Shown here: positions 1 through 64,000 of the stretch, in pieces
Numbering within the stretch: position 1 is the first letter of the stretch
Layout of the letters: every line of letters begins with the position of its first letter
Position numbers and translations under genes: made by a program
The notes under the pieces: model-generated
What the model saw: only the letters and a program-made list of their open reading frames with translations
The model's database searches: none
Told to the model about the DNA's origin: nothing
DNA from: Frankia nepalensis
GTDB lineage: Bacteria; Actinomycetota; Actinomycetes; Frankiales; Frankiaceae
Assembly (NCBI RefSeq): GCF_016786325.1
Contig: NZ_JADWYU010000099.1
Location: 1-64,000, forward strand
Length of the DNA stretch: 64,000 bases
Direction of reading: 5' to 3'

Positions 1-57
1 GACCCGACCCGACCACCTTGATCGATAACCGGGTCAGCCGGCGCATCGAAATCCCAT

Positions 58-417
58 GTGCGGAAGACGGGTCTAGACGACCTACCGGAACTCGCCGGTC
101 GCGTCCTGGACTCGCTGTCCTCGTTCGAGGTCTGGCGAGGGATTACCGAGTACCAGCAGCGGCAACCGTTCGTGCCAGAGGACGAACGACGGCGCAAGGC
201 ACTCCTGGCGGCCGTCACCGCGTCGGCGCCCGCGCACTGGTCCGACGAGCAGCGGCTGAAGGCCGCCGCCCTGATCGACGTGGTGTGGAACCTCCCGACC
301 TTCGAACGCCTGATCGCCGGCTGGAAGCTGGACACCGGCCAGGCCAGCGACGCCGTCACCTGGGCCATCAGGCTGCTGGTCGAGGCGGTCCGCGGCCGGC
401 CGCCGGGCACCAGCTGA
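58..417 (+). pseudogene. TetR-family regulator, C-terminal fragment
   Basis: This 119-codon frame reads like the effector-binding C-terminal half of an actinobacterial TetR regulator: amphipathic helices, a late ALIDVVWNLPTFERL segment and a closing WAIRLLVEAVRG helix. The N-terminal helix-turn-helix that defines the family is missing. The frame is closed by a stop at 19-21, so the missing half is not simply upstream in frame. The GTG at 58 is only the first possible start. I read it as the remnant of a truncated regulator; an IS6-family transposase remnant lies 125 bp downstream and could be related to the truncation. The family call rests on overall resemblance of the C-terminal part, which is weakly conserved among TetR proteins, so it is moderate. 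Confidence 0.5.
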
Positions 418-542
418 CCAGCGGCCAGCCGATGGCGCGGCCCGGCCAGGTCGGAGTGGAAGGGGTTCGCGACCCGGCCACGGCCCGCCGGCGTCCCGTC
501 CGAGGTCCCCGTCGTGGCGGGCGGGACGCGACCGGCACCATG

Positions 543-737
543 TCGCCCCTCGCACTCCTGAATGACCGGGCCGTCTCGATCAACAACAGGGTGAGGCGCC
601 GCGCCCACCCGTAGACGCTGGCGTGATCGACGGTGACGCCGCGTTCGGTCAGTAGCTCCTCGACGTCCGCTAGGGCGGCGCCTAGCGCAGGTACACCTGA
701 TGGCCAGCACGATCACCTCTGGCGGGAACCGGAACCC
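543..737 (-). mobile_element. IS6-family transposase remnant
   Basis: Read on the minus strand, 737-696 gives GFRFPPEVIVLAIR and 667-543 gives DVEELLTERGVTVDH followed by ASVYGWARRLT and LLLIETARS. These match the N-terminal region of IS6/IS26-type DDE transposases, where FPPEVI is followed by DVEELLAERGI and a VYRWVQRF segment. The two blocks lie in different frames, separated by a damaged stretch at 668-695. The DDE catalytic core that should follow is absent. I see no terminal inverted repeats or target duplication. It is a dead fragment showing that a mobile element once sat between the TetR fragment and the SDR genes. Confidence 0.72.
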
Positions 738-904
738 GGCGAACCGGAGCCCAGAACGACGGAACGGACACGCCGACGATGCGCCACTCGATCACGCTCG
801 CCCGGGGCAGGTCCAGCCACGGCGCCCGACCAGCGCGGCACCGCCTTCGCGGGTCCATTCCCATCTGGAGGAGTAGGTGTTCACTTCCTGCGGTTGGTGC
901 TAGC

Positions 905-933
905 CTCCCATTTGAACACTGGTCAAATGGGAG
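905..933. promoter_or_regulatory. 29-bp palindrome over the ribosome-binding site of the first SDR
   Basis: Arms CTCCCATTTGA (905-915) and TCAAATGGGAG (923-933) are perfect inverted repeats. Inside them CA/TG also pair around C919, leaving one mismatch (916/922) across 29 bp. The right arm contains the GGGAG that begins the Shine-Dalgarno sequence of the SDR starting at 947. It can act as a DNA operator (size and symmetry fit a TetR dimer) or as an RNA hairpin that hides the ribosome-binding site. The sequence alone does not decide between these. Confidence 0.6.
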
Positions 934-946
934 AGGTTGCATCGCG

Positions 947-1807
947 ATGCGGCGACAGGAAGAGCTGGACCTGACCGGCAAGGTAGTGATCATCACGGGG
1001 GCGAGTCGGGGGGTCGGCCGGCAGGCGGCCCGGACGTTCGCCCGCCGCGGTGCAAACGTGGTCCTGGCCGCACGGACCGTCGAGCCCGACAGGAGCCTGC
1101 CCGGCACCCTGAACGAGACGCTGGCCCAGCTCGAGGATCTGGGCGGCAGCGCGATCGCGGTGCAGACCGATCTGGCCAGCAGCACGGACCTCGAGCGTCT
1201 GGTCGACGCCGCCGTCGACCGGTTCGGTGGTGTCGACGTACTCATCAACAACGCCGCCGCCACGACTGGCGACATCTGGAACAAACGTTTCCTGGAGCTG
1301 ACCCGCGAGGACTGGCTGTACCAGTTCGACGTCAACGTCCACGCTCCCTTCACGCTCATGCAACTGGTGACACCGATCATGGAAGGCCGCGGCGGCGGCA
1401 GGATCCTCAACGTCACCACCGGCAGCGGCGAGGTTTTCCGTGAGCCGGAGGAGCTCCCTCAGCTCGACAGCATCGGGGAGTTCAGCCTGGCCGTGCCCGG
1501 CTACTTCTCGAGCAAGCGGGCGCTCGACCGGCTCGGCAACGTCCTGGCTCCCGAACTCGCCCGTAAGAAAATCGCGGTCATCGGCCTGCACCCGGGCCTT
1601 GTGGCCACCGAACTCGTCGCCATCCGCGTCCGGGAGGCCGGCCTCGACGACACCGTGGCCGTGCCGATGGCTGTCCCCGCCCGCATGCTGGCCTATTTCG
1701 CCTCCTGCGCCGACCCCATGGAGTACACCGGCCGGCTGTTCTGGGCAGAACGTGAACTCAAAGAACTCGGCCTCGACCCGGACGAACAGCTCACAAAATC
1801 CGCCTGA
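947..1807 (+). CDS. SDR-family oxidoreductase
   Basis: This 286-residue short-chain dehydrogenase has the TGASRGVG cofactor loop at residues 17-24, the NNAA motif after beta-4, and a catalytic Tyr/Lys pair in YFSSK. An NAD(P)(H)-dependent alcohol/ketone oxidoreduction is expected; the substrate is unknown. I chose the ATG at 947 because GGGAGAGG lies about ten bases upstream; longer in-frame starts upstream would run through the palindrome. It is followed after 56 bp by a second SDR with its own ribosome-binding site, probably one transcription unit. The segment after the catalytic Ser region (residues about 155-185) is longer than in a minimal classical SDR. Confidence 0.85.
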   Translation: MRRQEELDLTGKVVIITGASRGVGRQAARTFARRGANVVLAARTVEPDRSLPGTLNETLAQLEDLGGSAIAVQTDLASSTDLERLVDAAVDRFGGVDVLINNAAATTGDIWNKRFLELTREDWLYQFDVNVHAPFTLMQLVTPIMEGRGGGRILNVTTGSGEVFREPEELPQLDSIGEFSLAVPGYFSSKRALDRLGNVLAPELARKKIAVIGLHPGLVATELVAIRVREAGLDDTVAVPMAVPARMLAYFASCADPMEYTGRLFWAERELKELGLDPDEQLTKSA

Positions 1808-1863
1808 ACCACAACGAAACCACCACCCGGCCAAGAACACCGCCGTCAGGCGGAGGGGAAATC

Positions 1864-2634
1864 ATGGATCTGGATAAGTATGGGCCGTGGGCACTGATCG
1901 TCGGAGGCTCGGAGGGCATTGGCGAGAGCTACGCCCGAAAGCTCGCGGCTCAGGGATTCAAGCTGGTCCTCACCGCCCGCAAGACGGGCCCCTTACAGGA
2001 CCTGGCTGATGATCTGCGCGCGGACGGCGCCGAGGTGCGCATCTTGTCCGTCGACCTGAGCCGGCCGGACGCGCTGGAGCAGACCCGGACCGTCACCGAC
2101 GACGTCGAGGTCGGCCTGCTCATCTACAACGCCGGCGCCAACAAGGTCCGCGGCGACTTTGTCGAGCTGGACCCCGCCGTGTACCGAGACGTCATCACCA
2201 TAAACGTGCTGGGCCAGGCCGAGTTCGCGCGGCACTACGGCGGCCTGATGCGTGCCCGGGGACGAGGGGGAATCATCCTTTCCGGCTCACACGCCAGCTT
2301 CATGGGCGCGCCGACCCTCGCTGCCTATTGTGGATCGAAGGCGTTCAGCCGTATCTTCAGCGAAGCGCTGTGGATCGAGTGCCAGAAGTACGGAGTTGAC
2401 GTGCTCCACGTCAGCATAGGTCTCACCGCAACCCCGGCGATGGTTCGGGCGGGCTACACCCTCGACGCCGCGCAGTCGCCCGACGACGCCGCCCAAGAAG
2501 CTCTCGACAATATCGCCAACGGCCCGTTGTGGATCGCGGGCGGACATGCCTCCCTCGAGATCGCAATCAACCGGTCCACGATTCAGGGACGCGCCGAGGC
2601 CGTCCGAGCATTCGCCACCCCGGGACGGTTCTAG
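1864..2634 (+). CDS. SDR-family oxidoreductase
   Basis: A 256-residue classical SDR. The cofactor loop is VGGSEGIG (residues 13-20), followed by YNAGA and an active-site Ser with the YCGSK Tyr/Lys pair. The unusual VGGSEGIG in place of TGASxGIG is typical of a subgroup that is sometimes annotated as estradiol 17-beta dehydrogenase 12-like or ketoreductase. GGAGGGG lies just upstream of the ATG. Cotranscription with the preceding SDR is likely from the 56-bp spacing. The gene ends 97 bp before the convergent hydrolase gene, with no strong terminator hairpin in the gap. Substrate not deducible. Confidence 0.85.
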   Translation: MDLDKYGPWALIVGGSEGIGESYARKLAAQGFKLVLTARKTGPLQDLADDLRADGAEVRILSVDLSRPDALEQTRTVTDDVEVGLLIYNAGANKVRGDFVELDPAVYRDVITINVLGQAEFARHYGGLMRARGRGGIILSGSHASFMGAPTLAAYCGSKAFSRIFSEALWIECQKYGVDVLHVSIGLTATPAMVRAGYTLDAAQSPDDAAQEALDNIANGPLWIAGGHASLEIAINRSTIQGRAEAVRAFATPGRF

Positions 2635-2731
2635 TAGGAATTTGTTAGGTAACTTGGCGACAGGTACACGATCTGCGCCGCCCGCAGGCAATGTGGCGAA
2701 CGCTCCGGTCTGCGCGGGCGACCTCGGTGGG

Positions 2732-3586
2732 TCAGGGTAGGTCCGTGGGGCCGCTCGACCCGCGCAGGAAGGCAGTGAGCTCGAGGGCGACGGCTTCGGG
2801 CTCGTCGAGCATGGAAAGGACACGCGCGCCGGGGATCTCGGCGTAGCGTGCCCTCGGCATGAGCTCGGCGAGCCGGTGGCCGTGGGCCGGTGGCATCACT
2901 TTGTTGTCGGGGGACCACAGCACGAGGACCTCGCCGGTGAAGCTGGCGAGTGCTTCGGTCTGTCTGATCAGGGTGAGCCGGTCGAAGTGGGTGCGGCAGT
3001 ACGCCCGCAGGTCGCGCAGCACGCCATCGTCGCGCAGCAGCGGCTCGGTCCAGCCGCGGATCGTCTCGTCGGGAATCGGGTCGCGCGCCATCTGTCCGAG
3101 CAGGATTGGTAGCCGGCGCAGCCAGCGGATCCGGAACTGGCGGGCGGCGAACCGTGCGCCGCCGGGGGTCCTCGCCGCGAGGGCGGCCATTTTCCCGGGC
3201 AGGCCTGGCGGGAAGTTGTCGAAGGCCTCGCAGGGCAGAACCGCCTGCCGGGCGACCCGCTGGTCCCGGCCCTGGGCGGTGAGGAAGAGTCCTCCACCCC
3301 AGTCGGCATGCACGAAGGTGACGTCGGTGAGGTCAAGGGCGTCGAGGAGGTCGGCGACCAAGGCGGTCAGGGCGGGCAGGGTCAGGTCAGCGTCGGGCCG
3401 CATGGCGCGCCGGTGCGCCCCGAGCGGAAGCACCGGCCGAAGGTAACGGAATCCGTCTGGCAGCAGCGGGAGCACCTGGTCCCAGACCGTGTGGTCCATG
3501 AGCAGGCCGTGCAGCAGAACGACGGGTGGGCCCACACCGGTCTCGTGGTACTCGATCTCGCCCGCTGGCAGGGACGCCACACGCAC
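2732..3586 (-). CDS. alpha/beta-fold hydrolase, haloalkane-dehalogenase/epoxide-hydrolase-like
   Basis: A 284-residue alpha/beta hydrolase. LLHGLLMDHTVWD carries the HG oxyanion region. The nucleophile elbow is VHADWGGG with Asp95, as in haloalkane dehalogenases and epoxide hydrolases, not the Ser of esterases. The usual catalytic His block near the C-terminus (normally GH after a short Ile-Pro strand) reads IPGARVLSMLDEPE, so His is replaced by Val. Activity as a standard dehalogenase is therefore doubtful. The GTG start follows AAAGGATC at a good distance. The gene faces the SDR pair and is transcribed alone or from beyond 3.6 kb. The 276 bp before the next gene hold no gene I recognise. 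Confidence 0.8.
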   Translation of the reverse strand: MRVASLPAGEIEYHETGVGPPVVLLHGLLMDHTVWDQVLPLLPDGFRYLRPVLPLGAHRRAMRPDADLTLPALTALVADLLDALDLTDVTFVHADWGGGLFLTAQGRDQRVARQAVLPCEAFDNFPPGLPGKMAALAARTPGGARFAARQFRIRWLRRLPILLGQMARDPIPDETIRGWTEPLLRDDGVLRDLRAYCRTHFDRLTLIRQTEALASFTGEVLVLWSPDNKVMPPAHGHRLAELMPRARYAEIPGARVLSMLDEPEAVALELTAFLRGSSGPTDLP

Positions 3587-3862
3587 GCTTGATCCTTTCG
3601 GTCGTGGCCGTAGGTGTTGGTTCGTCGGATATTGGCGGGCGCCCGGAGGTAGACGCTGGCCGCGAGGTTGAGTGCACCCTGGGAGGTGGCTGTGCTGGAT
3701 CCTCCGAGTAGGAGGGTGTTGGCGTAACGGAACGTGATCGTTCGTCGATAGCGCGGGCTCTTGAGCGGGACCACCGCTGCGTATCGAGGGTGAAGGTCGT
3801 GGATGGCAAGGTCAGCGAGCGAAATCGGCGGGAGAATCCAACCATCCCCCCAGCTGCAACTC

Positions 3863-4432
3863 TCAGTGACGCTTGGCGCTCTTGGGATCGCCTCCGTCGA
3901 TGGGTGGCGTGAGGTGCTGGCTGTGACCGCGCGCGGCGCGGCGGCGGATCCGTCCAGATAGCGCGCGCAGGAGGCGCACCTGATACGTCCAACGGCCGGT
4001 TGGCTGACTTGCCGCGGTGGCTGCCCACTCGGCCAGGTCGATGCTGTCTTCTATGAGCGCGTCGTGCAATGGCCGGTAGAACAGCGGCCAGGTGAGCCTG
4101 GCTGATCCGCGCAGTCGCATCGTGCACAGGTGCTGCAGTGTCGCGTGGCCGTCGGAGGACTCTCGCACGATGTACTCGTGGAATCCGTCGAATCCCCGAG
4201 GTGCTGTGAAGCGGAACCGGATCCACCGGCCCGGTAGGTAGGCCTCGATCCGATAGCGGATCGGCCCGTGACCGCCGACCGCGCCGACCTCCAGGGGGCG
4301 GTCAAAGCGCATGGACGGCCAGGTCTGGTGCGGCCACAGCCGGTCGGCGGGACTCGCCAAGGAGTCCAACAGGACGCCGACCTGCTCGGCGGCGGCCGGA
4401 AGCCGACGACTGTGCACGTTGAGAACGGCCAT
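3863..4432 (-). CDS. SRPBCC-family (START/polyketide-cyclase-like) protein
   Basis: 189 residues resembling the SRPBCC helix-grip fold: an N-terminal strand followed by PAAAEQVGVLLDSL (first helix), a run of beta strands including WIRFRF and the long HEYIVRESSDGHATLQHLCTMRL hairpin, and a C-terminal helix DALIEDSIDLAEWAA. Such proteins bind hydrophobic ligands; function unknown. The ATG at 4432 is chosen over an upstream one at 4450 because GGAGGG lies nine bases before it. It is divergent from the decayed TetR gene, with inverted repeats between them, so it was probably the target of that regulator. The C-terminal tail from about residue 160 is basic and probably disordered. Confidence 0.65.
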   Translation of the reverse strand: MAVLNVHSRRLPAAAEQVGVLLDSLASPADRLWPHQTWPSMRFDRPLEVGAVGGHGPIRYRIEAYLPGRWIRFRFTAPRGFDGFHEYIVRESSDGHATLQHLCTMRLRGSARLTWPLFYRPLHDALIEDSIDLAEWAATAASQPTGRWTYQVRLLRALSGRIRRRAARGHSQHLTPPIDGGDPKSAKRH

Positions 4433-4450
4433 TGGTCCACAGCCCTCCAT

Positions 4451-4490
4451 GTAGAGAGATATCTCTAATATTTTGGAGGATACTCTCTAC
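4451..4490. promoter_or_regulatory. inverted repeats in the divergent SRPBCC/TetR promoter
   Basis: GTAGAGAG (4451-4458) is repeated inverted as CTCTCTAC (4483-4490). The left copy extends into a perfect 12-bp palindrome AGAGATATCTCT (4455-4466). Two related sites facing each other between a divergent gene pair are the usual layout for TetR autoregulation. The adjacent TetR gene is broken, so control may be lost. Confidence 0.5.
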
Positions 4491-4493
4491 TAC

Positions 4494-4785
4494 GTGGGAC
4501 GACCAGTTCGTGACGATGCCGACACCTTGCTGGACGCGGCCGCCGGGCTCGTCACCGAACGCGGTCCGGCCGGAGTCACGATGTCCGCCGTCGCGCGCGG
4601 CGTCAGCACCCAGCGCTCGGTCTATCACCACTTCCCCGACCGCGCCGCGCTGCTGCCTGCGCTGTGGTTGCGGACGCTCGCGCGATCCAGAACGCCATGA
4701 CCGCCACACTGAGCGCGATCCGCCGCGGCAGACGGCGGTGGAAGCCGCGCGGCACGTAGTCGAGTGGTCGCCAGAACCCAGCTGA
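4494..4785 (+). pseudogene. TetR-family regulator, frameshifted
   Basis: The first 69 codons from the GTG at 4494 form a normal TetR DNA-binding domain: DTLLDAAAGLVTERGPAGV, then TMSAVARGVSTQRSVYHHF and PDRAALLPALWL. The frame stops at 4698-4700, giving about a third of the normal length. Recognisable TetR C-terminal sequence continues in other frames: AIQNAMTATLSAI in one and TAVEAARHVVEWS in another up to 4785. At least two frameshifts are therefore present. A protein with only the DNA-binding domain could still be made, but the effector domain is lost. GGAGG lies at 4475-4479. From 4786 to 4935 only further degenerate sequence is visible. Confidence 0.65.
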
Positions 4786-4935
4786 GGGCCGGGTCTGCTC
4801 GCGGGGTTCGACTTCGGCTGGCGGTCGCATTTACCGAACTCGCCAAACCAGCCTGATCACCATCGTCGCTCGGGCGGCGGCACGCAGCATCTCCCCAGAA
4901 CGCAAAATCGCCAATTCAGGGGCATCGAGTCTTAG

Positions 4936-6216
4936 CTAGGGTGTGATCCGCTCGCCGCACCAGAGGTGCCGGTCCTGGCTGCCCGGAGTGTCGTTCTCGA
5001 CGATCTCCGTATCGGTGCCCGCGGCGTTGACCCGAACAATCGTGTAGCAGGTGTTGATCAGCCCGAAGTCCCGGGTGAGGTCGAGGTTTCCGGCAATGAG
5101 CCCGTCGGCGTCGTAGTCCTTCACCGCTCGCAGCGACGTGATGAAGCCGGCGCGGGTCGGGCATGGGCCGGCCTCCTCTAGGCCGCGGAGGAACATGTCG
5201 GCGGCGATATAGCTCTGAACGGCGGTCTGGGCGTCGGGTGGCTGAGTCTCGGGCGCGTACGCGGACATCGCATCCAGATACTGTCGATGGCCGGTGGTCA
5301 TCTGTTTGAAGGGAACGTAGTCGAGGAAGGTTGTGACGCCGGCGAGGCTCGGTCCATAGTCCCGCAAGGACTCGCTACTGAAGCCGCCGATCGCGAGCAT
5401 GACACGCACCCTCGCCCGCGCGGGACCGAGGCGGGACAAGATCGAGGCAGAGTCCGCGGCTGACAGGGCGACAACCACCACGTCTGCTCCCGATCTCTGA
5501 ATCTGTTCGGCGACTCGCCCTGGATCGGAAATTCCGGGGGTGAAATCAATCCGCTGCGGCTCTACCAGGATCTGCTGGGAAGCGAGGCTCTCTGTGATCT
5601 GCCGGACCATGTCATTACCGATCGATGCCAGCTCGTCGTTCATGACGACGACCGCGTCGGTGCCACCCCGCGACCTCACGTACCTGCCGTATGTATCGAC
5701 CGAGGGGCCGTCCGTGATGACGTAGGAGAACGCGAACATGTTCGAGCTGGCGGCCTCCGACCAGATTCGCTCGGCAGGGAGCCCGCTGACCGGAATGCCG
5801 CGTTCGCGGAGGAAGATCTCACCGCCGGACGCCGCCGTGGTCGCTTCGATCAGCCCGAAGGCGCTGTGTTGCTCGACAAGAGTCTGCACTGCCTTCAGGT
5901 TTCCGCTGGCCGTGCCCAGGTCATCCGCCCAGTCGTACACCACCCGCCGGCCATGGATGCCACCCTCGGCGTTGGCTCGTTCGAGCCGCGCTTCAATGCC
6001 ACCACGCGCGACAGACAGCGCCGGTGCGACAGGACCGCTGTCGGGAAAGACGACACCAATCCTGATCTCATCGGTCGACACGCCCGGTGATGGTGGGCAC
6101 GACGGGAATGCCGAAGACGTGGATCCCGGTGTACATGAGGCGACGCCTAACATGACCAGTGCCGCGCCGAGCGTGGCGACCGTGCGGCTGTTTTTCGGTA
6201 GGCGACCGCTCAACAC
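4936..6216 (-). CDS. ABC-transporter substrate-binding lipoprotein (Leu/Ile/Val-binding type)
   Basis: 426 residues. A basic N-terminus is followed by a hydrophobic stretch ending in LGVASC, with Cys28 as the lipidated residue, so it is predicted to be anchored outside the membrane. The mature part follows the Peripla_BP_6 pattern: DEIRIGVVFPDSGPVAP, then GGIEARLERANAEGGIHGRRV, a mid-domain VSGLPAERIW and later GADVVVVALSAADSASIL. These proteins deliver amino acids, amides or aromatic/acyl carboxylates to LivHMGF-type importers. No permease lies next to it, so it probably works with a transporter elsewhere or with the fused importer at 22.6 kb. It may be expressed with the ligase gene upstream (6444-8129, 227-bp gap). 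Confidence 0.85.
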   Translation of the reverse strand: MLSGRLPKNSRTVATLGAALVMLGVASCTPGSTSSAFPSCPPSPGVSTDEIRIGVVFPDSGPVAPALSVARGGIEARLERANAEGGIHGRRVVYDWADDLGTASGNLKAVQTLVEQHSAFGLIEATTAASGGEIFLRERGIPVSGLPAERIWSEAASSNMFAFSYVITDGPSVDTYGRYVRSRGGTDAVVVMNDELASIGNDMVRQITESLASQQILVEPQRIDFTPGISDPGRVAEQIQRSGADVVVVALSAADSASILSRLGPARARVRVMLAIGGFSSESLRDYGPSLAGVTTFLDYVPFKQMTTGHRQYLDAMSAYAPETQPPDAQTAVQSYIAADMFLRGLEEAGPCPTRAGFITSLRAVKDYDADGLIAGNLDLTRDFGLINTCYTIVRVNAAGTDTEIVENDTPGSQDRHLWCGERITP

Positions 6217-6443
6217 GGTGCTCCTTTCTCAGGGCTGCTTCAGGCGCCACCGCCGGCGTGAATGAAGCCGTAGGATGACGGCGGTGACCGGCGAGCTACT
6301 TTCTGTTGAACTCACCCGACAACACCATGTCAGCGGATCGAAAACGTCCGGATGGCGCACGGGGACGGGAGGCCAAGTGCGGAGGTCGACAGACACGTGC
6401 CGTTGCCTAGGTAGGTGGAAACGGCGTGAAGCCCGGTTCCGAC

Positions 6444-8129
6444 TCAGTCTTCTTTCTCGCTGGCGTTGCCGTCGTCGACGAACGTACCTGCGTCGAGACC
6501 AGCCAGGACCTGCTTCATCACTTTTCCGGTCGGGTTCCGGGGAAGCGCGGTGTGTCGTATTTCTACGCGGGTGGGAACCTTGTAGGAGGCCAGAGTCGTG
6601 GCGCAGTGTGAACGCATACCGGCCGCGTCCAGGCTCGACCCCTCCCGCAACACGACGACTGCCTTCACTTCTTGGCCGAACTCGTCGTCGTCGACACCGA
6701 TGACGGCCGCTTCAATGATGTCCGGGTGCTCCTCGAGCCTGTTTTCGATCTCGAATGGATACACGTTTTCTCCGCCACGGATGATCAGGTCCCGTCGGCG
6801 GGAGGCGAGGAAGAGCACGCCGTGTTCGAGCCGTCCGTAGTCGCCGGTGCGGAGCCAACGGCCCGGCGCGAGCGCCTCGGCGTTGGCCTCGTCGTTGTTC
6901 CAGTAGCCGATCATCAGGAGCGGGCTGCGAACCCAGATGTCACCGTCATGTCCGTCGCTGACGGGATCGCCGCGGTCGTCGGCGATCCGCACCTCGACCG
7001 TTGGAAGTACGGGGCCGACGCAGTCGGGAGCTTCTGCCAGCATCGCCTCCGGCGTCCACGATATTAGTCCGCCCGACTCGGTTGATCCATAGCCCGAGGA
7101 GGATGTGCCGGCCAGATGCGGAAACCGCTCCTCGATGATTCGGACAAGCTGCGGCGTGGTCGCCGATCCGCCAATTCCGACGCTGGCGATCTGCTTTGGG
7201 TCCACCTCGCCGACGCGAGGATGCTGGAGGAGCCGGAAGATGTGCGTCACCGTGCCGCCCCAGATATTGATCCCCTCACGTACGGTGAGGTCGATGACCA
7301 TGCCGGGGTCGAAACGTCCCAGGGGCCACACGGTCGTGGCCCCGACGTGGACGGCCGTCAACGTCGCGGCCAGCCCTGATACGTGGAACAGCGGGAACAC
7401 GGCCAGCCTGGTAGCCGGGCGAGCGGGCGCGGCGCCGCCGCGAAGCGCGGATCCCCTCACCCCTAGGTATTCCTGCATCATGATGAACGCCACAAGGCTC
7501 CGATGGGACAGGCAGGCCGCCTTCGGCCGTCCGGTGGTGCCGCTGGTGAAGATCAGCGCGGCAGGATCGTCCTCGGAGACCGGGCAGTCGGGAAGGGGAG
7601 CGTCCGGCGCGTGCCGAATCATGTCGCCGAAGGTCTTGTCGACGTCGACATAGGAGCAGGGAAGGCGTGCCCCTCGTTTTTCGTCAGCGAAGACGACAGC
7701 CGGGCTTGTAAGATCCAGAGCGTTTTCGATCTCGGGCTCACTCCACCAGCCGTTCATTGCCACGAGAACCGCGCCGAGCGAGGTGGTGGCCCAGAGCACC
7801 AGAAGCCAGCCCGGCCCGTTCGCCGCGCAGATCGCGACTCGATCGCCCTGCCGTACACCATGCACATCACGCAGGAAGGCCGCGGTGGACGCAACCCGCG
7901 ACGGGAGCTCGGCGAACGTGATGCGTGACCCGTCCCCGAAGACGAAACAGTCGCGAGAGCCAAAGCACGCTGAAGAGGCTAAGATCTCGCGCAACGAGGT
8001 CGGTCGATTTCTGAACACCGGCATCCGTTCACCGAGAACCAGATCCTCGGTGACTTCGAACGGACCGCCCGGGCCGGTCAGGCGGTGGTCGGCTTGGAGT
8101 AGCGCGTTACGCGCGATATCTAGCGACAT
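6444..8129 (-). CDS. AMP-dependent acyl-CoA synthetase/ligase
   Basis: 561 residues of the ANL adenylating superfamily. It has the P-loop LIFTSGTTGRPK (residues 192-203), the A5 motif GYGSTES, the LRTGDYG hinge motif (A7) and the C-terminal NPTGKVMK with the catalytic Lys. It forms acyl-AMP and then acyl-CoA from a carboxylate; the closest general class is fatty-acid or cyclohexanecarboxylate-type CoA ligases. The start ATG has GGAGG nine bases upstream. It is transcribed toward the binding lipoprotein, so uptake and CoA activation may be linked. The acidic C-terminal tail is short and variable. Confidence 0.88.
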   Translation of the reverse strand: MSLDIARNALLQADHRLTGPGGPFEVTEDLVLGERMPVFRNRPTSLREILASSACFGSRDCFVFGDGSRITFAELPSRVASTAAFLRDVHGVRQGDRVAICAANGPGWLLVLWATTSLGAVLVAMNGWWSEPEIENALDLTSPAVVFADEKRGARLPCSYVDVDKTFGDMIRHAPDAPLPDCPVSEDDPAALIFTSGTTGRPKAACLSHRSLVAFIMMQEYLGVRGSALRGGAAPARPATRLAVFPLFHVSGLAATLTAVHVGATTVWPLGRFDPGMVIDLTVREGINIWGGTVTHIFRLLQHPRVGEVDPKQIASVGIGGSATTPQLVRIIEERFPHLAGTSSSGYGSTESGGLISWTPEAMLAEAPDCVGPVLPTVEVRIADDRGDPVSDGHDGDIWVRSPLLMIGYWNNDEANAEALAPGRWLRTGDYGRLEHGVLFLASRRRDLIIRGGENVYPFEIENRLEEHPDIIEAAVIGVDDDEFGQEVKAVVVLREGSSLDAAGMRSHCATTLASYKVPTRVEIRHTALPRNPTGKVMKQVLAGLDAGTFVDDGNASEKED

Positions 8130-8470
8130 GGACCATTCCTCCGTGGATGTGCGCTTCTGTTGTCAGTCGTGCGTGTCGGCGGTATTGTTAGATTGCGTGC
8201 CGATGAACGGACGGCCAGTCAAGGCCCGGAGTTAGCCGACTGTTCTCCCGGCATCGTGCCCAGTCTTCCTCGGATCTCTCGCGGTTCCTGGACGTGACAC
8301 GAATCAGGCCGGCAGGAGCGCGGTGTCGGCTGCGCGCGCGACTGGGGCCGTAGCGAACCGGGTTGGCCGGTTCAGAAGCTTGGTGCGGCATCGCTCTGGT
8401 ACCGGGGCAGGACGTCGTGAGGCCCAAGGAGGTCCGAGGTCCGTCGCCTGTCCGGCCGGTCGACGGGCGG
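8130..8470. other. intergenic region between the GntR gene and the ligase gene
   Basis: No gene is visible in these 341 bp. It lies upstream of the ligase gene on the minus strand and must hold its promoter. TAACAA (minus, near 8190) about 60 bp before the ATG is the only plausible -10 element I see, and no clear -35 accompanies it. I find no strong palindrome. Confidence 0.4.
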
Positions 8471-9247
8471 CTAGAGGATGCCACGGGCCCTCAGCAGGTC
8501 TACCGCATGGTCGCCGTAGCCGCGTAGCAGCGCGGCGAACTCGGCGTAGGCAAGGGCGCCGTCACCTTTCCTGATGGCCCGGTGCGCGGCGCTGACCCCG
8601 CGCTTGTGCTCTTCGACCGCCTCGGGTATGTGCGCGAAGAGGTTGCCAAGAACGACCTCGATCGTCAGCCGCGAGAATGAGTGCAGCCGCGGGGATCGGG
8701 CCATCGCGAGAGTCTGATGCAGGTAGGTTGCGCTCGCGTACCGCACCGCGTCCGGGTCGTCGGCGGCGAGCAGCACGCGCTCGGCGGCGTCCAGCGCGTC
8801 GAAACCGTCGGCATCGCCACGCTCCGTCGCGCGCTCGGCGGCCAGCCCGTACAGTTCGCCGAGCAGCGCGTAGTGGTCCCGAATCGAATTTTCGTCGAAT
8901 CCGTTCACGAATGCGCCGCGGTGGGGCTCGATCGAGATCCAGCCTTCGCGTTCAAGCGCTACGAGCGCTTCACGCACCGGTATGCGGCTGACGCCCATCT
9001 TCTTGGCTAGCTCGTTCTGCCTGACATAGTCGCCCGGTCGCAGCGTCCCCGCGAAGATCGAAGCCCGGAGGTAGCTGGCGACCTGGCTACTGCTGCTCTG
9101 ACGGTCGACGACAGGCCGGCTGTCTCCGGCGCGGGCACCGCGCGCCCCCGGGGCCTGCGCCATCCGGCGGTTCGGAGAGATGGTCGCGCTCCTTTTCAGA
9201 CGTCGCGGCGGCTGTGCGTCGGCAGCTTCCATCAGGTGGTGGGTCAC
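8471..9247 (-). CDS. GntR-family transcriptional regulator, FadR/FCD subfamily
   Basis: 258 residues. An unstructured 50-residue N-terminus precedes a winged helix (LRPGDYVRQNELAKKMG, then VSRIPVREALVALEREGW), the classic GntR signature. An all-helical FCD ligand domain follows to about residue 250, with His residues in YLHQTL and EEHKRG where FCD proteins bind a metal or carboxylate. Such regulators repress uptake and catabolism of organic acids. The GTG at 9247 has GAGGAG upstream; an ATG 15 bases in is an alternative. It precedes the ligase and lipoprotein genes on the same strand and may control them (inference). Confidence 0.85.
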   Translation of the reverse strand: MTHHLMEAADAQPPRRLKRSATISPNRRMAQAPGARGARAGDSRPVVDRQSSSSQVASYLRASIFAGTLRPGDYVRQNELAKKMGVSRIPVREALVALEREGWISIEPHRGAFVNGFDENSIRDHYALLGELYGLAAERATERGDADGFDALDAAERVLLAADDPDAVRYASATYLHQTLAMARSPRLHSFSRLTIEVVLGNLFAHIPEAVEEHKRGVSAAHRAIRKGDGALAYAEFAALLRGYGDHAVDLLRARGIL

Positions 9248-9387
9248 TGCGTCGGCGCTCCTCGGTGCCCCGACGCGGGCCTGGTCGGCGGAGGCTGGGA
9301 GGCGTCTCCAGGCCTGATCTCAGCTTGGTTCGTCTCGAGGGGAGGGCGGCCTCAGGACGAGGGCCTGCCGATTCTGGCCGGCGGCGG

Positions 9388-10608
9388 TCACGCTGGGATG
9401 AGACGCACTGGCATCTCGGTGATCCCATTGATGAAGTTGGACCGAAGCCGACGTACCGGCCCAGTCAGCTCGACCCGATGTATGCGCTCGGCCAAGGTGC
9501 GAAACATGATCTCGATCTCGTGCATCGCGAGATGGCGGCCGAGGCAGAAATGGGGTCCGCCGCCGCCGAAGCCGATCTGCGGATTGGGTGTGCGTCCGAT
9601 ATCGAACGCGAGGGGGTCGGCGAAGACGGTCTCGTCAAAGTTGGCGGACGAGTAGAAGACGACGACCTTGTCGCCTTCGCTGATGAGCTCGCCACCCAGC
9701 TCGACGTCCTTCGTGGCTGTACGGCGGAAGGCGTTGACAGGGCTGACCCAGCGTACGATCTCGTCTGCCGCGAGCGGAGCGAGGTCCGGGTCCGATCGCA
9801 GCCGCTCCCACTGCTCGGGGTTTTCGATCATCGCGCGCATTCCACCGGAGATCGCGTTCCGGGTGGTCTCGTTGCCCGCGAACATCAGGAGAAGGAAGAA
9901 GAGGTCGAACTCGAGCTCGGAGAGTTCACGGCCCGTGTCATCAGGCGCGACCAGTCGGCTGACGATGTCGTCGGCGGGGCAGCTCCTCTTCGCCGCGCCG
10001 AGGCCATTGGCGTACTGGTACACCGCCATCGCCGCGGTCGTGGCCTGCTCCGAGCCCAGCTCGGGCGTCGAGGCCAGGTGGACCGACCATTCAAAGAGCT
10101 TGGACCTGTCCTCCATCGGCACGCCCATGAGCTCGGCGATCACGATCAGAGGGAGCTCGGCGGAAACCAACTCGACGAAGTCACCGGTTCCCACCCGCAG
10201 CGCGTCGTCGACGATGCTCGCGCAGGCCTGCTCGAGCCGCGTCCGCATCCGCGAGATCATCCGAGGAGTGAACCCTCGGTTGACGAGGCTCCGCAGGCGG
10301 CTGTGTTCCGGTGGGTCCAGGTTCAACATCATGAGTTGCTGTTCCGCGAGCTTCTCGTCGGGCACCTCGTCGAGAAAGCAGGTGCTCCGGTTGGACGAGA
10401 AGGTTGGCGAGGAACGCGACACCTGCACGACGTCGGCGTGCCGAGTGACGGCCCAGAACCCCGCTGGTCGCTGAGGGTCGGGATGCCGGTGGACCGGGGC
10501 CTCCGTCCGCAGCAGTCTGAAGTCGTCGTGCGGGATGCCGGCCAGGTAGCGGGTTGGGCTGAAGACATCGATCGCGTCCAGCGAAGGCGATCTTCTGTAG
10601 ATGCTCAC
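9388..10608 (-). CDS. cytochrome P450
   Basis: 406 residues from the GTG at 10608, chosen because GGAGGGC lies just upstream and the length matches bacterial P450s; in-frame codons continue upstream but have no such site. The I-helix reads FAGNETTRNAISGG (oxygen-activating Thr), the K-helix EIVRW contains ExxR, and the heme loop is GFGGGGPHFCLGRH with the Cys ligand. The AGNETTRN I-helix and PHFCLGRHLA loop resemble the CYP124/125/142 group, which hydroxylates sterol side chains or branched lipids; this assignment is tentative. The leader holds GC-rich palindromes and the upstream promoter carries the shared 14-bp operator motif. Confidence 0.9.
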   Translation of the reverse strand: MSIYRRSPSLDAIDVFSPTRYLAGIPHDDFRLLRTEAPVHRHPDPQRPAGFWAVTRHADVVQVSRSSPTFSSNRSTCFLDEVPDEKLAEQQLMMLNLDPPEHSRLRSLVNRGFTPRMISRMRTRLEQACASIVDDALRVGTGDFVELVSAELPLIVIAELMGVPMEDRSKLFEWSVHLASTPELGSEQATTAAMAVYQYANGLGAAKRSCPADDIVSRLVAPDDTGRELSELEFDLFFLLLMFAGNETTRNAISGGMRAMIENPEQWERLRSDPDLAPLAADEIVRWVSPVNAFRRTATKDVELGGELISEGDKVVVFYSSANFDETVFADPLAFDIGRTPNPQIGFGGGGPHFCLGRHLAMHEIEIMFRTLAERIHRVELTGPVRRLRSNFINGITEMPVRLIPA

Positions 10609-10718
10609 GGCGCCCTCCGACGACTTCCTGGGACAAGGCCGGACGGTCAGTGAGGCCGCCTCGACTGCTCTGTGGGTCGCTGCCGACTGGTAGGACCGGC
10701 GGGCTCCGATGACAGTGC

Positions 10719-10753
10719 GAACCCGCGGGTTCCGGGCGTTCCGCGTGCGGAAC
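10719..10753. repeat. stacked GC-rich palindromes in the P450 leader
   Basis: GAACCCGCGGGTTC (10719-10732) is a perfect 14-bp palindrome. It is followed by GTTCCGC (10738-10744) and GCGGAAC (10747-10753), a second near-perfect hairpin two bases apart. Both lie in the predicted 5' leader of the minus-strand P450 mRNA. They could be operators or structured leader RNA; alternative pairing between the copies is possible. Confidence 0.45.
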
Positions 10754-10780
10754 CCGCGGCGCCCAGTCCAGCTGTCAGAC

Positions 10781-10810
10781 AACCTAGACTAGCAAGTGCT
10801 TACTTGACAA
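10781..10810 (-). promoter_or_regulatory. promoter with shared 14-bp operator (site A)
   Basis: On the minus strand TTGTCA (10810-10805) is followed by AGTAAGCACTTGCT (10804-10791), four bases, then TAGGTT (10786-10781). The spacer is 18 bp and is filled by the operator. It reads toward the P450 gene starting at 10608. The same motif occurs at six other promoters in the window. Confidence 0.6.
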
Positions 10811-10930
10811 TAGTGCTATCGCGGTGACAGGTCAGTCCCCGCGGCCCGACCGCACCCGCCGGGACGATGCGGCCCTGGTGCCTGCTGCCTGGACGGCCGG
10901 AGACGGCTCCCTGTGCCCCGACATGCGGCT

Positions 10931-11254
10931 CTATGGGCGCCTGGCGATGTGCGCCGTGACGGTTCCAGCCGTGTCGTCGACCCAGCCCTTGCCGCGGGCG
11001 TAGGCAATCATCCCGTCGAAGCGGGCCTCCCAGTCGGGCGCCGTGGCTCGTGCTCCGGCGGCCTGGCGAAGGGCGGCGAGACCGAGGGGAACCTCGCCGT
11101 CGCTGACCACGGCGGTCGTGAGACCAGCGGCGCGCAGAGCCCCGATCACCGCGGTGTCCTCGGCCCCGACCGCCTCGACATGAAGGCGCGTGCAGTCGTC
11201 CGCCTCGAGGAGTTCGACCGCCTGCCCGTCGTCGCCGCGCACCAGCAGGAACAT
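10931..11254 (-). CDS. conserved small hypothetical protein
   Basis: 107 residues. The start is well supported by AAAGGAG six bases before the ATG. It begins MFLLVRGDDGQAVELLEADDCTRLHVEA and continues with an alternating strand/helix pattern; the C-terminal part (DWEARFDGMIAYARGKGW) looks like an amphipathic helix. There is no signal peptide or membrane segment. I do not recognise the family. It lies on the same strand downstream of the oxidoreductase at 11339-12421 (84 bp apart), so it is probably in that operon and may be an accessory or ligand-binding partner. Confidence 0.7.
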   Translation of the reverse strand: MFLLVRGDDGQAVELLEADDCTRLHVEAVGAEDTAVIGALRAAGLTTAVVSDGEVPLGLAALRQAAGARATAPDWEARFDGMIAYARGKGWVDDTAGTVTAHIARRP

Positions 11255-11338
11255 TGGGAACTCCTTTGGTAGTGGTCTCCGGCCGTTTCGGGATCCGCCC
11301 CGACATCGCGCGGGCGCTGAGCGCGGACTGGAAGGCCG

Positions 11339-12421
11339 TCAGCTCCGCAGGCTGTGACGACCCCGTCCGCCGAAAACGGGGAGTGTGAGGTGGTTCGCGA
11401 GGCCGGGAGGCGCCGCGACGACGGCGGGAATCGCGTTGAGCCCGTGCATGGCGACCGTCAGCGACGTGGGCCGGCGGGCGTCCTGTTCGGTGCTCAACGT
11501 CATCTCGGTGCGCAACGTCGGCTCGCCGGAGATCTCCAGTATCCAGCGGCAGTGCCCGGTGGGCCAGGCGGGAGCGACATCGTCGGTGACGCGCCACACG
11601 TACTCGACGGTGGCGAGGGGCCTGCCGGCCGCGATGCCGACGAACCTGAAGCGGGTGGCGACGACGGTCCCGGGTGCGTATTCTCCGGAAGGTGCGCTGA
11701 GCGGCACAGGAGTCGTCGCGAGTTCCCGTTCGTACTGGATATCGTCGAGGTGCTCACCCATCGCCTCGACGAGAAGGGTCAGCGCCGCGGCATACGGGGA
11801 GTTCTGGGCGTCCTCGAAGAGGCCGTACATCCCCGCGGGAGCGTCCGGGGGAAGCCCGAATCCCATGAAAGCCATGGTCGACGACTGGTAGTCGTGCATG
11901 TTGACGATCTCGGTCACCTTGACGTGGTCCACGCGCCGGCAGACCCTGGTCATCGTGATGGGCCACAGGTCGAGGGCAAATCCTGGGGTCATGCCGGCCG
12001 CGTAGAAGGTGCTTTGGCCTGCCTCGCAGGCCGCGGTCAGGCGCGCGATGATCTCCGGCGTGACGTGGGCGGGCGCCAGACCCGGCCTGATGTAGAGGAA
12101 CAGATCGACCGCGCTCGCGATGACGTTCTTGCCGGACTCCAGTAATCGGGCGATGTCGTCCACTGGCTGGTCCAGGGACACAAGAGTCGTACCGAGGGCG
12201 TTGTACAGGACGCATTCGGCCTCGGTCGCGATCAGTGCGTCCACGTCGTCGGTCGCGGTCACGCCCAGCCTCGGGCGGCCGACGAAGTCACCGGCGTCCC
12301 GACCTATCTTGGCGGGTAGGTAGGTCCGCAGCCCGACCAGTTCCAGCTCCGGCCGTTCGAGGATGCCGCGCAGCGAATGCAGGCCGACGTTTCCTGTGCC
12401 CCACTGGATGACCCGTGCCAT
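11339..12421 (-). CDS. diaminopentanoate-dehydrogenase/DapB-like oxidoreductase (paralogue 1)
   Basis: 360 residues from the ATG at 12421 (GGAG seven bases upstream). The N-terminal Rossmann fold begins VIQWGTGNVGLHSLRGILERP, followed by ELVGLRTYLPAKIGRDAG; the C-terminal domain carries the conserved GMTPGFALDLWPI. This is the actinobacterial family long annotated as dihydrodipicolinate reductase and now grouped with NAD(P)H-dependent amine dehydrogenases such as 2,4-diaminopentanoate dehydrogenase. A cyclic amino-acid substrate is not implied; these genes travel with lipid and steroid-type catabolic genes. It is the first of three paralogues between 11 and 18.5 kb. Confidence 0.8.
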   Translation of the reverse strand: MARVIQWGTGNVGLHSLRGILERPELELVGLRTYLPAKIGRDAGDFVGRPRLGVTATDDVDALIATEAECVLYNALGTTLVSLDQPVDDIARLLESGKNVIASAVDLFLYIRPGLAPAHVTPEIIARLTAACEAGQSTFYAAGMTPGFALDLWPITMTRVCRRVDHVKVTEIVNMHDYQSSTMAFMGFGLPPDAPAGMYGLFEDAQNSPYAAALTLLVEAMGEHLDDIQYERELATTPVPLSAPSGEYAPGTVVATRFRFVGIAAGRPLATVEYVWRVTDDVAPAWPTGHCRWILEISGEPTLRTEMTLSTEQDARRPTSLTVAMHGLNAIPAVVAAPPGLANHLTLPVFGGRGRHSLRS

Positions 12422-12457
12422 GTGATTGCTCCGCTGTCCTGGAAGGTCGATTGCCTG

Positions 12458-12474
12458 CATGGCATATCGCCATG
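12458..12474. promoter_or_regulatory. 17-bp palindrome upstream of paralogue 1
   Basis: CATGGC (12458-12463) and GCCATG (12469-12474) are perfect inverted repeats around ATATC, starting 37 bp before the start codon at 12421. It is a plausible operator. The rest of the 302-bp gap 12422-12723 holds no gene I can support. Confidence 0.4.
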
Positions 12475-12723
12475 ATCTCGGTGTGGTCGGGAGTCGTTGG
12501 AGGAGTGCGTGGCAGACGCGTGTCTGCCCGCACGGGGCCAGGCGGTGGCTGGCTTCCCGTCGGTCAGGTCCGCGCCGTCGTGGAGGACGCGGGCGACAAC
12601 CAGCGCCAGGACCCTGCCGCCGACCGCCGTGCTCGCGGCCCATACCTCCGAGAACGGACCTCACTCACCTGGCGGCAGTGCCCGGCCGGGAGGGCGTCAT
12701 GAGGCCGACCAGGACGGGCCACG

Positions 12724-13788
12724 TCACGCGACCGTGGACCACGAGGGGTAGCCGCCCGCGAGCACGGGCAGGGTGAGGTTCGTCTGCACGCCCGGCGCGG
12801 CCCGGCAGAGCGCCGGGATGGCGTTGACGTTCAGGGTGGCGACCGTCAGCGACACCGGGCGGCGGGCGTCGAACGTCGTGCTCAGCGCGAAGGAGGAGCG
12901 CACCTGTGGGTCGCCGTCGATTTCCAGGATCCACTGGTCGCCGGTTGGCCACTCCGGGGCGACGTCGTCCGACATCCGCCAGACCCAGCTGTTGACCAGG
13001 AAGTCCCGGCCGTCGACGACCCCGATGAACATCATCTTGAGGGCCGCGACCGTGCCGGGCTCGAGCGTCCCGATTGCCACGTCGACGGGTTTGTCCGTGA
13101 TCGCGACCGCGCGTTCATACCGGACGTCGGACAAGGTGAGCCCCATCGCGTCGGCGACCTGTCGAAGCGAGGCGTAGAAGGGCGACCGCGGGCTGTCCCG
13201 GTGCATCGCGTCGATGGGCCGGTCGCCGGCTGGCAGGCCGAATCCCATGAAGTCCCGCGCCATCCCCGAGTCGTAACGGCACATGTCGACGACCTCGGTG
13301 ACCCGTAGCTGGTCGATCGTCCGGCTCAGCCGGCTCATGGTGATCGGCCACAGGTCCATCGTGAAGCCCGGGTTGATGCCGGTGTCGTAGAAGCTGGACT
13401 GCCCGGCGGCGCACGCGTCGCTCAGGCGCCGCAGCGCGTCGGGAAGGATCGCCGGATGGACGAGGTGCTCCAGGGCGCTGGAGGTGACGTTGAACCCGGC
13501 CCGCAGGAGGGTGCACAACTCGTCGAGGGTGCGGTCGAAGCCGCCGGGGACCGTGCTCCCCAACGCGGTGTAACAGACGCAGTCGGCCTCGGTCTTCAGG
13601 ACGTCGTCGAGGTCCACGACGCAGGTGACGCCCGTCCGACCGGTGCCGATGAGATCGCCCGCGTCGGTGCCGCGCTTCGCGGCGGTATAGGCGCGTACGC
13701 CGGCGAGTTCGAGGTCGGGGTGGTCGACGATGGATCGTAGGGCGTGCCGACCGACGTTGCCGGTGCCGCATACCACCACTCGGTACAT
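12724..13788 (-). CDS. diaminopentanoate-dehydrogenase/DapB-like oxidoreductase (paralogue 2)
   Basis: 354 residues, same family as its neighbour. The nucleotide-binding loop is VCGTGNVGRHALRSIVDHP, then ELAGVRAYTAAKRGTDAGD; the second domain contains GINPGFTMDLWPITMSRLSR, more typical of the family than paralogue 1. It keeps the WRMSDDVAPEWPTGDQW strand and ends TNLTLPVLAGG. GGGAGC precedes the ATG by about eight bases. It follows the SDR at 13846-14685 on the same strand by 57 bp, so the two are probably cotranscribed. The enzyme presumably uses NAD(P)H; the substrate is unknown. Confidence 0.8.
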   Translation of the reverse strand: MYRVVVCGTGNVGRHALRSIVDHPDLELAGVRAYTAAKRGTDAGDLIGTGRTGVTCVVDLDDVLKTEADCVCYTALGSTVPGGFDRTLDELCTLLRAGFNVTSSALEHLVHPAILPDALRRLSDACAAGQSSFYDTGINPGFTMDLWPITMSRLSRTIDQLRVTEVVDMCRYDSGMARDFMGFGLPAGDRPIDAMHRDSPRSPFYASLRQVADAMGLTLSDVRYERAVAITDKPVDVAIGTLEPGTVAALKMMFIGVVDGRDFLVNSWVWRMSDDVAPEWPTGDQWILEIDGDPQVRSSFALSTTFDARRPVSLTVATLNVNAIPALCRAAPGVQTNLTLPVLAGGYPSWSTVA

Positions 13789-13845
13789 GAGGCGCTCCCG
13801 CGGATGGTTGGTGACATGCGAACGGGTGGGAGGGGCCGCCCGCCT

Positions 13846-14685
13846 CTACTTGATCGCGGCGCCGGCGTCGAGCGGGAGCGTGACGCCGGTGATGTAGCGG
13901 CTCTCATCCGAGGCGAGGAAGAGCACGGCGTTGCTGATGTCGCTGGACTCCAGAAAGGGCACCGGCATGAGGTTCATGAGGCCCAGGACCTCGCCGAGGT
14001 CGTCCTGCGTCGGGGCTTCCTTGTCCGGGCGGATGGTGCGGAAGGCCATCTCGTTGATGATCATGGGAGTGGCGACGTTCGAAGGGTGGATGCTGTTCAC
14101 GCGGATCAGGTGGGGCGCGAGTTCGTGCGCGGCGCCGCGCATCAGGCCCACGAGGCCGTGCTTGGCCTCGGTGTAACCGCCGCCGGCGCCGAGCGTGCGC
14201 AGCCCCGCGAGTGAGCTGGTGATGATGATCGATCCACCGTTGCCACCGTCGATGATGGCTTGTTTGCTGGCCTCGATGGTGATGTAGACCCCGGTCAGGT
14301 TGACGTCCACGACCGCGCGGAAGATGCGGACGCGGTCGGCGGCGCTTGCCGCCGGGGCGTACGGGCCGGTGATTCCCGCGTTCGCGCAGACGATGTCGAG
14401 GCGGCCCAGCTCGGCGACGCCCTCGCCGACCACGGCGGCCAGAGCCTCGAGGTCGCGGACATCCGCCTCCCGCGCGACGATGCGCCGCCCCAGGGCCTCG
14501 ACCTCGCGAACCGTCGTGGCGAGGTCCTCCTTCACCGCCATCGGATAGGGGACTTCGTCGATCTGCTCGAACAGGTCGACCGCGATGATGTCCGCCCCTT
14601 CGCGCGCCAGCGCGATCGCATGACTGCGGCCCTGCCCTCGCGCGGCGCCGGTGATCAGGGCGACCTTGCCCTCGACCCTGCCCAT
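13846..14685 (-). CDS. mycofactocin-coupled SDR
   Basis: 279 residues. TGAARGQGRSHA (cofactor loop with RGQGR) and the insertion after beta-2, DLFEQIDEVPYPMAVKED followed by LATTVREVEALGRR, are the hallmark of the mycofactocin-coupled SDR family (carveol dehydrogenase-like). In that family NAD is tightly bound and electrons pass to mycofactocin. Catalytic Ser and YTEAK are present. Expected to oxidise a secondary or terpenoid-type alcohol to a ketone. No mycofactocin biosynthesis genes are in the window. It sits between another SDR (48 bp upstream) and paralogue 2 (57 bp downstream), an operon-like run. Confidence 0.85.
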   Translation of the reverse strand: MGRVEGKVALITGAARGQGRSHAIALAREGADIIAVDLFEQIDEVPYPMAVKEDLATTVREVEALGRRIVAREADVRDLEALAAVVGEGVAELGRLDIVCANAGITGPYAPAASAADRVRIFRAVVDVNLTGVYITIEASKQAIIDGGNGGSIIITSSLAGLRTLGAGGGYTEAKHGLVGLMRGAAHELAPHLIRVNSIHPSNVATPMIINEMAFRTIRPDKEAPTQDDLGEVLGLMNLMPVPFLESSDISNAVLFLASDESRYITGVTLPLDAGAAIK

Positions 14686-14733
14686 GGGGAGTCCTCTCTC
14701 TCAGACGAATACGTGTGTGGGTGGCTGGCTGCG

Positions 14734-15735
14734 TCAGTCGCCGTTTCGGACCGCTGTTCCTGCTTCGGGGGCATCCGCCGGCGCGACGAGCTGGTCCAGG
14801 CTGGCGCCGAAGCCGAGCCGGGGGAGGTAGGACTCGAACTCCTCGACCCGGTTGGCCGGCGTGAGCAGCGTCCCTGTCGACATGATCGTGTCGAGGTGGC
14901 CGCGGAACTCCTCTGGTGTCGGATCGTCGGCTATGTAGCCTTCCGTGACACCGAGCACGAGCCGAGCCATCCGGCCGCCGCCCACCAGGAAGCACTCACC
15001 GGAGTGCGGGAACGAGGCGTGCGCGAGCAGGAGGACGGCCGCGGCCACCCGCTCCGGGGTGAAGCGGGACTCCATGAAGTCCCGGAACGCGCCCGGCGGG
15101 ATCGAACTCGTCATCCGGGTGAAGGCGGTCGGCAGCACCGCGTTGCTGGCCACGCCATGTTCGGCGCCGATCTGCGCGACGGCCCGGGTGAACGCGATCA
15201 GACCGGACTTGGCGGCCTGGTAGGCCACGCCTTCCCGGCTGCCGAACACCGCGCCCGACGACGTACAGACGATGCGTCCGTGCTTCTGGTCGAGCATCGG
15301 CGGCAGCGCCGCGCGGGTCACGGCCATCGTGCCGAGCAGGTGGGTGGCGACGGTTCGTTGGATTGTCTCGTCGGGGCAGGTCACGAACTCCGAGGTGTCC
15401 AGGATGCCGGCGTTGTTGACGAGGACGTCGATGCGCCCGAAGGTCTCGATCGCGGTCGCGACGATGCGCTCCCCGCCGCCGGGCGCCGTGACATCGTCGA
15501 AGTTCGGCGTCGCCTGGCCGCCCGCCGCCGTGATCTCCGCGGCGACCGTCTGGGCCGGCCGGGCGGAGCCACCGGCCCCGGAGATGTCCCCGCCGAGGTC
15601 GTTGACCACCACGGCGGCTCCGCGGGCGGCCAGAGCCATCGCATAGGCCCTGCCGAGACCGTTGCCCGCGCCGGTGACGACCGCGACCTGGCCGTCGAAG
15701 CGCAGTTCCTGGTCGAACGAGCGGTCCGCGGTCAT
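14734..15735 (-). CDS. SDR, 17-beta-HSD4/multifunctional-enzyme type dehydrogenase
   Basis: 333 residues. The ATG at 15735 is preferred over one at 15750 because GGGAGAG stands six bases before it. The cofactor loop TGAGNGLGRAYAMALAARGA and VVVNDLGGDISG match the (3R)-hydroxyacyl-CoA dehydrogenase unit of peroxisomal multifunctional enzyme 2 (17-beta-HSD4). Catalytic Ser and YQAAK are present. The C-terminal 60 residues (after GGGRMARLVL) extend beyond the SDR fold. It probably oxidises a 3-hydroxyacyl-CoA in beta-oxidation. It is the first gene of the run toward 12.7 kb. Confidence 0.82.
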   Translation of the reverse strand: MTADRSFDQELRFDGQVAVVTGAGNGLGRAYAMALAARGAAVVVNDLGGDISGAGGSARPAQTVAAEITAAGGQATPNFDDVTAPGGGERIVATAIETFGRIDVLVNNAGILDTSEFVTCPDETIQRTVATHLLGTMAVTRAALPPMLDQKHGRIVCTSSGAVFGSREGVAYQAAKSGLIAFTRAVAQIGAEHGVASNAVLPTAFTRMTSSIPPGAFRDFMESRFTPERVAAAVLLLAHASFPHSGECFLVGGGRMARLVLGVTEGYIADDPTPEEFRGHLDTIMSTGTLLTPANRVEEFESYLPRLGFGASLDQLVAPADAPEAGTAVRNGD

Positions 15736-15875
15736 GTGTTTCTCTCCCATCCCTGCCCCGTGTCATGCCGGACGCCACCGGCTCTCGGTGGCATCCCGTT
15801 CCGCGCCGCGCGCGGCCGCCTGACGCCGGCCGTCCGACGCGTTCCTGGCCGTCCGCTCCGCTCCGGGCCGCCGCG

Positions 15876-16565
15876 TCAGGAGGCGGGGGACGTCGATGCG
15901 CCGAGCGCGCCGCGCAGGATCCTCGTGTGCCGCGCGGTCGCGTGCGCCTCCAGGTCGAGCTCGCCGCTCCAGTACTCGACGGGGGAATCCAGGTCGACCG
16001 CGCGCCGGAAGCCGTCGTCGGCGAACCGGTACAGAACGCTGACCTGCGGCGTGTCGAGCAGGGACAGCAGCGGGCTCCAGCACGCGACAGGGGTCATGAC
16101 TGGCGGGTCCGCGGCTGCCGGACCGGAGGCGAACTGCTTTCCGACACTCGCCAGCGCGTCGGCTGGGTTCGACACGGTCAGGCGGTCCAGCCGGTAGAGC
16201 GGTGGGCGCGTCTCCCCGCCGCCGTGAGCCGCGGTCTGCGCCGCCACGGTGGCCAGCGTCCCGTGACGCAGCTCGTGCAGGGTGGACAGCTGCCCGTAGC
16301 ACATGCCCTGGACGGTCGCGTTCCATGCCGCGCCGTCGGGTGAGGCGTGCCAGCGGTAGAGCGCGCTGAGTTCGGTGGAGTCGGCCAGTTCCGTCAGGGT
16401 GACGAACTCGTAACCTTCGCCCGCCCCGTGCGGCACCCAGGCCGCCAGTACAAGCCGCCCCGGGGCGCCTGCCTGGCCGGGCCCGGGGCGCTCCCGTAGC
16501 GCCTCTTCGAACGGGAGTTCCTCGCGGCCCTTCACCTGAAAACAGTCCTGCAGCAGCACAGTCAT
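15876..16565 (-). CDS. NIPSNAP/dimeric-barrel-like hypothetical protein
   Basis: 229 residues. The start MTVLLQDCFQVKGREELPFEEALRER, the central LVLAAWVPHGAGEGYEFVTLTEL and the C-terminal VSVLYRFADDG suggest two ferredoxin-like alpha/beta units of the kind found in NIPSNAP and dimeric alpha-beta barrel proteins. I cannot assign a reaction. It lies seven bases downstream of a similar-looking gene (16573-17271), so the two are translated from one message and may form a heterodimer. There is no signal peptide. The fold assignment is by pattern only. Confidence 0.55.
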   Translation of the reverse strand: MTVLLQDCFQVKGREELPFEEALRERPGPGQAGAPGRLVLAAWVPHGAGEGYEFVTLTELADSTELSALYRWHASPDGAAWNATVQGMCYGQLSTLHELRHGTLATVAAQTAAHGGGETRPPLYRLDRLTVSNPADALASVGKQFASGPAAADPPVMTPVACWSPLLSLLDTPQVSVLYRFADDGFRRAVDLDSPVEYWSGELDLEAHATARHTRILRGALGASTSPAS

Positions 16566-16572
16566 CGTGACC

Positions 16573-17271
16573 TCACTGAAGGGGGGACCAGGGAGCCGAA
16601 CGCAGGAGACGGGTGGTCCATCTGTCGCGGGTCGCCAGCGCCGTCCACATCCAGGTCCCCATCGCCTTGTACTCGCGGGGAATCTCCTCGGTCACCAGAC
16701 GTTCCAGCGCCGCGGTGCTCCGGATCTCGCTCAGGTTGAACATCTCCGGCACCGGGCCGCCGCCTGGCACCGTGCGCCAGCTCGCGCGCAGCGCCACCCC
16801 GGACAGATCCTGCTCCGTGAGCGCCATGTAGCGCTCGCGCATCATGTCCTCGTAGGCGCGCATGTTCCCGAATGTCGGTGGGACGAAGTCGTGCATGTAG
16901 GACCGGGAAGGTCCCGTCCCCGGCTGGGCAGGGATCTCGGTGACGCTGGTGACCGCGAAGGGGTCGTAGTCCAGCGGCTCCAGAATCCGGGTCTGGACTC
17001 CGTCGCGCAGACTGCTCAGCTCCGCGGCCAGGTCGGTGAGATCACCGGAGTGGACGCGGGCCCCGAGCTCGGCGAGCGCGGCCCCGTCGGCGACTCCGGT
17101 GATCGTCACGGCTTCGTCGGCGTGCACAGCGCCACGGGTCGAGGTCGCGAACCACGCCAGCCTGGTGTCCGGCCGGGTGGCGACCTCGGGAAGCCAGCGT
17201 TCCTGGACGACCTGCGCGAAGCGGTCCCTGGTAGCCGGCCGGAGGTGGTGGACCTGATGAAGCCAGAGCAT
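16573..17271 (-). CDS. NIPSNAP/dimeric-barrel-like hypothetical protein
   Basis: 232 residues beginning MLWLHQVHHLRPATRDRFAQ, an N-terminal strand and helix as in NIPSNAP or monooxygenase-like barrels, followed by strands TRLAWFATST and AVTITGV. Near the middle HDFVPPTFGNMRAYEDMMRE starts what looks like a second unit. It pairs with the gene seven bases downstream; both are about 230 residues and are probably ancient duplicates. Between the DapB-like paralogue 3 and the SDR operon the pair may act on the same substrate. No catalytic residues can be named. Confidence 0.55.
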   Translation of the reverse strand: MLWLHQVHHLRPATRDRFAQVVQERWLPEVATRPDTRLAWFATSTRGAVHADEAVTITGVADGAALAELGARVHSGDLTDLAAELSSLRDGVQTRILEPLDYDPFAVTSVTEIPAQPGTGPSRSYMHDFVPPTFGNMRAYEDMMRERYMALTEQDLSGVALRASWRTVPGGGPVPEMFNLSEIRSTAALERLVTEEIPREYKAMGTWMWTALATRDRWTTRLLRSAPWSPLQ

Positions 17272-17395
17272 GAATCACCTGCCTTACCCTGGGCGCCTGG
17301 CCCGGAAGAATCGTCTGTATGGCTGCGTGGGCCGCCCGCCGGCCGCCCGCGGCGTGGACGCATCGCCCACGGCCCGCGCGCTGATCCGTCGGTGG

Positions 17396-18454
17396 TCAGG
17401 TGAGCCGGCCGCCGCCCCAGACGGGCAGGTCGAGAGGGCTCTTGATGCCTGGGGTCGCCCTGCACACACTGGGAATGGCGTTCACGGGAGCCATCGCGAC
17501 GGTGAGCGACGTGGGCCGTTTCGCGTCCATCTGGGTCTCGGCCTGGCATTCCACCCGCATGGTCGGGTCGCCGACGATATTCATGATCCACCGGTCGCCC
17601 GTGATCCATTCTGGGACGACGGTGTCGGTGATCCGCCAGACGAACTCGCTGGTCAGTGCCGGGCGGCCGTGCGCGATACCGACGAAGCGGATGCGCTGAA
17701 CAGCGACCTCGCCGGGGTTGACCCGGCCGATGGCGATGTCGATCGGCTCCTCGGCCACCGCGTAGTCGCGTGTGTACTGGATGTCCTCGATCTCGAACCC
17801 GATCGCGTCGGCGACCTGGAGCAGCGAGCCGGTGAAGACGGAGCGGTTGCGGTCGCTGTGCATCTCGTCGAGGAAGCTGTGCGCGTCCGGGGGCTGACCG
17901 AAGCCCATGAACCGCATCACGCCTTGGGCTGTGTAGGCGGCCATGCTCAGCGACTCGGTGATGTGGATGCTGTCGATCGTCCGGCTGACCCGGGAGAACG
18001 TGATCGGGACCAGATCCATCGTGAATCCGGGATTGATCCCGGAGCCGAACAGCGTCGTCCCGCCGGCCTCGCAGGCTCGCTCGATGCGTTCCCGGACCTC
18101 GGTGGGCAGGAACGGGGGATGCACCAGGTGATCGATAGCCGACGTGGTGACGTTGTACCCGGCCTCAAGCAGGCGGCAGATGTCGTCCAGCGGGGCGCCG
18201 AAGGGGTCCTCGGTGGTCGTGCCGAGCGCGTTGTAGTTGACGCAGTCGGCCTCGGTCTTCAGGAGCAGGTCGACGTCGGTGGTGGCGAGGATGCCGGTCG
18301 GTGGGAGACCCACCAGCTCGCCGGCGTCGATACCCTCCTTGGCGGGGTCATAGACCCGTAAGCCGACCAGCTCGAGATCGTCGCGCTCGATGATCGCGCG
18401 CAGGGCATGCGTGCCGACGTTGCCGGTCGCCCATTGGATCACTCGGTAGGGCAA
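17396..18454 (-). CDS. diaminopentanoate-dehydrogenase/DapB-like oxidoreductase (paralogue 3)
   Basis: 352 residues, third member of this family here. YRVIQWATGNVGTHALRAII is the nucleotide-binding start, ELVGLRVYDPAKEGIDAGEL follows, and GSGINPGFTMDLVPITFSRV marks the second domain. The start is a TTG, supported by AAGGAG seven bases upstream and by alignment with the other two paralogues. The TTG may lower translation. It precedes the NIPSNAP-like pair on the same strand by 124 bp. The three copies are clearly divergent, so they probably have different substrates and are not recent duplicates. Confidence 0.8.
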   Translation of the reverse strand: MPYRVIQWATGNVGTHALRAIIERDDLELVGLRVYDPAKEGIDAGELVGLPPTGILATTDVDLLLKTEADCVNYNALGTTTEDPFGAPLDDICRLLEAGYNVTTSAIDHLVHPPFLPTEVRERIERACEAGGTTLFGSGINPGFTMDLVPITFSRVSRTIDSIHITESLSMAAYTAQGVMRFMGFGQPPDAHSFLDEMHSDRNRSVFTGSLLQVADAIGFEIEDIQYTRDYAVAEEPIDIAIGRVNPGEVAVQRIRFVGIAHGRPALTSEFVWRITDTVVPEWITGDRWIMNIVGDPTMRVECQAETQMDAKRPTSLTVAMAPVNAIPSVCRATPGIKSPLDLPVWGGGRLT

Positions 18455-18615
18455 GGGTTCGCTCCTTACTGATGGAGTTCGTGGACCGGACAGGTCCGCC
18501 GCAAACCGTCACGACCCGATATGCGGGGATGTCCCGCTGGCGGCGGTCGGACGAGCCGTGATCTATGTACCCCGTGCTGTGACGGCGACGGCGCCGGCCG
18601 ACGCCCGCGAGGGCG

Positions 18616-19806
18616 CTACCGGGGCGTGATGTCGAGGAACAGCCGCGCCGGGCCGTGCAACATCCCTGTCCTCGGGTGCTCCCAGCTGTAGCCATCAGTG
18701 AGGCGGAAGCTCGCCACGTGGTCACACCAGACGTTGATCGCGATCTTCATTTCCAGCCGGGCCAGACTGGCCCCGGGGCAGGTGTGCGGGCCGGTGCCGA
18801 ACGCGAGATGATCGCGTAGCTTGTCGCGGCGCAGGTCGTAGGACACCGGGTCCGGGTACTTCTCCGGGTCCCGGTTCGCCGCGCCGATGCTCAGGAACAG
18901 CGCGTCGCCCGAGCTGATCTGCGTGCCCTCCAGGTCGAACTCCGGAACCAGGCACCGGCGGACGAGGAACTGCGCCGGCGAGTCCACGCGCAGCGCCTCC
19001 TCGATGGCGGGTTCGATCAGCGTCCGGTCGGCGACGATCTCCGCATAGAGATCGGGGTCCGCGGCCAGCCGGCGGAGCATGCTGCCGAGCGTGTTGCGCG
19101 TGGTGTCGCTCCCCGCTCCGATCGCGAACATGATCTGTGTGACGACGGCCCGGTCGGACAGCCGCTCGCCGTCCACCTCGGTGGTCAGAAAGCGGGTGAG
19201 TGCGTCGTTGGGCCATTCCTCGGCGGGCATCGCTCGCCGCTGCGCGATCCGTTCCTCGACGTACGAGGCCATCTCGGGGCCGGCGTCACGCAGCGCCATC
19301 GACTGGCCGGCGGTCACGGCCTTGGCGATGTTGACACCGAGCCCCGCTCCCCACTCGTAGTACCGCGCCGAGTCCGCCTCCGGAAACCCGAGAAGGCGTG
19401 CCATCGCCGCGGGCGGGATGGGTTCGACGAAGGCTCCCATGGCCTCGACGGTCGGTGATCCCTCCGACACCCGCGCGATCATCGCGCGGGCCAGGTCACG
19501 GCTGAAGGCGGCCAGGTACGGCCCGATCTGCTGGGACCGGTGCACCGAGACGACGTTGTTGATGATCCGTCGGATCTGGAGATGACGCGGTTCCAGAATG
19601 CCGGCGATCGTGGTGTCTTCTTCCGGCAGCCCGTCCTGGGCGGCGCTGCCTCCGAAGGCGTTGATGCTACGCAGGCCGGCCGCGACAGCCGGATAGCTGA
19701 CGGCCATGTAGCCGGTCCCGCCGGGGAGCTGGTGCACCGGGCATGTGCGCTGCATCGCCGACAGGGCCGCGTATCGGGCCTCGGGTTCGGCGTCGAGTGG
19801 ATTCAC
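18616..19806 (-). CDS. cytochrome P450
   Basis: 396 residues from the GTG at 19806, chosen for AAGGAG four bases upstream. The I-helix is AIGAGSDTTRNTLGSML, the ExxR motif lies in EEALR, and the heme loop is AFGTGPHTCPGASLARLE with the Cys ligand. It is quite different from the P450 at 9.4 kb, lacking the AGNETTRN type helix. The N-terminus is short (NPLDAEPEARYAAL), with no membrane anchor, as in soluble actinobacterial P450s. It needs ferredoxin partners, none of which are encoded nearby. It is followed by paralogue 3 after 161 bp and preceded by the LLM gene, same strand. Confidence 0.88.
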   Translation of the reverse strand: MNPLDAEPEARYAALSAMQRTCPVHQLPGGTGYMAVSYPAVAAGLRSINAFGGSAAQDGLPEEDTTIAGILEPRHLQIRRIINNVVSVHRSQQIGPYLAAFSRDLARAMIARVSEGSPTVEAMGAFVEPIPPAAMARLLGFPEADSARYYEWGAGLGVNIAKAVTAGQSMALRDAGPEMASYVEERIAQRRAMPAEEWPNDALTRFLTTEVDGERLSDRAVVTQIMFAIGAGSDTTRNTLGSMLRRLAADPDLYAEIVADRTLIEPAIEEALRVDSPAQFLVRRCLVPEFDLEGTQISSGDALFLSIGAANRDPEKYPDPVSYDLRRDKLRDHLAFGTGPHTCPGASLARLEMKIAINVWCDHVASFRLTDGYSWEHPRTGMLHGPARLFLDITPR

Positions 19807-19925
19807 CGGACTCCTTCGTCGGTGCGGATGGTGCGACGAGCGCCACGCGGCGACGGTCAAGGCCGACGCCCGGCCCGGCTGGGACACGGCCGCAGGCCAG
19901 CCGCACGTCGGCGATGGCGGACCAC

Positions 19926-21020
19926 TCAGCGGTACCGAGGGATCAGCTCCTTGCCGATGAGCTCGATCGACTCCATGATCCGCTCGTGTGGCACGTTGCC
20001 CATCTGCATGTGGATGATCACCTGGTCGACCCCGACCTGGTGGAAGGCGTCCAGGGTCTTCGCGCAGTCCTCCGGGGTGCCCGCCATGACGAAGCCGCCC
20101 TCGAGCAGGCCGTCAGCCACCGCCTTCGGGTCCGCGGAGATGGCGTCGAAGAACATCTTCGTCTCGCCCGCGCCGACGTGGGCGTAGCTCTTTGTGGGAG
20201 CGCCGTCCGGCCAACCGTTGAGCATGTACTGGTTACCTGCGAACGTGTGCTCCACGGTCTTCTCGGCGGCAAGTGTGCGCACGGCAGCGCGGTCGTAGCT
20301 GCACAGCCCGTTGACGAAGCCGGCGGTCTGGTTGTTGACCACGCCGCAGATCGGCTCGGCGCTGGTGATGTTCTCCTTGTAGGCGGCGATCGACGCCTCC
20401 AGTGACGGAGGGTCGGCCTTCAGCGCGAAGAAGAGCATGCCCAGGCCACGCTTCGCGGCGCGCTCCGCGTTGCCAGGCCCGACACCGCCTACCCACAGCG
20501 GCGGGTGGGGCTGCTGGACCGGTCGCGGGTAGGTCGTGCGCGGCGGCATCTTCAGGTAGTCGCCGTCGAAGGACACCTTCTCCTCGGCGAGCAGCCGGGC
20601 CACCGCCTCGAGCCCCTCCTCCCACTGGGCGCGCGAGGTCTCCGGGTCGATGCCGAAGCCATAGAGCTCCTCGGGGGTGGTCGACCGGCCGGAACCAAGG
20701 TCGACACGGCCGCCGCTGAGGCAGTCCAGCATCGCGACCCGCTCCGCGATGCGGACCGGGTGGTTGTACTGAGGAGGCGTCAACGCCAGGCCGAAGCCGA
20801 ACCGGATGTGACTCGTCGCGTACGCCGCAGCGCCGAAAACGACCTCCGGCGCGGACATGTGCGAGAAGCCGCCGAGGAAATGGTGCTCGGTCAGCCAGAC
20901 GTAGTCCCAGTTGTGGCGGTCCGCGTGCACGATCTGATCCACCGTCTGGCGGACGACGCGGGCCTCCTCGGCACGGTCCGCGGGCGGGACGTACATCTCG
21001 TAGAAGAGCCCGAACTTCAC
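19926..21020 (-). CDS. LLM-class (luciferase-like) flavin-dependent oxidoreductase
   Basis: 364 residues of the bacterial-luciferase-like TIM barrel. MKFGLFYEMYVPP, then YVWLTEHHFLGGFSHMSAPE, FGFGLALTPPQYNHPVRIAE and RVDLGSGRS are the usual strand-end motifs; PHPPLWVGGVGPG is the later signature. The EHHF motif and asymmetric substrate loop resemble the alkanal-monooxygenase (LuxA-like) branch more than the short F420 reductases, but cofactor choice (FMN or F420) cannot be settled by eye. The promoter carries site B of the shared operator. It is the first gene of a minus-strand run with P450 and paralogue 3. Confidence 0.85.
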   Translation of the reverse strand: MKFGLFYEMYVPPADRAEEARVVRQTVDQIVHADRHNWDYVWLTEHHFLGGFSHMSAPEVVFGAAAYATSHIRFGFGLALTPPQYNHPVRIAERVAMLDCLSGGRVDLGSGRSTTPEELYGFGIDPETSRAQWEEGLEAVARLLAEEKVSFDGDYLKMPPRTTYPRPVQQPHPPLWVGGVGPGNAERAAKRGLGMLFFALKADPPSLEASIAAYKENITSAEPICGVVNNQTAGFVNGLCSYDRAAVRTLAAEKTVEHTFAGNQYMLNGWPDGAPTKSYAHVGAGETKMFFDAISADPKAVADGLLEGGFVMAGTPEDCAKTLDAFHQVGVDQVIIHMQMGNVPHERIMESIELIGKELIPRYR

Positions 21021-21056
21021 GAATACTCCTTCGGCAGTCTGGCCTCGACCGGGGCG

Positions 21057-21085
21057 AGTGTAGCAGGTACTTACTTCAAAATGAA
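21057..21085 (-). promoter_or_regulatory. promoter with shared 14-bp operator (site B)
   Basis: On the minus strand the motif AGTAAGTACCTGCT occupies 21075-21062. TTCATT (21085-21080) and TACACT (21062-21057) are spaced by 17 bp, so the motif fills the spacer and overlaps the first base of the -10 element, as in site E. It stands 42 bp before the LLM gene. CTTCA and TGAAG (21074-21086) add a nested palindrome. Confidence 0.55.
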
Positions 21086-21384
21086 GCTACCAGCTCACCT
21101 GCACCCGAGCCGCTACCCGGCGATCTTCGCCCTCCTGGCGATGGTTGGCAAGACGCATGCCGCTGGATGCGCAGGTAGCCGGGTGGCCATCGGGCTTGAC
21201 TTCAGGGTTCCGCGCCGCGGGGAACGCGTGTAGCATGCGCTCACCTCTAAGCCGGAGCCCACTCCCTGGTGGAGCGCCTGCCCCCAGTAGTTCCGGTCCT
21301 CACCGCCACCTCGCACGTGGCCGCGGCCTCGGCCGTACTCAGGGTCCTTCTGGGCTCGATGCCCGCGCTGAAAGGGAAGCCCTC

Positions 21385-22197
21385 ATGTCGATGACCCAGT
21401 CGGAGGCCGTCAGTCGCGAGGCTGCCCGTGGCCAGGAGACGCTCCTGCGAACCGAGGGGCTCACCCTTCGGTTCGGGGGGATCACCGCCCTGCGGGAGAT
21501 CGATGTCGAGGTCTCGGTGGCCGAGATCGTGGGCGTCATCGGTCCGAACGGGGCGGGGAAGACCACGCTGTTCGACAGCATCGCCGGCATGATCCGACCA
21601 AGCGAGGGCCGGATCTGGCTGGACGGCCGGGAGATCACTCGCGATCCGGCCCACCGGCGCGCGCGCGCCGGCATCCGCCGGACGTTCCAACGCCAGCAGC
21701 CGATCGGCTGGCTCAGCGTCGAGGACAACGCGCTCGCCGCGCTGGAGTGGCGCGGCGGCGGCGGTGGCTTCTGGGCTGACCTGCTCGGCCTGCCGTCCCG
21801 GCGGCGGATCGAGCGTGCCCGCCGCGAGCAGGTCATGGGCGCGCTCGAGGTGTGCGGCCTGGTCGGCGAGGCCAGGCGCCCGGCGGCCGAGCTGTCGATC
21901 GGCCAGGCGCGGCGGATGGAGCTGGCTCGGGCGATCGTCGACCGGCCACGCCTCCTTCTTCTCGACGAACCCACGTCCGGGCTCGAGGAGGCGGAGGTCG
22001 AGATCTTCGCGGCGACGATCGAGGCGCTGCGCGCGGCCACCGGCTGCTCGATCCTGTTGGTCGAGCACGACGTGCCGTTCGTGATGAGCGCGAGCGACCG
22101 CGTCCTGGTGATGCAGGAGGGCCGCGTCATCGGCAGCGGCACGCCCGCGGAGGTGGCCGCCGATCCGGTGGTGCGCGCGGCCTACCTCGGCGCCTGA
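21385..22197 (+). CDS. livG: branched-chain-type ABC importer ATPase (LivG-like)
   Basis: 270 residues from the ATG at 21385 (AAAGGGAAG upstream); longer frames have no better site. Walker A is GPNGAGKT (53-60), Walker B LLLLDEP with Asp194-Glu195, and the C-loop is LSIGQ (170-174), a departure from LSGGQ. The insertion after the Q-loop and the HDVPFVMSASDRVLVMQEGR tail match LivG rather than LivF. It should pair with the LivF-like domain fused to the permeases 371 bp downstream. The 364 bp between the LLM gene and this start hold site B and a GC-rich imperfect hairpin near 21207-21225, but no other gene. Confidence 0.88.
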   Translation: MSMTQSEAVSREAARGQETLLRTEGLTLRFGGITALREIDVEVSVAEIVGVIGPNGAGKTTLFDSIAGMIRPSEGRIWLDGREITRDPAHRRARAGIRRTFQRQQPIGWLSVEDNALAALEWRGGGGGFWADLLGLPSRRRIERARREQVMGALEVCGLVGEARRPAAELSIGQARRMELARAIVDRPRLLLLDEPTSGLEEAEVEIFAATIEALRAATGCSILLVEHDVPFVMSASDRVLVMQEGRVIGSGTPAEVAADPVVRAAYLGA

Positions 22198-22358
22198 CGT
22201 CCCGCGCTCGCGGGTCCTGGCTTCTGCTCGTCGCTGCCTGGCGCCTCGCCGTCTGACAGCGAGGTAGCGGGCGCGCGAGCACCGCTCATGGCCGAGCCGC
22301 CGGCCACCTGCTCGTCCATGGCCCGGCGCGCGTCGCTGAGGTCCACCCAGGTCAGCGG

Positions 22359-22388
22359 TTGTGTAGTAAGTACTTGCCATGCTAACTT
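22359..22388 (+). promoter_or_regulatory. promoter with shared 14-bp operator (site C)
   Basis: TTGTGT (22359-22364), operator AGTAAGTACTTGCC (22365-22378), four bases, TAACTT (22383-22388): an 18-bp spacer made by the motif. It reads toward the fused importer gene and leaves a leader of about 170 nt. The flank GCTAACTTCACC is shared with site D. Confidence 0.62.
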
Positions 22389-22568
22389 CACCCGCCACCG
22401 TCCGCGTGCCGGGAGCCTCCGCGGGCGTCGACAAGATCTGACTTGATGCGAACGGCGGAAGACGATGAAGGACTTGTTCTTACCGGCGCACGCCGGGACC
22501 GGCGGCCCGGCGTGGCGCAAGCCGAATGCCCTACCGGTTCCTTCTCGTGACCGCGGTGGTGCGAGCAG

Positions 22569-25415
22569 GTGAGCGATTTTGTGCGCGCGGTGCTCACCGG
22601 CGCGATCGCGGGAGGAATCTACTCGCTGATCGGCGTCGGCCTGGTCGTGACCTACACCGTCACGGGTATCTTCGACCTGGCCTACGGCGGCGTGGCCTTC
22701 GCGGCCGCGCTGACTTTCTACGAGCTGAACTCCGGCCTCGGGTGGAACCGCTTCCTGGCCGCCGCGCTCGTGGTTTTCGTGCTTGGCCCCCTGATCGGTC
22801 TGCTGCTCGAGCGGCTTGTCTACCGTCGGCTGGCCACCGCCGACGACGCGGTCAAGCTGGTGACCTCCGTGGGTCTGTTGGTGGCGTTGCCGGCCACCGC
22901 GCTGCTGGTCATCGAGAAGGGCAACGCCTGGGGCGGCTGGGACCTGCCGTCCGGCACAGACGTCCCGTCCGCGCCGGGTCTTCTGTTCCAGCCGGCGGAG
23001 TCGTACAAGATAACGCAGGGCCTGATCATCACGTCCAACGAGCTCGCGGTCATCGTGGCGGCCGTGGTACTGGGTGTGGGCCTGTGGTTGATGTCGCGGA
23101 CGCGTTTCGGCCTGCAGATGCGCGCCGTGCGCGACCGCGGCGACCTGGCCACCCTGCGCGGGGTGAACAAGGTGATGGTCGGCCGGCGCACCGCGGTGCT
23201 CAGCAGCATGCTGGCCTCGGTCGCGGGCGTGCTCGGGGCCCCGATCCTCAGCCAACTCGACTCGCGCGTGTTCACGTTGGCCCTGTTCGTCGCCGCGGCC
23301 GCGGTCGTCTTCGGCAGGTTCGAGTCCGTCCCCCGCACCTTCGTCGGCGGCCTGGTGCTGGGCGTCCTCATCAACCTGACGTACCGGTACGTCAAGGTCG
23401 ACAGCGTGCCGCAGCTCAGCCAGGCGGTTCCCTTCGTGCTGCTGCTGCTCGGCCTGCTCGTGCTCGGCCGCCGCCGGGTCCGCCTCGCCGGGATCGCGGG
23501 GACCTCCTTCGGCGCGTCGAACTGGCGTGCCGACCTGCCCGTCTGGCGCCGGCTCGCGCCGTCGGCCACCGTTCTGGTCGCCTTTCTGCTCCTGGCCGAG
23601 TTCGCGTTCGACGATTTCTGGGTCTCGCTGACCGTCCGGTCGCTGGCCATCGCGGTGATCCTGCTGTCGATCACGGTGATGACCGGGCTCGGCGGAATGG
23701 TCAGCCTCGCGCAGGCCGCCTTCTCGATCTCCGCCGCGCTCACGACCGGGCTGCTCGTCTCCCGCTACGGCTGGCCGTTCCTGCCCGCGGCCGTGCTGGG
23801 GATCCTCATCGCGGTGGCGCTCGGCGTCATCGTCGCGCTTCCGTCGCTGCGGCTCGGGGGCGTTCCCCTGACCCTGGCGACGCTCGCGCTGGCCCTGATG
23901 GGGCAGAGCCTGATCCTCGGCTGGTCCTATCTCACGAACGCCTCGTCGGGCTGGCTGGTCTCGCGGCCGGTGATCGCCGGCCTCGATCTCGGCGACGACC
24001 GGACGCTGCTGATCGTCCTGGCCGTCGTGATCGGCCTGCTCACGTGGCTGATCAGCAACGTCCGCCAGTCGTCGTCCGGCCGGGCGATCCTCGCCCTGCG
24101 CGCGTCGCCGACGGCGTCCTCGGCGCTCGGCGTGTCCGCGGTCGCCACCCGGCTGCGGCTGGTGTGCATGTCGGCGGCCATCGCGGGGCTCGGCGGCGTG
24201 CTGCTGCTGCTGGTCGACCAGGGTGTCTCGAACGACAGCACGTCAGCCCTGGACGGGCTCACCTGGCTGACAATCATGGTGGTGCTGGGCGTCAACCGCC
24301 CACTGAGCGCCATCGTCGGGGGACTGTCCCTCATTCTCATGCCGGCGCTGGTCAGCTCCGGGTTCACCGCGCCGTTCAACCTGTTCAGCTGGGGCGGCAC
24401 CGAGTCGGCCTACATCCCCGGAATGCTGTTCGGGCTCGCCGTCATCGACCTCGTCCGCAATCCGGACGGCGCGCTGGAGCGGTTCTCCCGCTGGCGGCAC
24501 CTGCGACGCAACCGGTCGGCTACCGCGACGGTGTCTCCCGGCGCCGGGACCCAGGCCGCCACCGGTGCCCCGCCGGTCGGGGCCGCCGAGGAGACCGCCC
24601 CCGCGCGGACCGGAACCGGCATGCCAGCGGCGACGGAGGCGCCCGTGGACGCGGCGGACCCGGATCGCGACGCGATCGTGCTCGCCGGCCTGCGCGCCGG
24701 CTACGACCTCGTCGAGGTGCTGCACGGAGTCGACGCGGCGTTCCCACGCGGAAAGATCAGTGTGGTGCTCGGCGCGAACGGGGCCGGAAAGTCCACCCTG
24801 CTCAACGCCATGGCGGGCATCGTCGACATCCGGGCCGGCGCGCTCCACGAACGGACCCCGAACGGCGACGACAGGCGACCCGAGTCGGTGGCCCTGGTCC
24901 CCGAAGGTCGTGGAATCTTCCCGGGTCTCACGGTCGAGGACAACCTCCGGCTGTCCCTGACCGCCCCGGAGGAGGTGGCACTCGCGTTCGAGCGGTTCCC
25001 CGCCCTGGCGCAACGCCGCGGGATCCCCGCCGGCAGCCTGTCCGGGGGAGAACAGCAGATGCTGGCGCTGGCGCCGATGATCGTCAGGACGCCGCCGGTG
25101 CTGCTCGTGGACGAACCCACCCTCGGCCTCGCGCCGCAGATAGCGGCGGGGGTGCTGGACATGCTGCGGGAGTGCCGTGGGGAGGGCACCGTCGTCGTGC
25201 TCGCCGACGAGAAGCAGTCCATCAACACGGCGATCGGCGAACACCTCGTGCTGCTCGCCCTCGGCCGGGTGATCTGGGAAGGCCCCTCGGACGCCGTCCC
25301 GGCCGATGCCCTTGCCCGTGCCTACGGCATGACCGATGAGCACCTCTCCGACGACCACAGGCGGCACCAGGTCAGCGAACAGATCGCCTCGCTGTTCGCG
25401 CCCGCGCCGAGCTGA
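22569..25415 (+). CDS. fused LivH-LivM permeases and LivF-type ATPase
   Basis: One 948-residue frame carries three proteins of a branched-chain amino-acid-type importer. Residues 1 to about 300 are a LivH-like permease (GGIYSLIGVGLVVTYTVTGI, then FDLAYGG). Residues about 325-640 are a LivM-like permease (MTGLGGMVSLAQAAF and PSLRLGGVPLTLATLALALM). An Ala/Pro/Thr-rich linker spans about 648-697. Residues 700-925 form the ATPase with Walker A GANGAGKST (735-743), LSGGE (824-828) and LLVDEP (845-850). Separate genes are the rule in this family. The GTG start has only a weak GAGCAG before it. With LivG upstream and the lipoprotein downstream it makes a complete importer. Confidence 0.92.
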   Translation: MSDFVRAVLTGAIAGGIYSLIGVGLVVTYTVTGIFDLAYGGVAFAAALTFYELNSGLGWNRFLAAALVVFVLGPLIGLLLERLVYRRLATADDAVKLVTSVGLLVALPATALLVIEKGNAWGGWDLPSGTDVPSAPGLLFQPAESYKITQGLIITSNELAVIVAAVVLGVGLWLMSRTRFGLQMRAVRDRGDLATLRGVNKVMVGRRTAVLSSMLASVAGVLGAPILSQLDSRVFTLALFVAAAAVVFGRFESVPRTFVGGLVLGVLINLTYRYVKVDSVPQLSQAVPFVLLLLGLLVLGRRRVRLAGIAGTSFGASNWRADLPVWRRLAPSATVLVAFLLLAEFAFDDFWVSLTVRSLAIAVILLSITVMTGLGGMVSLAQAAFSISAALTTGLLVSRYGWPFLPAAVLGILIAVALGVIVALPSLRLGGVPLTLATLALALMGQSLILGWSYLTNASSGWLVSRPVIAGLDLGDDRTLLIVLAVVIGLLTWLISNVRQSSSGRAILALRASPTASSALGVSAVATRLRLVCMSAAIAGLGGVLLLLVDQGVSNDSTSALDGLTWLTIMVVLGVNRPLSAIVGGLSLILMPALVSSGFTAPFNLFSWGGTESAYIPGMLFGLAVIDLVRNPDGALERFSRWRHLRRNRSATATVSPGAGTQAATGAPPVGAAEETAPARTGTGMPAATEAPVDAADPDRDAIVLAGLRAGYDLVEVLHGVDAAFPRGKISVVLGANGAGKSTLLNAMAGIVDIRAGALHERTPNGDDRRPESVALVPEGRGIFPGLTVEDNLRLSLTAPEEVALAFERFPALAQRRGIPAGSLSGGEQQMLALAPMIVRTPPVLLVDEPTLGLAPQIAAGVLDMLRECRGEGTVVVLADEKQSINTAIGEHLVLLALGRVIWEGPSDAVPADALARAYGMTDEHLSDDHRRHQVSEQIASLFAPAPS

Positions 25416-25535
25416 ACGGGCCGTCGACACCAACCACCTGGCCCACGTCCCACCACCCGGGCCTGTTTCGCCTGCCCCGATCTCACAGACCGGGTGGCGC
25501 CACCGAGTCGAGTTCGCAAACCTTGGAGGAAGATC

Positions 25536-26735
25536 GTGAAACCCATCATGCGCAGAACCGCCAGCCTGTTATCGGCTGTCGCGGTCATCGCGCTCGCCGC
25601 GTGCTCCAGCTCGTCGAGTTCCGACGACGGCGGTGGCTCGTCCATCAAGGCCGGAGAACCGATCGTCATCGCCGGCGAGGGCTCGATGACGGGATTCAGC
25701 GGGGCCGAGGAGGGCGTCGAGGCCCGCCTCGCCAGAACGAACAAGGATGGCGGAGTCAACGGCCACCCGATCAAGTTCCTCGGGATCACCGACAACGGAG
25801 GCAGCGCGGACAAGGGCCTGTCCTCGGTCCGGCAGCTCGTTCAGCGGGACAAGGTGGACGCGATCGTCCCCGAGTTCCCGACCGTGCTGTCGCCGGCGGC
25901 GGCGGCCTTCCTCGAGCAGCAGAAGGTGCCCTACGTCGGGCTCGGCTACGAGGCGAGCATGTGTAACAACCCGGCGGGCTTCGCCTTCAACGGCTGCAAC
26001 GTCCCCGACGTCGCGACCAACCCGCAGCCGGCGCTCGTCATGAACCTTCCGAAGACCGTCGACGCGAAGGACCTCACGGGCAAGAAGGTCGCGGTCGTCG
26101 GTTCGAACGCCTCCGGAGGGGCCTCGTTCGTCAAGCAGATCGCTGACCGTGCCAAGGACCTGAACGCGGAGATCGTCTTCACCGCGGCCGACATCCCGGC
26201 GTCGACGACGAACGTGCAGGCGTTCGTGGACCCGGTCCTGAGCGCGAATCCGGACATCGTCTTCATCGTGGCCGACCTGGTCGCCGACGCGGCCGTGCAG
26301 GGAACCCTGCTCGCCAACGGCTTCAAGGGGCAGATGGTGAACGCCGCCGCCTACCTGCCGGGCCTGATCGACACCCTGCCCGACCTGGCGAAGGCGCTGG
26401 ACGGCTCGTGGATCGTCAGCGTCGTCCCGACGCCGCTCGACAACTCCACGGTCAGCAAGCAGATCGTGGCGGACTTCGAGGCGGCCGGCAAGAAGATCAC
26501 CTTCGGCTCGCTGATCGCCTACCTGGCCACCGACCTCTACATCGCGTTGCTGGAGAAGGCCGGCGGGGACCCCGACAAGGTGATCGAGGTCGGGGAGAAC
26601 TTCACCTGGGACCAGGGCCAAGGTGGATTCAAGACGACCTGGCCGGCCGCCCGTGACCAGACCGCGCAATGCTCTGGGATGGTGCGATTCCTGAACAACG
26701 AGTACACCTCCGTGGCCCCGTTCACCTGCGTCTGA
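25536..26735 (+). CDS. ABC-transporter substrate-binding lipoprotein (Leu/Ile/Val-binding type)
   Basis: 399 residues from the GTG at 25536 with GGAGGA five bases upstream. The signal is MKPIMRRTASLLSAVAVIAL followed by AACSS: a lipobox with Cys23, then a Ser-rich tether. The mature protein opens EPIVIAGEGSMTGFSGAEEGVEARLARTNKDGGVNG and continues with the two-lobed Peripla_BP_6 pattern. It is exported and lipid-anchored, capturing substrate for the fused permease encoded 120 bp upstream. GEGSMTGF replaces the common GxxxPLTG, as in aromatic- or amide-binding relatives. A strong terminator hairpin follows the gene. Confidence 0.9.
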   Translation: MKPIMRRTASLLSAVAVIALAACSSSSSSDDGGGSSIKAGEPIVIAGEGSMTGFSGAEEGVEARLARTNKDGGVNGHPIKFLGITDNGGSADKGLSSVRQLVQRDKVDAIVPEFPTVLSPAAAAFLEQQKVPYVGLGYEASMCNNPAGFAFNGCNVPDVATNPQPALVMNLPKTVDAKDLTGKKVAVVGSNASGGASFVKQIADRAKDLNAEIVFTAADIPASTTNVQAFVDPVLSANPDIVFIVADLVADAAVQGTLLANGFKGQMVNAAAYLPGLIDTLPDLAKALDGSWIVSVVPTPLDNSTVSKQIVADFEAAGKKITFGSLIAYLATDLYIALLEKAGGDPDKVIEVGENFTWDQGQGGFKTTWPAARDQTAQCSGMVRFLNNEYTSVAPFTCV

Positions 26736-26802
26736 CCGTCGGTCGCTGACATCCGCGTCGGTACCTGACGGCCTGGATGGTGACACCTGGGCCAACGCGC
26801 GG

Positions 26803-26835
26803 CCTTCTGGCCGGTCGGGTCGACCGGCCAGAAGG
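26803..26835 (+). terminator. rho-independent-type hairpin after the importer operon
   Basis: A perfect 15-bp stem (26803-26817 with 26821-26835) closes on the loop GGT, 68 nt after the lipoprotein stop. No U-run follows, as is common in high-GC actinobacteria. Confidence 0.75.
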
Positions 26836-27020
26836 TGCGCCGGTCTTCCCGGCCGCCGATCACGCCGTGTGCGCGTCGGCGGTCGAACCGCTCCCCCCAG
26901 GAGATCTCCGGGCCCGCCACCCGATCGGCACGCGGTGGCGGGTCCGCGCGGGCCAGATCGGGACGGCGAGACGGGGCGGCCTGTGACGTCCGCCGCCCCG
27001 GAACCGCGAACAAGGGAATT

Positions 27021-27050
27021 TTGCGAAGTGTGCGCTAACTTGATGAATGA
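27021..27050 (+). promoter_or_regulatory. promoter region with shared 14-bp operator (site G)
   Basis: TTGCGA (27021-27026) is followed directly by AGTGTGCGCTAACT (27027-27040), the same order as sites A, C, D and F. The -10 position (near 27045) is poor. It ends 37 bp before the start of the signal-less binding-protein gene. It is the most divergent of the seven sites in the core (GCGC). Confidence 0.5.
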
Positions 27051-27076
27051 CCGCGGCGACGGACTGGAGTCGAGGA

Positions 27077-28432
27077 GTGGCTGACAAGGCGGCGCAGGAC
27101 CTGGCCGGCAAGGTCGAGGAAGCGCGGCGGCGGTGGAAGGCGGAAGCGGACAACGGCCGCGCGCGCGCCTCGCACTTCTCGGGCGTGCAGCCGACCCCCG
27201 TCGGCAAGCCCAACCCGTGGCACAACGGCGGTCAGGGAACCAACGCCGAGCGCCCCGAGGCCTCGTTGCTGGTTGCTCCACCCCGTCGGGACGCCGTCCG
27301 TGCCCGCATCGCCGACTTCAGCCCGGTCCGGATCGGCTACCTGATCGACATCGACACCGGCGCGCTCCTGGGAGACTGCCTGGACGCCGTGTTGCTGGCA
27401 TGCGAGGACGCGCTCAACGGCGAGGAGCTCTTCCGGCCGATCGAGATCATCCCCAGGGTGGCCCGCGGCCTGCCGCGGGGGGAGGCGCGGGTCGCGGTCG
27501 AAGGCTACGAGGCGCTCTGTGACGCGGGATGCCTCGCGGTGCTTGGCCCCTACATCACGGACAACGCGCTCGCCCTGCTGCCCGCGATGGAGCGCAGGCG
27601 GGTGCCGCTGGTCTCGACGAACGGCGCCAAGGCCTTCCACAGCCGGTATGGCTTCACGACGGGCAACGGTGGAGTCTCCGAAGAGGGCGCCGTCATGGCC
27701 GGGTGGCTGCGTACCAAGGGCTACTTCAGGGCCGCGATGGTCACCGAACTGTCGCCCGGTGGCGCGGAGTACTCTGGCGCCTTCCGCGCGGCGGCCCGCC
27801 GCAACCGACTCGACGTGGTGGCGGAGGTACCGATCGAGACGAACGGAGTCGGCCTCGTCGAGGGCCTGGCCCGGCTGCGTGACGAGGTCCGTCCCGACGC
27901 GATCGCCTACTGCGGCTACGGGTACCCGATGGCAATGTTCAATCCGATCCTCGCGGACCTGGACTGGAACCCGCCGCGGATCGCGAGCACCGCCTTCCTC
28001 TGGTACATCAACGAGGCGTCCATCCTGGGCGACCTGGAGGGCTGGGTCGGCGTCGACCAGATCGGCGACGAGGAAGGAAACCCGAACCCGAACTTCTGGC
28101 CGGTGACGGAGCGGTTCGAGCGGCGGTTCGGCAGGCGCATTCTGCACGCGATGATCGGCTGCACCTATGACCAGACCCGCGCGACCCTCGCCGGCATCGC
28201 GGCCGCGGACCTCCTCACTCCAGAAGGAGTGGTGCGCGGCCTGGAGTCGCTCACGATGCTGCCCACCATGATTGGTGGGCCCCGCACCTATATCAGTTTC
28301 GGCCCCTACGACCGCAAGGGTCTCAAGGGCGACTGGCTGACGCTGCGGCGGGTGGTGGACGGGGTACCTCGGTTCGAGGGTCTGCTCTCGACGGTGTACC
28401 CGGAGTCGGTGGTTCGGGGGCCGAAGAACTGA
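27077..28432 (+). CDS. periplasmic-binding-protein-fold protein without signal peptide
   Basis: 451 residues from the GTG at 27077 (GGAG seven bases upstream; ATGs at 27043 and 27047 sit on the operator). From about residue 80 the sequence follows the Leu/Ile/Val-binding fold: FSPVRIGYLIDIDTG, then EARVAVEGYEALCDAGCLAVLGP, LVSTNGAKAF and AYCGYGYPMAMF. The N-terminus (ADKAAQDLAGKVEEARRRW) is a charged helix with no hydrophobic signal or lipobox, so the protein should stay in the cytoplasm. It may be an intracellular ligand sensor or enzyme-associated binder, like AmiC-type regulators. It follows the importer operon, separated by a terminator. Confidence 0.75.
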   Translation: MADKAAQDLAGKVEEARRRWKAEADNGRARASHFSGVQPTPVGKPNPWHNGGQGTNAERPEASLLVAPPRRDAVRARIADFSPVRIGYLIDIDTGALLGDCLDAVLLACEDALNGEELFRPIEIIPRVARGLPRGEARVAVEGYEALCDAGCLAVLGPYITDNALALLPAMERRRVPLVSTNGAKAFHSRYGFTTGNGGVSEEGAVMAGWLRTKGYFRAAMVTELSPGGAEYSGAFRAAARRNRLDVVAEVPIETNGVGLVEGLARLRDEVRPDAIAYCGYGYPMAMFNPILADLDWNPPRIASTAFLWYINEASILGDLEGWVGVDQIGDEEGNPNPNFWPVTERFERRFGRRILHAMIGCTYDQTRATLAGIAAADLLTPEGVVRGLESLTMLPTMIGGPRTYISFGPYDRKGLKGDWLTLRRVVDGVPRFEGLLSTVYPESVVRGPKN

Positions 28433-28464
28433 GCGCCGAAGAACTGGGCGCCGAAGAAGTCGGC
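28420..28464. repeat. three tandem 15-bp repeats over a stop codon
   Basis: Units GCCGAAGAACTGAGC, GCCGAAGAACTGGGC and GCCGAAGAAGTCGGC run head to tail. The stop codon of the binding-fold gene (28430-28432) lies inside the first unit. The array could come from replication slippage and may alter the C-terminus between strains. Confidence 0.7.
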
Positions 28465-28625
28465 CACCGGCGGTTTGGGCCGCTTCTCCGCCTCGCCGTC
28501 GACGACGTTCACCGCCGTCGGTTGTCGGAGTCCGGCCCGTCCGGCGCGCTGCGGTATCCTTGCGAGAAAATACGCGCCGGATCATCGTCCGGCCGCCGTG
28601 TTGAAACAGTCGAGAGGTGTTGGCG

Positions 28626-29300
28626 ATGACGTCCGAGGGAACCCGGCAGCGACGACCGCGGGGTGAACCTCGCCGACTTCTGATCGAAGCCGCGGTCGAG
28701 CTGTTCAACGCTCGCGGATACGGCGTCCCGACCAGGGAGATCGCGGACCGCGCCGACGTCTCCGAAACGCTGATGTTCCGCTACTTCGGTTCAAAGGCCG
28801 GTCTGTTCCGCGAGGCCATGGTAAAGCCTTTCACCGACTTCGTCGACGCCTTCGTGGCGGAGTACGAGCGCGGGGCCCAGCCGGACGACGACCTCTTCGA
28901 GATCACGCTGGATTTTGTCGGGCAGCTTTTCGATCTGTTCAGGAGCCATCGGGGCCTGGTGGCGGCGGTATGGGGGAACGCCAGCGCCGAGGGCTCCGAC
29001 CTGACCGCCGCGGCCGTGGAGGAGGACGTCTGGGCGGCGTTCGGCAAGCTGGTGCGGGTCGGTCGGCTCGCCCAGGCCGGCCGCCCCGCCCGCAACGAGA
29101 TCGCCACCAGGGCCATAGTGTCCATGGTCGCGGGCATGGCGGTAGCCGACCGTGCCTTCGAGGGGCGTGCCCTGCCGAGCAGGGACCTCATCGTGTACGA
29201 GATCGCGCAGATCGCGACCTATGGTCGAGTCCGGTGGGACTCGATGCCGCTGTCAGGGCCGGTCGGCCAGGAATCGCGGCGCGTCACTCCCGCTGGCTGA
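28626..29300 (+). CDS. TetR-family transcriptional regulator
   Basis: 224 residues. The helix-turn-helix spans about residues 15-62: RLLIEAAVELFNARGYGV, then PTREIADRADVSETLMFRYF and GSKAGLFREAM. The C-terminal ligand domain is normal in length and frame. The ATG at 28626 follows GAGAGG by about eight bases. It is the only intact TetR gene in the window and stands in the middle of the seven shared operator sites, making it the first candidate for their repressor (inference). Its own upstream region lacks the motif but has GCCGGA and TCCGGC inverted repeats (28576-28593). It converges on the flavin reductase gene with a 30-bp gap. Confidence 0.88.
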   Translation: MTSEGTRQRRPRGEPRRLLIEAAVELFNARGYGVPTREIADRADVSETLMFRYFGSKAGLFREAMVKPFTDFVDAFVAEYERGAQPDDDLFEITLDFVGQLFDLFRSHRGLVAAVWGNASAEGSDLTAAAVEEDVWAAFGKLVRVGRLAQAGRPARNEIATRAIVSMVAGMAVADRAFEGRALPSRDLIVYEIAQIATYGRVRWDSMPLSGPVGQESRRVTPAG

Positions 29301-29330
29301 CCGACCGGCTCGACAATGGGCCCGACCGCG

Positions 29331-29852
29331 TCAGCTGGCGTGAGCTGGCGTGGCGGGCGTCCTTGCGCCATCGGTTGAGGCCGGAAGACCCTGAAACTTC
29401 CGCCGGTAGTACAGCAACGGGTTTCCCTGTGTCAGGGTCACGGCACGGACCCGGCCTATGATCACAACATGGTCGCCCGCGGGATGCGCGGTCTCGACGT
29501 CGCAGCCGAATACGGCGAGCGCGCTGGTGACCGAGGGCATCTCACAGTACCCGGGCGCGAAGTCGTGGGCGAGGAACTTGTCCGCCATCTTGGTCGCGAA
29601 GTGACGCGCCAGGCCCTCGTCGTCGGTGGACAGGACGTTCACGCAGAATGACTTGGCCGCGGCGAACACGGGGAAGCAGGAGGCCGACCGGCTCAGGCAG
29701 CTCAGAATGAGCGGTGGGTCGAGGGACACCGCCGAGAAGGCCGTCGCGGTGTACCCGTGGGCCTTCCCCGTGGCATCGCGCGTCGTCACGACCGTCACTC
29801 CTGAGGCGAAACGGCTCAACGCCTCGGTGAGAACCTCGGGGGATGTTGTCAC
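29331..29852 (-). CDS. flavin reductase (FMN-binding split-barrel type)
   Basis: 173 residues of the HpaC/ActVB-like flavin reductase domain: LSRFASGVTVVTTRDATGKAHG, TATAFSAVSLDPPLILSCL, FCVNVLSTD and later HVVIIGRVRAV. It reduces FMN or FAD with NAD(P)H and hands the reduced flavin to a two-component monooxygenase. No dedicated oxygenase is adjacent; the LLM enzyme at 19926-21020 or a distant partner could use it. The GTG start has AAAGG upstream. It is a single gene converging on the TetR gene. Confidence 0.88.
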   Translation of the reverse strand: MTTSPEVLTEALSRFASGVTVVTTRDATGKAHGYTATAFSAVSLDPPLILSCLSRSASCFPVFAAAKSFCVNVLSTDDEGLARHFATKMADKFLAHDFAPGYCEMPSVTSALAVFGCDVETAHPAGDHVVIIGRVRAVTLTQGNPLLYYRRKFQGLPASTDGARTPATPAHAS

Positions 29853-30052
29853 GTCTGTACCTTTCCAGTGCTGCGTTGCCCGCCGGAAGCCGCGGAAAAT
29901 CCCCGCTGGCCCGAGGTGAAGTCGGGGTGGCTATCCGAGACGCGACGGCGTCCATGGCGCGCACGTATCCACTCAGTTGATCGATAATTGGCTGACGGGG
30001 GCCTCGTGCGTCGCCCGGCCGCGGCGGTGGTCTGGCATGGCCGGCGCCCCGC

Positions 30053-31789
30053 CTACGGTCCGGACACCTCGTAGGGCCCAGGCCGGCCGGTGTCGTCGCG
30101 GCCAGCCGCGGAGCCGATGGCCTGGGCGCGAGCCCGTAGCTCGTTCTTCTGCACCTTGCCCAACGCGTTGCGGGGCAGGGACTCGAACGTGACCAGGAGG
30201 ACCCGCTCCGGCGTCTTGAGCGGCCCGAGCCGCTGGCGGACGGTGGCGCGCAGCGTCTCAGCTGTCCCGTCGGCGGTGGCGCCCTCCTGGAGGACCACGA
30301 AGGCGACGGGCATCTCGCCGACCCGTGGGTCCGGTACCCCGATGACCGTCGCCTCCCGGACGACCCGTTCCTCCAGGAGAACCCGCTCGATCTCGGCTGA
30401 GTACAGCGTGAATCCGCCCCGCAGGATCACATCCTTCTTGCGGTCCAGCAGGTAGAGGTAGCCGTCCCAGTCCAGCCGGCCGACGTCGCCGGTAGGAAAC
30501 CATGATCCGGGACCGTCGTGGGCGGGAATGTCGGGCCAGTAGCCGAGCAACGCGTGCTCGGCCCGGAAAGCGATCTCGCCGATCTCGCCGATCGGCACCG
30601 GATGCCCGGCGTCGTCCTGGATCCGCATGCCCGGCGCCGGGCCGAGCGAGTAACACCGCCCGGACGCGCCTGGCGGCGCCGTGCCATCAATGTTCATCAC
30701 GAAGGCGCCCATCACTTCCGTGAGCCCGTAGCCCTCGGTCAGCCGCACGCCGAAGCGCTCCGTGAAGGCTGCCCGTAGCTCAGGGTGCAACGGGGCGCCG
30801 CCGCAGCTGATGAACCGGACGCCAGTCAGGTCGGGACGCTCGTCGGCGGGTAACGCGAGGATCGCGGGGATCATCGGCGACGACAACGTGGTGTATGTGA
30901 TCGACCAGCGTCGCGAGGCGGCGGCGAACTCCCGCGGATCGAATTTCGCGGCCATGATGAGCGTCCCCCCGCAACGTATGCTCATCGCCGCCTGCGGGAG
31001 GAAACCATGCAGGGAGAACAGCGGGATCGCGACGTAGACCGCCCATGAGGGGTCATAGCCCATCGCCGAGGTGAGCAGGTCCAGCTCCTTACGGAGCGCG
31101 CCGTGTGAGTGCACGACGCCCTTCGGGAGCCCGGTCGTCCCGCTGGTGTAGGCGATCACCGCCGGGTCGCTCGGGTGGACAGGCTCGAGGGCGCCGAGAC
31201 CGTCCAGATCGCTCGCCCCGTCGGCGAGGCCAGGATCGGCCGCGGCGTCCGCGGCCGTCCAGACCGGGATGGTCACGCCCAGCGAGGCCGCCGCGGCCGC
31301 CGCGGCGGTGACGGCACCCGTCCGGTAGTCGTCGTCGGTGAGGATCCCGACAGGCTGGCAGTCGGTCATCATCTGTCGCCACTGCTCGTCGCTGACGACG
31401 ATGTTGAGATCAACCGCGAGCGCGCCGCAGCGCAGGATGGCAAACCACGAGGCGAGGTGCTGCCAGCTGTTTCCCTGAATGATCGCGACTCGGTCGCCGC
31501 GCCGGACGCCGGCCTGTCGCAGCAGGATGGCGATACGGACGACGTGCGCGTGCAGCTGGGCATAGCTCACGGAATCGGACCCGTCGGCCCGGACGACCGC
31601 GGTCGCCGCGGGGCCGCGTAAGGCGGCGGCATCGAGATCGGCCGCGACGTTGGCGGCGGCGTCCCGATGGACCGGGAAGCCGGGCTCGACAGTCCTCACC
31701 GTGCCGGCTCCCGGTTCGGAGCTGACCGTGTCGGCCGGGAGACCCGCAGGGGCCAGGCCGGACAGGTCGCCGAGCCGCCCGCCGCTCAC
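30053..31789 (-). CDS. AMP-dependent acyl-CoA synthetase/ligase
   Basis: 578 residues with the ANL motifs: IAYTSGTTGLPKGVVHSHG, the A5 motif EGYGLTE, FPTGDVGRLD and the C-terminal LPRNALGKVQKNELR with the catalytic Lys. It forms acyl-CoA from a carboxylic acid and ATP. The start overlaps the stop of the cyclase gene by four bases, so the pair is translationally coupled and controlled by operator site D. Coupling to a cyclase/hydrolase suggests that a ring-opened or released carboxylate is immediately activated with CoA. Confidence 0.9.
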   Translation of the reverse strand: MSGGRLGDLSGLAPAGLPADTVSSEPGAGTVRTVEPGFPVHRDAAANVAADLDAAALRGPAATAVVRADGSDSVSYAQLHAHVVRIAILLRQAGVRRGDRVAIIQGNSWQHLASWFAILRCGALAVDLNIVVSDEQWRQMMTDCQPVGILTDDDYRTGAVTAAAAAAASLGVTIPVWTAADAAADPGLADGASDLDGLGALEPVHPSDPAVIAYTSGTTGLPKGVVHSHGALRKELDLLTSAMGYDPSWAVYVAIPLFSLHGFLPQAAMSIRCGGTLIMAAKFDPREFAAASRRWSITYTTLSSPMIPAILALPADERPDLTGVRFISCGGAPLHPELRAAFTERFGVRLTEGYGLTEVMGAFVMNIDGTAPPGASGRCYSLGPAPGMRIQDDAGHPVPIGEIGEIAFRAEHALLGYWPDIPAHDGPGSWFPTGDVGRLDWDGYLYLLDRKKDVILRGGFTLYSAEIERVLLEERVVREATVIGVPDPRVGEMPVAFVVLQEGATADGTAETLRATVRQRLGPLKTPERVLLVTFESLPRNALGKVQKNELRARAQAIGSAAGRDDTGRPGPYEVSGP

Positions 31790-32718
31790 AGGATCGCCAG
31801 GGGATTCACGGGTGAACCCACCGCGCCGACGAACGGCAGCGGAGGAGCCACCAGGAGGAACTCGTACCGTCCGCTCGCCGCGCAGGCCGTGGACAGCCGC
31901 TCCAGGTTGAAGATCTCGCCGAAGATGAGTCCCATGTCCCGCTGGCAGACCATGTGCAGCGGCATGAGACAGTCATCGACCTCCCCCGGCATGACCTCGA
32001 CGGCCACGTTGTCCGCGGCGACGGCCGCGATCTCGTTCACGGACATCCACTCGGCGCAGGCGAACCCGAGACCGGCCGACGGCCCGAACACGAAGCTCGG
32101 GTCCCACGTGCCCGCGGCGAGCTGCTGCCCGACGGCACCGGTACGCACGAGAACGAGGTCGCCGCGGCGGACGCCGACGCCCTGCGCGGCGGCGCAGGCG
32201 GCAAGCTCGTCGGGCTGGATCGCCGTTCCCGGCTCCAACCAGGGGATGCCACGCTGGCGCGCAACGTCCAGCAACACCCCGCGACCGACGACGCCGTCGC
32301 GGACCGCGGTGATCGCGTTGGCGGCCGCGCCGGACTCCGTCACCAGCGAGCTGGGCCGGCCGTTGTACAGCATGCCGTCGTAGAAGACATGCGCGAGTGA
32401 GTCCCACTGGGTCGCGGCCTGGAGGGACATCTCCACGGTGTCGTCGGCGTACCGGAAGCCACCGGGCAGCTCCATCGTGGCTCCGGTCTCGACCATGACG
32501 TGCTTGGGGTTGTAGCGGCCTTGGTCGGGCATCGGGCCGTCGGCGCCGAAGTCGATCGCCAGGGACACGGACCGGTTGGCGCGGGGGAGTGCCAGCGCGG
32601 CCGCGATCTGCTCGGCACCGATGTGGTTCAGGGTGCCGAGCTCGTCGTCGTCTCCCCACCGTCCCCAGTTCGAGAGGCGCTTGCCGTACCGGCGGACATC
32701 CTGCGCAGTCAGCCTCAT
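31786..32718 (-). CDS. cyclase-family (kynurenine-formamidase-like) hydrolase
   Basis: 310 residues from the ATG at 32718 (AGGGAG five bases upstream); the frame is open for another 138 codons but crosses operator site D. It resembles the cyclase/KynB-like metal hydrolase family. The metal-binding block is the variant TQWDSLAHVF, as in a subgroup in which the usual HxGTHxD is replaced by WDxxxH. It starts MRLTAQDVRRYGKRLSNWGR, then WGDDDELGTLNHI, typical of that subgroup. Expected activity is hydrolysis of an amide or ester, or water addition to a ring ketone. It is translationally coupled to the downstream CoA ligase. Confidence 0.85.
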   Translation of the reverse strand: MRLTAQDVRRYGKRLSNWGRWGDDDELGTLNHIGAEQIAAALALPRANRSVSLAIDFGADGPMPDQGRYNPKHVMVETGATMELPGGFRYADDTVEMSLQAATQWDSLAHVFYDGMLYNGRPSSLVTESGAAANAITAVRDGVVGRGVLLDVARQRGIPWLEPGTAIQPDELAACAAAQGVGVRRGDLVLVRTGAVGQQLAAGTWDPSFVFGPSAGLGFACAEWMSVNEIAAVAADNVAVEVMPGEVDDCLMPLHMVCQRDMGLIFGEIFNLERLSTACAASGRYEFLLVAPPLPFVGAVGSPVNPLAIL

Positions 32719-32866
32719 CGGTCTCCCTCTTCCGCATGCACGACCAGGCCGGGACCGCGGACGGCGATCAACCCGCCTGGGACTGTGGGACGCCGTCGCG
32801 CGGCGAGCGGACGGTCCGTCCGCGCCGGCGTCATGGCGCGGCGGCGCGGTTGCTGGCGCGCTGGTG

Positions 32867-32896
32867 AAGTTAGCACAGTTAGTACATACTTTACAA
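32867..32896 (-). promoter_or_regulatory. promoter with shared 14-bp operator (site D)
   Basis: On the minus strand TTGTAA (32896-32891), AGTATGTACTAACT (32890-32877), four bases, TAACTT (32872-32867). Geometry and the flank GCTAACTTCACC equal site C. It drives the cyclase-ligase pair and lies 130 bp before the divergent SDR. Confidence 0.63.
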
Positions 32897-33025
32897 TGCG
32901 ATCCCGGCGCCTCGAGCGTCGTACGACGCTTCCGCTGGCGGGTGCCAACGCCTCGCCAGCCCACGCGCTCCCGCGGGTCCAGGCGCCCGTGGGAGGTCCG
33001 CCCCTCGCACCATGGAGGTTCCGAT

Positions 33026-33856
33026 ATGCAGCGCCTCGAAGGCGAAACGATCATCGTGACTGGTGGCACCGGCGGGATCGGCGAGGCGATCGCCCTGCGC
33101 GCCGCCGAGGAAGGCGGCCGGGTGATGGTCACCGGCCGGCGGCAGGCCGAGGGCGACCGGGTGGTCGACCTGATCCGGGCGGCCGGCGGTCAGGCCGCGT
33201 TCACGCGCGCGGACATCAGCGTCGAGGCGGACGTCGCCGCGGCCGTCGACGCCACGGTGCGGGAGTTCGGCCCGCCGACGGTGCTGGTGAACAACGCGGC
33301 GCCAACCGACCTCGTCGGGCCTGGCAACCGGGACGGCCGTCTCACGGACGTGACCACCGAGAACTTCGAGGAGATCCTGCGGGTCGGCCTGTACGGCGCC
33401 TACTGGATGTCGCGCTACGCCATCCCGCACATGCAGGCGGCGGGCCACGGTTCGATCGTGAACGTCTCCTCCGCGGCTGGAGTGAAGGCGTCACCGAGGG
33501 TGTTCGGATATGCCGTGGCCAAGGGGGGCCTGCAGGCGCTCACGCGGTCGGTCGCGGTGGACTACGCCGTCGACAACATCCGAGCGAACACCATCATCGT
33601 CGGCTTCGTCGTCTCGAACCCGCTCGCGGAGCGGTTCGCGGCCGACGAGTCGATGAGCGCGGCCATGCGGCTCACCCACATCACCCGGTTCGGCACGCCG
33701 GCGGACATCGCCGCCGCCGCGGTCTTCCTCGCCTCGTCGGAGTCCGAGTTCATGACCGGCAGCGACATGTACGCGGACGGTGGCTGCTGCGTCAAGCAGG
33801 CCCTGCCGGGCACGAGGGCAGAGGCTCGACGGGTGCACGCGCCTGCCCGCGGGTGA
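33026..33856 (+). CDS. SDR-family oxidoreductase
   Basis: 276 residues from the ATG at 33026 with GGAGG upstream. The cofactor loop is TGGTGGIGEAIALRAAEEGG, the NNAAP motif follows, and the active site has SSAAG with YAVAK. The tail DMYADGGCCVKQA matches the C-terminal strand of FabG-like SDRs. It is an oxidoreductase of unknown substrate. It is transcribed divergently from the cyclase-ligase pair and is followed after 124 bp by the molybdopterin oxidoreductase, so SDR, molybdoenzyme and aldehyde dehydrogenase may be one unit. Confidence 0.85.
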   Translation: MQRLEGETIIVTGGTGGIGEAIALRAAEEGGRVMVTGRRQAEGDRVVDLIRAAGGQAAFTRADISVEADVAAAVDATVREFGPPTVLVNNAAPTDLVGPGNRDGRLTDVTTENFEEILRVGLYGAYWMSRYAIPHMQAAGHGSIVNVSSAAGVKASPRVFGYAVAKGGLQALTRSVAVDYAVDNIRANTIIVGFVVSNPLAERFAADESMSAAMRLTHITRFGTPADIAAAAVFLASSESEFMTGSDMYADGGCCVKQALPGTRAEARRVHAPARG

Positions 33857-33980
33857 GCACGCCCTGGTTATGCCAGCCGCGGGCCGCCGGCGCCGTGGCC
33901 GCCCGGGTTGACGCACAGCGGGGCCATGCCGACCCCCGGAAGCGGTGCGGTCGGCGCCTGGCGGCCCGGAGGAGGTTCGC

Positions 33981-36269
33981 ATGATCGCCCATTCCTACTG
34001 CCGGATCTGCCCTGCGCTGTGCGGGATCACCGTGACCGTCGACGACGCGACCGGGCGCGTGACCAGTGTGGACGGGGACCCGGACCATCCGCTGTCCCGC
34101 GGATTCACCTGCAGCAAGGGCCGCGCGCTGGCCGAGGATCACAACGCGCCCGACCGGCTCGACGGGTCGCTGCGCCGCGCCGGTGAACGGTGGGAGCCGG
34201 TCAGCTCGGACGCGGCGGTCGCCGAGATCGGCGACCGGCTGAGCGAGATCGTCGACCGGCACGGCCCGCGTTCGGTCGGTCTCTATGTCGGCACGCGCGG
34301 CTACGAGGTTCTCCAACTGGCTGGCGCGACCGCCTGGCTGAGCGGCGTCGGGTCTCCGTCGCTGTACTCGACGTACACCATCGACCAGCCGGCCAAGGAC
34401 GTGGCGCGTGCCCTGCACGGCAGCTGGCCCGCGGGTTTCCAGGAGTGGGCGAGCTCCGACGTCGTCATGTTCGTCGGCAACAACCCGGTGGTGTCGGCCA
34501 CCGCGTCCTACATCGGGATGCCGGTCACGAACCCGCGCCGGGCGATCCGGGAGCGCCGCCGCGCCGGCCTGAAGGTGATCGTCATTGACCCGCGGCGCAC
34601 CGAGACGGCCGCGCTCGCCGACATCCACCTGCAGCCGGTGCCGGGAACGGACGGAGCCGTCCTCGCCGGGATGGTGCACGTCATCCTGGCGGAGGGCCTG
34701 TACGACTCCGCGTTCACCGAGCGTTACACCGAAGGTCTCGAGCGGCTGCGGGCCGCGGTCGCGCCCTTCCACCCGGAGGCGGCCGCGGCGCGCGGCGGCG
34801 TGGCGGTGGACCAGCTGATCGCCGCGGCCCGGCTGTTCGCCACGGCCGGCCGCGGCTGCGCCATCGGCGGGACCGGCATCAACATGGCGCCGCACCCGAT
34901 CCTCAGCGAGTACCTGCTCCTGTGCCTGAACAGCCTGTGCGGCAGATACATGCGGGCGGGCGACCAGGTCGCGAACCCGGGCGTGCTCGGCGGCGGCCGC
35001 TCACTGCGCGAGGGCGTCCGGGGGCCGCGCCAGCCGTGGGGAAAGGGCCCGCAGCCACGCGTGCGCGGCCTGTCCAACCTGTACGACCAGCTCCCGGCGG
35101 CCGCGCTCGCCGACGAGATCCTCACACCGGGTGACGGGCAGCTGCGCGCACTGATCGTCTCCGGCGGGAACCCGCTGGTGGCGCTGCCGGACATGGCCAA
35201 GTCGATCGAGGCGCTGAGCTCGCTCGAGCTGCTGGTCACCCTCGACGTGCGCATGACCCAGACCGCTCGCCTGTCCGACTTCCTGATCGCCGCTCCGATG
35301 AGCCTGGAGCGGTCCGACGTCACGCTCGCCAGCGACCTGAGGTTCCCGAAGGCCTTCGCGCAGTACGCCCCCGCGGTGGTCGCGCCGCCGGGCGACCTCG
35401 TGGAGGAGTGGGAGTTCTTCTGGGCGCTCGCGCGCCGCATGGGCACCCAGTGGGACCTGCGCGGGCGGATCGGCATGCCGGTCCCGATCAACGTGGCGGA
35501 CACCTTCGACCCGCGGGTCAAGCCAACCACCGAGCAGCTCTGGGAAATACTGTGCACGGGGTCCCGGATACCGCTGGCCACGCTGCGAGAACACCCCCAT
35601 GGCCTCGCGCCGGAGCTCCCGCCGGTGGTCGTGCGGCCCGACGAGCGGCTGGACGACGGCCAGCGGCTGGCGCTGGCGGACCCGCTCATGATCGACGAGC
35701 TTGCCGCCGTCGCGGCCGAGCGCACCGCCGTGGGCCCCGCGCCGGGGCAGCCGACGGGTCGGCGCCGGGCGGGGACCACGCCCCCGGCTGACGCGCAGGA
35801 CCTGCCCTACCTGCTGATCAGTCGGCGGCTGTCGCGTTACCACAATTCCTGGGGCCAGACGCTCGGCGACTACCGGGCCCGCCATGGCGGCAACCCGCTG
35901 CGGATCCATCCACTCGACCAGGCGGAGCTCGGCCTGTCCGACGGCGACCTGGTCCGGGTCGTCTCCGCCAGGGGGAGTGTCGTCGCGCCCGTCGAGCAGG
36001 AGGACGCGCTGCGCCGCGGCGTCGTGTCGATGGCGCACTGCTGGGGAGCGGCCGACGGCGCGGGCGACCCCCTCGTCGACGGCGCCAACACCAGCATGCT
36101 CGTCGACACCGAGGCATCCTTCAGCCACGTGGTCGGGATGCCCAGGCAGAGCGCGATACCCGTACGCCTGCGACCGCTCGGGCCACCGGCGCCGGGTACC
36201 GACGGGAACACCCAGCCAGGGCCGGCCGCCCGCCGGCCGCCCGTCGCCGTGACCGAGGCGGGCGCCTGA
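33981..36269 (+). CDS. molybdopterin-dependent oxidoreductase with N-terminal [4Fe-4S] site
   Basis: 762 residues of the DMSO-reductase superfamily. The N-terminal cluster motif is C7-x2-C10-x3-C14-x29-C44 followed by SKG. Motifs such as MFVGNNPVV and VIVIDPRRTETAALAD bind the bis-MGD cofactor, and the C-terminal LGLSDGDLVRVVSARGSV is the molybdopterin dinucleotide-binding domain. There is no Tat signal (the protein starts MIAHSYCRICPALCG), so it is cytoplasmic, like formate-dehydrogenase-H or assimilatory types. GGAGGAGG precedes the ATG. The substrate is unknown. Standing between an SDR and an aldehyde dehydrogenase, it may oxidise or hydroxylate a pathway intermediate. Confidence 0.9.
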   Translation: MIAHSYCRICPALCGITVTVDDATGRVTSVDGDPDHPLSRGFTCSKGRALAEDHNAPDRLDGSLRRAGERWEPVSSDAAVAEIGDRLSEIVDRHGPRSVGLYVGTRGYEVLQLAGATAWLSGVGSPSLYSTYTIDQPAKDVARALHGSWPAGFQEWASSDVVMFVGNNPVVSATASYIGMPVTNPRRAIRERRRAGLKVIVIDPRRTETAALADIHLQPVPGTDGAVLAGMVHVILAEGLYDSAFTERYTEGLERLRAAVAPFHPEAAAARGGVAVDQLIAAARLFATAGRGCAIGGTGINMAPHPILSEYLLLCLNSLCGRYMRAGDQVANPGVLGGGRSLREGVRGPRQPWGKGPQPRVRGLSNLYDQLPAAALADEILTPGDGQLRALIVSGGNPLVALPDMAKSIEALSSLELLVTLDVRMTQTARLSDFLIAAPMSLERSDVTLASDLRFPKAFAQYAPAVVAPPGDLVEEWEFFWALARRMGTQWDLRGRIGMPVPINVADTFDPRVKPTTEQLWEILCTGSRIPLATLREHPHGLAPELPPVVVRPDERLDDGQRLALADPLMIDELAAVAAERTAVGPAPGQPTGRRRAGTTPPADAQDLPYLLISRRLSRYHNSWGQTLGDYRARHGGNPLRIHPLDQAELGLSDGDLVRVVSARGSVVAPVEQEDALRRGVVSMAHCWGAADGAGDPLVDGANTSMLVDTEASFSHVVGMPRQSAIPVRLRPLGPPAPGTDGNTQPGPAARRPPVAVTEAGA

Positions 36270-36349
36270 GCCCTGTACCCGCCGGCCGGTCTCCGGCCCG
36301 GCCAGCCCGATTCCAGTCCCGACCCACTGTTCTCGAAGGGGAGCACGTC

Positions 36350-37813
36350 ATGGCAATCGCACCGCAGGACCGGGTCAAGACCCTGCGATCCGGCCTGGTC
36401 ATCGGTGACCAGTTCGTCGAGCATCCGGCGGCCGGGTTCATGGAGCACGTGAACCCGGCGACCGGCAAGGTCCAGAAGGAGTTCGCCATCGCCAGCCGCG
36501 ACGACGTCGACGCGGCGACGGCCGCGGCGCGCGCGGCGTTCGTCGACTGGCGCCGCTGGCAGCCGGACGCCCGTCGGGACGTGCTCAACCGGCTTGCCGA
36601 CCTGATGGACCAGAACGCCCAGGAGTTCGGCGTCATCTGCACGTTGGAGGTCGGCTCGCCCTTCTCCGAGTACAACGCCCGGTACGTGGCGGACTGGTTG
36701 CGGTACTACGCGGGATGGGCCGACAAGATCTCCGGCGAGACGATCCGCGCCTACCCGTCGACGGGCCTGGACTACACCGTCCCCGAGCCGGTCGGCGTCG
36801 TCGGGCTCATCGTGCCGGGCAACGGCCCGCTCGGCTTCTGCGGCATGGGCGGCGCGCCGGCGCTCGCCGCCGGCTGCACGCTCGTCATCAAGACGCCCGA
36901 GGTCGCGCCGTTCTCGCCGGTGCTGTTCGCGCAGCTCGCCCAGCAGGCGGGCATCCCGGCCGGCGTCGTCAACGTCGTCACGGGTGGCCCGGACGTCGGC
37001 GACGCGCTGGTACGGCACCCCGACATCGCCAAGATCGTCTTCACGGGCGGGACGGCGACGGCGCGCAAGCTGCAGGCCGCCTGTGCCGAGACGCTCAAGC
37101 CGATGGTGATGGAGCTGGGCGGGAAGTCGGCGAACATCGTCTTCCCCGACGCCGACCTCGCCCGGTCCAGCCAGCTCGCGGCCCGCTTCACCGGCAACGC
37201 CGGGCAGGGCTGCACGCTGCCGACCCGGCTGATGGTGCACGAGAGCGTCTACGACGAGGTCGTCGAGGGCCTGCTCGGCCACGTCGCGAAGGTCGTCGTC
37301 GGTGACCCGTTCGACCCGGCGACCACGATGGGCCCAGTGATCAACGGGGCGGCGGTCAACCGGATCCTCGGCATGGTGGACCGGGCCGCCACATCGGGCG
37401 CCGGCAAGGTCCTGACCGGCGGTGGCCGGGTCGGGGGTGAGCTCGCCGGCGGCTTCTTCGTCGAGCCGACCGTTCTCGGTGACGTCGACCCGACCTCCCA
37501 GATCGCCCAGGAGGAGGTCTTCGGGCCCGTGCTCTGCGTGATCCGGTTCGGCTCCGAGGAGGAGGCCGTGCGGATCGCCAACTCGACCGGCTTCGGCCTG
37601 GCCGCCTACGCCCAGACCAATGACATGGCCAGGGCGCACCGGCTGGTGCAGGCGCTGGAGGCGGGCAGCGTCCACATCAACGGCAGTGGCCCCGGCCCGA
37701 TCTCGCCGGCGCACCCGTTCGGCGGCATCAAGCAGAGCGGCTACGGCCGCCAGGGCGGTCTCGAGGGCATCCGGGAGTTCCTGCACACCAAGAACGTCCT
37801 GATCAACGTCTGA
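36350..37813 (+). CDS. NAD(P)-dependent aldehyde dehydrogenase
   Basis: 487 residues, full length for the ALDH family. The nucleotide-binding VFTGGTATARKL, general base Glu255 in MELGGKS, catalytic Cys288 in GQGCTLPTR and the C-terminal HPFGGIKQSGYGRQGG are all present. It oxidises an aldehyde to the acid. GAAGGGGAG lies before the ATG. It follows the molybdoenzyme by 80 bp with no terminator I can see, so cotranscription is likely. Aldehydes could come from the LuxC-like reductase or the alcohol dehydrogenases in the next cluster. Confidence 0.92.
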   Translation: MAIAPQDRVKTLRSGLVIGDQFVEHPAAGFMEHVNPATGKVQKEFAIASRDDVDAATAAARAAFVDWRRWQPDARRDVLNRLADLMDQNAQEFGVICTLEVGSPFSEYNARYVADWLRYYAGWADKISGETIRAYPSTGLDYTVPEPVGVVGLIVPGNGPLGFCGMGGAPALAAGCTLVIKTPEVAPFSPVLFAQLAQQAGIPAGVVNVVTGGPDVGDALVRHPDIAKIVFTGGTATARKLQAACAETLKPMVMELGGKSANIVFPDADLARSSQLAARFTGNAGQGCTLPTRLMVHESVYDEVVEGLLGHVAKVVVGDPFDPATTMGPVINGAAVNRILGMVDRAATSGAGKVLTGGGRVGGELAGGFFVEPTVLGDVDPTSQIAQEEVFGPVLCVIRFGSEEEAVRIANSTGFGLAAYAQTNDMARAHRLVQALEAGSVHINGSGPGPISPAHPFGGIKQSGYGRQGGLEGIREFLHTKNVLINV

Positions 37814-37873
37814 GCGGATCCGCCGCCGGGTGCGCGGACCGGGCCGGCCGTGGGGCGCCGGCTCGGTCAACAC

Positions 37874-37902
37874 TTGGCAGGTAAGTACGCACTTGCTAAA
37901 GT
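37874..37902 (+). promoter_or_regulatory. promoter with shared 14-bp operator (site E)
   Basis: TTGGCA (37874-37879) and TAAAGT (37897-37902) are 17 bp apart; the motif AGTACGCACTTGCT (37884-37897) lies between. The -10 ends seven bases before the ATG at 37909, so the message would be leaderless or nearly so. It should control the amidohydrolase and the LuxE/LuxC-like genes. Confidence 0.63.
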
Positions 37903-37908
37903 GGACGT

Positions 37909-39204
37909 ATGCGCATCGAAGACCTGATTTTGGTGAGCGTCGATGACCATGTGGTCGAACCGCCGGACATGTTCGAGCGGCACCTGCCGGCGAAGCACCG
38001 GGGCGACGATGCCTTCCCACGGGTCGTGCGGACCGAAGCGGGCGACGACGTCTGGCTCTACGATGGTCGGGCGTTCCCGAACATCGGACTGAACGCGGTC
38101 GCCGGCCGGCCGCGGGAGGACTATGGCGTGGACCCGACCAGCTTCGACGAGATGCGCCGCGGTTGCTGGGACGTCGCGGACCGCGTGGGCGACATGAACG
38201 CCAACGGGGTGCTCGGCTCGCTCTGCTTCCCGTCCTTCCCGCGACTGTGCGGTCAGGTCTTCGCCGAGGCGCAGGACAAGGACGTCGCGCTGATCGCGCT
38301 GCGGGCCTACAACGACTGGCACGTCGAGTCCTGGTGCGGCGCGGCGCCGGGCCGGTTCATCCCGCTCGGCCTGGTGCCGTTCTGGGACATCGAGCTGACC
38401 ATCCAGGAACTGACCCGCAACGCGGAGCGCGGCGTGAAGGCGGTGTCATTCTCGGAAAATCCGTCGAAACTGGGGTTCCCGAGCCTGCACTCCGACCACT
38501 GGGACCCGTTCTGGGCCGCCTGCCAGGACCTGGAAGTCGTCCCGTGCCTGCACATCGGCTCGTCCTCGACGATCGTGGTCACCGCGCCCGACGCGCCCTT
38601 CGACGTCACCGCGACGCTGCAGCCGATGAACATCGTCCAGGCCGCCGCCGACCTCGTCTGGTCCCCGATCTTCCGGAAGTTCCCGCGGATGAAGATCGCG
38701 CTGTCCGAGGGCGGGGTCGGCTGGCTTCCGTACTTCCTCGACAAGATCGACCTGGTCTACAAGAAGCAGTCCGGCTGGACCGGCCAGGACTACGGCGACC
38801 AGCTTCCCAGCGAGGTCTTCCGGGACCGGATCATCACCTGCTTCCTCGACGACCGGGTCACGCCGGACGTCGCCGAGCGCGCGGGGACCCAGAACATGAC
38901 CTGGGAATGCGACTTCCCGCACTCCGACTCGGACTGGCCGACCTCGCCCGAGGCCGCCCTCGCCGGCACGCAGGGCCTGTCCGACGACGTCATCAACGCC
39001 ATCACGCACGAGAACGCCAACCGGCTGTTCAGCTTCGACCCGTTCGCCCACCGACCGAAGGAGGACTGCACCGTAGGCGCGCTGCGGGCGGAGGCCGCCG
39101 CGGCCGGCGTCGACACCGAGCTGCGGTCCATGCGCACCCGGGCGCAGACCATGGGCGTCGCCGCGGATGCCCAGATCGGGCTTCTCGTGCCCGAGCGGAA
39201 CTAG
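37909..39204 (+). CDS. amidohydrolase-2-family metal-dependent hydrolase
   Basis: 431 residues. MRIEDLILVSVDDHVVEPPD carries the DxH metal motif at its usual place and fixes the start; no ribosome-binding site precedes it, consistent with a leaderless message. Later metal residues are in CLHIGSSS and CDFPHSDSDWP. The family includes decarboxylases and ring-cleaving hydrolases with a TIM-barrel fold (ACMSD-like). A C-terminal helical extension (about residues 385-431) is common in actinobacterial members that accompany lipid catabolism. First gene of the cluster with the acyl reductase pair 59 bp downstream. Confidence 0.87.
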   Translation: MRIEDLILVSVDDHVVEPPDMFERHLPAKHRGDDAFPRVVRTEAGDDVWLYDGRAFPNIGLNAVAGRPREDYGVDPTSFDEMRRGCWDVADRVGDMNANGVLGSLCFPSFPRLCGQVFAEAQDKDVALIALRAYNDWHVESWCGAAPGRFIPLGLVPFWDIELTIQELTRNAERGVKAVSFSENPSKLGFPSLHSDHWDPFWAACQDLEVVPCLHIGSSSTIVVTAPDAPFDVTATLQPMNIVQAAADLVWSPIFRKFPRMKIALSEGGVGWLPYFLDKIDLVYKKQSGWTGQDYGDQLPSEVFRDRIITCFLDDRVTPDVAERAGTQNMTWECDFPHSDSDWPTSPEAALAGTQGLSDDVINAITHENANRLFSFDPFAHRPKEDCTVGALRAEAAAAGVDTELRSMRTRAQTMGVAADAQIGLLVPERN

Positions 39205-39263
39205 CTTGTCCAACCTGGACGACCGGGGGCGGGCGGGTTCCCGCGCGGTGAGGAAAGGCGGGA

Positions 39264-40613
39264 ATGATGGGTGAGGTCGCCGACCAGCTGGTGGCGAGAT
39301 CCGCGCTCGCTCGGCCCTTCGACTACGACATCGACGAGATCCGGCCGTTGTGGCTCGCCGCCGCGCGCGAACGGTTCGCCGAGCGGCGCGAGCAGGTGCC
39401 GGCGCTGGCGGCCCGCGCCGACGACGTCGGCATCGACGGCATCGAGTCGTTCGCCGACCTGGTGCCGCTGCTGTTCAGCCACGACTCCTACAAGGCCTAC
39501 CCCAGGGACTTCCTGGACGCCGGACGCTGGGACCTGCTCGGACGGTGGCTGCGGTCGCTGTCCACGCGGCCGGTCCCCGCGATCGACGCCGCAGGCGTCA
39601 CCACCCAGGACGACTGGATCCGCCAGCTCGGCGCGGCCGACTTCCCGGTGTACGCGAGCAGCGGCACGAGCGGTCGCAGCTCGTTCCTGCCCGCGTCCCC
39701 GGCCGACCGCGAGTTCACCTTCGACTGCCTGCTGCGCACGCTGACCTGGCAGCACGGGGTGTCGCCGGCCGAGAAGCTGCCGGTCGTGGTGCTGGCCCCC
39801 TCGGCGGGCGGCAGCAGGGCGTTGGAGTACTACCGCCGCGTGGCGGAGCGCTACGGCGACCCCGCGCGTACCTTCTTCCTGACCGACGAGCCGGTCCGCC
39901 TGCACGACCTGAACCAGCTCGCCGCGCTCTCCCGCGCGGTCGCGGCCGGCACGGCCACGCCCGAGCAGATCGCCGCGTTCCGCCGGGACCAGCAGGACCG
40001 GGCGGCGCGGATCGACAGGGAATGGGACCGCCTCGCCGAACAGGTCGAGGGTCTCGCCGGCGAGCGCATCATCCTGCAGGGTTTCTGGCCGCAGCAGTAC
40101 GGCCTCGTCGAGCGGCTGCGGGCCCGCGGCCACGCGCGGCTCCCGCTGGCTCCCGACACGGTGCTCGGCGTCGGGGGCGGCACCAAGGGCGTCGACCTGC
40201 CCGCCGACTTCGCCGACCAGGTGTTCACCTTCTACGGACTGGACCCGAGCCGCGAGGCGGGTGGCTACGGAATGTCGGAGCTGTCCGCCGCGCTGCCCGA
40301 GGTGGCGGGACGGTACCGGCTCCAGCCCTGGATCATTCCGCTCGTGCTGGACGAGACCGGGACCGCGCTCGCCACGCCGGCTGACGGCCGGCTCGAAGGA
40401 CGGTTCGCCTTTCTCGACCTCGCCCTGGACGGACGTTGGGGCGGCCTCATCAGTGGTGACCGTGTGCTCGTCGACCTCGAGAGCTCCGGCTTCGCGGTGA
40501 TCCCGGGCACGGTGGCCCGCTACTCCGACCTGCGCGGCGGCTCCGACGACAGGCTCACCTGCGCCGGAACCGTCGACGCCTTCGTTCGCGGCCTTTCGGA
40601 GCAGACGTCATGA
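39264..40613 (+). CDS. LuxE-like acyl-protein synthetase
   Basis: 449 residues of the LuxE/PaaK-like adenylating family. VYASSGTSGRSSFLP (Tyr130 onward) is the nucleotide-binding loop, LGVGGGTKGVDLP follows, and YGMSELS is the second adenylate motif. LuxE activates a fatty acid as acyl-AMP, moves it to its own C-terminal Cys and passes it to LuxC. Only two Cys occur here; Cys433, 17 residues from the end, fits the known acyl-acceptor position. Two adjacent ATGs (39264, 39267) follow AGGAAAGG. The stop overlaps the LuxC-like start by four bases, as expected for subunits made in fixed ratio. Confidence 0.85.
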   Translation: MMGEVADQLVARSALARPFDYDIDEIRPLWLAAARERFAERREQVPALAARADDVGIDGIESFADLVPLLFSHDSYKAYPRDFLDAGRWDLLGRWLRSLSTRPVPAIDAAGVTTQDDWIRQLGAADFPVYASSGTSGRSSFLPASPADREFTFDCLLRTLTWQHGVSPAEKLPVVVLAPSAGGSRALEYYRRVAERYGDPARTFFLTDEPVRLHDLNQLAALSRAVAAGTATPEQIAAFRRDQQDRAARIDREWDRLAEQVEGLAGERIILQGFWPQQYGLVERLRARGHARLPLAPDTVLGVGGGTKGVDLPADFADQVFTFYGLDPSREAGGYGMSELSAALPEVAGRYRLQPWIIPLVLDETGTALATPADGRLEGRFAFLDLALDGRWGGLISGDRVLVDLESSGFAVIPGTVARYSDLRGGSDDRLTCAGTVDAFVRGLSEQTS

Positions 40614-41995
40614 CCTCTACCGACGCGACGGTCCGCGCGGACGTGCTCGCGGTCCCGCACATCGTGAAGGGCGAGCTCGTGCGTGGGCGGGCGCGCTCCT
40701 ACGGGCGCTTCGTCACCCCGGAGCTCGACCTCGACTCCCTCGTCTGGGGACGCCAGGAACTCGGCCCGGCCTTCGACGTCGCCGTCGCCGAGGTCATCGA
40801 CCTGCTCGACGAGGTCGGACGCAGGCTCGACCCGGACACGAATCCGTGGCTGCGGGACTCCCTCGACCAGGCGCTGCGGGACGCCCGGCTGTCGCCACGG
40901 CTGATCGAGTACTCGTACCGCGGGCTTGGTGAGCTGTTCTCCCGGCGTTCGCTCGAGTTCCAGCTCGAGTCGGAACTCGGGGCCTACGGCTCCGGCGGAT
41001 GGGTCGCCCAGAGCGATCCCTGGGGCGGCGGCCACCACATCCGGGCCTTCCCGCCCCGCCTGGCGCACGTCGTCGCCGGCAACACGCCCGGCACCGCGGC
41101 GGTGACCATCGTGCGCGGCGCGTTGACCCGCGGCGTGAACCTGATGAAGCTGGGCTCGGACGACCTGCTCACGGCCTCGGCGATTCTCCGGACGATGGCC
41201 GAGGTGGCGCCCGGGCATCCGACGACGAAGTCGTTCACCGCCGTGTACTGGCGTGGTGGCGACGCCGAGATCGAAGGCGCGCTGTTCCGGCCGCAGTACT
41301 TCGACAAGATCGTTGCCTGGGGCGGCGAGGCGGCCATCCGCAACGCGCTCAGCTATGTCGGCCCGGGTATCGAACTCGTCGCGTTCGACCCGAAGGTGTC
41401 GATCTCGCTGGTCGGCCGGGAGGCGTTCGCCTCGCCGGAGGCAATGCGGGAGTCGGCGGTCGCCGCGGCGACGGACTCCGCGCTATACAACCAGAACGCC
41501 TGCGCGTCCAGCCGCTTCATCTACGCCGAGGGAACACCGGACGAGCTCGCGCCGTGGTGCCGGATGCTCGCCCAGGAACTCGGCGTGGACCGGGCGCTGT
41601 CCGACGGCTCCGGGGTGCCGGTGCCCGGCGAGGTCCGGGCGGCTGTCGAGGCGGCACGTTTCCTGGAGCCCGAGTTCCAGGTGCTCGGCTCGCTCCGCAC
41701 CGGAGTGGTGGTGCTTTCGTCGGCACCGGTCGACTTCCACCCCGACGGCAAGGTCGTCAACGTGGTCGCCGTGCCGAGCCTCGACGAGGCGGTGTCCTAC
41801 GTGAACGTCGCCACCCAGACGATCGGGATCTACCCGGCCGCGCGGGCGCCGGAGCTTCGCGACCGGCTCGCGGCGGCGGGCATGCAGCGCCTGGTCGCCC
41901 TGGGAGCGGTGGCTACCAAGGTGCCAGGCGTGCCGCACGACGGTTTCTACCCGCTGCAGCGGCTGGTCAGGTGGCTGGTCGACGACAGCGGCTGA
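40610..41995 (+). CDS. LuxC-like fatty acyl reductase
   Basis: 461 residues related to LuxC acyl-CoA/acyl-protein reductases of the aldehyde-dehydrogenase superfamily. VVAGNTPGTAAVTIVRGALT, followed by NLMKLGSDDL, is the cofactor region, and Cys298 in NQNACASSR is the predicted thioester-forming nucleophile. It reduces an acyl group delivered by LuxE (or as CoA ester) to an aldehyde with NADPH. The start overlaps the LuxE-like stop (ATGA). Neither luxD nor luxAB is adjacent. The next gene is a hotdog thioesterase that could supply free acid. Confidence 0.87.
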   Translation: MTSTDATVRADVLAVPHIVKGELVRGRARSYGRFVTPELDLDSLVWGRQELGPAFDVAVAEVIDLLDEVGRRLDPDTNPWLRDSLDQALRDARLSPRLIEYSYRGLGELFSRRSLEFQLESELGAYGSGGWVAQSDPWGGGHHIRAFPPRLAHVVAGNTPGTAAVTIVRGALTRGVNLMKLGSDDLLTASAILRTMAEVAPGHPTTKSFTAVYWRGGDAEIEGALFRPQYFDKIVAWGGEAAIRNALSYVGPGIELVAFDPKVSISLVGREAFASPEAMRESAVAAATDSALYNQNACASSRFIYAEGTPDELAPWCRMLAQELGVDRALSDGSGVPVPGEVRAAVEAARFLEPEFQVLGSLRTGVVVLSSAPVDFHPDGKVVNVVAVPSLDEAVSYVNVATQTIGIYPAARAPELRDRLAAAGMQRLVALGAVATKVPGVPHDGFYPLQRLVRWLVDDSG

Positions 41996-42018
41996 TTCCG
42001 GGAGCCAGTGACACGACG

Positions 42019-42033
42019 GCACCCGTCGGGTGC
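42019..42033 (+). terminator. small hairpin after the acyl reductase genes
   Basis: GCACCC and GGGTGC flank GTC, 24 nt after the LuxC-like stop. A six-base stem is weak, so termination here would be partial. Confidence 0.3.
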
Positions 42034-42226
42034 GGTCTCCAGGGGTTGTCGTCGACGGCCCTGGCACGGTTTGGCGCCGGACAGGCACGAGCGGTGGGAG
42101 ATCGCACCGACGGCCCTTTTTCTATGGGAAACGACCGCGCGGGGACGGCCGTGTTCGGATCGCCGCCTGACGGTCGTCGGCAGGCGGATGCGGAGCGGCG
42201 TAGTGGCTGCCGGAGAGGAACGCAGG

Positions 42227-43042
42227 GTGGCGGAGCAGACCGATTCGACGGTGTTCGGCGACGAGTTCACGCGCTTCGTCGGCTATGAGTCGGTCCGTAC
42301 CTCGGAGACGACGGCCTCGTCCTGGGTACCCGCGCGGGCGGACCTGCTCGACGCCGACGGCGCGCTGCTGCCGGTCGTGCTTTCCTACCTCGTGGACTCG
42401 ACACCCGGTGTGGTGTGCGGCGCGGCGGCGCTGCCTGACTGGGTGATCACCACCGATCTGCACATGCAGGTCTTCGACCGCCACGTGAAAGGCCCGGTGC
42501 GCGCGGACGCGACCCTGGTGCACGCCAACCGGGTCGGCGTGCTCGCCGAGGTGAACGTCGTGGACGAGGGCGACGGCGAACGTCTCGTGGCGACCGGGTC
42601 GGTCAACCACGCGCGAGTTCCGCTGACCGGTTCGCTCGACGTGCCGATCATGCCGGTCGGTGTGCGTTACCACGGGCCGGCCGACGCCGCGCCACCCGGT
42701 GACCGGCTGGCACGTGAGATCGTCTTCGAGCCGGAGGCGGCGGGCGGGGAAATCGGCACGGCCCTCACCCCGCTGAGCACCAACCCACTCGGCATCATGC
42801 ACGGCAGCGTTACCTCGGCGTTGTCGATCAGCGCGGCAACCTCATGCGTCGGGGGAGACCTGAAACTCACGGAACTGCTGGTGCGGTTCTGCGGCAGCGT
42901 CCGTAAGGGGCCGGCCCGAGCGAATGCCGAGCTGGTCCGCTCCGACGAGTCCGGTTCCCTGGTCAGGGTTGCCGTGCGCGACGATTCGTACCCTCAGCGG
43001 ATCGCCGTGTTGGCGTCGGTCAGGTTTGGCTCCCCGGGATAG
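42227..43042 (+). CDS. double-hotdog acyl-CoA thioesterase-like protein
   Basis: 271 residues from the GTG at 42227, chosen for GGAGAGGA eight bases upstream. Two hotdog units: the first around SSWVPARADLLDADGALLPV with DLHMQVFDRHVKGPVRADATLV, the second around PLSTNPLGIMHGSVTSAL with ELLVRFCGSVRKGPARANAEL. NPLGIMHGS resembles the PaaI/4HBT active-site helix. It should cleave an acyl-CoA or acyl-protein thioester to the free acid, or transfer acyl groups. Downstream of the LuxE/LuxC-like genes it may take the place of the LuxD thioesterase (inference). The 231-bp gap before it has no gene. Confidence 0.75.
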   Translation: MAEQTDSTVFGDEFTRFVGYESVRTSETTASSWVPARADLLDADGALLPVVLSYLVDSTPGVVCGAAALPDWVITTDLHMQVFDRHVKGPVRADATLVHANRVGVLAEVNVVDEGDGERLVATGSVNHARVPLTGSLDVPIMPVGVRYHGPADAAPPGDRLAREIVFEPEAAGGEIGTALTPLSTNPLGIMHGSVTSALSISAATSCVGGDLKLTELLVRFCGSVRKGPARANAELVRSDESGSLVRVAVRDDSYPQRIAVLASVRFGSPG

Positions 43043-43251
43043 CGGGCGCGCCGTGCCGTCATTTCGAGTCCCTCTCGGTCGACATCCCGTCCGGTTTGCC
43101 GTGGGCCAGCACGCCCAGCCGGGAAGGGCGGCGCATGTCGGACGAGGAAACCGTGGAAACAGCGGAGGGCGGCGGATCATGACCGGCCCAGGAACGAGGC
43201 CTGGTGATCGACGAGCGGACCAGCGGTCTTTCTAGCCGGGAGCAGGTGGGT

Positions 43252-44109
43252 ATGGGACTTCTCGAGGGACAGGTCGCCCTTGTCACCGGAGGAGCGCGGG
43301 GCCAGGGAAGGGCGCATGCCATCGCCTGCGCCCAGCAGGGGGCTGACGTCGTCCTCGTGGATGTTTCCGGAAAGGCGGCCGACGTCGACTACGGGCTGGC
43401 CACGGCCGAGGACATGGCGGAAACGGTGCGCCTCGTCGAGGAGCTCGGCCGGCGCGCGCTCGCGTTCGACTGTGACGTCCGGTCCCAGGAGCAGCTCGAC
43501 GAGGCCGTGGAAGGCGCCCTGGCGGAGCTCGGGCGGATCGACATCCTTATCGCCAATGCCGGAATCTGGTCGCGAGGAAAGTTCTGGGACCTCACCGAGG
43601 AATCCTGGAACGAGATGATCAGTATCAACCTGAGCGGGGTCTGGAGGGCAGCCAAGGCCGTTGCCCCACACATGATCGAACGCGGGAGCGGCTCGATCGT
43701 CATAATCTCCTCGGTCAACGGCATCGAGCCCGGCCCCTTCTACGCGCACTACATCGCCGCGAAGCACGGGGTCATCGGCCTGATGAAGGCGGTCGCCCTC
43801 GAGCTGGCCCCGCACGGGATCCGGTGCAACGCCATCTGCCCGGGCGCGATCGACACGCCGATGACGAACAACCAGCCGGGCTGGAACATCTTCGCCGGAC
43901 ACGACCACGGCACGGAAGCCGACATGATCGCGGGCGGATACCACTATGGGGCGCTGCGTGGCACGACGTTCCTGAAGCCAGAGGTGATCGCGAACGCGGC
44001 CGTCTACCTGAACTCGCCGCAGGCCGCCCCCATCACGGGAGTGGTGCTGCCGGTGGACGCTGGACACCTCCTCCTGACGGGCTTCAATCTCGAACCGGTC
44101 AAAAGCTAG
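43252..44109 (+). CDS. mycofactocin-coupled SDR
   Basis: 285 residues. TGGARGQGRAHA gives the RGQGR cofactor loop and the insertion SGKAADVDYGLATAED with MAETVRLVEELGRR is the mycofactocin-coupled type, as in the SDR at 13.8 kb. The active site has SSVNG and YIAAK. It probably oxidises a secondary alcohol with non-exchanging NAD reoxidised by mycofactocin. The ATG at 43252 follows GGGAGCAGGTGGG; a longer frame starts at 43204. It is followed after 49 bp by the NDMA-type alcohol dehydrogenase, which uses the same redox partner. Confidence 0.85.
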   Translation: MGLLEGQVALVTGGARGQGRAHAIACAQQGADVVLVDVSGKAADVDYGLATAEDMAETVRLVEELGRRALAFDCDVRSQEQLDEAVEGALAELGRIDILIANAGIWSRGKFWDLTEESWNEMISINLSGVWRAAKAVAPHMIERGSGSIVIISSVNGIEPGPFYAHYIAAKHGVIGLMKAVALELAPHGIRCNAICPGAIDTPMTNNQPGWNIFAGHDHGTEADMIAGGYHYGALRGTTFLKPEVIANAAVYLNSPQAAPITGVVLPVDAGHLLLTGFNLEPVKS

Positions 44110-44158
44110 CCGACCCGCACCGAGGCAGCCGCCTGGACGCGGCCGGCGAGGAGGACAC

Positions 44159-45277
44159 GTGAAGAGCAACGCAGCCGTCATCTACGAGCAGCCCGGCAAG
44201 TGGCAGATCACCGAGATCGAGGTCGGACCGCCGCGGCAGGGCGAGATCGTTGTCCGGATGGTCGCGGCTGGGCTGTGCCACTCCGACGACCACGTCGCGA
44301 CCGGCGACATGCCATTAACCGGCGCGATTCCGCTCGTCGGCGGCCACGAAGGCGCGGGCATCGTCGAGGCCGTCGGCCCGAACACGCAGGGGTGGGAGGT
44401 CGGCGACCACGTCGTGCTTCCGTTCCTCCCCTCGTGCGGTCGTTGCCGTTGGTGCGCGTCGGGCATGCAGAACCTGTGTGACAACGGGGCCCGGACGCTG
44501 TCGGGGGCACGCGAGGACGGCACGAGCAGGCACACCCTCGACGGCAGGCCGCTCGGTCAGATGGCGGGTATCTCGACCTTCAGCGAGTACTCGACCCTGT
44601 CGGTCAACTCGGCCGTCAAGGTCGCGCACGACATCGATCTCGTGGCGGCCTGTCTGACGAGCTGCGGCGTGTCGACCGGCTGGGGCGCCGCGGTGAACTC
44701 GGCCCAGGTCCGCCCCGGTGACGTCGTCATCGTGGTCGGGGTCGGCGGGATCGGGATGAACGCGGTGCAGGGCGCGGCGCTCGCCGGCGCGGGCGTGCTC
44801 ATCGCGGTCGACCCGGTCGAATGGAAGCGCGAGCGCGCGCTGGAGTTCGGTGCCACCCACGCCGCCTCGTCGATCGAGGACGCGGCCGTCATCGCGCGTG
44901 CGCACAGCGACGGGCAGGGCGCCGATTCGACGATCGTGTGCGTGGGGGTCACCGACGGCGGGCACGTGGGGGCCGCGTTCTCGAGCATCCGGAAGGCGGG
45001 GACGTGCGTCGTCGTCGGTCTCGGCAACCCTCGGGCGGATCGCGCCGTCCCGCTGTCGCTGTACGAGCTGGTGCTGTTCCAGAAGCGGCTGCAGGGATCG
45101 CTGTTCGGCGCCTGCAACCCGACCCGGGACATCCCGGCGCTGCTGGAGCTGTATCGGTCGGGAAAACTGCGCCTGGACGAGCTGATCACGACCCGGTACT
45201 CCCTGGACCAGATCAACGAGGGGTTCGCGGACATGCGCGCCGGACGAAACATCCGTGGCGTCATCGTCTTCGAATGA
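44159..45277 (+). CDS. zinc-dependent alcohol dehydrogenase, NDMA/mycofactocin type
   Basis: 372 residues of the medium-chain dehydrogenase family. Catalytic zinc ligands lie in GLCHSDDH and GGHEGAG, the structural zinc in CGRCRWCASGMQNLC, and the Rossmann motif is GVGGIGMNAVQGA. The overall match is to the nicotinoprotein alcohol dehydrogenases that reduce the dye NDMA in vitro and need mycofactocin in vivo. It interconverts primary alcohol and aldehyde, which fits aldehyde made by the LuxC-like reductase or aldehyde feeding the ALDH. The GTG start has GAGGAGG upstream. A second copy of the family is at 51.8-52.9 kb. Confidence 0.88.
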   Translation: MKSNAAVIYEQPGKWQITEIEVGPPRQGEIVVRMVAAGLCHSDDHVATGDMPLTGAIPLVGGHEGAGIVEAVGPNTQGWEVGDHVVLPFLPSCGRCRWCASGMQNLCDNGARTLSGAREDGTSRHTLDGRPLGQMAGISTFSEYSTLSVNSAVKVAHDIDLVAACLTSCGVSTGWGAAVNSAQVRPGDVVIVVGVGGIGMNAVQGAALAGAGVLIAVDPVEWKRERALEFGATHAASSIEDAAVIARAHSDGQGADSTIVCVGVTDGGHVGAAFSSIRKAGTCVVVGLGNPRADRAVPLSLYELVLFQKRLQGSLFGACNPTRDIPALLELYRSGKLRLDELITTRYSLDQINEGFADMRAGRNIRGVIVFE

Positions 45278-45356
45278 ATGTCCGTGGCTGACGTGAACCC
45301 AAACCGATGAGCCTGGTTCGGGCGGGTCTGGGGTTGCCGTGGACAGATTGACGGTC

Positions 45357-45372
45357 GGTCACCCAGGTGACC
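45357..45372. promoter_or_regulatory. 16-bp inverted repeat before the second amidohydrolase
   Basis: GGTCACC (45357-45363) and GGTGACC (45366-45372) are perfect inverted repeats two bases apart, 130 bp before the ATG at 45502. It is a candidate operator. Confidence 0.4.
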
Positions 45373-45501
45373 CACCTCGACGTTGACCTCCCAACATCCA
45401 GAAACCGATTTTGCCGATCTTGAGACCGAGTTCTCAGTTGTCCATTGATGGAGTCGCGCTCCAGCGATGGACGTCACCGCGACCCAGGATGAGGTGCCGA
45501 C

Positions 45502-46674
45502 ATGGTGGTGGCAGGGCTGCGTGCCTTCGACGCGGACAATCACTACTACGAGACGTTGGACGCGTTCACCCGTCATATCGAGCCGGAGTTCGCCAGGCGC
45601 TGCATGCAGTGGGCGCAGGTGGACGGCAAGACGCGGTTGCTGGTCGGCGGCAAGGTGAACCGGTTCCTGCCGAACCCGACGTTCTCCGCGCTGGCCAGGC
45701 CGGGTGCGTTGGAGCAGTACTTCCGGGGTGAGGTCGGCGGCCCGGTGATCAAGTTGTTCGGCGAGCTGGCGCCGCCGCGGCCCGAGTACCAGAACCGGGA
45801 CGCGCGGCTGCGGGTGATGGACGAGCTGCGTCTCGATGGAGCCTTCTTCTTCCCGACCCTGGGTGTTGGCATGGAGCGCGCCCTCAAGCACGACCTGCCA
45901 GCGGCGCGGGCCGCGTTCCGGGCGTTCAACCGGTGGCTCGACGAGGACTGGGGCTTCGCCTACCAGAACAAGATCTTCGCCGCGCCGTACATCTCGCTGT
46001 CCGACCCCGCGGCGGCGGTCACGGAGCTGCGCTGGGCGCTGGACCGGGGGGTCCGGATCATCGTGATGCGGGCCGGGCCGGTGCTCACCGAGATGGGGTT
46101 GAAGTCGCCGGCGGACCGGATGTTCGACGAGTTCTGGGCGCTGGCCAACGAGGCTGGGGTGGTGTGCGCGTACCACGGCGGCGATGACGTGTACAAGGAG
46201 CTGATCGGGTGGTGGAGCGAGAGCGACGAGACCGAGGCCTTCCGGATGACTCCGCTGCGCAGCCTCCTGTCGCCGAGCGCCGTCGCCGACTCGTTCGCCG
46301 CGCTGCTCGCGCAGGGAACGCTACGGCGTAACCCGAACCTGCGGTTCGCGGCGATCGAGACCGGCGCGGACTGGGTGACCCCGCTGTTCAAGTCGTTGAA
46401 GAAGTCGTTCGTCCAGAACCCCGACACGTGGGCCGAGGACCCGCGTGAGACCTTCCGCCGGCAGGTCTGGGTGTCTCCGTTCCACGAGAACGACCTGGCG
46501 GAGCTGAAGACGATGATCGGCGCGGACCGGATGCTGATGGGCTCGGACTGGCCGCACGTCGAGGGACTCGCCGAGCCGCTCACGTTCACCAAGGACCTCG
46601 AGGCCGCCGGCTTCGACGACGCCGAGATCCAGCTGGTGATGCACGACAACGCGCAGGCACTGATCGGAGCCTGA
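45502..46674 (+). CDS. amidohydrolase-2-family metal-dependent hydrolase
   Basis: 390 residues. FDADNHYYETLDAF holds the N-terminal metal motif (DxNH form), AYHGGDD the middle His and GSDWPHVEG the C-terminal Asp. This is the subgroup common in actinobacterial lipid catabolism and unlike the 37.9-kb enzyme in sequence. The ATG follows GAGGTG by five bases. The preceding 224-bp gap has a 16-bp palindrome, so the gene probably has its own promoter. Substrate unknown; hydrolysis or decarboxylation of a CoA-pathway intermediate is the usual guess. Confidence 0.87.
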   Translation: MVVAGLRAFDADNHYYETLDAFTRHIEPEFARRCMQWAQVDGKTRLLVGGKVNRFLPNPTFSALARPGALEQYFRGEVGGPVIKLFGELAPPRPEYQNRDARLRVMDELRLDGAFFFPTLGVGMERALKHDLPAARAAFRAFNRWLDEDWGFAYQNKIFAAPYISLSDPAAAVTELRWALDRGVRIIVMRAGPVLTEMGLKSPADRMFDEFWALANEAGVVCAYHGGDDVYKELIGWWSESDETEAFRMTPLRSLLSPSAVADSFAALLAQGTLRRNPNLRFAAIETGADWVTPLFKSLKKSFVQNPDTWAEDPRETFRRQVWVSPFHENDLAELKTMIGADRMLMGSDWPHVEGLAEPLTFTKDLEAAGFDDAEIQLVMHDNAQALIGA

Positions 46675-46795
46675 CACACCGACGGCCGGCGCTCGCGGAT
46701 CCCGGCCGAATCCTCGGTCTCGTTCCCGCGTGGGAAGCGCGCGCCGCGGCCGACCCGCGTCGCCCACAGCCAGCGCCGGGCCGTGGCACGCCTTC

Positions 46796-46942
46796 GTCAT
46801 CGCCAACGACTCGGACTTCGGCCTGTCCGGTTCTGTCTGAACCGCCGACCCGGCACACGGGGTGGCGGTCGGCAGGCGGGTACGCACCGGTGCCTTCGCC
46901 ATCAACTCCGGCACGCTCCACGAGTGCCGGTTTTGCCGGTAA
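46796..46942 (+). pseudogene. aldehyde dehydrogenase fragment
   Basis: In one frame the sequence reads VIANDSDFGLSGSV, a TGA stop at 46838-46840, then TADPAHGVAVGRRVRTGAFAIN. This is the C-terminal segment of aldehyde dehydrogenases (IANDSDFGLSGSVWTADP), with the Trp codon changed to stop. Only about 45 codons remain, without the catalytic Cys. It is a decayed fossil unrelated in sequence to the intact ALDH at 36.4 kb. The rest of the 429-bp gap 46675-47103 has no other gene. Confidence 0.7.
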
Positions 46943-47103
46943 ATGGCGCCACACCGACCGCAAGTTCCACCGGGTGTCATGAGGTGCATGGCTCCACCGG
47001 GATTGCGCGGGATTGTCCCCTGCTGGCCGAATTGATTCGGCAGAATAATATTGATGTACTCGTTGTGCGGGCACTCCGTTTCTGTCCAGTGGAGGTGCTG
47101 CAC

Positions 47104-49551
47104 GTGCAATCGAGACCTGCCGCGGCCCGTCGTCACTGGACACTGCGTCGCATATCGTCTGTATGCGCGCTTTATCTGCTCCTGGTGACTGTTTGCTCAT
47201 TCGTCCTTCCGTCGCGTGTGGGTGCTGTCATCACGGCGTGCGCGAACGCCATCGGATGCCTGGTCGCGGCGACCTGTCTGGTGTGGACGGGTTGGCGGGC
47301 TCGTGGGGCCGACCGGCGTTGGCGGCTGATCACCGGACTGGCCGCCGTCCCGCTGGGGCTGACGTCGGTCTGGCACGTCCGGTGGGCGTTCGACCACGGC
47401 TCGGCTGTTGCTGTCAACCCGCCGACCGCTGTCGATGCCGCCCTGCTGATCGTCGCGCTGTCCTTGGCGGGCTTGCTGACTTTCCCCACCGATCCGCTCG
47501 ATTCCCTGGACCGCCGGATTGGTGCGAGTCAGAATGCGCATCGCTGGTATGTGATCATGGTGCTGGACAGCCTGGTGGTCGTCGGGGCCGTCGCACTGCT
47601 GGTGTGGTCGACCATGCTGAAGTCCCTGGCCCGGGCGCAACACATCGACACGTCGGGGTTGGTCTCCTATGTCGTGGCGACCATCGGGTATATGATCTTG
47701 CTGTCTGGAGTGGTTCTCCTTTCGACCTTCCGGCGGCCGCGGTCGAGGCCGGTGCTGGCATTGCTGGGTGCGGGTCTAAGCGTGATCTTGCTGTGCATGA
47801 CGATCTACCTCTTTGTGATCGTCATGGGTGGCCGCAGCATCTCGCCGGCCGTGGACGTCCTTGCCGCGGCCGGCTGGACGATGATCTTGTTGGCCTGCCT
47901 GGTTCCGGTCCCGAGGTTGGCGGCGCCTGCCCAGCCATGTAGCCCACAGACGCTGTGGATCCAGGCCGTATTGCCGTATCTGGCGATCGGCGCGGCAGGC
48001 GGGCTCGCGGCCATCCAGCTGATCGTGGACGGCGCCATCGGCAGTGTCGAGACATACGTCCTGCTCGGCCTGCTTCTGTTGATCATGGCTCGGCAGATGA
48101 CGATGCTGGGTGAGAACACCCGGCTACTGGCATTGGTTCGAAGGAGCCAGCGAGAGCTACACCACCAGGCGTTCCACGACCCTCTCACCGGCCTGGCGAA
48201 CAGAGCGCTGTTCGCCGACCGGTTGGAGCACACGCTCGCCTCCCGGGACAGCGGACCGTTCGCACTGGCGTTCTGCGATCTCGACGACTTCAAGCGGATC
48301 AACGACACCCTGGGACACGCCGCGGGAGACGAACTGCTGCGGATCACCGCGGCGCGTCTGCGCGACGCCGTCCGGTCCGGGGACACGGTCGCCCGGCTCG
48401 GCGGCGACGAGTTCGCGCTGCTGCTCGAAGGCGGTGGGGAGGATCCGGAGGCCGTGTGCCGGCGGCTGGCCACGACGATCCGGACCCCGTGCACACTCAT
48501 GGGACACTCCCGGCCCATCGGGGCCAGTCTCGGACTCGTCCTGGCTGATCCGACTCGTCACCCAGCAGCCGAAACCCTGCTGCGGGATGCCGATCTGGCG
48601 ATGTACGAGGCGAAGCGCGCCGGCAAGGGTGGGTTGGTCGTCTACAGCTCGGATCTGTCGACACCGGAGTCGGCTCCGCAGATGCGCGCCGATCTCGACC
48701 GGGCGCTGCGCGCGGACGATCCCGACAATGCCCTCGAAGTGCGCTATCGACCCGTGGTCGATCTCCGCACCTGGCGGACGGTCGCGGTCGAAACGATACC
48801 GTGCTGGAGCCGGGGGCACCTGCGGGAGCCCGCGTTCGAACCGCTGTATCGACTGGCGGACGAGGCCGGGCTGGCCATGCCGTTGCTCGACTTCATCTTT
48901 CGGCGGGTCTGCCGCGACATGTGTGCCCGTGGTTCCCGTGGTTCACGGGTGGCTTCCGTGCCTGTCTTCGTCACTGTTCCGATAGACCGTGATCTCGAGG
49001 ACACGCCTGTCGCCGGTGTCGCCGATCTGCTGGCCGACCGCGGCCTGCCCGCACGGTCGATCATCTTGACGCTCATGAGCGGTCATGGTCTCCCGGACCT
49101 GTCCGTCGCGGCCCCGGCGCTACGACGTCTCGGGGCCCGAGACATCCGCCTGGCCCTCGACGGAGCCGGCGGTGACCAGAGCACACTCGCCGCCTGGTAC
49201 GAGGTGCCGATCCAGATCGTCAGGCTCGACCGCCGCCTCACGCGGCTTGGCGACGTGTCGACCCGAGGGCGTATCGACCTGGTGCGGGAGGCTCTGCTCG
49301 CCCTCGCGGCGCGGCTCGGGCTGACCGTGGTCGCCACGGGGCTCGACGCGCCCGCCCAGGCACGTTCGTTGGCCGCGGCCGGCTGCCACCTCGGGACCGG
49401 TCCTCTCTGCGGCCCGCCCCGCCCCATGGAGGACGTGTTTGTCGCCGCGGAGCATCGGCGGCTGGGCCGTCATGGCCTGAGGCCAGGTCGTGGCCCGCCT
49501 GTCAGCCTCTTACGCGGTCGCCGATCGCGCCATCCCCGCGCAGGGCCCTGA
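47104..49551 (+). CDS. membrane diguanylate cyclase with degenerate EAL domain
   Basis: 815 residues from the GTG at 47104 (GGAGGTG six bases upstream). About ten hydrophobic helices fill residues 15-330. An intact GGDEF domain follows, with RLGGDEFALL at 433-437, so c-di-GMP synthesis is likely. The C-terminal domain (about 530-800) aligns with EAL phosphodiesterases, but the EAL motif reads ETI (VAVETIPCW), the metal-binding Asn segment reads VFVTVPI and the later ExTE reads LTLMS. It should be catalytically dead and may bind c-di-GMP or regulate the cyclase. The last 50 bp overlap the convergent CoA-transferase gene. Confidence 0.88.
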   Translation: MQSRPAAARRHWTLRRISSVCALYLLLVTVCSFVLPSRVGAVITACANAIGCLVAATCLVWTGWRARGADRRWRLITGLAAVPLGLTSVWHVRWAFDHGSAVAVNPPTAVDAALLIVALSLAGLLTFPTDPLDSLDRRIGASQNAHRWYVIMVLDSLVVVGAVALLVWSTMLKSLARAQHIDTSGLVSYVVATIGYMILLSGVVLLSTFRRPRSRPVLALLGAGLSVILLCMTIYLFVIVMGGRSISPAVDVLAAAGWTMILLACLVPVPRLAAPAQPCSPQTLWIQAVLPYLAIGAAGGLAAIQLIVDGAIGSVETYVLLGLLLLIMARQMTMLGENTRLLALVRRSQRELHHQAFHDPLTGLANRALFADRLEHTLASRDSGPFALAFCDLDDFKRINDTLGHAAGDELLRITAARLRDAVRSGDTVARLGGDEFALLLEGGGEDPEAVCRRLATTIRTPCTLMGHSRPIGASLGLVLADPTRHPAAETLLRDADLAMYEAKRAGKGGLVVYSSDLSTPESAPQMRADLDRALRADDPDNALEVRYRPVVDLRTWRTVAVETIPCWSRGHLREPAFEPLYRLADEAGLAMPLLDFIFRRVCRDMCARGSRGSRVASVPVFVTVPIDRDLEDTPVAGVADLLADRGLPARSIILTLMSGHGLPDLSVAAPALRRLGARDIRLALDGAGGDQSTLAAWYEVPIQIVRLDRRLTRLGDVSTRGRIDLVREALLALAARLGLTVVATGLDAPAQARSLAAAGCHLGTGPLCGPPRPMEDVFVAAEHRRLGRHGLRPGRGPPVSLLRGRRSRHPRAGP

Positions 49552-51757
49552 GCTCGTCCGGGCCGGCGACCTCCCCCAGCACGGCCTCATTGTGTTCGCC
49601 GAGCGTGGGGGACCGCAGTCGCAGCCAGGCCGGAACCGAGGCGAATCGGAACGGCAGCGTCGGCAGCCGCGTCCGGCCGGTCACCGGATGGTCCTCGGTC
49701 TCGAACAGACCGCGATGGCGCAGCTGCGGGTTGCGGACCATGTCACGAGCCGCGATCACCACCTCCGCGGGGACGCCGAGGGCTGAGATCTCCTCCGCCG
49801 CGGTGGCGGCCTCCCGCCCGGCGAACCATTCCCCCAACCGCCCGTCGAGCTCGTCGTGCCGGTCGTGTCTCGCGGCCGCGAGGGCCAGCGTGGCGTCGTC
49901 CCGCCAGCCCAGGTGGTGGCGCAGCCGCTCCCACTGCGCGTCGTCGGCCACGGACAGCGCCACCCACTGGTCCTCGCCCGCGCACCGGTAGACGCCCTGG
50001 GGCGCCGCGAGCCGGCTTCGGGCACCCTGCCGGCTCAGCAGCGTTCCGTTCACCTCGTACTCGAGATGCGGTTCGATCGCGGCGTTCAACGCGGCCTCGA
50101 CCATCGCGACCTCGACGTGCACACCGGTACCGGTCGTGTCTCGCACCCGCGTCGCGAGCAGCGCCGCGAACACGGCATGCACGCCGGCCAACGGGTCGCA
50201 CGCCCCGCCCACCAACAGCGGCGGACCGGCGGGGGAGCCGGTCAGCCAGGCGAGGCCCGTGATCGACTCGATGGTCTGCGCGAAACCGGTGCGGTCCCGC
50301 CACGGGCCGTCGAGCCCGAAGGCCGGCATCCGCATCATGACGAGGGCGGGGTTGACCTCGCGCAGCCGGTCCCAGCCGAGCCCGAACTGCTCCATCACCC
50401 GCGGTGTGTAGTTCTCCACGACCACATCCGCCGTCGAGGCCAGACGTTCGAACAGCGACACCCCCCGCGGCGTGTTCAGGTCCAGGGTGACCGCGCGCTT
50501 GTTGACGTTGGCCGCGTGGAAGACCGGCCCCCACTCCCACCAGCGGTCCTCGGTCGGCGGCCGGACTGACACGTACCGCATCTGGTCGGGCCGACCGACC
50601 GACTCCACCTTGATCACATCCGCGCCCAGGGCGCCGAGCAGGCTCGTCGCGGCCGGCCCGGCCCACCATGCCGTGCAGTCCAGGACACGCAGGCCGGCCA
50701 ACGGGAGCCCGTCCCGCTGCGGCGGAGCCCCGCGCGGCTCCCAGCCGACCGCGTCCGAGCGCGGCGACGGCACCGTGCCAGGCGGCGGCGCCTGCCTGCC
50801 CCCGAGCAGATAGGGCGGGCGGGGCTGACGAAACCGGCCGGACGCGGACCGGCGGAAGACACCCCTCGCGACGAACTGCTCGAAGTCGGCGACGTTTGCG
50901 CCGTGCAGGACGGGGCCAGCCGGAATCCGGAAGTCCGACGCCTCGGCCAGGACCTCCGCGGACGTCCGCGCGGTCGAGTACGCGTGCACGCCGGCGAGGA
51001 ACTCGTCGCGTCGGGCGAATCGGCTCACGGCACGGGCGAGGCCGCCGTCTGCCGACCATTCCGGCCGGCCGACCTGAACGCAGAAGTCCTGAAACTGTGT
51101 CGCGCTGTTGGTCGTGACGGTGACGAACCCGTCCGATGCCGGCAGCACGGACGGGATCTCGACTCTCCGGCCCGTGCCGACCACCGGCGGCCAGCCGGCC
51201 ATCTGGGCGAAGACCGACGGGTAGGTCGACATCGACGTCGCCATGCAGTCGAGCATCGCGACGTCGACATGCTCCGGCCGGCCGGTCCGCAACGCCGCGA
51301 CCGCGGCCAGGGCCGCGTACGTACCGGTGATCCACTCCCCGAGCCGGTTGCCCGCCGGCACCGGAGGATCCTCGGGGAACCCTCGGCTGCCCGTCGACCC
51401 GCAGGCGGCCTGCAAGGTGAACTCGGTCCACGGCCTCCCGGCCCACGGGCCGTCGACGCCGAACGGCGTGACCGTCACCACCACCCGTGCCAGGCCGACG
51501 TCCGCCGGATCCGAGGTGACCAGCACATCGGCCAGGCCAAGCAGGTCCGTGTCATCCGCGACCGAACGCTTCCCGGCGTTCAGGAACTCGAACAGCGCCC
51601 CCGACTCCCGCGATCGCCCCGGATCGTCCACGGGCTCCACGATCACCACGTCCGCGCCGGCGTCCGTCAACAGCTTCGTGCAGTACGGCCCGGCGATCCC
51701 CGACGTGCGGTCCAGGACCCTGACACCCGCCAAGGGCCGCGCCGTGGCCTCGGACAT
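49502..51757 (-). CDS. tandem-domain CaiB/BaiF family III CoA-transferase
   Basis: 751 residues holding two complete family III CoA-transferase units. Unit 1 spans about 8-330 (LAGVRVLDRTSGIAGPYCTKLL) and unit 2 about 350-740 (LAGLRVLDCTAWWAGPAATSLL). The segment with the nucleophilic Asp reads HVDVAMLDC in unit 1 and HVEVAMVEA in unit 2, so the halves may differ in activity. Standard enzymes have one unit of about 400 residues and form interlocked dimers; this fusion could make the dimer in one chain. The ATG at 51757 is preceded by GGAG. It lies 33 bp downstream of the alcohol dehydrogenase gene, same operon. Confidence 0.87.
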   Translation of the reverse strand: MSEATARPLAGVRVLDRTSGIAGPYCTKLLTDAGADVVIVEPVDDPGRSRESGALFEFLNAGKRSVADDTDLLGLADVLVTSDPADVGLARVVVTVTPFGVDGPWAGRPWTEFTLQAACGSTGSRGFPEDPPVPAGNRLGEWITGTYAALAAVAALRTGRPEHVDVAMLDCMATSMSTYPSVFAQMAGWPPVVGTGRRVEIPSVLPASDGFVTVTTNSATQFQDFCVQVGRPEWSADGGLARAVSRFARRDEFLAGVHAYSTARTSAEVLAEASDFRIPAGPVLHGANVADFEQFVARGVFRRSASGRFRQPRPPYLLGGRQAPPPGTVPSPRSDAVGWEPRGAPPQRDGLPLAGLRVLDCTAWWAGPAATSLLGALGADVIKVESVGRPDQMRYVSVRPPTEDRWWEWGPVFHAANVNKRAVTLDLNTPRGVSLFERLASTADVVVENYTPRVMEQFGLGWDRLREVNPALVMMRMPAFGLDGPWRDRTGFAQTIESITGLAWLTGSPAGPPLLVGGACDPLAGVHAVFAALLATRVRDTTGTGVHVEVAMVEAALNAAIEPHLEYEVNGTLLSRQGARSRLAAPQGVYRCAGEDQWVALSVADDAQWERLRHHLGWRDDATLALAAARHDRHDELDGRLGEWFAGREAATAAEEISALGVPAEVVIAARDMVRNPQLRHRGLFETEDHPVTGRTRLPTLPFRFASVPAWLRLRSPTLGEHNEAVLGEVAGPDELRALRGDGAIGDRVRG

Positions 51758-51790
51758 CGACAACTCCGTTGGTCCCTGTGCCGGCATTTC

Positions 51791-52909
51791 TCAGTGCTCG
51801 TGGATGACGACGCCGCGGATGTTCTTTCCCTCGAGCAGGTCCCGGTAGCCCTGGTTGATGTCATCAAGGCCGTACCTGGTCGTGATGAGTTCGTCGACCA
51901 TCAGCTCGCCGCCGCGATAGAGATCGAGCAGCCTTGGAATGTCGCGCAGTGGGTTGCAGCCGCCGAACCGAACTCCCTGCAAACACTGCTGGTAGCCCAC
52001 GAGCGCGCCCGTGTTCACACCCAGCAGGTGATCCCGGGACCCTCCGGAGGTGATCGTGACCTGTCCCAGTTTTCCCACGATCGAGGTGGCCTGATTCAGA
52101 ACCTGCTCGTCCAGGACACCGACCACGACGATCGCGTGGTCGGCACCCCGGCCCTGGGTCATCCTCAGCACGGCCGTGCGGGCGTTGCCGGCGGTCTCGA
52201 AGACATGGGTGGCGCCGAAGGTGAGTGCCTTTTCCCGCTTGAAGGCGACCGGGTCCACGACGACGACATGACGCGCTCCCGCCTGCCGGGCGCCCTGGAC
52301 CGCGTTGCTGCCGACGCCACCGGCCCCGAAGATCACCACGGTGTCGCCTGCCGAGACGCCGGCGCAGTACACGGACGAGCCCCAGCCCGTCGGTACGCCG
52401 CAGCCGATCAGGGCGGCCACTTCGAAGGGAATGTCCTCGCCGAGACGGATGCACGAGGTCTCCGGCACCACCGCGTACCGCGAGAATGTTCCTAATCCGC
52501 ACAGCGCCCCGACGTCCTCGGTTCCGTCGTGGAACCGGAAGGAACCGTCGGGAAGGTGCCCGGTCCGCGTGTCCGGGCCGTCGTCGCAGAGGTTCTGGTG
52601 GCCGGTCGAACAGTAGTGGCACCGGCCGCAGACGGGCAGGGAGGAACAGACAACGTCATCACCGGGGGCGACCCGGGTGACTCCCGGCCCGACCGACTCC
52701 ACGATCCCCGCGCCTTCGTGACCACCCACGATCGGGTACCGCACCGGCGTCAGGCCAGTACGCACGTGCTCGTCCGAACGACACAGCCCGGCCGCCATGA
52801 ACTTGATCCGTACCTCGTGCGCCCGCGGCGACTCCAGACGCAGATCGACCACGTCCCACCACTGCTGGGGTCCCCGGCACACCGCGGCACGCGTCGTGAT
52901 CGTTCCCAC
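51791..52909 (-). CDS. zinc-dependent alcohol dehydrogenase, NDMA/mycofactocin type
   Basis: 372 residues. GLCRSDEH and GGHEGAG carry the catalytic zinc ligands, CGRCHYCSTGHQNLC the structural zinc and GAGGVGSNAVQGA the nucleotide loop. It belongs to the same nicotinoprotein family as the enzyme at 44.2 kb but is clearly diverged, so a different alcohol is expected. The GTG start follows GAGGGGGC. Coupling with the doubled CoA-transferase suggests oxidation of an alcohol followed by CoA transfer to the acid. Operator site F stands about 90 bp upstream but its promoter elements face the other way. Confidence 0.87.
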   Translation of the reverse strand: MGTITTRAAVCRGPQQWWDVVDLRLESPRAHEVRIKFMAAGLCRSDEHVRTGLTPVRYPIVGGHEGAGIVESVGPGVTRVAPGDDVVCSSLPVCGRCHYCSTGHQNLCDDGPDTRTGHLPDGSFRFHDGTEDVGALCGLGTFSRYAVVPETSCIRLGEDIPFEVAALIGCGVPTGWGSSVYCAGVSAGDTVVIFGAGGVGSNAVQGARQAGARHVVVVDPVAFKREKALTFGATHVFETAGNARTAVLRMTQGRGADHAIVVVGVLDEQVLNQATSIVGKLGQVTITSGGSRDHLLGVNTGALVGYQQCLQGVRFGGCNPLRDIPRLLDLYRGGELMVDELITTRYGLDDINQGYRDLLEGKNIRGVVIHEH

Positions 52910-52994
52910 CGCTGCCCCCTCACCCTCGATGCCTGACCTGGTGGCCTCGTGGTCAATCGGCTGGTAGCGCCGCAGGAGCGGACCCCCTGGTCGA

Positions 52995-53023
52995 TTGTGT
53001 AGTGTGTACTAACTGTCTAAATG
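52995..53023 (+). promoter_or_regulatory. promoter with shared 14-bp operator (site F)
   Basis: TTGTGT (52995-53000), AGTGTGTACTAACT (53001-53014), three bases, TAAATG (53018-53023): a 17-bp spacer occupied by the motif. It points toward the MFS gene, 266 bp away, and being palindromic may also affect the divergent alcohol dehydrogenase. Confidence 0.58.
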
Positions 53024-53155
53024 GCGCAAGGAGAGTTCGTGGCTGCCGGAGCCTCGTGATCGGAGAGGTCGCGCTCGCCGGGCGGCCGGGAGCTGGGCTG
53101 ATCGCCCTTGGGCGTGCGCAGGCGCGTGCGCTGCCTGACGCTCGCCCATCGGCGT

Positions 53156-53175
53156 GGATTTTGTATATAAAATCC
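53156..53175. promoter_or_regulatory. AT-rich 20-bp palindrome before the MFS gene
   Basis: GGATTTT (53156-53162) and AAAATCC (53169-53175) flank GTATAT; TATA in the centre pairs too, leaving one mismatch. Such an AT-rich symmetric block in this GC-rich DNA is a likely operator. Downstream, AAGGAG leads into an eight-codon frame (53240-53266) ending before the MFS start, a possible leader peptide. Confidence 0.55.
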
Positions 53176-53288
53176 GAACGGCCGGGCAGGGATCGGAGGT
53201 GGGTGGTAGCGATCAAAGCACTCTGGGAGAAGGAGAGCCGTGCCTCCCGACGCCGCCGCCCGCTGAGCCGGCGGCGGTGGGAGACCTC

Positions 53289-54785
53289 GTGACGGACGGG
53301 CTCCTGCCCGAGGGTCAGCGGACACGCGCGGTGCCGCCGGTTATGGGCGCGCTCGGGCTCGCGGCGCTGCTCACCGGGGCCGCACTGCCCACGGTCGATT
53401 TCTTCATCGTGAACGTCGCGCTCCCGCGGATCGACGCGGATCTCCACGCCTCGACGTCCGCGCTGACCCTGGTCGTGGCCGGGTACGCGATCTCCTATGC
53501 GCTGCTGCTCGTCATCGGTGGGCGCCTCGGTGACCGGCTTGGCCGGCGGCGGCTCTTCCTCACCGGCCTCGCCGCCTTCGTCGTCGCCTCGCTGGCCTGC
53601 GGGCTCGCGCCCGGCATCGTGGCACTGGTCGTCGGCCGGGTCGCGCAGGGCGCGTCGGCGGCGCTCATGCTCCCGCAGATCCTCGCCACCATCCAGAGCA
53701 CGACCGAGGGGGAACAGCGCGCCCGGGCAATCGGCCTGTTCAGCGCCGTGGGCGGGATATGTGTGATCGTCGGCCAGGTCCTCGGCGGTCTGCTTGTCGC
53801 CGCGTACATCGCTGGCGCCGGGTGGCGGCCGATCTTCCTGCTGAATCTGCCGATCGGGGTTGTCGCGCTGGCGCTCGCCTGGCGGACGGTGCCCGATACC
53901 CGCTCAGCCACACCGGCGCCCGTCGACTGGCTCGGCACCCTCGTGTTCGGCGCCGCGACGCTCGCTCTGCTGGTGCCGCTGGATCTGGGGCGGACCTGGG
54001 GCTGGCCATGGTGGACCTGGTTGCTGCTGGGCGTCGCGGTGTCCGCGGGGGCGTTCCTCGTCCGGGTGGAACGGCGGGCGGAACGTCAGGGCCGTGCCCC
54101 GCTGCTGCCGCCTTCCCTGCTGCGTGTGCCGAGCATGTGGAAGGGCCTGCTGATGAACTCTCCATGGTTCGGCGTGTTCGGTGGGTTCAGTTTCGCGTAC
54201 ACGGTGACCTTTCAGGACGCCCTGCGGCGTGGGCCCCTGGAAGCCGGGCTCGGCCTCGCGCCCATGGCGCTGGGCGCTTTCCTCGCCGCGATGCGCAGCG
54301 CGCGGGTCGTCACCAGAATCGGCGGTCCGCGCGTGGTGTCGCTCGGGGCGGCGATCCAGGGCCTCGGCATCTTCGGCACGATGACGGCGACGTTCGCCGC
54401 GTGGCCGGGTCTGGGCGCGGCGATCCTCATCCCCAGCATGTTCGTCACCGGCGCCGGCCAGGGGCTGGTGATGACGGCGCTGTACCGGGTGGTGCTCTCC
54501 CGGGTGCCACCGGATCTCGCCGGAGCGGGCAGCGGGGTACTGACCACCAGCCAACAGGCCGTGACCGCCCTCGGGGTCGCGGTCATCGGCAGCCTGTACG
54601 AGGCCCTGGCGACCCCGTCCTCGCTCGGCCCGCGTGACGCGTTCCTGGTCGTGCTGGGAATTCAGCTGGCCGTTGTCGCGCTCGTCGCATGCTTCGGCCG
54701 GACACTTCCCGACCTGCCGGAACACGCCGAGCGACCTGCCCGAACACACCGACGGCTCCCGACAGCCGAGAGGCTCGCACGGTAG
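53289..54785 (+). CDS. MFS transporter, DHA2 (14-TM drug exporter) family
   Basis: 498 residues with about 14 hydrophobic helices. The first helix ends TVDFFIVNVALPRI, a DHA2 signature (normally LDxTIVNVALP; here LPTVDFF). Motif A is GGRLGDRLGRRRLF between TM2 and TM3, and GAGQGLVMTALYRVVL lies late. It should export small amphipathic molecules by proton antiport. The GTG at 53289 is chosen because GGGAG precedes it; the frame is open upstream without a better site. The short basic C-terminal tail ends in RLPTAERLAR. Upstream lie operator site F and the 20-bp palindrome. Confidence 0.88.
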   Translation: MTDGLLPEGQRTRAVPPVMGALGLAALLTGAALPTVDFFIVNVALPRIDADLHASTSALTLVVAGYAISYALLLVIGGRLGDRLGRRRLFLTGLAAFVVASLACGLAPGIVALVVGRVAQGASAALMLPQILATIQSTTEGEQRARAIGLFSAVGGICVIVGQVLGGLLVAAYIAGAGWRPIFLLNLPIGVVALALAWRTVPDTRSATPAPVDWLGTLVFGAATLALLVPLDLGRTWGWPWWTWLLLGVAVSAGAFLVRVERRAERQGRAPLLPPSLLRVPSMWKGLLMNSPWFGVFGGFSFAYTVTFQDALRRGPLEAGLGLAPMALGAFLAAMRSARVVTRIGGPRVVSLGAAIQGLGIFGTMTATFAAWPGLGAAILIPSMFVTGAGQGLVMTALYRVVLSRVPPDLAGAGSGVLTTSQQAVTALGVAVIGSLYEALATPSSLGPRDAFLVVLGIQLAVVALVACFGRTLPDLPEHAERPARTHRRLPTAERLAR

Positions 54786-55409
54786 ACCGCTATCTGGACG
54801 CCGACGCCAACGTACCGGCCGGTCGGCTCGGGGAAGGCATGCGGATGTCGGGTGGGTACGCCGCCCGCCCGCCCGTGGCGGCCGGCGTCACCTTGCCCGG
54901 GGGGCGCTGGTCGTCGGCGTCACCGTGACCGTCGCCGTCGGCTGGGTACTGCTACTGCTCGCCCTCGGCCTCGCTGCAGGCCTGCTGGCCCGTGTCTAGG
55001 CGAACCGGCGGTCCGTCAGGCAGGCTCGCTGAACCGCAGTATCAGGCCACGACTCGACCCGATGATCGAGTTCTGGGCTCACCGACACCGCATATACGCA
55101 TAGCTCGCGAAAGTGCAGGTAGGGCGTCTGTGGGGTAATGGTTCGTGTCGGCCGGGTTAGTTGAACCCCCACGCCCGTCTACGCAGTTCAGAGACGATGT
55201 TGATCTCTTACGTTGTGTCCGAGGGGGGTTCAACCCACTCGTACATGATTGGTATTCGAGAGGTTTTCGACCTCTCGCTCCTGGCGACGGGCAACGGGAC
55301 ATGCTGATGATCCGTAGATGATTTGGCTGTTCAGGCGTCATGCGCCAAGGCGTGCGGTGTCGAGGTGTGGGCCGATGGTCCGAATCCGGGTTCTGGCACG
55401 GTACAGGGT
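54786..55409. other. non-coding stretch with several hairpins
   Basis: No convincing gene in 624 bp. A frame ending at 54999 closes with a hydrophobic helix (VGWVLLLLALGLAAGLLARV) but has no credible start. GTTGAACCCCC (55160-55170) is repeated inverted as GGGGGTTCAAC (55224-55234). A perfect 8-bp stem follows: CGAGAGGT (55257-55264) with ACCTCTCG (55270-55277), loop TTTCG. The 55080-55320 part is less GC-biased than its surroundings. Confidence 0.5.
55160..55277. repeat. inverted repeats and stem-loop block
   Basis: Contains the 11-bp inverted repeat and the 8-bp stem described for the surrounding gap, plus AGAGA and TCTCT around 55191-55209. The cluster could be a structured RNA, a terminator array or the end of a lost mobile element. 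Confidence 0.4.
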
Positions 55410-55601
55410 GTGAGTGCGCGCGGGCGGAGCGCGGTCGGCGGGCTGGAGCTGGATGCGTTGGCCGTCGAGTTGGCGTTGTGGCACGCCGATCTGGCGGCGC
55501 GGCGTGAGGATCTCGATGTCCTTTCACGGGCCCTGTGGGCCGCAGACGCGGCAGAGCGAGCGCGTTGGAACGCATTGCTGCGTGCAGACTTGGGTGGGTG
55601 A
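55410..55601 (+). CDS. small hypothetical protein
   Basis: 63 residues, VSARGRSAVGGLELDALAVE then LALWHADLAARREDLDVLSR, forming one long amphipathic, coiled-coil-like helix pair rich in Ala, Leu and charged residues. The stop overlaps the GTG of the HAD fragment by four bases (GTGA), an arrangement of coupled real genes. No family recognised. No good Shine-Dalgarno sequence lies before the GTG at 55410. Confidence 0.4.
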   Translation: MSARGRSAVGGLELDALAVELALWHADLAARREDLDVLSRALWAADAAERARWNALLRADLGG

Positions 55602-55771
55602 CTGCGACAGCTAACCCCGAGCCCGTGACCTGGTCCGACGGGCTTCGTGCAGTGATCTTCGATCTGGATGGCACGTTGCTCGACCACGAGAGCTCGGCCG
55701 TCGCGGCGTTGCGCCAGTGGGCGCCGCGGCTCGACGTCGAGACCGTCACCGACACGCCGCTGGCCGCCTGA
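55598..55771 (+). pseudogene. HAD-family hydrolase, N-terminal fragment
   Basis: 57 codons from the GTG at 55598. LRAVIFDLDGTLLDHESSAV is HAD motif I (DxDGT) with the start of the cap domain. The frame ends at 55771, whereas HAD phosphatases need about 200-250 residues with motifs II-IV. The 3' end meets a minus-strand gene fragment (55746-55841), so the rest was probably removed by a deletion that joined two genes head-on. Confidence 0.65.
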
Positions 55772-55841
55772 CCCGCAGCACGGTGCCCTCAGTCACCCGC
55801 GCGTGCGCGGCCGCGTGGGCTCGCCCGGCGAGCACGCTCAT
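55746..55841 (-). pseudogene. truncated gene downstream of the acyl-CoA dehydrogenase
   Basis: An ATG at 55841 with GAGGAG upstream begins MSVLAGRAHAAAHARVTEGT and runs 31 codons to 55746. It starts 29 bp after the stop of the acyl-CoA dehydrogenase on the same strand, as a second operon gene would. It ends abruptly in the HAD fragment. Too short to name; possibly the N-terminus of another CoA-pathway gene. Confidence 0.35.
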
Positions 55842-55870
55842 CGTGTCCCGCTCTCCTCGTAGCCGGCCCG

Positions 55871-57028
55871 TCAGTACGACCTTGGCAAGCCGAGGCTGTG
55901 CTGCGCGACGTAGTTCAAAATCATTTCCCTGTTCACGGGCGCGATCCGCAGCACGCGCGCGAGCCCCCACATCGGTACCAGGCCGAACTCGACCGACATG
56001 CCGTTGCCGCCATGGGTCTGGATGGCCGCGTCGACCGCGGCGAGCGCGGCCTCGGCCGCCGCGTACTTCGCCATGTTCGACAGCTCTGCGGCGGGCTGGC
56101 CGTGGTCGTGCGCCCACGCCGCCTGCCGCGTCATGAGCTGCGCGAGTGATGTCTCGATCTTCGCCTTGGCGAGTGGGTGCGACACCCCTTGGTGGGCGCC
56201 GATCGGCACGGTCCAGACCTTGCGCGACCGCGCGTACTCGACGCCTCTGTCCAGGGCGTGACGGGCAATGCCCAGGCAGATCGCCGCGCCGGTAATCCGT
56301 TCCGGGTTGAGCCCGTGGAACACCTGTCGGAAGCCGTCACCGTGCGTTCCGACCAGCGCGGTTGCGGGTATCCGAACGTCGTCGAAGAAGACCATGAACT
56401 GCTTTTCTGGGATCTGGGCGGCGACCGGAATCGGACTGGCGGTGAGCCCGGGAGTGTCGGTCGGGACGATGAAGAGGGAGAGCAGCCCTCGGCCGTCCTC
56501 GCGGATGCCGGTTCGTGCCGCGACGAGCACCGCGGCCGCCTCGTCGAAGCCAGAAATGTAGTACTTCTGGCCGTGGAGCACCCACTCGTCGCCGTCGCGC
56601 TCGGCGGTCATCGACAGCCGATGAGTGTTGGTCCCGGCCTCCGGCTCGGTGATGGCGAAGACCATTTTGTGCGAGCCGTCGCACAGGCCCGGCAGCCAGC
56701 GCTCCTTCTGCGCGTCGTCCCCAAACCGGGCGATCACCTCGCCACTGATCGCGGACGAGACGAGTAGGAGCAGCAACGGGCAGCCGACGCTGGCGCTCTC
56801 CTCGCAGACGGCGGCGAGCTCGGTGATCCCGCCTCCTCCGCCGCCGTACTCCTCCGGGAGGTTCACGCCGACGAAGCCCGCCTTCGCCAACTCGGTCCAT
56901 GCCTGCGTGGTGGGTGCGTTCGCCTGTGCCCGCCCGCGGTAGTACTCCCCGCCGAATGGTTTCGCGATCGCGGCGACGGCTGTCCGCAGCGCTCGCAGCT
57001 CCTCGCTGTCCGCCAGATCCACTCGCAC
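55871..57028 (-). CDS. acyl-CoA dehydrogenase
   Basis: 385 residues. FAITEPEAGTNTHRLSMTAE is the FAD-site consensus, WVLHGQKYYISGFDEA follows, and IQTHGGNGMSVEFGLVPMW is the C-terminal signature. It oxidises an acyl-CoA to the trans-2-enoyl-CoA, passing electrons to ETF. The start is a GTG at 57028; another GTG six bases inside has slightly better spacing from AGGGG. Upstream is a partial match to the shared operator (right half only, near 57110-57125), too weak to count. Downstream is a truncated operon gene. Confidence 0.88.
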   Translation of the reverse strand: MRVDLADSEELRALRTAVAAIAKPFGGEYYRGRAQANAPTTQAWTELAKAGFVGVNLPEEYGGGGGGITELAAVCEESASVGCPLLLLLVSSAISGEVIARFGDDAQKERWLPGLCDGSHKMVFAITEPEAGTNTHRLSMTAERDGDEWVLHGQKYYISGFDEAAAVLVAARTGIREDGRGLLSLFIVPTDTPGLTASPIPVAAQIPEKQFMVFFDDVRIPATALVGTHGDGFRQVFHGLNPERITGAAICLGIARHALDRGVEYARSRKVWTVPIGAHQGVSHPLAKAKIETSLAQLMTRQAAWAHDHGQPAAELSNMAKYAAAEAALAAVDAAIQTHGGNGMSVEFGLVPMWGLARVLRIAPVNREMILNYVAQHSLGLPRSY

Positions 57029-57375
57029 CCCTAGTGACTCATCGATGACTAGCTCGGGTCATGGGTGCAGAAGTTCCCGAAGATTCCCCTCAGTTTCTGC
57101 CCCGCAGGAGCCAGTTAGTGAATGTAGAGTCACTTTGGCGGTGACGCAAGTCGTCGGTGGACCGCCGGCCGCGGGCGTGCCCCACTGGCGCGTCGTTGGC
57201 ATGGGGGTCGACGCGTACGCGTCGGTCACCGGTGGTGAGGTCGATCGGTCATCGAGGCGCGAGAGGGCCGCCACGCGCCCGGCCCCGCCGGCGGCCAGCG
57301 GCAGTTGAGCCTGGCCGGGAAAAGATCACGCGCTCGGTCGGGTGCGCGCTGAACAGGAGAGAGGAACGCCGCGCC

Positions 57376-57630
57376 ATGCCTCTCGTCGAATACGATCAGG
57401 GCACCCGTGGGGTGGCCACCGTCATAGTCAACGACCCCGCGACGCGTAACGCCCTGAGTGACTGGATGCTCGACGAATTGATCGGTCGGCTTGAACAGGT
57501 ACGGGCGGACGACTCCGTTGGAGTAGTCGTGCTCGGATCCGAGAGCGTCGCCGCGTTCCGTGCGAAGCGGCAGTCGCGTTGGTCGGGGGGCAATCCCACC
57601 GGAGAGTGGTCCTGCTCGTTTCCGCCCTGA
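57376..57630 (+). pseudogene. enoyl-CoA hydratase fragment
   Basis: 84 codons. The first 58, MPLVEYDQGTRGVATVIVND then PATRNALSDWMLDELIGRLE and VGVVVLGSES, match the N-terminal strand-helix of crotonases. The sequence then turns into unrelated RAKRQSRWSGG and stops, before the oxyanion-hole and catalytic motifs. The gene has been cut, not frameshifted: no crotonase sequence continues in other frames. GAGAGAGGAACG supplies the old ribosome-binding site. Confidence 0.6.
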
Positions 57631-57997
57631 AGTCGTCAGCGTTGAACATTCCTTGAGGCGGAAGTTCCGTGGTGGCGCTCGCGGCCGTGAGTCGGCGGCG
57701 ACCGGCGGCTGTGGCCGGCGTCACCCTCCATGGTTCGCTCGCGCTGTTTGATCGCGACCTGCCGAGTTTCAGAGAGCTCCGTGCTTCCGGAACACATCAT
57801 CCACGCGGCCAGCGCGGGAGACCTGCGTCTCAACTGAGAGAGTTACTTCCACATAGCTAATACTATCTCGGTGAGTGCCCGAGCGTTGCGTCGGTTTCTG
57901 CGGCGTTGCGCCGTCGGGCCCGCCGCTGCTCCTGGCTTCGGAGTGGGGTTCACGCGCCGGGACCGGGACTCGGCGAACCGCGGAGGTGGTGTCGGAG
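57631..57997. other. gap between the crotonase fragment and the thioesterase-like gene
   Basis: 367 bp without a gene I can support. On the minus strand 57769-57855 reads an open frame ending AGRVDDVFRKHGAL, but it cannot be identified. The AT-rich patch 57842-57870 (TAGCTAATACTATC) is the likely promoter area for the gene at 57998; hexamers are not clear enough to mark. Confidence 0.35.
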
Positions 57998-58957
57998 ATG
58001 ACCGAGCTGGTGGTGGTGGCCGGCGCCGTGGATAGTGCCGGTCGGGCCGGCGGCGATCGTCTGGTGGGGACCGCCGAGACGGCTGACACGGTGGCGCGGG
58101 AGCTGATGGGGCTGCGGATCGACCCGGGCAGCGGCCGTGGCGAGCTCGTGGCTGTCCCGCACCTTCTTAACGCGGTCGGAGGGCTGTGGGGCGGCGCGGG
58201 GTTGGCTGTTGCTCTCGCCCTGGGCGCGCAGGTGCTGGAACGGCCACCGCTGCGGGCAAGTGTGCAGTACATCAGCCCGATTCGAGCCGGCGAGCGGCTG
58301 GAGCTTCGGGTGGAGCCTGGCCACCATGGCCGACAGCTGTCACAGGCCGTCGTCCGCGGCACAGTGGAGGGACGGCTGGCCCTGGTCGCCACCGGAACCT
58401 TCGGGGAACAGGCTGGCGATGGCCGCTCAGGCGACGCGGTCAGTATCCCGGATGGACCCGCGGACCGGCAGCTGGTGGCCCCGCCCGCTGGGGTGCCGGC
58501 GCCGGAACAGTGCCCGGAACGGACGGTGCCGGCCGACCCACCGGGGGCGGCGCCAGGAATGCGGGGGTGCTTCGAGGAACGCTGGGCGCGTCCGATGCCG
58601 CCGGAGCTGACGGGTAGTCCGTCCGATGGGCGTAGCGTTCTGTGGCTGCGCCCACGGGCGCACCTGCCGATGTCGGCGGTTCTGCTCGCCTTGCTCGCGG
58701 ATTTCGCTCCCGCCGCCATCAGCGTGGCACGCGGCGTGCACACCTACGGTGCCAGCCTCGACAACAGCATCCGGGTCGTCGATGTCCCGACGGACCAGGC
58801 TGGCAATGAACAAATCCGCTGGGTGTTGCTCGACGTCAGGGTCGAGGCGCTTGTGCGCGGCGTCGCGCAGCTCCACACGCGGATGTTCGACGAGGACGGC
58901 CGCCTCCTCGCGACCGCCGGCCAGTCCATGATCGAGAGTCGACCGCCCTGGCTCTGA
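57998..58957 (+). CDS. acyl-CoA thioesterase-like (double hotdog) protein
   Basis: 319 residues from the ATG at 57998 with GGAGGTG nine bases upstream. Two halves resemble hotdog units: an N-terminal one with HLLNAVGGLWGGAGLAVALA followed by the strand LRASVQYISPIRAGERLELRV, and a C-terminal one with HLPMSAVLLALLADFAPAAI, a long helix as in TesB-type enzymes, then SIRVVDVP and LLDVRVEALVRGVAQL. A Pro-rich linker (about residues 150-185) separates them. Likely a thioesterase or acyl-binding protein. Different from the one at 42.2 kb. Confidence 0.6.
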   Translation: MTELVVVAGAVDSAGRAGGDRLVGTAETADTVARELMGLRIDPGSGRGELVAVPHLLNAVGGLWGGAGLAVALALGAQVLERPPLRASVQYISPIRAGERLELRVEPGHHGRQLSQAVVRGTVEGRLALVATGTFGEQAGDGRSGDAVSIPDGPADRQLVAPPAGVPAPEQCPERTVPADPPGAAPGMRGCFEERWARPMPPELTGSPSDGRSVLWLRPRAHLPMSAVLLALLADFAPAAISVARGVHTYGASLDNSIRVVDVPTDQAGNEQIRWVLLDVRVEALVRGVAQLHTRMFDEDGRLLATAGQSMIESRPPWL

Positions 58958-59042
58958 CGCCGTGCCCCTGGCGACTCGACGCATGGCGACGAGGACAGGG
59001 GAGCGACGTACCGCTGGTGGCCGGATGACCGCCAGAGGGCTC

Positions 59043-59064
59043 CTCTCGGCCCGGCAGCCGAGAG
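59043..59064 (+). terminator. hairpin after the thioesterase-like gene
   Basis: CTCTCGGC (59043-59050) pairs perfectly with GCCGAGAG (59057-59064) across a six-base loop, 86 nt past the stop. No U-run follows. Confidence 0.5.
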
Positions 59065-59066
59065 AC

Positions 59067-59080
59067 ATAGCACGTGCTAT
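59067..59080. promoter_or_regulatory. perfect 14-bp palindrome
   Basis: ATAGCACGTGCTAT is a perfect palindrome directly after the hairpin and 145 bp before the D-aminoacylase remnant. The surrounding GACA and TGTC add partial symmetry. Likely an operator. Confidence 0.5.
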
Positions 59081-59211
59081 TGTCGGTCGGCACCGACAGG
59101 CTCCGGCTGACCACGACGTGATCACATGAGGGCGGCATCTGGGCTGGACTCCAGGAGGACGCCGATGGACACACCTGTTGTCGATCCGACCCCTGCGGAG
59201 GCACGCCCCTG

Positions 59212-59640
59212 ACGCACGATCTGGTCATTCGCGGCGGCCTCGTCGTCGATGGGTCTGGCAGTAAGCCGGCGCCCGGCGATGTCGCCATCGACGGGGACCG
59301 CATCACCGAGGTCGGGCCGTGCATGGTGTGAACGCCGGTGGCCTGGTCGGGCACTGCGCGGTCCGCTGTGCCCGCCCTGTTCAGCGCCGACGACCGCGGC
59401 GCGCTTCGCCCGGGCGTGTTTGTGGACTTGAACGTGATCGACCTTGATGGACTGCGCCTGCATGCCCCCGAGTACGTCCACGACGTTTCCGGCGGCGTCG
59501 GCCGGTTCGTGCAACGGCCCAGCGGATACCGCTGGGCCCTGGTCAACGGCCCCCCGACCGCCGAGGACGGCCAACCCACGGGCGCGCTGCCCGGCCAGCC
59601 GCTACACGGAGACAGCCAGCCGAGACGCTGCGGGTTATGA
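59212..59640 (+). pseudogene. N-acyl-D-amino-acid deacylase (amidohydrolase-3) with internal deletion
   Basis: Codons from 59212 read LTHDLVIRGGLVVDGSGSKP then APGDVAIDGDRITEVG, the N-terminus of D-aminoacylase-type amidohydrolases, ending at a TGA at 59329-59331. In another frame 59338-59640 reads RGALRPGVFVDLNVIDLDGL and PEYVHDVSGGVGRFVQR, their C-terminal metal-domain strands. The roughly 400 residues between, including the catalytic barrel, are missing. An internal deletion therefore removed the active site. Confidence 0.72.
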
Positions 59641-59677
59641 CGGTTCCTCGTGACAGATGAGGGAGAGGGAATCGGCA

Positions 59678-60736
59678 ATGCCGATCAAGGTGGATGTGAT
59701 GTTGTCGAACTCGGTCGTGGACGCGGCCGAGCGGGCCCGGGCGTTGGAGCGCGCCGGTGTGGATGGGGTGTTCAGCTTCGAGAACTCGCACGACCTGTTC
59801 TTCCCGCTGGTCGCGGCGGCTCCGGTGTGCTCGCTGGACCTGATGACGAACGTCGCGATCGCCTTCCCACGCAGCCCGCTGCATCTGGCGCACGCGGCCT
59901 ATGACCTGCAGCTGCTGTCGCGGGGCAGGTTCCGGCTCGGGCTCGGCTCGCAGGTGCGGGCGCACGTGGAGAAGCGCTACGGCGCCCGGTGGGGCAAGCC
60001 GGTGGCGCAGATGCGCGAATGGGTGCAGGCGACGAAGACGATCCTGAACAGCTGGCAGGACGGCACCCGGCTGGACTTCCGCGGCGAGTACACCACCCAC
60101 ACCCTGATGACTCCGGCGTTCAGCCCGGGGCCGAACCCCTACGGGGTGCCGAAGGTGCTGGTGGGGGCGCTTGGGCCGAGGATGAACCAGATGGCGGCCG
60201 AGGTAGCCGACGGGATCCTGGTGATGCCGTTCAACAGCGACCGGCACATGCGGGAACGCACGATGCCGGCGATCGAGGCCGGTCTGGCCGCCGCTGGCCG
60301 TAGCCGCGCCGACCTGGAGATCACCGCCGAGGTGATCGTCGCGGTCGGGCGGACCGAGGAGGAACTGGCCGCGGCGAGGGCCGCGCGCGGCCTGCTGGGG
60401 TTCTACGGTTCGACGCCGTCCTACCGGCCGGTGCTGGAGGTGGAGGGCTGGGGTGACCTGCAGCCCGAGCTCAACGCGCGCTCCAAGCGCGGCGACTGGG
60501 CCGGCATGACCGAGCTGATCACCGACGAGATGTTCGAGACGATCGCCGTCCACGGCACCCCCGACCAGGTGGCCGACGAGATCATCCGCCGCTACGGCGA
60601 CTGCGACCGCGTCTGCGCCTACTTCCCCGGCTACCAGGTCGGCGATGACCTGATCGGCGACCTGGCGCGGTCGCTGCATGCCGCGTCCGCGAAGGCAGAC
60701 GGCCAGGACGCCGTGGCCGGGGCGGTGGCGCTGTGA
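59678..60736 (+). CDS. LLM-class F420-type oxidoreductase
   Basis: 352 residues from the ATG at 59678 with GGGAGAGGGA upstream. It begins MPIKVDVMLSNSVVDAAERA and contains GVDGVFSFENSHDLFFPLVA, LMTNVAIAFPRSPLHLAHAA, RGRFRLGLGSQVRAHVEKRY and PKVLVGALGPRM, the actinobacterial LLM subgroup thought to use F420 (TIGR03617-like). It probably performs a hydride transfer on a CoA ester or alcohol. The stop overlaps the start of the crotonase gene by four bases, so the two act together. Confidence 0.87.
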   Translation: MPIKVDVMLSNSVVDAAERARALERAGVDGVFSFENSHDLFFPLVAAAPVCSLDLMTNVAIAFPRSPLHLAHAAYDLQLLSRGRFRLGLGSQVRAHVEKRYGARWGKPVAQMREWVQATKTILNSWQDGTRLDFRGEYTTHTLMTPAFSPGPNPYGVPKVLVGALGPRMNQMAAEVADGILVMPFNSDRHMRERTMPAIEAGLAAAGRSRADLEITAEVIVAVGRTEEELAAARAARGLLGFYGSTPSYRPVLEVEGWGDLQPELNARSKRGDWAGMTELITDEMFETIAVHGTPDQVADEIIRRYGDCDRVCAYFPGYQVGDDLIGDLARSLHAASAKADGQDAVAGAVAL

Positions 60737-61527
60737 CGGTCCTGTTCGACCTCACCGACGGGGTCGCGACGCTCACCCTGCACCGACCCGAGGTGCGCAA
60801 CGCGTTTGGCGGCGCGATGGCCCGCGACCTCGTCGCGGCCTATGAACGCTGCGACACCGACGACGCGGTCCGCGCGGTCGTACTGACCGGCACGCCGCCG
60901 GCGTTCTGCGCCGGCGCGGACATGACGTCGGGCGGGGACACGTTCGCCAGCCCCGACAGTTCGACGTTCAGCGCGGCGGGGCTGGGCATGCCGGCGTGGC
61001 GGGTGCGCAAGCCGGTCATCGCGGCGGTCAACGGCCACGCGATCGGCATCGGCTTCACCCTGACCCTGCAGTGCGACATCCGGATCTTCGCCGCCGACGC
61101 GAAGTACGGCATCGTCCAGGCCCGCCGAGGCGTCCTCGGTGACGCCTACTCGCACTGGACGCTGCCCCGGATCGCCGGCATGTCCGGCGCGGCGGAGATC
61201 CTGCTGACCGGGCGGACGTTCAACGGCCAGGAGGCGCACGGCCTGGGTGTGTGCAGCCGGGTGCTGCCGAACGACGAGGTCCTGCCCGCCGCGCTCGCGC
61301 TGGCCCGCGACATCGCGGCCAACACCGCCCCCCTGTCCGTCGCCTACAGCAAGCGCCTGCTCTGGGACAGCTGGGGCCTGGACCCGGCCGGCGTCGAGGC
61401 ACGCGAGACGGCGGCGCACCACCACACCATGGGCGCGCCGGACGCCAGGGAAGGCGTCCTCGCCTTCCTGGAACGCCGCCCGCCGCGCTGGCGGGGCAGC
61501 GTCGCCACCGAGTGGTCCGACGACTGA
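60733..61527 (+). CDS. enoyl-CoA hydratase/isomerase (crotonase) family protein
   Basis: 264 residues. The first oxyanion-hole segment is PAFCAGADM and the second is NGHAIGIGFTLTLQCDIRIF. Where classical hydratases have the first catalytic Glu (QPEI) the sequence reads QARR, while the second Glu is kept in AAEILLTG. It may therefore be an isomerase, hydrolase or a hydratase with altered mechanism. The GTG start overlaps the LLM stop, and the SDR follows after 39 bp, forming an LLM-crotonase-SDR operon. Confidence 0.88.
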   Translation: MTVLFDLTDGVATLTLHRPEVRNAFGGAMARDLVAAYERCDTDDAVRAVVLTGTPPAFCAGADMTSGGDTFASPDSSTFSAAGLGMPAWRVRKPVIAAVNGHAIGIGFTLTLQCDIRIFAADAKYGIVQARRGVLGDAYSHWTLPRIAGMSGAAEILLTGRTFNGQEAHGLGVCSRVLPNDEVLPAALALARDIAANTAPLSVAYSKRLLWDSWGLDPAGVEARETAAHHHTMGAPDAREGVLAFLERRPPRWRGSVATEWSDD

Positions 61528-61566
61528 CGCACGCCCGTCGCACGCCCCAGCGGAAGGAACTCGACT

Positions 61567-62469
61567 ATGGACAACGGCGTGACCCAGCCGGTCGCGATCG
61601 TCACGGGCGCGAACACCGGCATCGGCCTCGAAACAGCCCTCGGCCTGGCTGAGCAGGGGATGCGGGTGGTAGCCACCGCGCGGGACCCACGTCGCGGCGC
61701 CGAGGCGGTCGCCGAGATCGAGCGCCGGACCGGCAGGACCGTCGACCTCGTACCGCTCGACCTGGCCTCGTTCGCCTCGATCCGCCGGTTCGCCGCGACC
61801 GTGCTGGAACGCTACCCGCGCATCGACGTCCTCGTGCACAACGCCGGGCTCGCGCCGGGCGGGCACCGCTGGGAGACGGCGGAGGGCTTCGAGGCGGCCT
61901 TCGGCGTCAACCACCTCGGCCCGTTCCTGCTGACCGGCCTCCTGCGGGACCGGATCGTCGCGAGCGCGCCGGCCCGGATCATGATCGTCTCGTCCGGCGC
62001 CTACCGCATGGCACCGGACGGCCTCTGCTTCGACGACCTGCAGCACCGGGAGAACTTCCACACGCTCCAGGTCTACGCGGAGTCCAAGACCGCGAACATC
62101 TATTTCACGCACATCCTCGCCCGCCAGCTTGCCGGCACCGGGGTGACGGTCAACGCCGTCAACCCGGGCTACGTCGCCACGCAGCTGGGTCAGCCCCGCG
62201 AGGCCGACCTCGCCCACGCGGTCGCCGTGCCGCGCGACAACGCGGCGTCGAGCGCCGTGCTCGCGAACCTCCCGGAGCCGATGACCGCGGCGCGGGGCGC
62301 GATCCCGTCGATCACGCTGGCCACGGCCGCGGAGCTGGCCACGACGACCGGTGTCTACTTCGACCGGACCAGGCCGGCGACGCTGACCCCCGTCGCCGCT
62401 GACCTCGACCTCGCCCAGCGGCTCTGGGACGAGAGCGAACGACTCGTCGCCCTGCACCCCGCCCACTGA
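61567..62469 (+). CDS. SDR-family oxidoreductase, retinol-dehydrogenase-like
   Basis: 300 residues. TGANTGIGLETALGLAEQG, VPLDLASFASIRRFA, HNAGLAPGG and NHLGPFLLTGLLRD follow the light-dependent protochlorophyllide reductase/retinol dehydrogenase branch of SDRs, which use NADP. Active site: SSGAY with YAESKTAN. GGAAGG precedes the ATG. Last gene of the operon; a strong terminator hairpin begins 15 bases after the stop. Confidence 0.88.
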   Translation: MDNGVTQPVAIVTGANTGIGLETALGLAEQGMRVVATARDPRRGAEAVAEIERRTGRTVDLVPLDLASFASIRRFAATVLERYPRIDVLVHNAGLAPGGHRWETAEGFEAAFGVNHLGPFLLTGLLRDRIVASAPARIMIVSSGAYRMAPDGLCFDDLQHRENFHTLQVYAESKTANIYFTHILARQLAGTGVTVNAVNPGYVATQLGQPREADLAHAVAVPRDNAASSAVLANLPEPMTAARGAIPSITLATAAELATTTGVYFDRTRPATLTPVAADLDLAQRLWDESERLVALHPAH

Positions 62470-62483
62470 CCCCCGGCGACCAC

Positions 62484-62513
62484 GGCCGCCCGAGGCGCTG
62501 GCCTCGGGCGGCC
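62484..62513 (+). terminator. strong terminator hairpin
   Basis: A perfect 13-bp GC stem (62484-62496 with 62501-62513) closes on the loop GCTG, 15 nt after the SDR stop. No U-run. Confidence 0.78.
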
Positions 62514-62616
62514 GGACCCACCGCGCCGCCCCTGGGCGCGCGGCAGTTCTGATCATCTTTCTTGGCGTCCCAGACAGGCCGACGGCTGGCTCGTCGGCCG
62601 CGAGGAGTGATGCAAC

Positions 62617-62934
62617 GTGTCCATCGGTCTCGACGAGGACCACGCCGCGCTGGCGGACGCGGTGCGCGGCTTCGTGTCCCGGCACGCTGGGTCCGAGCGG
62701 GTCCGGGCGGGGCTGGATCGGTGGGTCGCGGGCGCGGCTCCCGACTACTGGCGGGCGATCGTCGAGCAGGGCCTGACCTGGCCGCACCTGCCGGAGAACC
62801 TCGGCGGCGCCGAGGCGGGCGAAATTCGTCCAGAATCTTTGGCGCCGACGCTGCGGACTCGGCACCGATGCCAAACCCAGCCGTCGGCTCACGGCGGAGT
62901 TCCCCGAGTTCGCCTTGGCTGTCTGGCCAGGTAA
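62617..62934 (+). pseudogene. acyl-CoA dehydrogenase, N-terminal fragment
   Basis: The first 68 codons (SIGLDEDHAALADAVRGFVS, then YWRAIVEQGLTWPHLPENLG and GAEAG) are the N-terminal helical domain of an acyl-CoA dehydrogenase. At about 62820 the sequence turns into unrelated Arg-rich text and ends at 62934, losing the FAD and substrate domains. No family sequence resumes in another frame. The GTG start has no good Shine-Dalgarno sequence. Confidence 0.62.
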
Positions 62935-62988
62935 CCAACCCGTCGTGGTCATGCCTCCGGCCTGCTCAACGAGACAGCGCCGGTATTC

Positions 62989-63058
62989 TTGACACGCCGC
63001 TAGATGCAATGCATAGTATTCGCTATGTTGACCCCGCCGTGTGGGTGCCATACCCACA
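62989..63058 (+). promoter_or_regulatory. promoter and nested palindromes before the last amidohydrolase
   Basis: TTGACA (62989-62994) and TAGTAT (63014-63019) are 19 bp apart. CATAG (63012-63016) and CTATG (63023-63027) flank the -10 as a 16-bp palindrome. TGTGGGT and ACCCACA (63040-63058) form a perfect hairpin seven bases each side of GCCAT in the early leader. The layout suggests repression at the -10. Confidence 0.5.
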
Positions 63059-63198
63059 ACGAGGCTCGACGTGCCGCGGGCAGTGGATCGACTCGCCGCG
63101 CCGCGTCGCCTGGGGCGGGCACGCGACGGAGCGGCACCGCCCAGTGGCCGGGGTGCTTCCGTTGGTGGGATACCTTCGTCAGATAGGGCAATGACGCT

Positions 63199-64000
63199 GT
63201 GGAGCGACTGATATCCGCCGACTCGCACGTCCAGATGACGCACGAGCAGGTCAAGTACCATCTCCCTTCGCGCCTGCACGAGGCGTATGACAAGGCGTCC
63301 GGTGACTATGAAGCCAGGATGAACCGGGGCGCCGGCGCGGCGAACCGTGCCGGCGCCAAGGGAGGTCAGGCCAGCTCGGCATCCAACGCGGTATTCGGTC
63401 GTAAGGCCTACTACGACCCGGTGGCGCGCCTGGAGGACATGGACACCGATGGCGTCGAGGCCGAGGTGCTCTACAGTGAGGTCAGCGCATTTCGCTACCT
63501 GGCCTCCGTCGAGGGCGGCGTCGACGAGACCGTCCAGGCGTTCAACGATGCGCTGGCTGACTTCGCCAGCACCGACCCCAATCGGTTGATTGTCTCCTAC
63601 CAGATCCCGATCCACGATATCGATCTCGCGGTCCGCGAGGTCCAGCGGGTGGCGGCCAAGGGCGGTAAATCGCTCCAGATGCCGGTTTTCCCGAGCGAGT
63701 TCAAGCTGCCGGAGTACTTCGACGAGCGGTATGCTCCGCTGTTCTCCGCGATCGAGGAGACCGGGCTGCCGATCTGCTTCCACATCGGCCTGAACACGAA
63801 CCTGGCAGACCTGTTCATGCGGGACCCGACCCCGAACAAGGGGATCGCGGTCCCGCTGGTGCCGCTGATGACCGCCGAGGCTCTCGGTATGATCATCATG
63901 GGTGGGGTGCTTGAGCGCCACCCGCGGCTCAAGGTGGTCTTCGTGGAGCCCGGCCTGGCCTGGGTCGCCTGGTGGCTGGAGACGGTGGACGACATGGTCC
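63199..64000 (+). CDS. amidohydrolase-2-family protein (cut by window end)
   Basis: The frame opens after a stop at 63184-63186 and runs to the end of the window without a stop, at least 267 codons. It begins MERLISADSHVQMTHEQVKY, with the D-S-H metal motif, and contains ICFHIGLNTN and VFVEPGLAWVAWWLE as in the other two amidohydrolases here. The GTG at 63199 follows AGGG by ten bases. Its own promoter is marked upstream. It is the third member of this family in the window. The last metal-binding Asp lies beyond the window. Confidence 0.82.
   Translation, partial: MERLISADSHVQMTHEQVKYHLPSRLHEAYDKASGDYEARMNRGAGAANRAGAKGGQASSASNAVFGRKAYYDPVARLEDMDTDGVEAEVLYSEVSAFRYLASVEGGVDETVQAFNDALADFASTDPNRLIVSYQIPIHDIDLAVREVQRVAAKGGKSLQMPVFPSEFKLPEYFDERYAPLFSAIEETGLPICFHIGLNTNLADLFMRDPTPNKGIAVPLVPLMTAEALGMIIMGGVLERHPRLKVVFVEPGLAWVAWWLETVDDMV

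Follow-up and report, generated by a model that had tools for sequence, protein, structure and literature searches.

Gene organization of the locus

The stretch of 64,000 nucleotides analysed here as a whole (the window) derives from the soil actinobacterium Frankia nepalensis and carries, amid genes for dehydrogenases and amidohydrolase-family proteins, two overlapping genes for proteins resembling LuxE and LuxC. This raises the question of whether such a pair can act as a carboxylic acid reductase and, if so, for which pathway. Every gene that had been named in a preceding reading of the sequence alone was recovered at its coordinates (Table 1), and the identities proposed there for the three genes following luxC, a double-hotdog thioesterase, a mycofactocin SDR and an NDMA-dependent alcohol dehydrogenase, were borne out by scores above the model cut-offs. 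For the thioesterase these scores were 28.1 bits for 4HBT_3C (cut-off 24.1) and 40.2 bits for 4HBT_3 (cut-off 24.3). The genome also contains a match to the mycofactocin rSAM model TIGR03962 (600.6 versus a cut-off of 265). The four-base overlap of the LuxE-like and luxC genes (ATGA at 40610-40613), which had likewise been predicted, is the sole tight coupling in this direction, because gaps of 231 bp (luxC to thioesterase) and 161 bp (thioesterase to SDR) follow downstream; 59 bp separate the preceding Amidohydro_2 gene from the LuxE-like start. Besides the DAP_DH_C-type oxidoreductase listed in Table 1, the window encodes two others (12724-13788 and 17396-18442), making three in total. The aldehyde dehydrogenase has a relative with 61% identity in the nearest LuxE/LuxC neighbourhood (L039). 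Its presence in the same cluster counts against an acid reductase, as the two reactions would be futile if the same acid were met by both enzymes.

Table 1. Positions of the genes and sites discussed, with the basis of their assignment.
Feature	Position	Strand	Basis or remark
DAP_DH_C-type oxidoreductase	11339..12460	-	PF19328
Luciferase-like monooxygenase	19926..21020	-	PF00296, 173.6 bits; operator copy 21060 directly precedes it
Molybdopterin oxidoreductase	33945-36269		Best NCBIfam match formate dehydrogenase alpha, 208 versus cut-off 666 bits
Aldehyde dehydrogenase	36350..37813	+	PF00171
Promoter-like match TTGGCA-17-TAAAGT	37874..37902	+	One match in 11.3 kb, versus a mean of 0.3 in shuffles
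Palindromic operator copy TAAGTACGCACTTGCTAA	37882..37899	.	Overlaps promoter-like match
Amidohydro_2 family protein, first gene 3' of promoter	37909..39204	+	PF04909, 117.5 bits
LuxE-like acyl-protein synthetase, 449 aa	39264..40613	+	Profile comparison to LuxE; PaaK-type adenylating fold
Cys433 codon (TGC), proposed acyl carrier	40560..40562	+	Aligned to C-terminal Cys of LuxE
LuxC-like acyl thioester reductase, 461 aa	40610..41995	+	PF05893, 164 bits; 7xc6_A match by profile and fold
Cys298 codon, proposed catalytic acyl-Cys	41501..41503	+	On Cys of 7xc6_A and of P0008
Double-hotdog thioesterase-like protein	42227..43042	+	PF20789 (4HBT_3C) and PF13622 (4HBT_3)
Mycofactocin-coupled SDR	43204..44109	+	TIGR03971, 341 bits, cut-off 300
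NDMA-dependent alcohol dehydrogenase	44159..45277	+	TIGR03989, 530.8 bits, cut-off 440
Second Amidohydro_2 family protein	45502..46674	+	PF04909, 62.4 bits

The sequence-only reading had placed the pair behind a promoter with a shared operator, starting at position 37874, which is the -35 element of the promoter-like match. The operator is indeed real and common to several genes of the window, with further strong copies at 10789, 21060, 22363, 32875 and 52999 and similar sites elsewhere being intergenic; the copy near the pair scored lowest of the six in a leave-one-out test. What that reading had omitted is the Amidohydro_2 gene that comes first, its ATG lying 7 bases past the promoter match, and it had not named the luciferase-like monooxygenase gene, which is situated behind another copy of the operator. 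Near other LuxE/LuxC pairs no operator score stood out (best values of 14.1 in L056, 13.5 in L039 and 14.8 on a Gordonia contig, as compared to a maximum of 14.2 when the window was shuffled 20 times and scored with a similar matrix).

The pair consists of homologues of LuxC and LuxE

LuxC is a clear member of its reductase family by both sequence and fold. Its PF05893 score far exceeds the cut-off of 21 bits, it matches PDB chain 7xc6_A with an E-value of 9.8e-28 as a single sequence and of 9.2e-54 by profile, and it shares 30% identity across 360 columns with the LuxC of a luxC-luxD-luxE record. A fold search with the predicted model likewise returned 7xc6_A as best match (TM 0.82, E 9.6e-27; next 2.4e-16). 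The score for NF052251, the equivalog model of lux-operon LuxC, was 141.6 bits versus a cut-off of 750, and the protein is therefore a relative of lux-operon LuxC rather than that LuxC itself.

The assignment of the LuxE-like protein, which the sequence-only reading had also made, was reached by profile comparison. The protein itself matched no Pfam or NCBIfam family at an E-value of 0.01, including the LuxE models PF04443 and NF052244, and thus lies below their curated cut-offs; at E-values up to 1, PF04443 matched 2 (best 0.0024) and NF052244 matched 4 (best 0.0002) of the 20 members of our first profile, A1. A larger profile, A2, aligned with three LuxE-family sequences over 354 columns (98%, E 2.3e-13), placing Cys433 on the cysteine of LuxE. 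Among PDB chains, the LuxE chain 7xc6_E ranked first for A1 (E 1.1e-7) and matched A2 more weakly (E 0.0014), while an alignment of A1 with a single LuxE ended before reaching the cysteine. Judged from these alignments, the protein is a homologue of LuxE with its cysteine aligned.

Both cysteines on which the sequence-only reading had relied are conserved in relatives longer than 380 aa. Cys298 is kept in 86/86 LuxC relatives, and Cys433, 16 residues from the C-terminal end, in 105/105 relatives, 84 of which came from a scan with two patterns, one containing Cys433; in the A1 sequences, gathered without a cysteine pattern, it is kept in 20/20. Structure prediction, which had been suggested as a check, gave the expected LuxC fold. 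For the LuxE-like model it gave a PaaK-type fold, with PaaK, 2-hydroxyisobutyryl-CoA ligase and a phenazine biosynthesis protein (3hgv) on top and 7xc6_E not among the 50 matches listed, which for this predicted model is to be read as absence from the list and not as a differing fold. A PaaK search of the genome itself gave only weak matches.

Two other observations on this family were set aside. An in-frame TGA in several LuxE-like sequences had been considered as recoding, and the frames show an ordinary terminal stop with the cysteine before it. TAL-effector repeats, the sole matches in a single-sequence PDB search (E 4.9e-7 to 3.1e-5), were taken as a repeat artefact because they were assembled from many sub-significant repeat matches.

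Conservation and neighbourhoods of the pair

The LuxE-like and luxC genes form a conserved unit. LuxC lies within 400 bp of the LuxE-like gene in 67/80 loci and in 19/20 loci of a second set, with a 4-bp overlap in 59/100 loci, and the F. nepalensis genome has three such pairs. Pairwise identities of the two proteins correlate (rho 0.88, 84 pairs), a statistic that ignores common ancestry. Within the stretch available, luxC is missing from 9/80 loci, several of them on short contigs, and also from L041. The family is patchy but widespread: an alignment scan of our collection yielded 364 matching stretches for the LuxE-like family, where a scan with the single protein (P0002) yielded none, and when 229 genomes belonging to one class were searched for the LuxE family, 4 gave a match, none of them above the cut-off. 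Of the 17 plasmid records matching the LuxE-like protein 16 are annotated, all as ‘hypothetical protein’.

The closest counterpart of the locus is a compact block in Gordonia with genes for a LuxE-like protein, a DAP_DH_C-type oxidoreductase, LuxC and a luciferase-like monooxygenase, from which genes for a mycofactocin SDR and an NDMA-dependent alcohol dehydrogenase diverge. Every gene type of this block has a relative in the window. The monooxygenase of the window is 71% identical to the product of the gene after luxC in Gordonia, and its DAP_DH_C-type oxidoreductase (11339-12460) is 41% identical to that encoded between the LuxE-like gene and luxC. The Gordonia SDR (about 65-66% identity) and alcohol dehydrogenase (45%) adjoin the LuxE-like gene, which lends weight to the earlier linking of the pair to these two enzymes.

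Luciferase-like genes were found at an E-value of 1e-5 in 11/100 loci, the two Gordonia ones being close (736 bits) and the others scoring 26-82 bits; DAP_DH_C-type genes were found in 8/100 loci, and the two types occurred together in 3, versus 0.88 expected if independent. As only the Gordonia luciferase-like genes are close, the link of these genes to the pair rests on Gordonia and the window, and Gordonia counts as one independent case because two closely related species are involved. In the PDB, the monooxygenase is nearest to a luciferase-like monooxygenase (7bip, E 6.5e-31) and the alkanal monooxygenase alpha chain (8cbb, 6.2e-23), followed by methylenetetrahydromethanopterin reductase (1.1e-18) and 1brl (5.5e-18). 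The wording ‘lacking luxAB’, used in the sequence-only reading for the survey it proposed, needs care since a PF00296 luciferase-like gene stands under the same operator. Amidohydrolase genes are a recurring neighbour and not part of the core (10/100 loci and two plasmid records examined; none in the Gordonia block). Overall, the neighbours of the pairs are too variable for a single substrate to be named.

Proposed reaction and alternatives

The sequences directly show homology, conserved cysteines, coupling of the two genes, the operator and a gene set in common with Gordonia, and from them we infer a reaction for the pair, together with its direction, partner contact, cofactor, substrate and the fate of the aldehyde. 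The two enzymes probably constitute a carboxylic acid reductase that depends on ATP and NAD(P)H and serves a catabolic regulon. The LuxE-like enzyme would adenylate a free carboxylic acid using ATP and load the acyl group on its Cys433; transfer to Cys298 of LuxC would follow, and NAD(P)H-dependent reduction there would yield the aldehyde. The regulon would be the one under the shared palindromic operator, with the luciferase-like monooxygenase, the DAP_DH_C-type oxidoreductases, the mycofactocin SDR and the NDMA-dependent alcohol dehydrogenase as presumed closest partners. The acid would probably come from the catabolic pathway itself or from uptake, and not from fatty acid synthesis via a LuxD-like thioesterase.

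An unlikely alternative is that the LuxE-like protein acts as a CoA ligase of the PaaK type and that LuxC reduces free acyl-CoA, with no acyl carrier role for Cys433. The PaaK and HCL CoA ligases are fold neighbours of the model (Z ~24), and LuxC relatives in plasmid records are labelled acyl-CoA reductase. However, CoA ligases carry a C-terminal domain, which, judged from length, would be largely or wholly missing here because only 16 residues follow Cys433, and this cysteine is kept throughout in alignment with the LuxE cysteine.

We regard it as very unlikely that the pair runs in reverse in the cell, in which case an aldehyde produced by alcohol dehydrogenases would be oxidised by LuxC to an acyl-Cys, with the LuxE-like enzyme passing the acyl group on. 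The catabolic setting with an NDMA-type alcohol dehydrogenase, a mycofactocin SDR and an aldehyde dehydrogenase, and the divergent SDR and alcohol dehydrogenase genes in Gordonia, would suit such a direction. Against it, aldo/keto reductase genes directly follow luxC in three relatives (L037, L050 and L055), an ordinary aldehyde dehydrogenase is already encoded in the window, and the LuxE/LuxC chemistry described in excerpts of PMC8301110 is reductive.

The sequence-only reading had proposed a non-orthologous replacement of LuxD by the double-hotdog thioesterase; in such a scheme the thioesterase would release acyl groups bound to ACP or CoA, and the LuxE-like enzyme would then activate them. 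The thioesterase gene is the next one on the same strand, and its product has two hotdog domains above cut-offs. Nevertheless, relatives were found near pairs in 0/80 loci by tblastn (E 1e-8) and in 0/100 by phmmer (E 1e-3), and in 1/100 with a profile of six sequences of this hotdog family, the family to which the survey was confined. They were also absent from the L039 neighbourhood and from a 60-kb region containing the Gordonia otitidis block, searches of 57 other related genomes gave at best about 32% identity (E 9.5e-9 or weaker), and the gap after luxC compares with an overlap between luxE and luxC. The thioesterase thus probably lies outside the conserved unit. Evidence to the contrary consists of the one distant relative found by profile (L050:684-1553), 7.7 kb from a LuxE-like gene, and an annotated PaaI family thioesterase about 0.8 kb from the LuxE-like gene of Paraburkholderia WSM5005. 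For LuxD itself, PF02273 had no match in the genome, with a control likewise giving none, and Pfam scans covering 34 of the window's 48 called genes gave no match to a LuxD model. In view of the neighbourhood surveys, LuxD replacement was rejected as the likely reading and appears highly improbable.

If the pair acts as the acid reductase proposed above, its pathway may, as a speculative and rather improbable extension, resemble the lux pathway and serve to remove one carbon atom from acids whose beta-oxidation is blocked. The luciferase-like monooxygenase would insert oxygen into the aldehyde in Baeyer-Villiger fashion, and the resulting formate ester would be hydrolysed, perhaps by an amidohydrolase-family enzyme, to formate and an alcohol. 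The alcohol would be oxidised by the mycofactocin SDR and the NDMA-dependent alcohol dehydrogenase, and the molybdopterin oxidoreductase could take the formate. In that case the scheme itself would be older and mostly dark, with light emission by LuxCE-LuxAB as one specialised offshoot. A co-regulated luciferase-like monooxygenase that in Gordonia shares a block with LuxE/LuxC relatives would bear on the origin of the light-emitting pathway, and enzymes that turn free carboxylic acids into aldehydes with no need of a phosphopantetheine carrier are useful in synthesis. Among the matches listed in the open PMC literature, no paper on catabolic LuxE/LuxC pairs was found.

Comparison with known systems

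The LuxC/LuxE complex of Photobacterium phosphoreum (7xc6) has a homologous reductase and synthetase with both acyl-cysteines aligned, and the luciferase-family gene under the pair's operator is a further likeness to luminous systems. In contrast to these, no LuxD-type or paired LuxA/LuxB protein was recognised beside the window pair, the synthetase is about 80 residues longer and below PF04443 and NF052244, and the usual order is luxE-luxC with overlap, amid catabolic neighbours. LuxE-type genes have been reported before in non-luminous settings: excerpts of PMC4772473 describe RfbN of V. cholerae and AS87_03730 of Riemerella, in O-antigen and virulence settings, which the authors named LuxE and which we compare by description. 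The mel2 locus of Mycobacterium marinum is, like ours, actinobacterial with LuxA-like and LuxC-like parts, and no light is reported in the excerpts of PMC1793995; according to its authors mel2 has the LuxD-like MelH and no clear LuxE homologue, whereas the core here is LuxE-LuxC. PaaK, 2-hydroxyisobutyryl-CoA ligase and 3hgv are the nearest solved folds to the LuxE-like model, which differs from them in its cysteine near a short C-terminus and in having LuxC usually encoded by the next gene. Lastly, the carboxylic acid reductase CAR is a single chain with a phosphopantetheine carrier, and the F. nepalensis pair would catalyse the same net reaction with two chains and cysteine carriers.

The LuxE/LuxC-like pair

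The protein encoded by luxC is a LuxC-family reductase. It matches PF05893 (Pfam) with 164 bits, and a sequence search of the PDB gave a sole strong solved match, the LuxC chain (7xc6_A) of the Photobacterium phosphoreum LuxC/LuxE complex, to which the LuxC profile aligned with an E-value of 9.2e-54. The same chain was the best match of the predicted structure (pLDDT 89) in a fold search (TM 0.82, E 9.6e-27; next match E 2.4e-16), and Cys298 aligns with the LuxC cysteine. Identity to the LuxC encoded beside luxD and luxE in a plasmid record is 30% over 360 columns, and the score for NF052251, the lux-operon LuxC equivalog, is far below the cut-off (141.6 versus 750 bits).

As a single sequence, the LuxE-like protein had no match at E 0.01 among the Pfam and NCBIfam families. 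Against the PDB, the LuxE chain 7xc6_E came first both for a 20-row family profile (E 1.1e-7, followed by a PaaK-type ligase at E 5.6e-4) and, more weakly, for a 47-row profile (E 0.0014). The 47-row profile also matched a three-row LuxE-family profile, made of one row from a plasmid record and two from NF052244 matches below the cut-off (98%, E 2.3e-13, 354 columns), and Cys433 here falls on the C-terminal cysteine of LuxE. The sequence-only reading had described a LuxE-like synthetase with a cysteine near its C-terminus. The alignment of the 20-row profile with a single LuxE (92%, E 5.3e-7) ended before the cysteine. The structure prediction called for in that reading returned a PaaK kind of adenylating fold (pLDDT 88), which fits LuxE because LuxE is modelled on such a ligase in PMC8301110. 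Model confidence is low for residues 425-431, immediately before Cys433; this would be compatible with a mobile arm without demonstrating one. Only 16 residues lead from Cys433 to the protein end; going by the usual layout of adenylating enzymes, the C-terminal domain would be missing, and the loop that would deliver CoA would bear Cys433 itself. Most relatives in the 20-row set have a CxCG motif near residue 408; the window protein lacks it, as does L009, the relative nearest to it.

Gene calling gave 48 genes in the window, 34 of which were covered by the Pfam scan (the host genome comprises 10.7 Mb in 398 contigs). The overlap of the pair reads ATGA, and the genes expected to follow it, for a double-hotdog thioesterase (a Pfam assignment), a mycofactocin-type SDR and an NDMA-type alcohol dehydrogenase, indeed do so on the same strand. 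The CoA-transferase nearby is about twice as long as most relatives near other pairs and looks like a head-to-tail duplicate.

Features of the window and their positions
Feature	Position	Strand	Remarks
Operator site	10789		Nearest gene behind: P450 (10608-)
Operator site	21060		Nearest gene behind: luciferase-like monooxygenase (21020-)
Operator site	22363		Nearest gene behind: ABC transporter gene (22581+)
Operator site	32875		Nearest genes behind: cyclase (32718-), SDR (33026+)
Operator site	37882		Nearest gene behind: amidohydrolase of luxE-luxC group (37909+)
Operator site	52999		Nearest genes behind: ADH (52909-), MFS transporter (53277+)
DAP_DH_C-type oxidoreductases (PF19328)	11339-12460, 12724-13788, 17396-18442	-	48-51% mutually identical
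Luciferase-like monooxygenase	19926-21020	-	PF00296
TetR gene	28617-29300		Candidate regulator
Stretch with luxE and luxC	36350-46674	+	Aldehyde dehydrogenase, Amidohydro_2, LuxE-like, LuxC, thioesterase, SDR, alcohol dehydrogenase, Amidohydro_2
Promoter-like match	37874-37902
LuxE-like gene	39264-40613	+	Cys433
luxC	40610-41995	+	Cys298
Thioesterase	42227-43042	+	Double hotdog
GGDEF-EAL protein	47218-49551		Between luxE-luxC group and CoA-transferase
CoA-transferase family III protein	49502-51757		751 aa; PF02515, three stretches
Other PF00296 gene found	59678-60736		Enoyl-CoA hydratase gene next

Conservation and distribution of the pair

Conservation of the two cysteines had been set as a test that could refute the assignment. 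Among rows longer than 380 aa, the window included, all 105 LuxE-like rows have Cys433 and all 86 LuxC rows have Cys298. One of the two search patterns behind the set of 80 loci includes Cys433, which biases the first count; Cys433 is also kept in all 20 rows of the smaller alignment, all found without that pattern.

Matching stretches in the species collection numbered 364. The 80 loci kept from them represent, among others, Streptomyces, Nocardia, Gordonia, Novosphingobium, Variovorax and Pseudomonas. A LuxC gene lies within 400 bp of the LuxE-like gene on the same strand in 67 of them and anywhere in the stretch in 71, with 15 of the 80 stretches shorter than 15 kb. In a second set of 20 loci, two of which are the other pairs of the host genome (contigs C125 and C35, besides C327 for the window), LuxC adjoins in 19; the order luxC-luxE occurs once (L049), and two plasmid records likewise have luxC in front. 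Our gene calls put the overlap at exactly four bases (gap -4) in 59 of the 100 loci; in 10 they include no same-strand pair. Pairwise identities of the two proteins run in parallel (84 pairs, rho 0.88), by a statistic that ignores shared ancestry. The LuxE-like family is patchy, being found in 18 of 97 relatives' genomes and, with four candidates scored per genome, in 8 of 396 genomes of the phylum, four of these matching at nearly full length.

Two or three tandem LuxE-like genes occur in Novosphingobium and relatives (L081, L108, L109, L134); in L081 and L134 a single luxC comes after them, as though several synthetases served one reductase. At L145:1426-4010, a LuxE-family gene (82 bits for NF052244, below the cut-off) and a LuxC gene (PF05893, 266.9 bits) also overlap by four bases; therefore, this overlap predates the LuxE-like family or arose more than once.

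The thioesterase

The proposal that the hotdog enzyme stands in for LuxD was not borne out by the neighbourhoods. Relatives of the thioesterase were found in none of 80 loci by tblastn (E 1e-8) and among none of the called genes of 100 loci by phmmer (E 1e-3). A six-row hotdog profile found one distant match in 1,378 genes, L050:684-1553, at a distance of 7.7 kb from the LuxE-like gene. These searches covered the window enzyme's own and nearby hotdog families. The best match among 57 other related genomes had 32% identity (E 9.5e-9).

The 20-kb stretch of the nearest pair found, L039 (LuxE-like 47%, LuxC 57% identity), has neither a thioesterase nor an NDMA alcohol dehydrogenase nor an amidohydrolase. 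What it keeps is the aldehyde dehydrogenase (61%), P450 (50%), a TetR gene (45%), genes for an ABC transporter (46-52%) and for solute-binding proteins (31-33%), and one gene with no Pfam assignment (38%).

The thioesterase is likewise absent from 60 kb of the Gordonia otitidis contig, which was searched with all called window genes. Matches from luxE through the alcohol dehydrogenase all lie inside one 9-kb block, outside of which only a weak SDR match was seen. The LuxE-like gene (42%), a DAP_DH_C-type gene (41%), luxC (54%) and a luciferase-like monooxygenase gene (71%) are consecutive on one strand; the block also holds an SDR (30%) and, divergently, the mycofactocin SDR (66%) and NDMA alcohol dehydrogenase (45%). 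Thioesterase, amidohydrolase, P450 and aldehyde dehydrogenase had no match in the block. Gordonia aichiensis has the same block, but as the two are close relatives they count as one independent case.

A shared operator

Palindromic intergenic sites resembling TAGTAAGTACTTACTT recur in the window. Six score 19-24 (Table), whereas 20 Markov shuffles gave at most 14.2; three further intergenic sites score 15.7-16.1 (870, 27025, 57853), another 14.5 (2631), and three intragenic ones 14.6-15.2. Because such sites had served to train the matrix, each of the six was left out in turn: five then outscored every other site in the window, and 37882 scored 13.5, below 27025. A promoter-like match with the shared operator is present ahead of the pair, as first proposed; its site is the weakest of the six by this measure, and the amidohydrolase gene comes first. 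Only 7 bases separate the promoter-like match from the amidohydrolase ATG, and the transcript may therefore be leaderless. The operator recurs before operons across at least 42 kb, and much of the window thereby stands out as one regulon.

A P450 gene and DAP_DH_C-type genes lie downstream of the luciferase-like gene on the same strand. As judged from sequence, a control element is common to these genes, the luciferase-like gene and the LuxE/LuxC pair; all but the P450 also stand together in the Gordonia block. Outside Gordonia both are uncommon neighbours of pairs: among the 100 loci, Gordonia included, luciferase-like genes lie beside pairs in 11 and DAP_DH_C-type genes in 8.

Function of the pair and fate of the aldehyde

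PMC8301110 describes LuxE as converting a free acid via acyl-AMP to an acyl group on a cysteine, and LuxC as the reductase of the LuxE/LuxC complex. Since both cysteines and both folds are kept, the simplest reading is that the pair would be a two-chain carboxylic acid reductase. The aldehyde dehydrogenase in the cluster speaks for separate carboxyl groups, or for the pair running in the other direction.

Directly after luxC lies an aldo/keto reductase gene in three relatives (L037, L050, L055) and the luciferase-like monooxygenase gene in Gordonia (loci L060:8004-13038 and L058); its window counterpart stands behind an operator copy. Among solved structures, the window enzyme is nearest to a luciferase-like monooxygenase and to luciferase alpha chains, closely followed by methylenetetrahydromethanopterin reductases. 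The other PF00296 gene is nearer by sequence to F420-dependent methylenetetrahydromethanopterin reductases. In the boldest reading of the reductase pair, the monooxygenase would act on the aldehyde by a Baeyer-Villiger oxidation that releases formate, which would make sense of reduction preceding oxidation.

Neighbours elsewhere are in keeping with catabolism of unusual acids. In Streptomyces (L061) they are thiolase, ChsH2-like proteins and branched-chain ABC genes; Variovorax (L104) has an enoyl-CoA hydratase, a nitronate monooxygenase and a flavin oxidoreductase, and both Novosphingobium US6-1 and Paraburkholderia WSM5005 have amidohydrolase proteins.

Comparison with known systems

The LuxE-like gene matches 17 plasmid records, four of them over 80% or more of the protein; 16 are annotated, and each of these calls it a 'hypothetical protein'. 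A literature search of a PMC collection gave nothing on the present family among the matches listed. The mycobacterial mel2 locus, for which PMC1793995 names no clear LuxE, has LuxA-, LuxC- and LuxD-like parts. LuxE homologues outside luminescence are described in PMC4772473, namely AS87_03730 of Riemerella and RfbN of V. cholerae.
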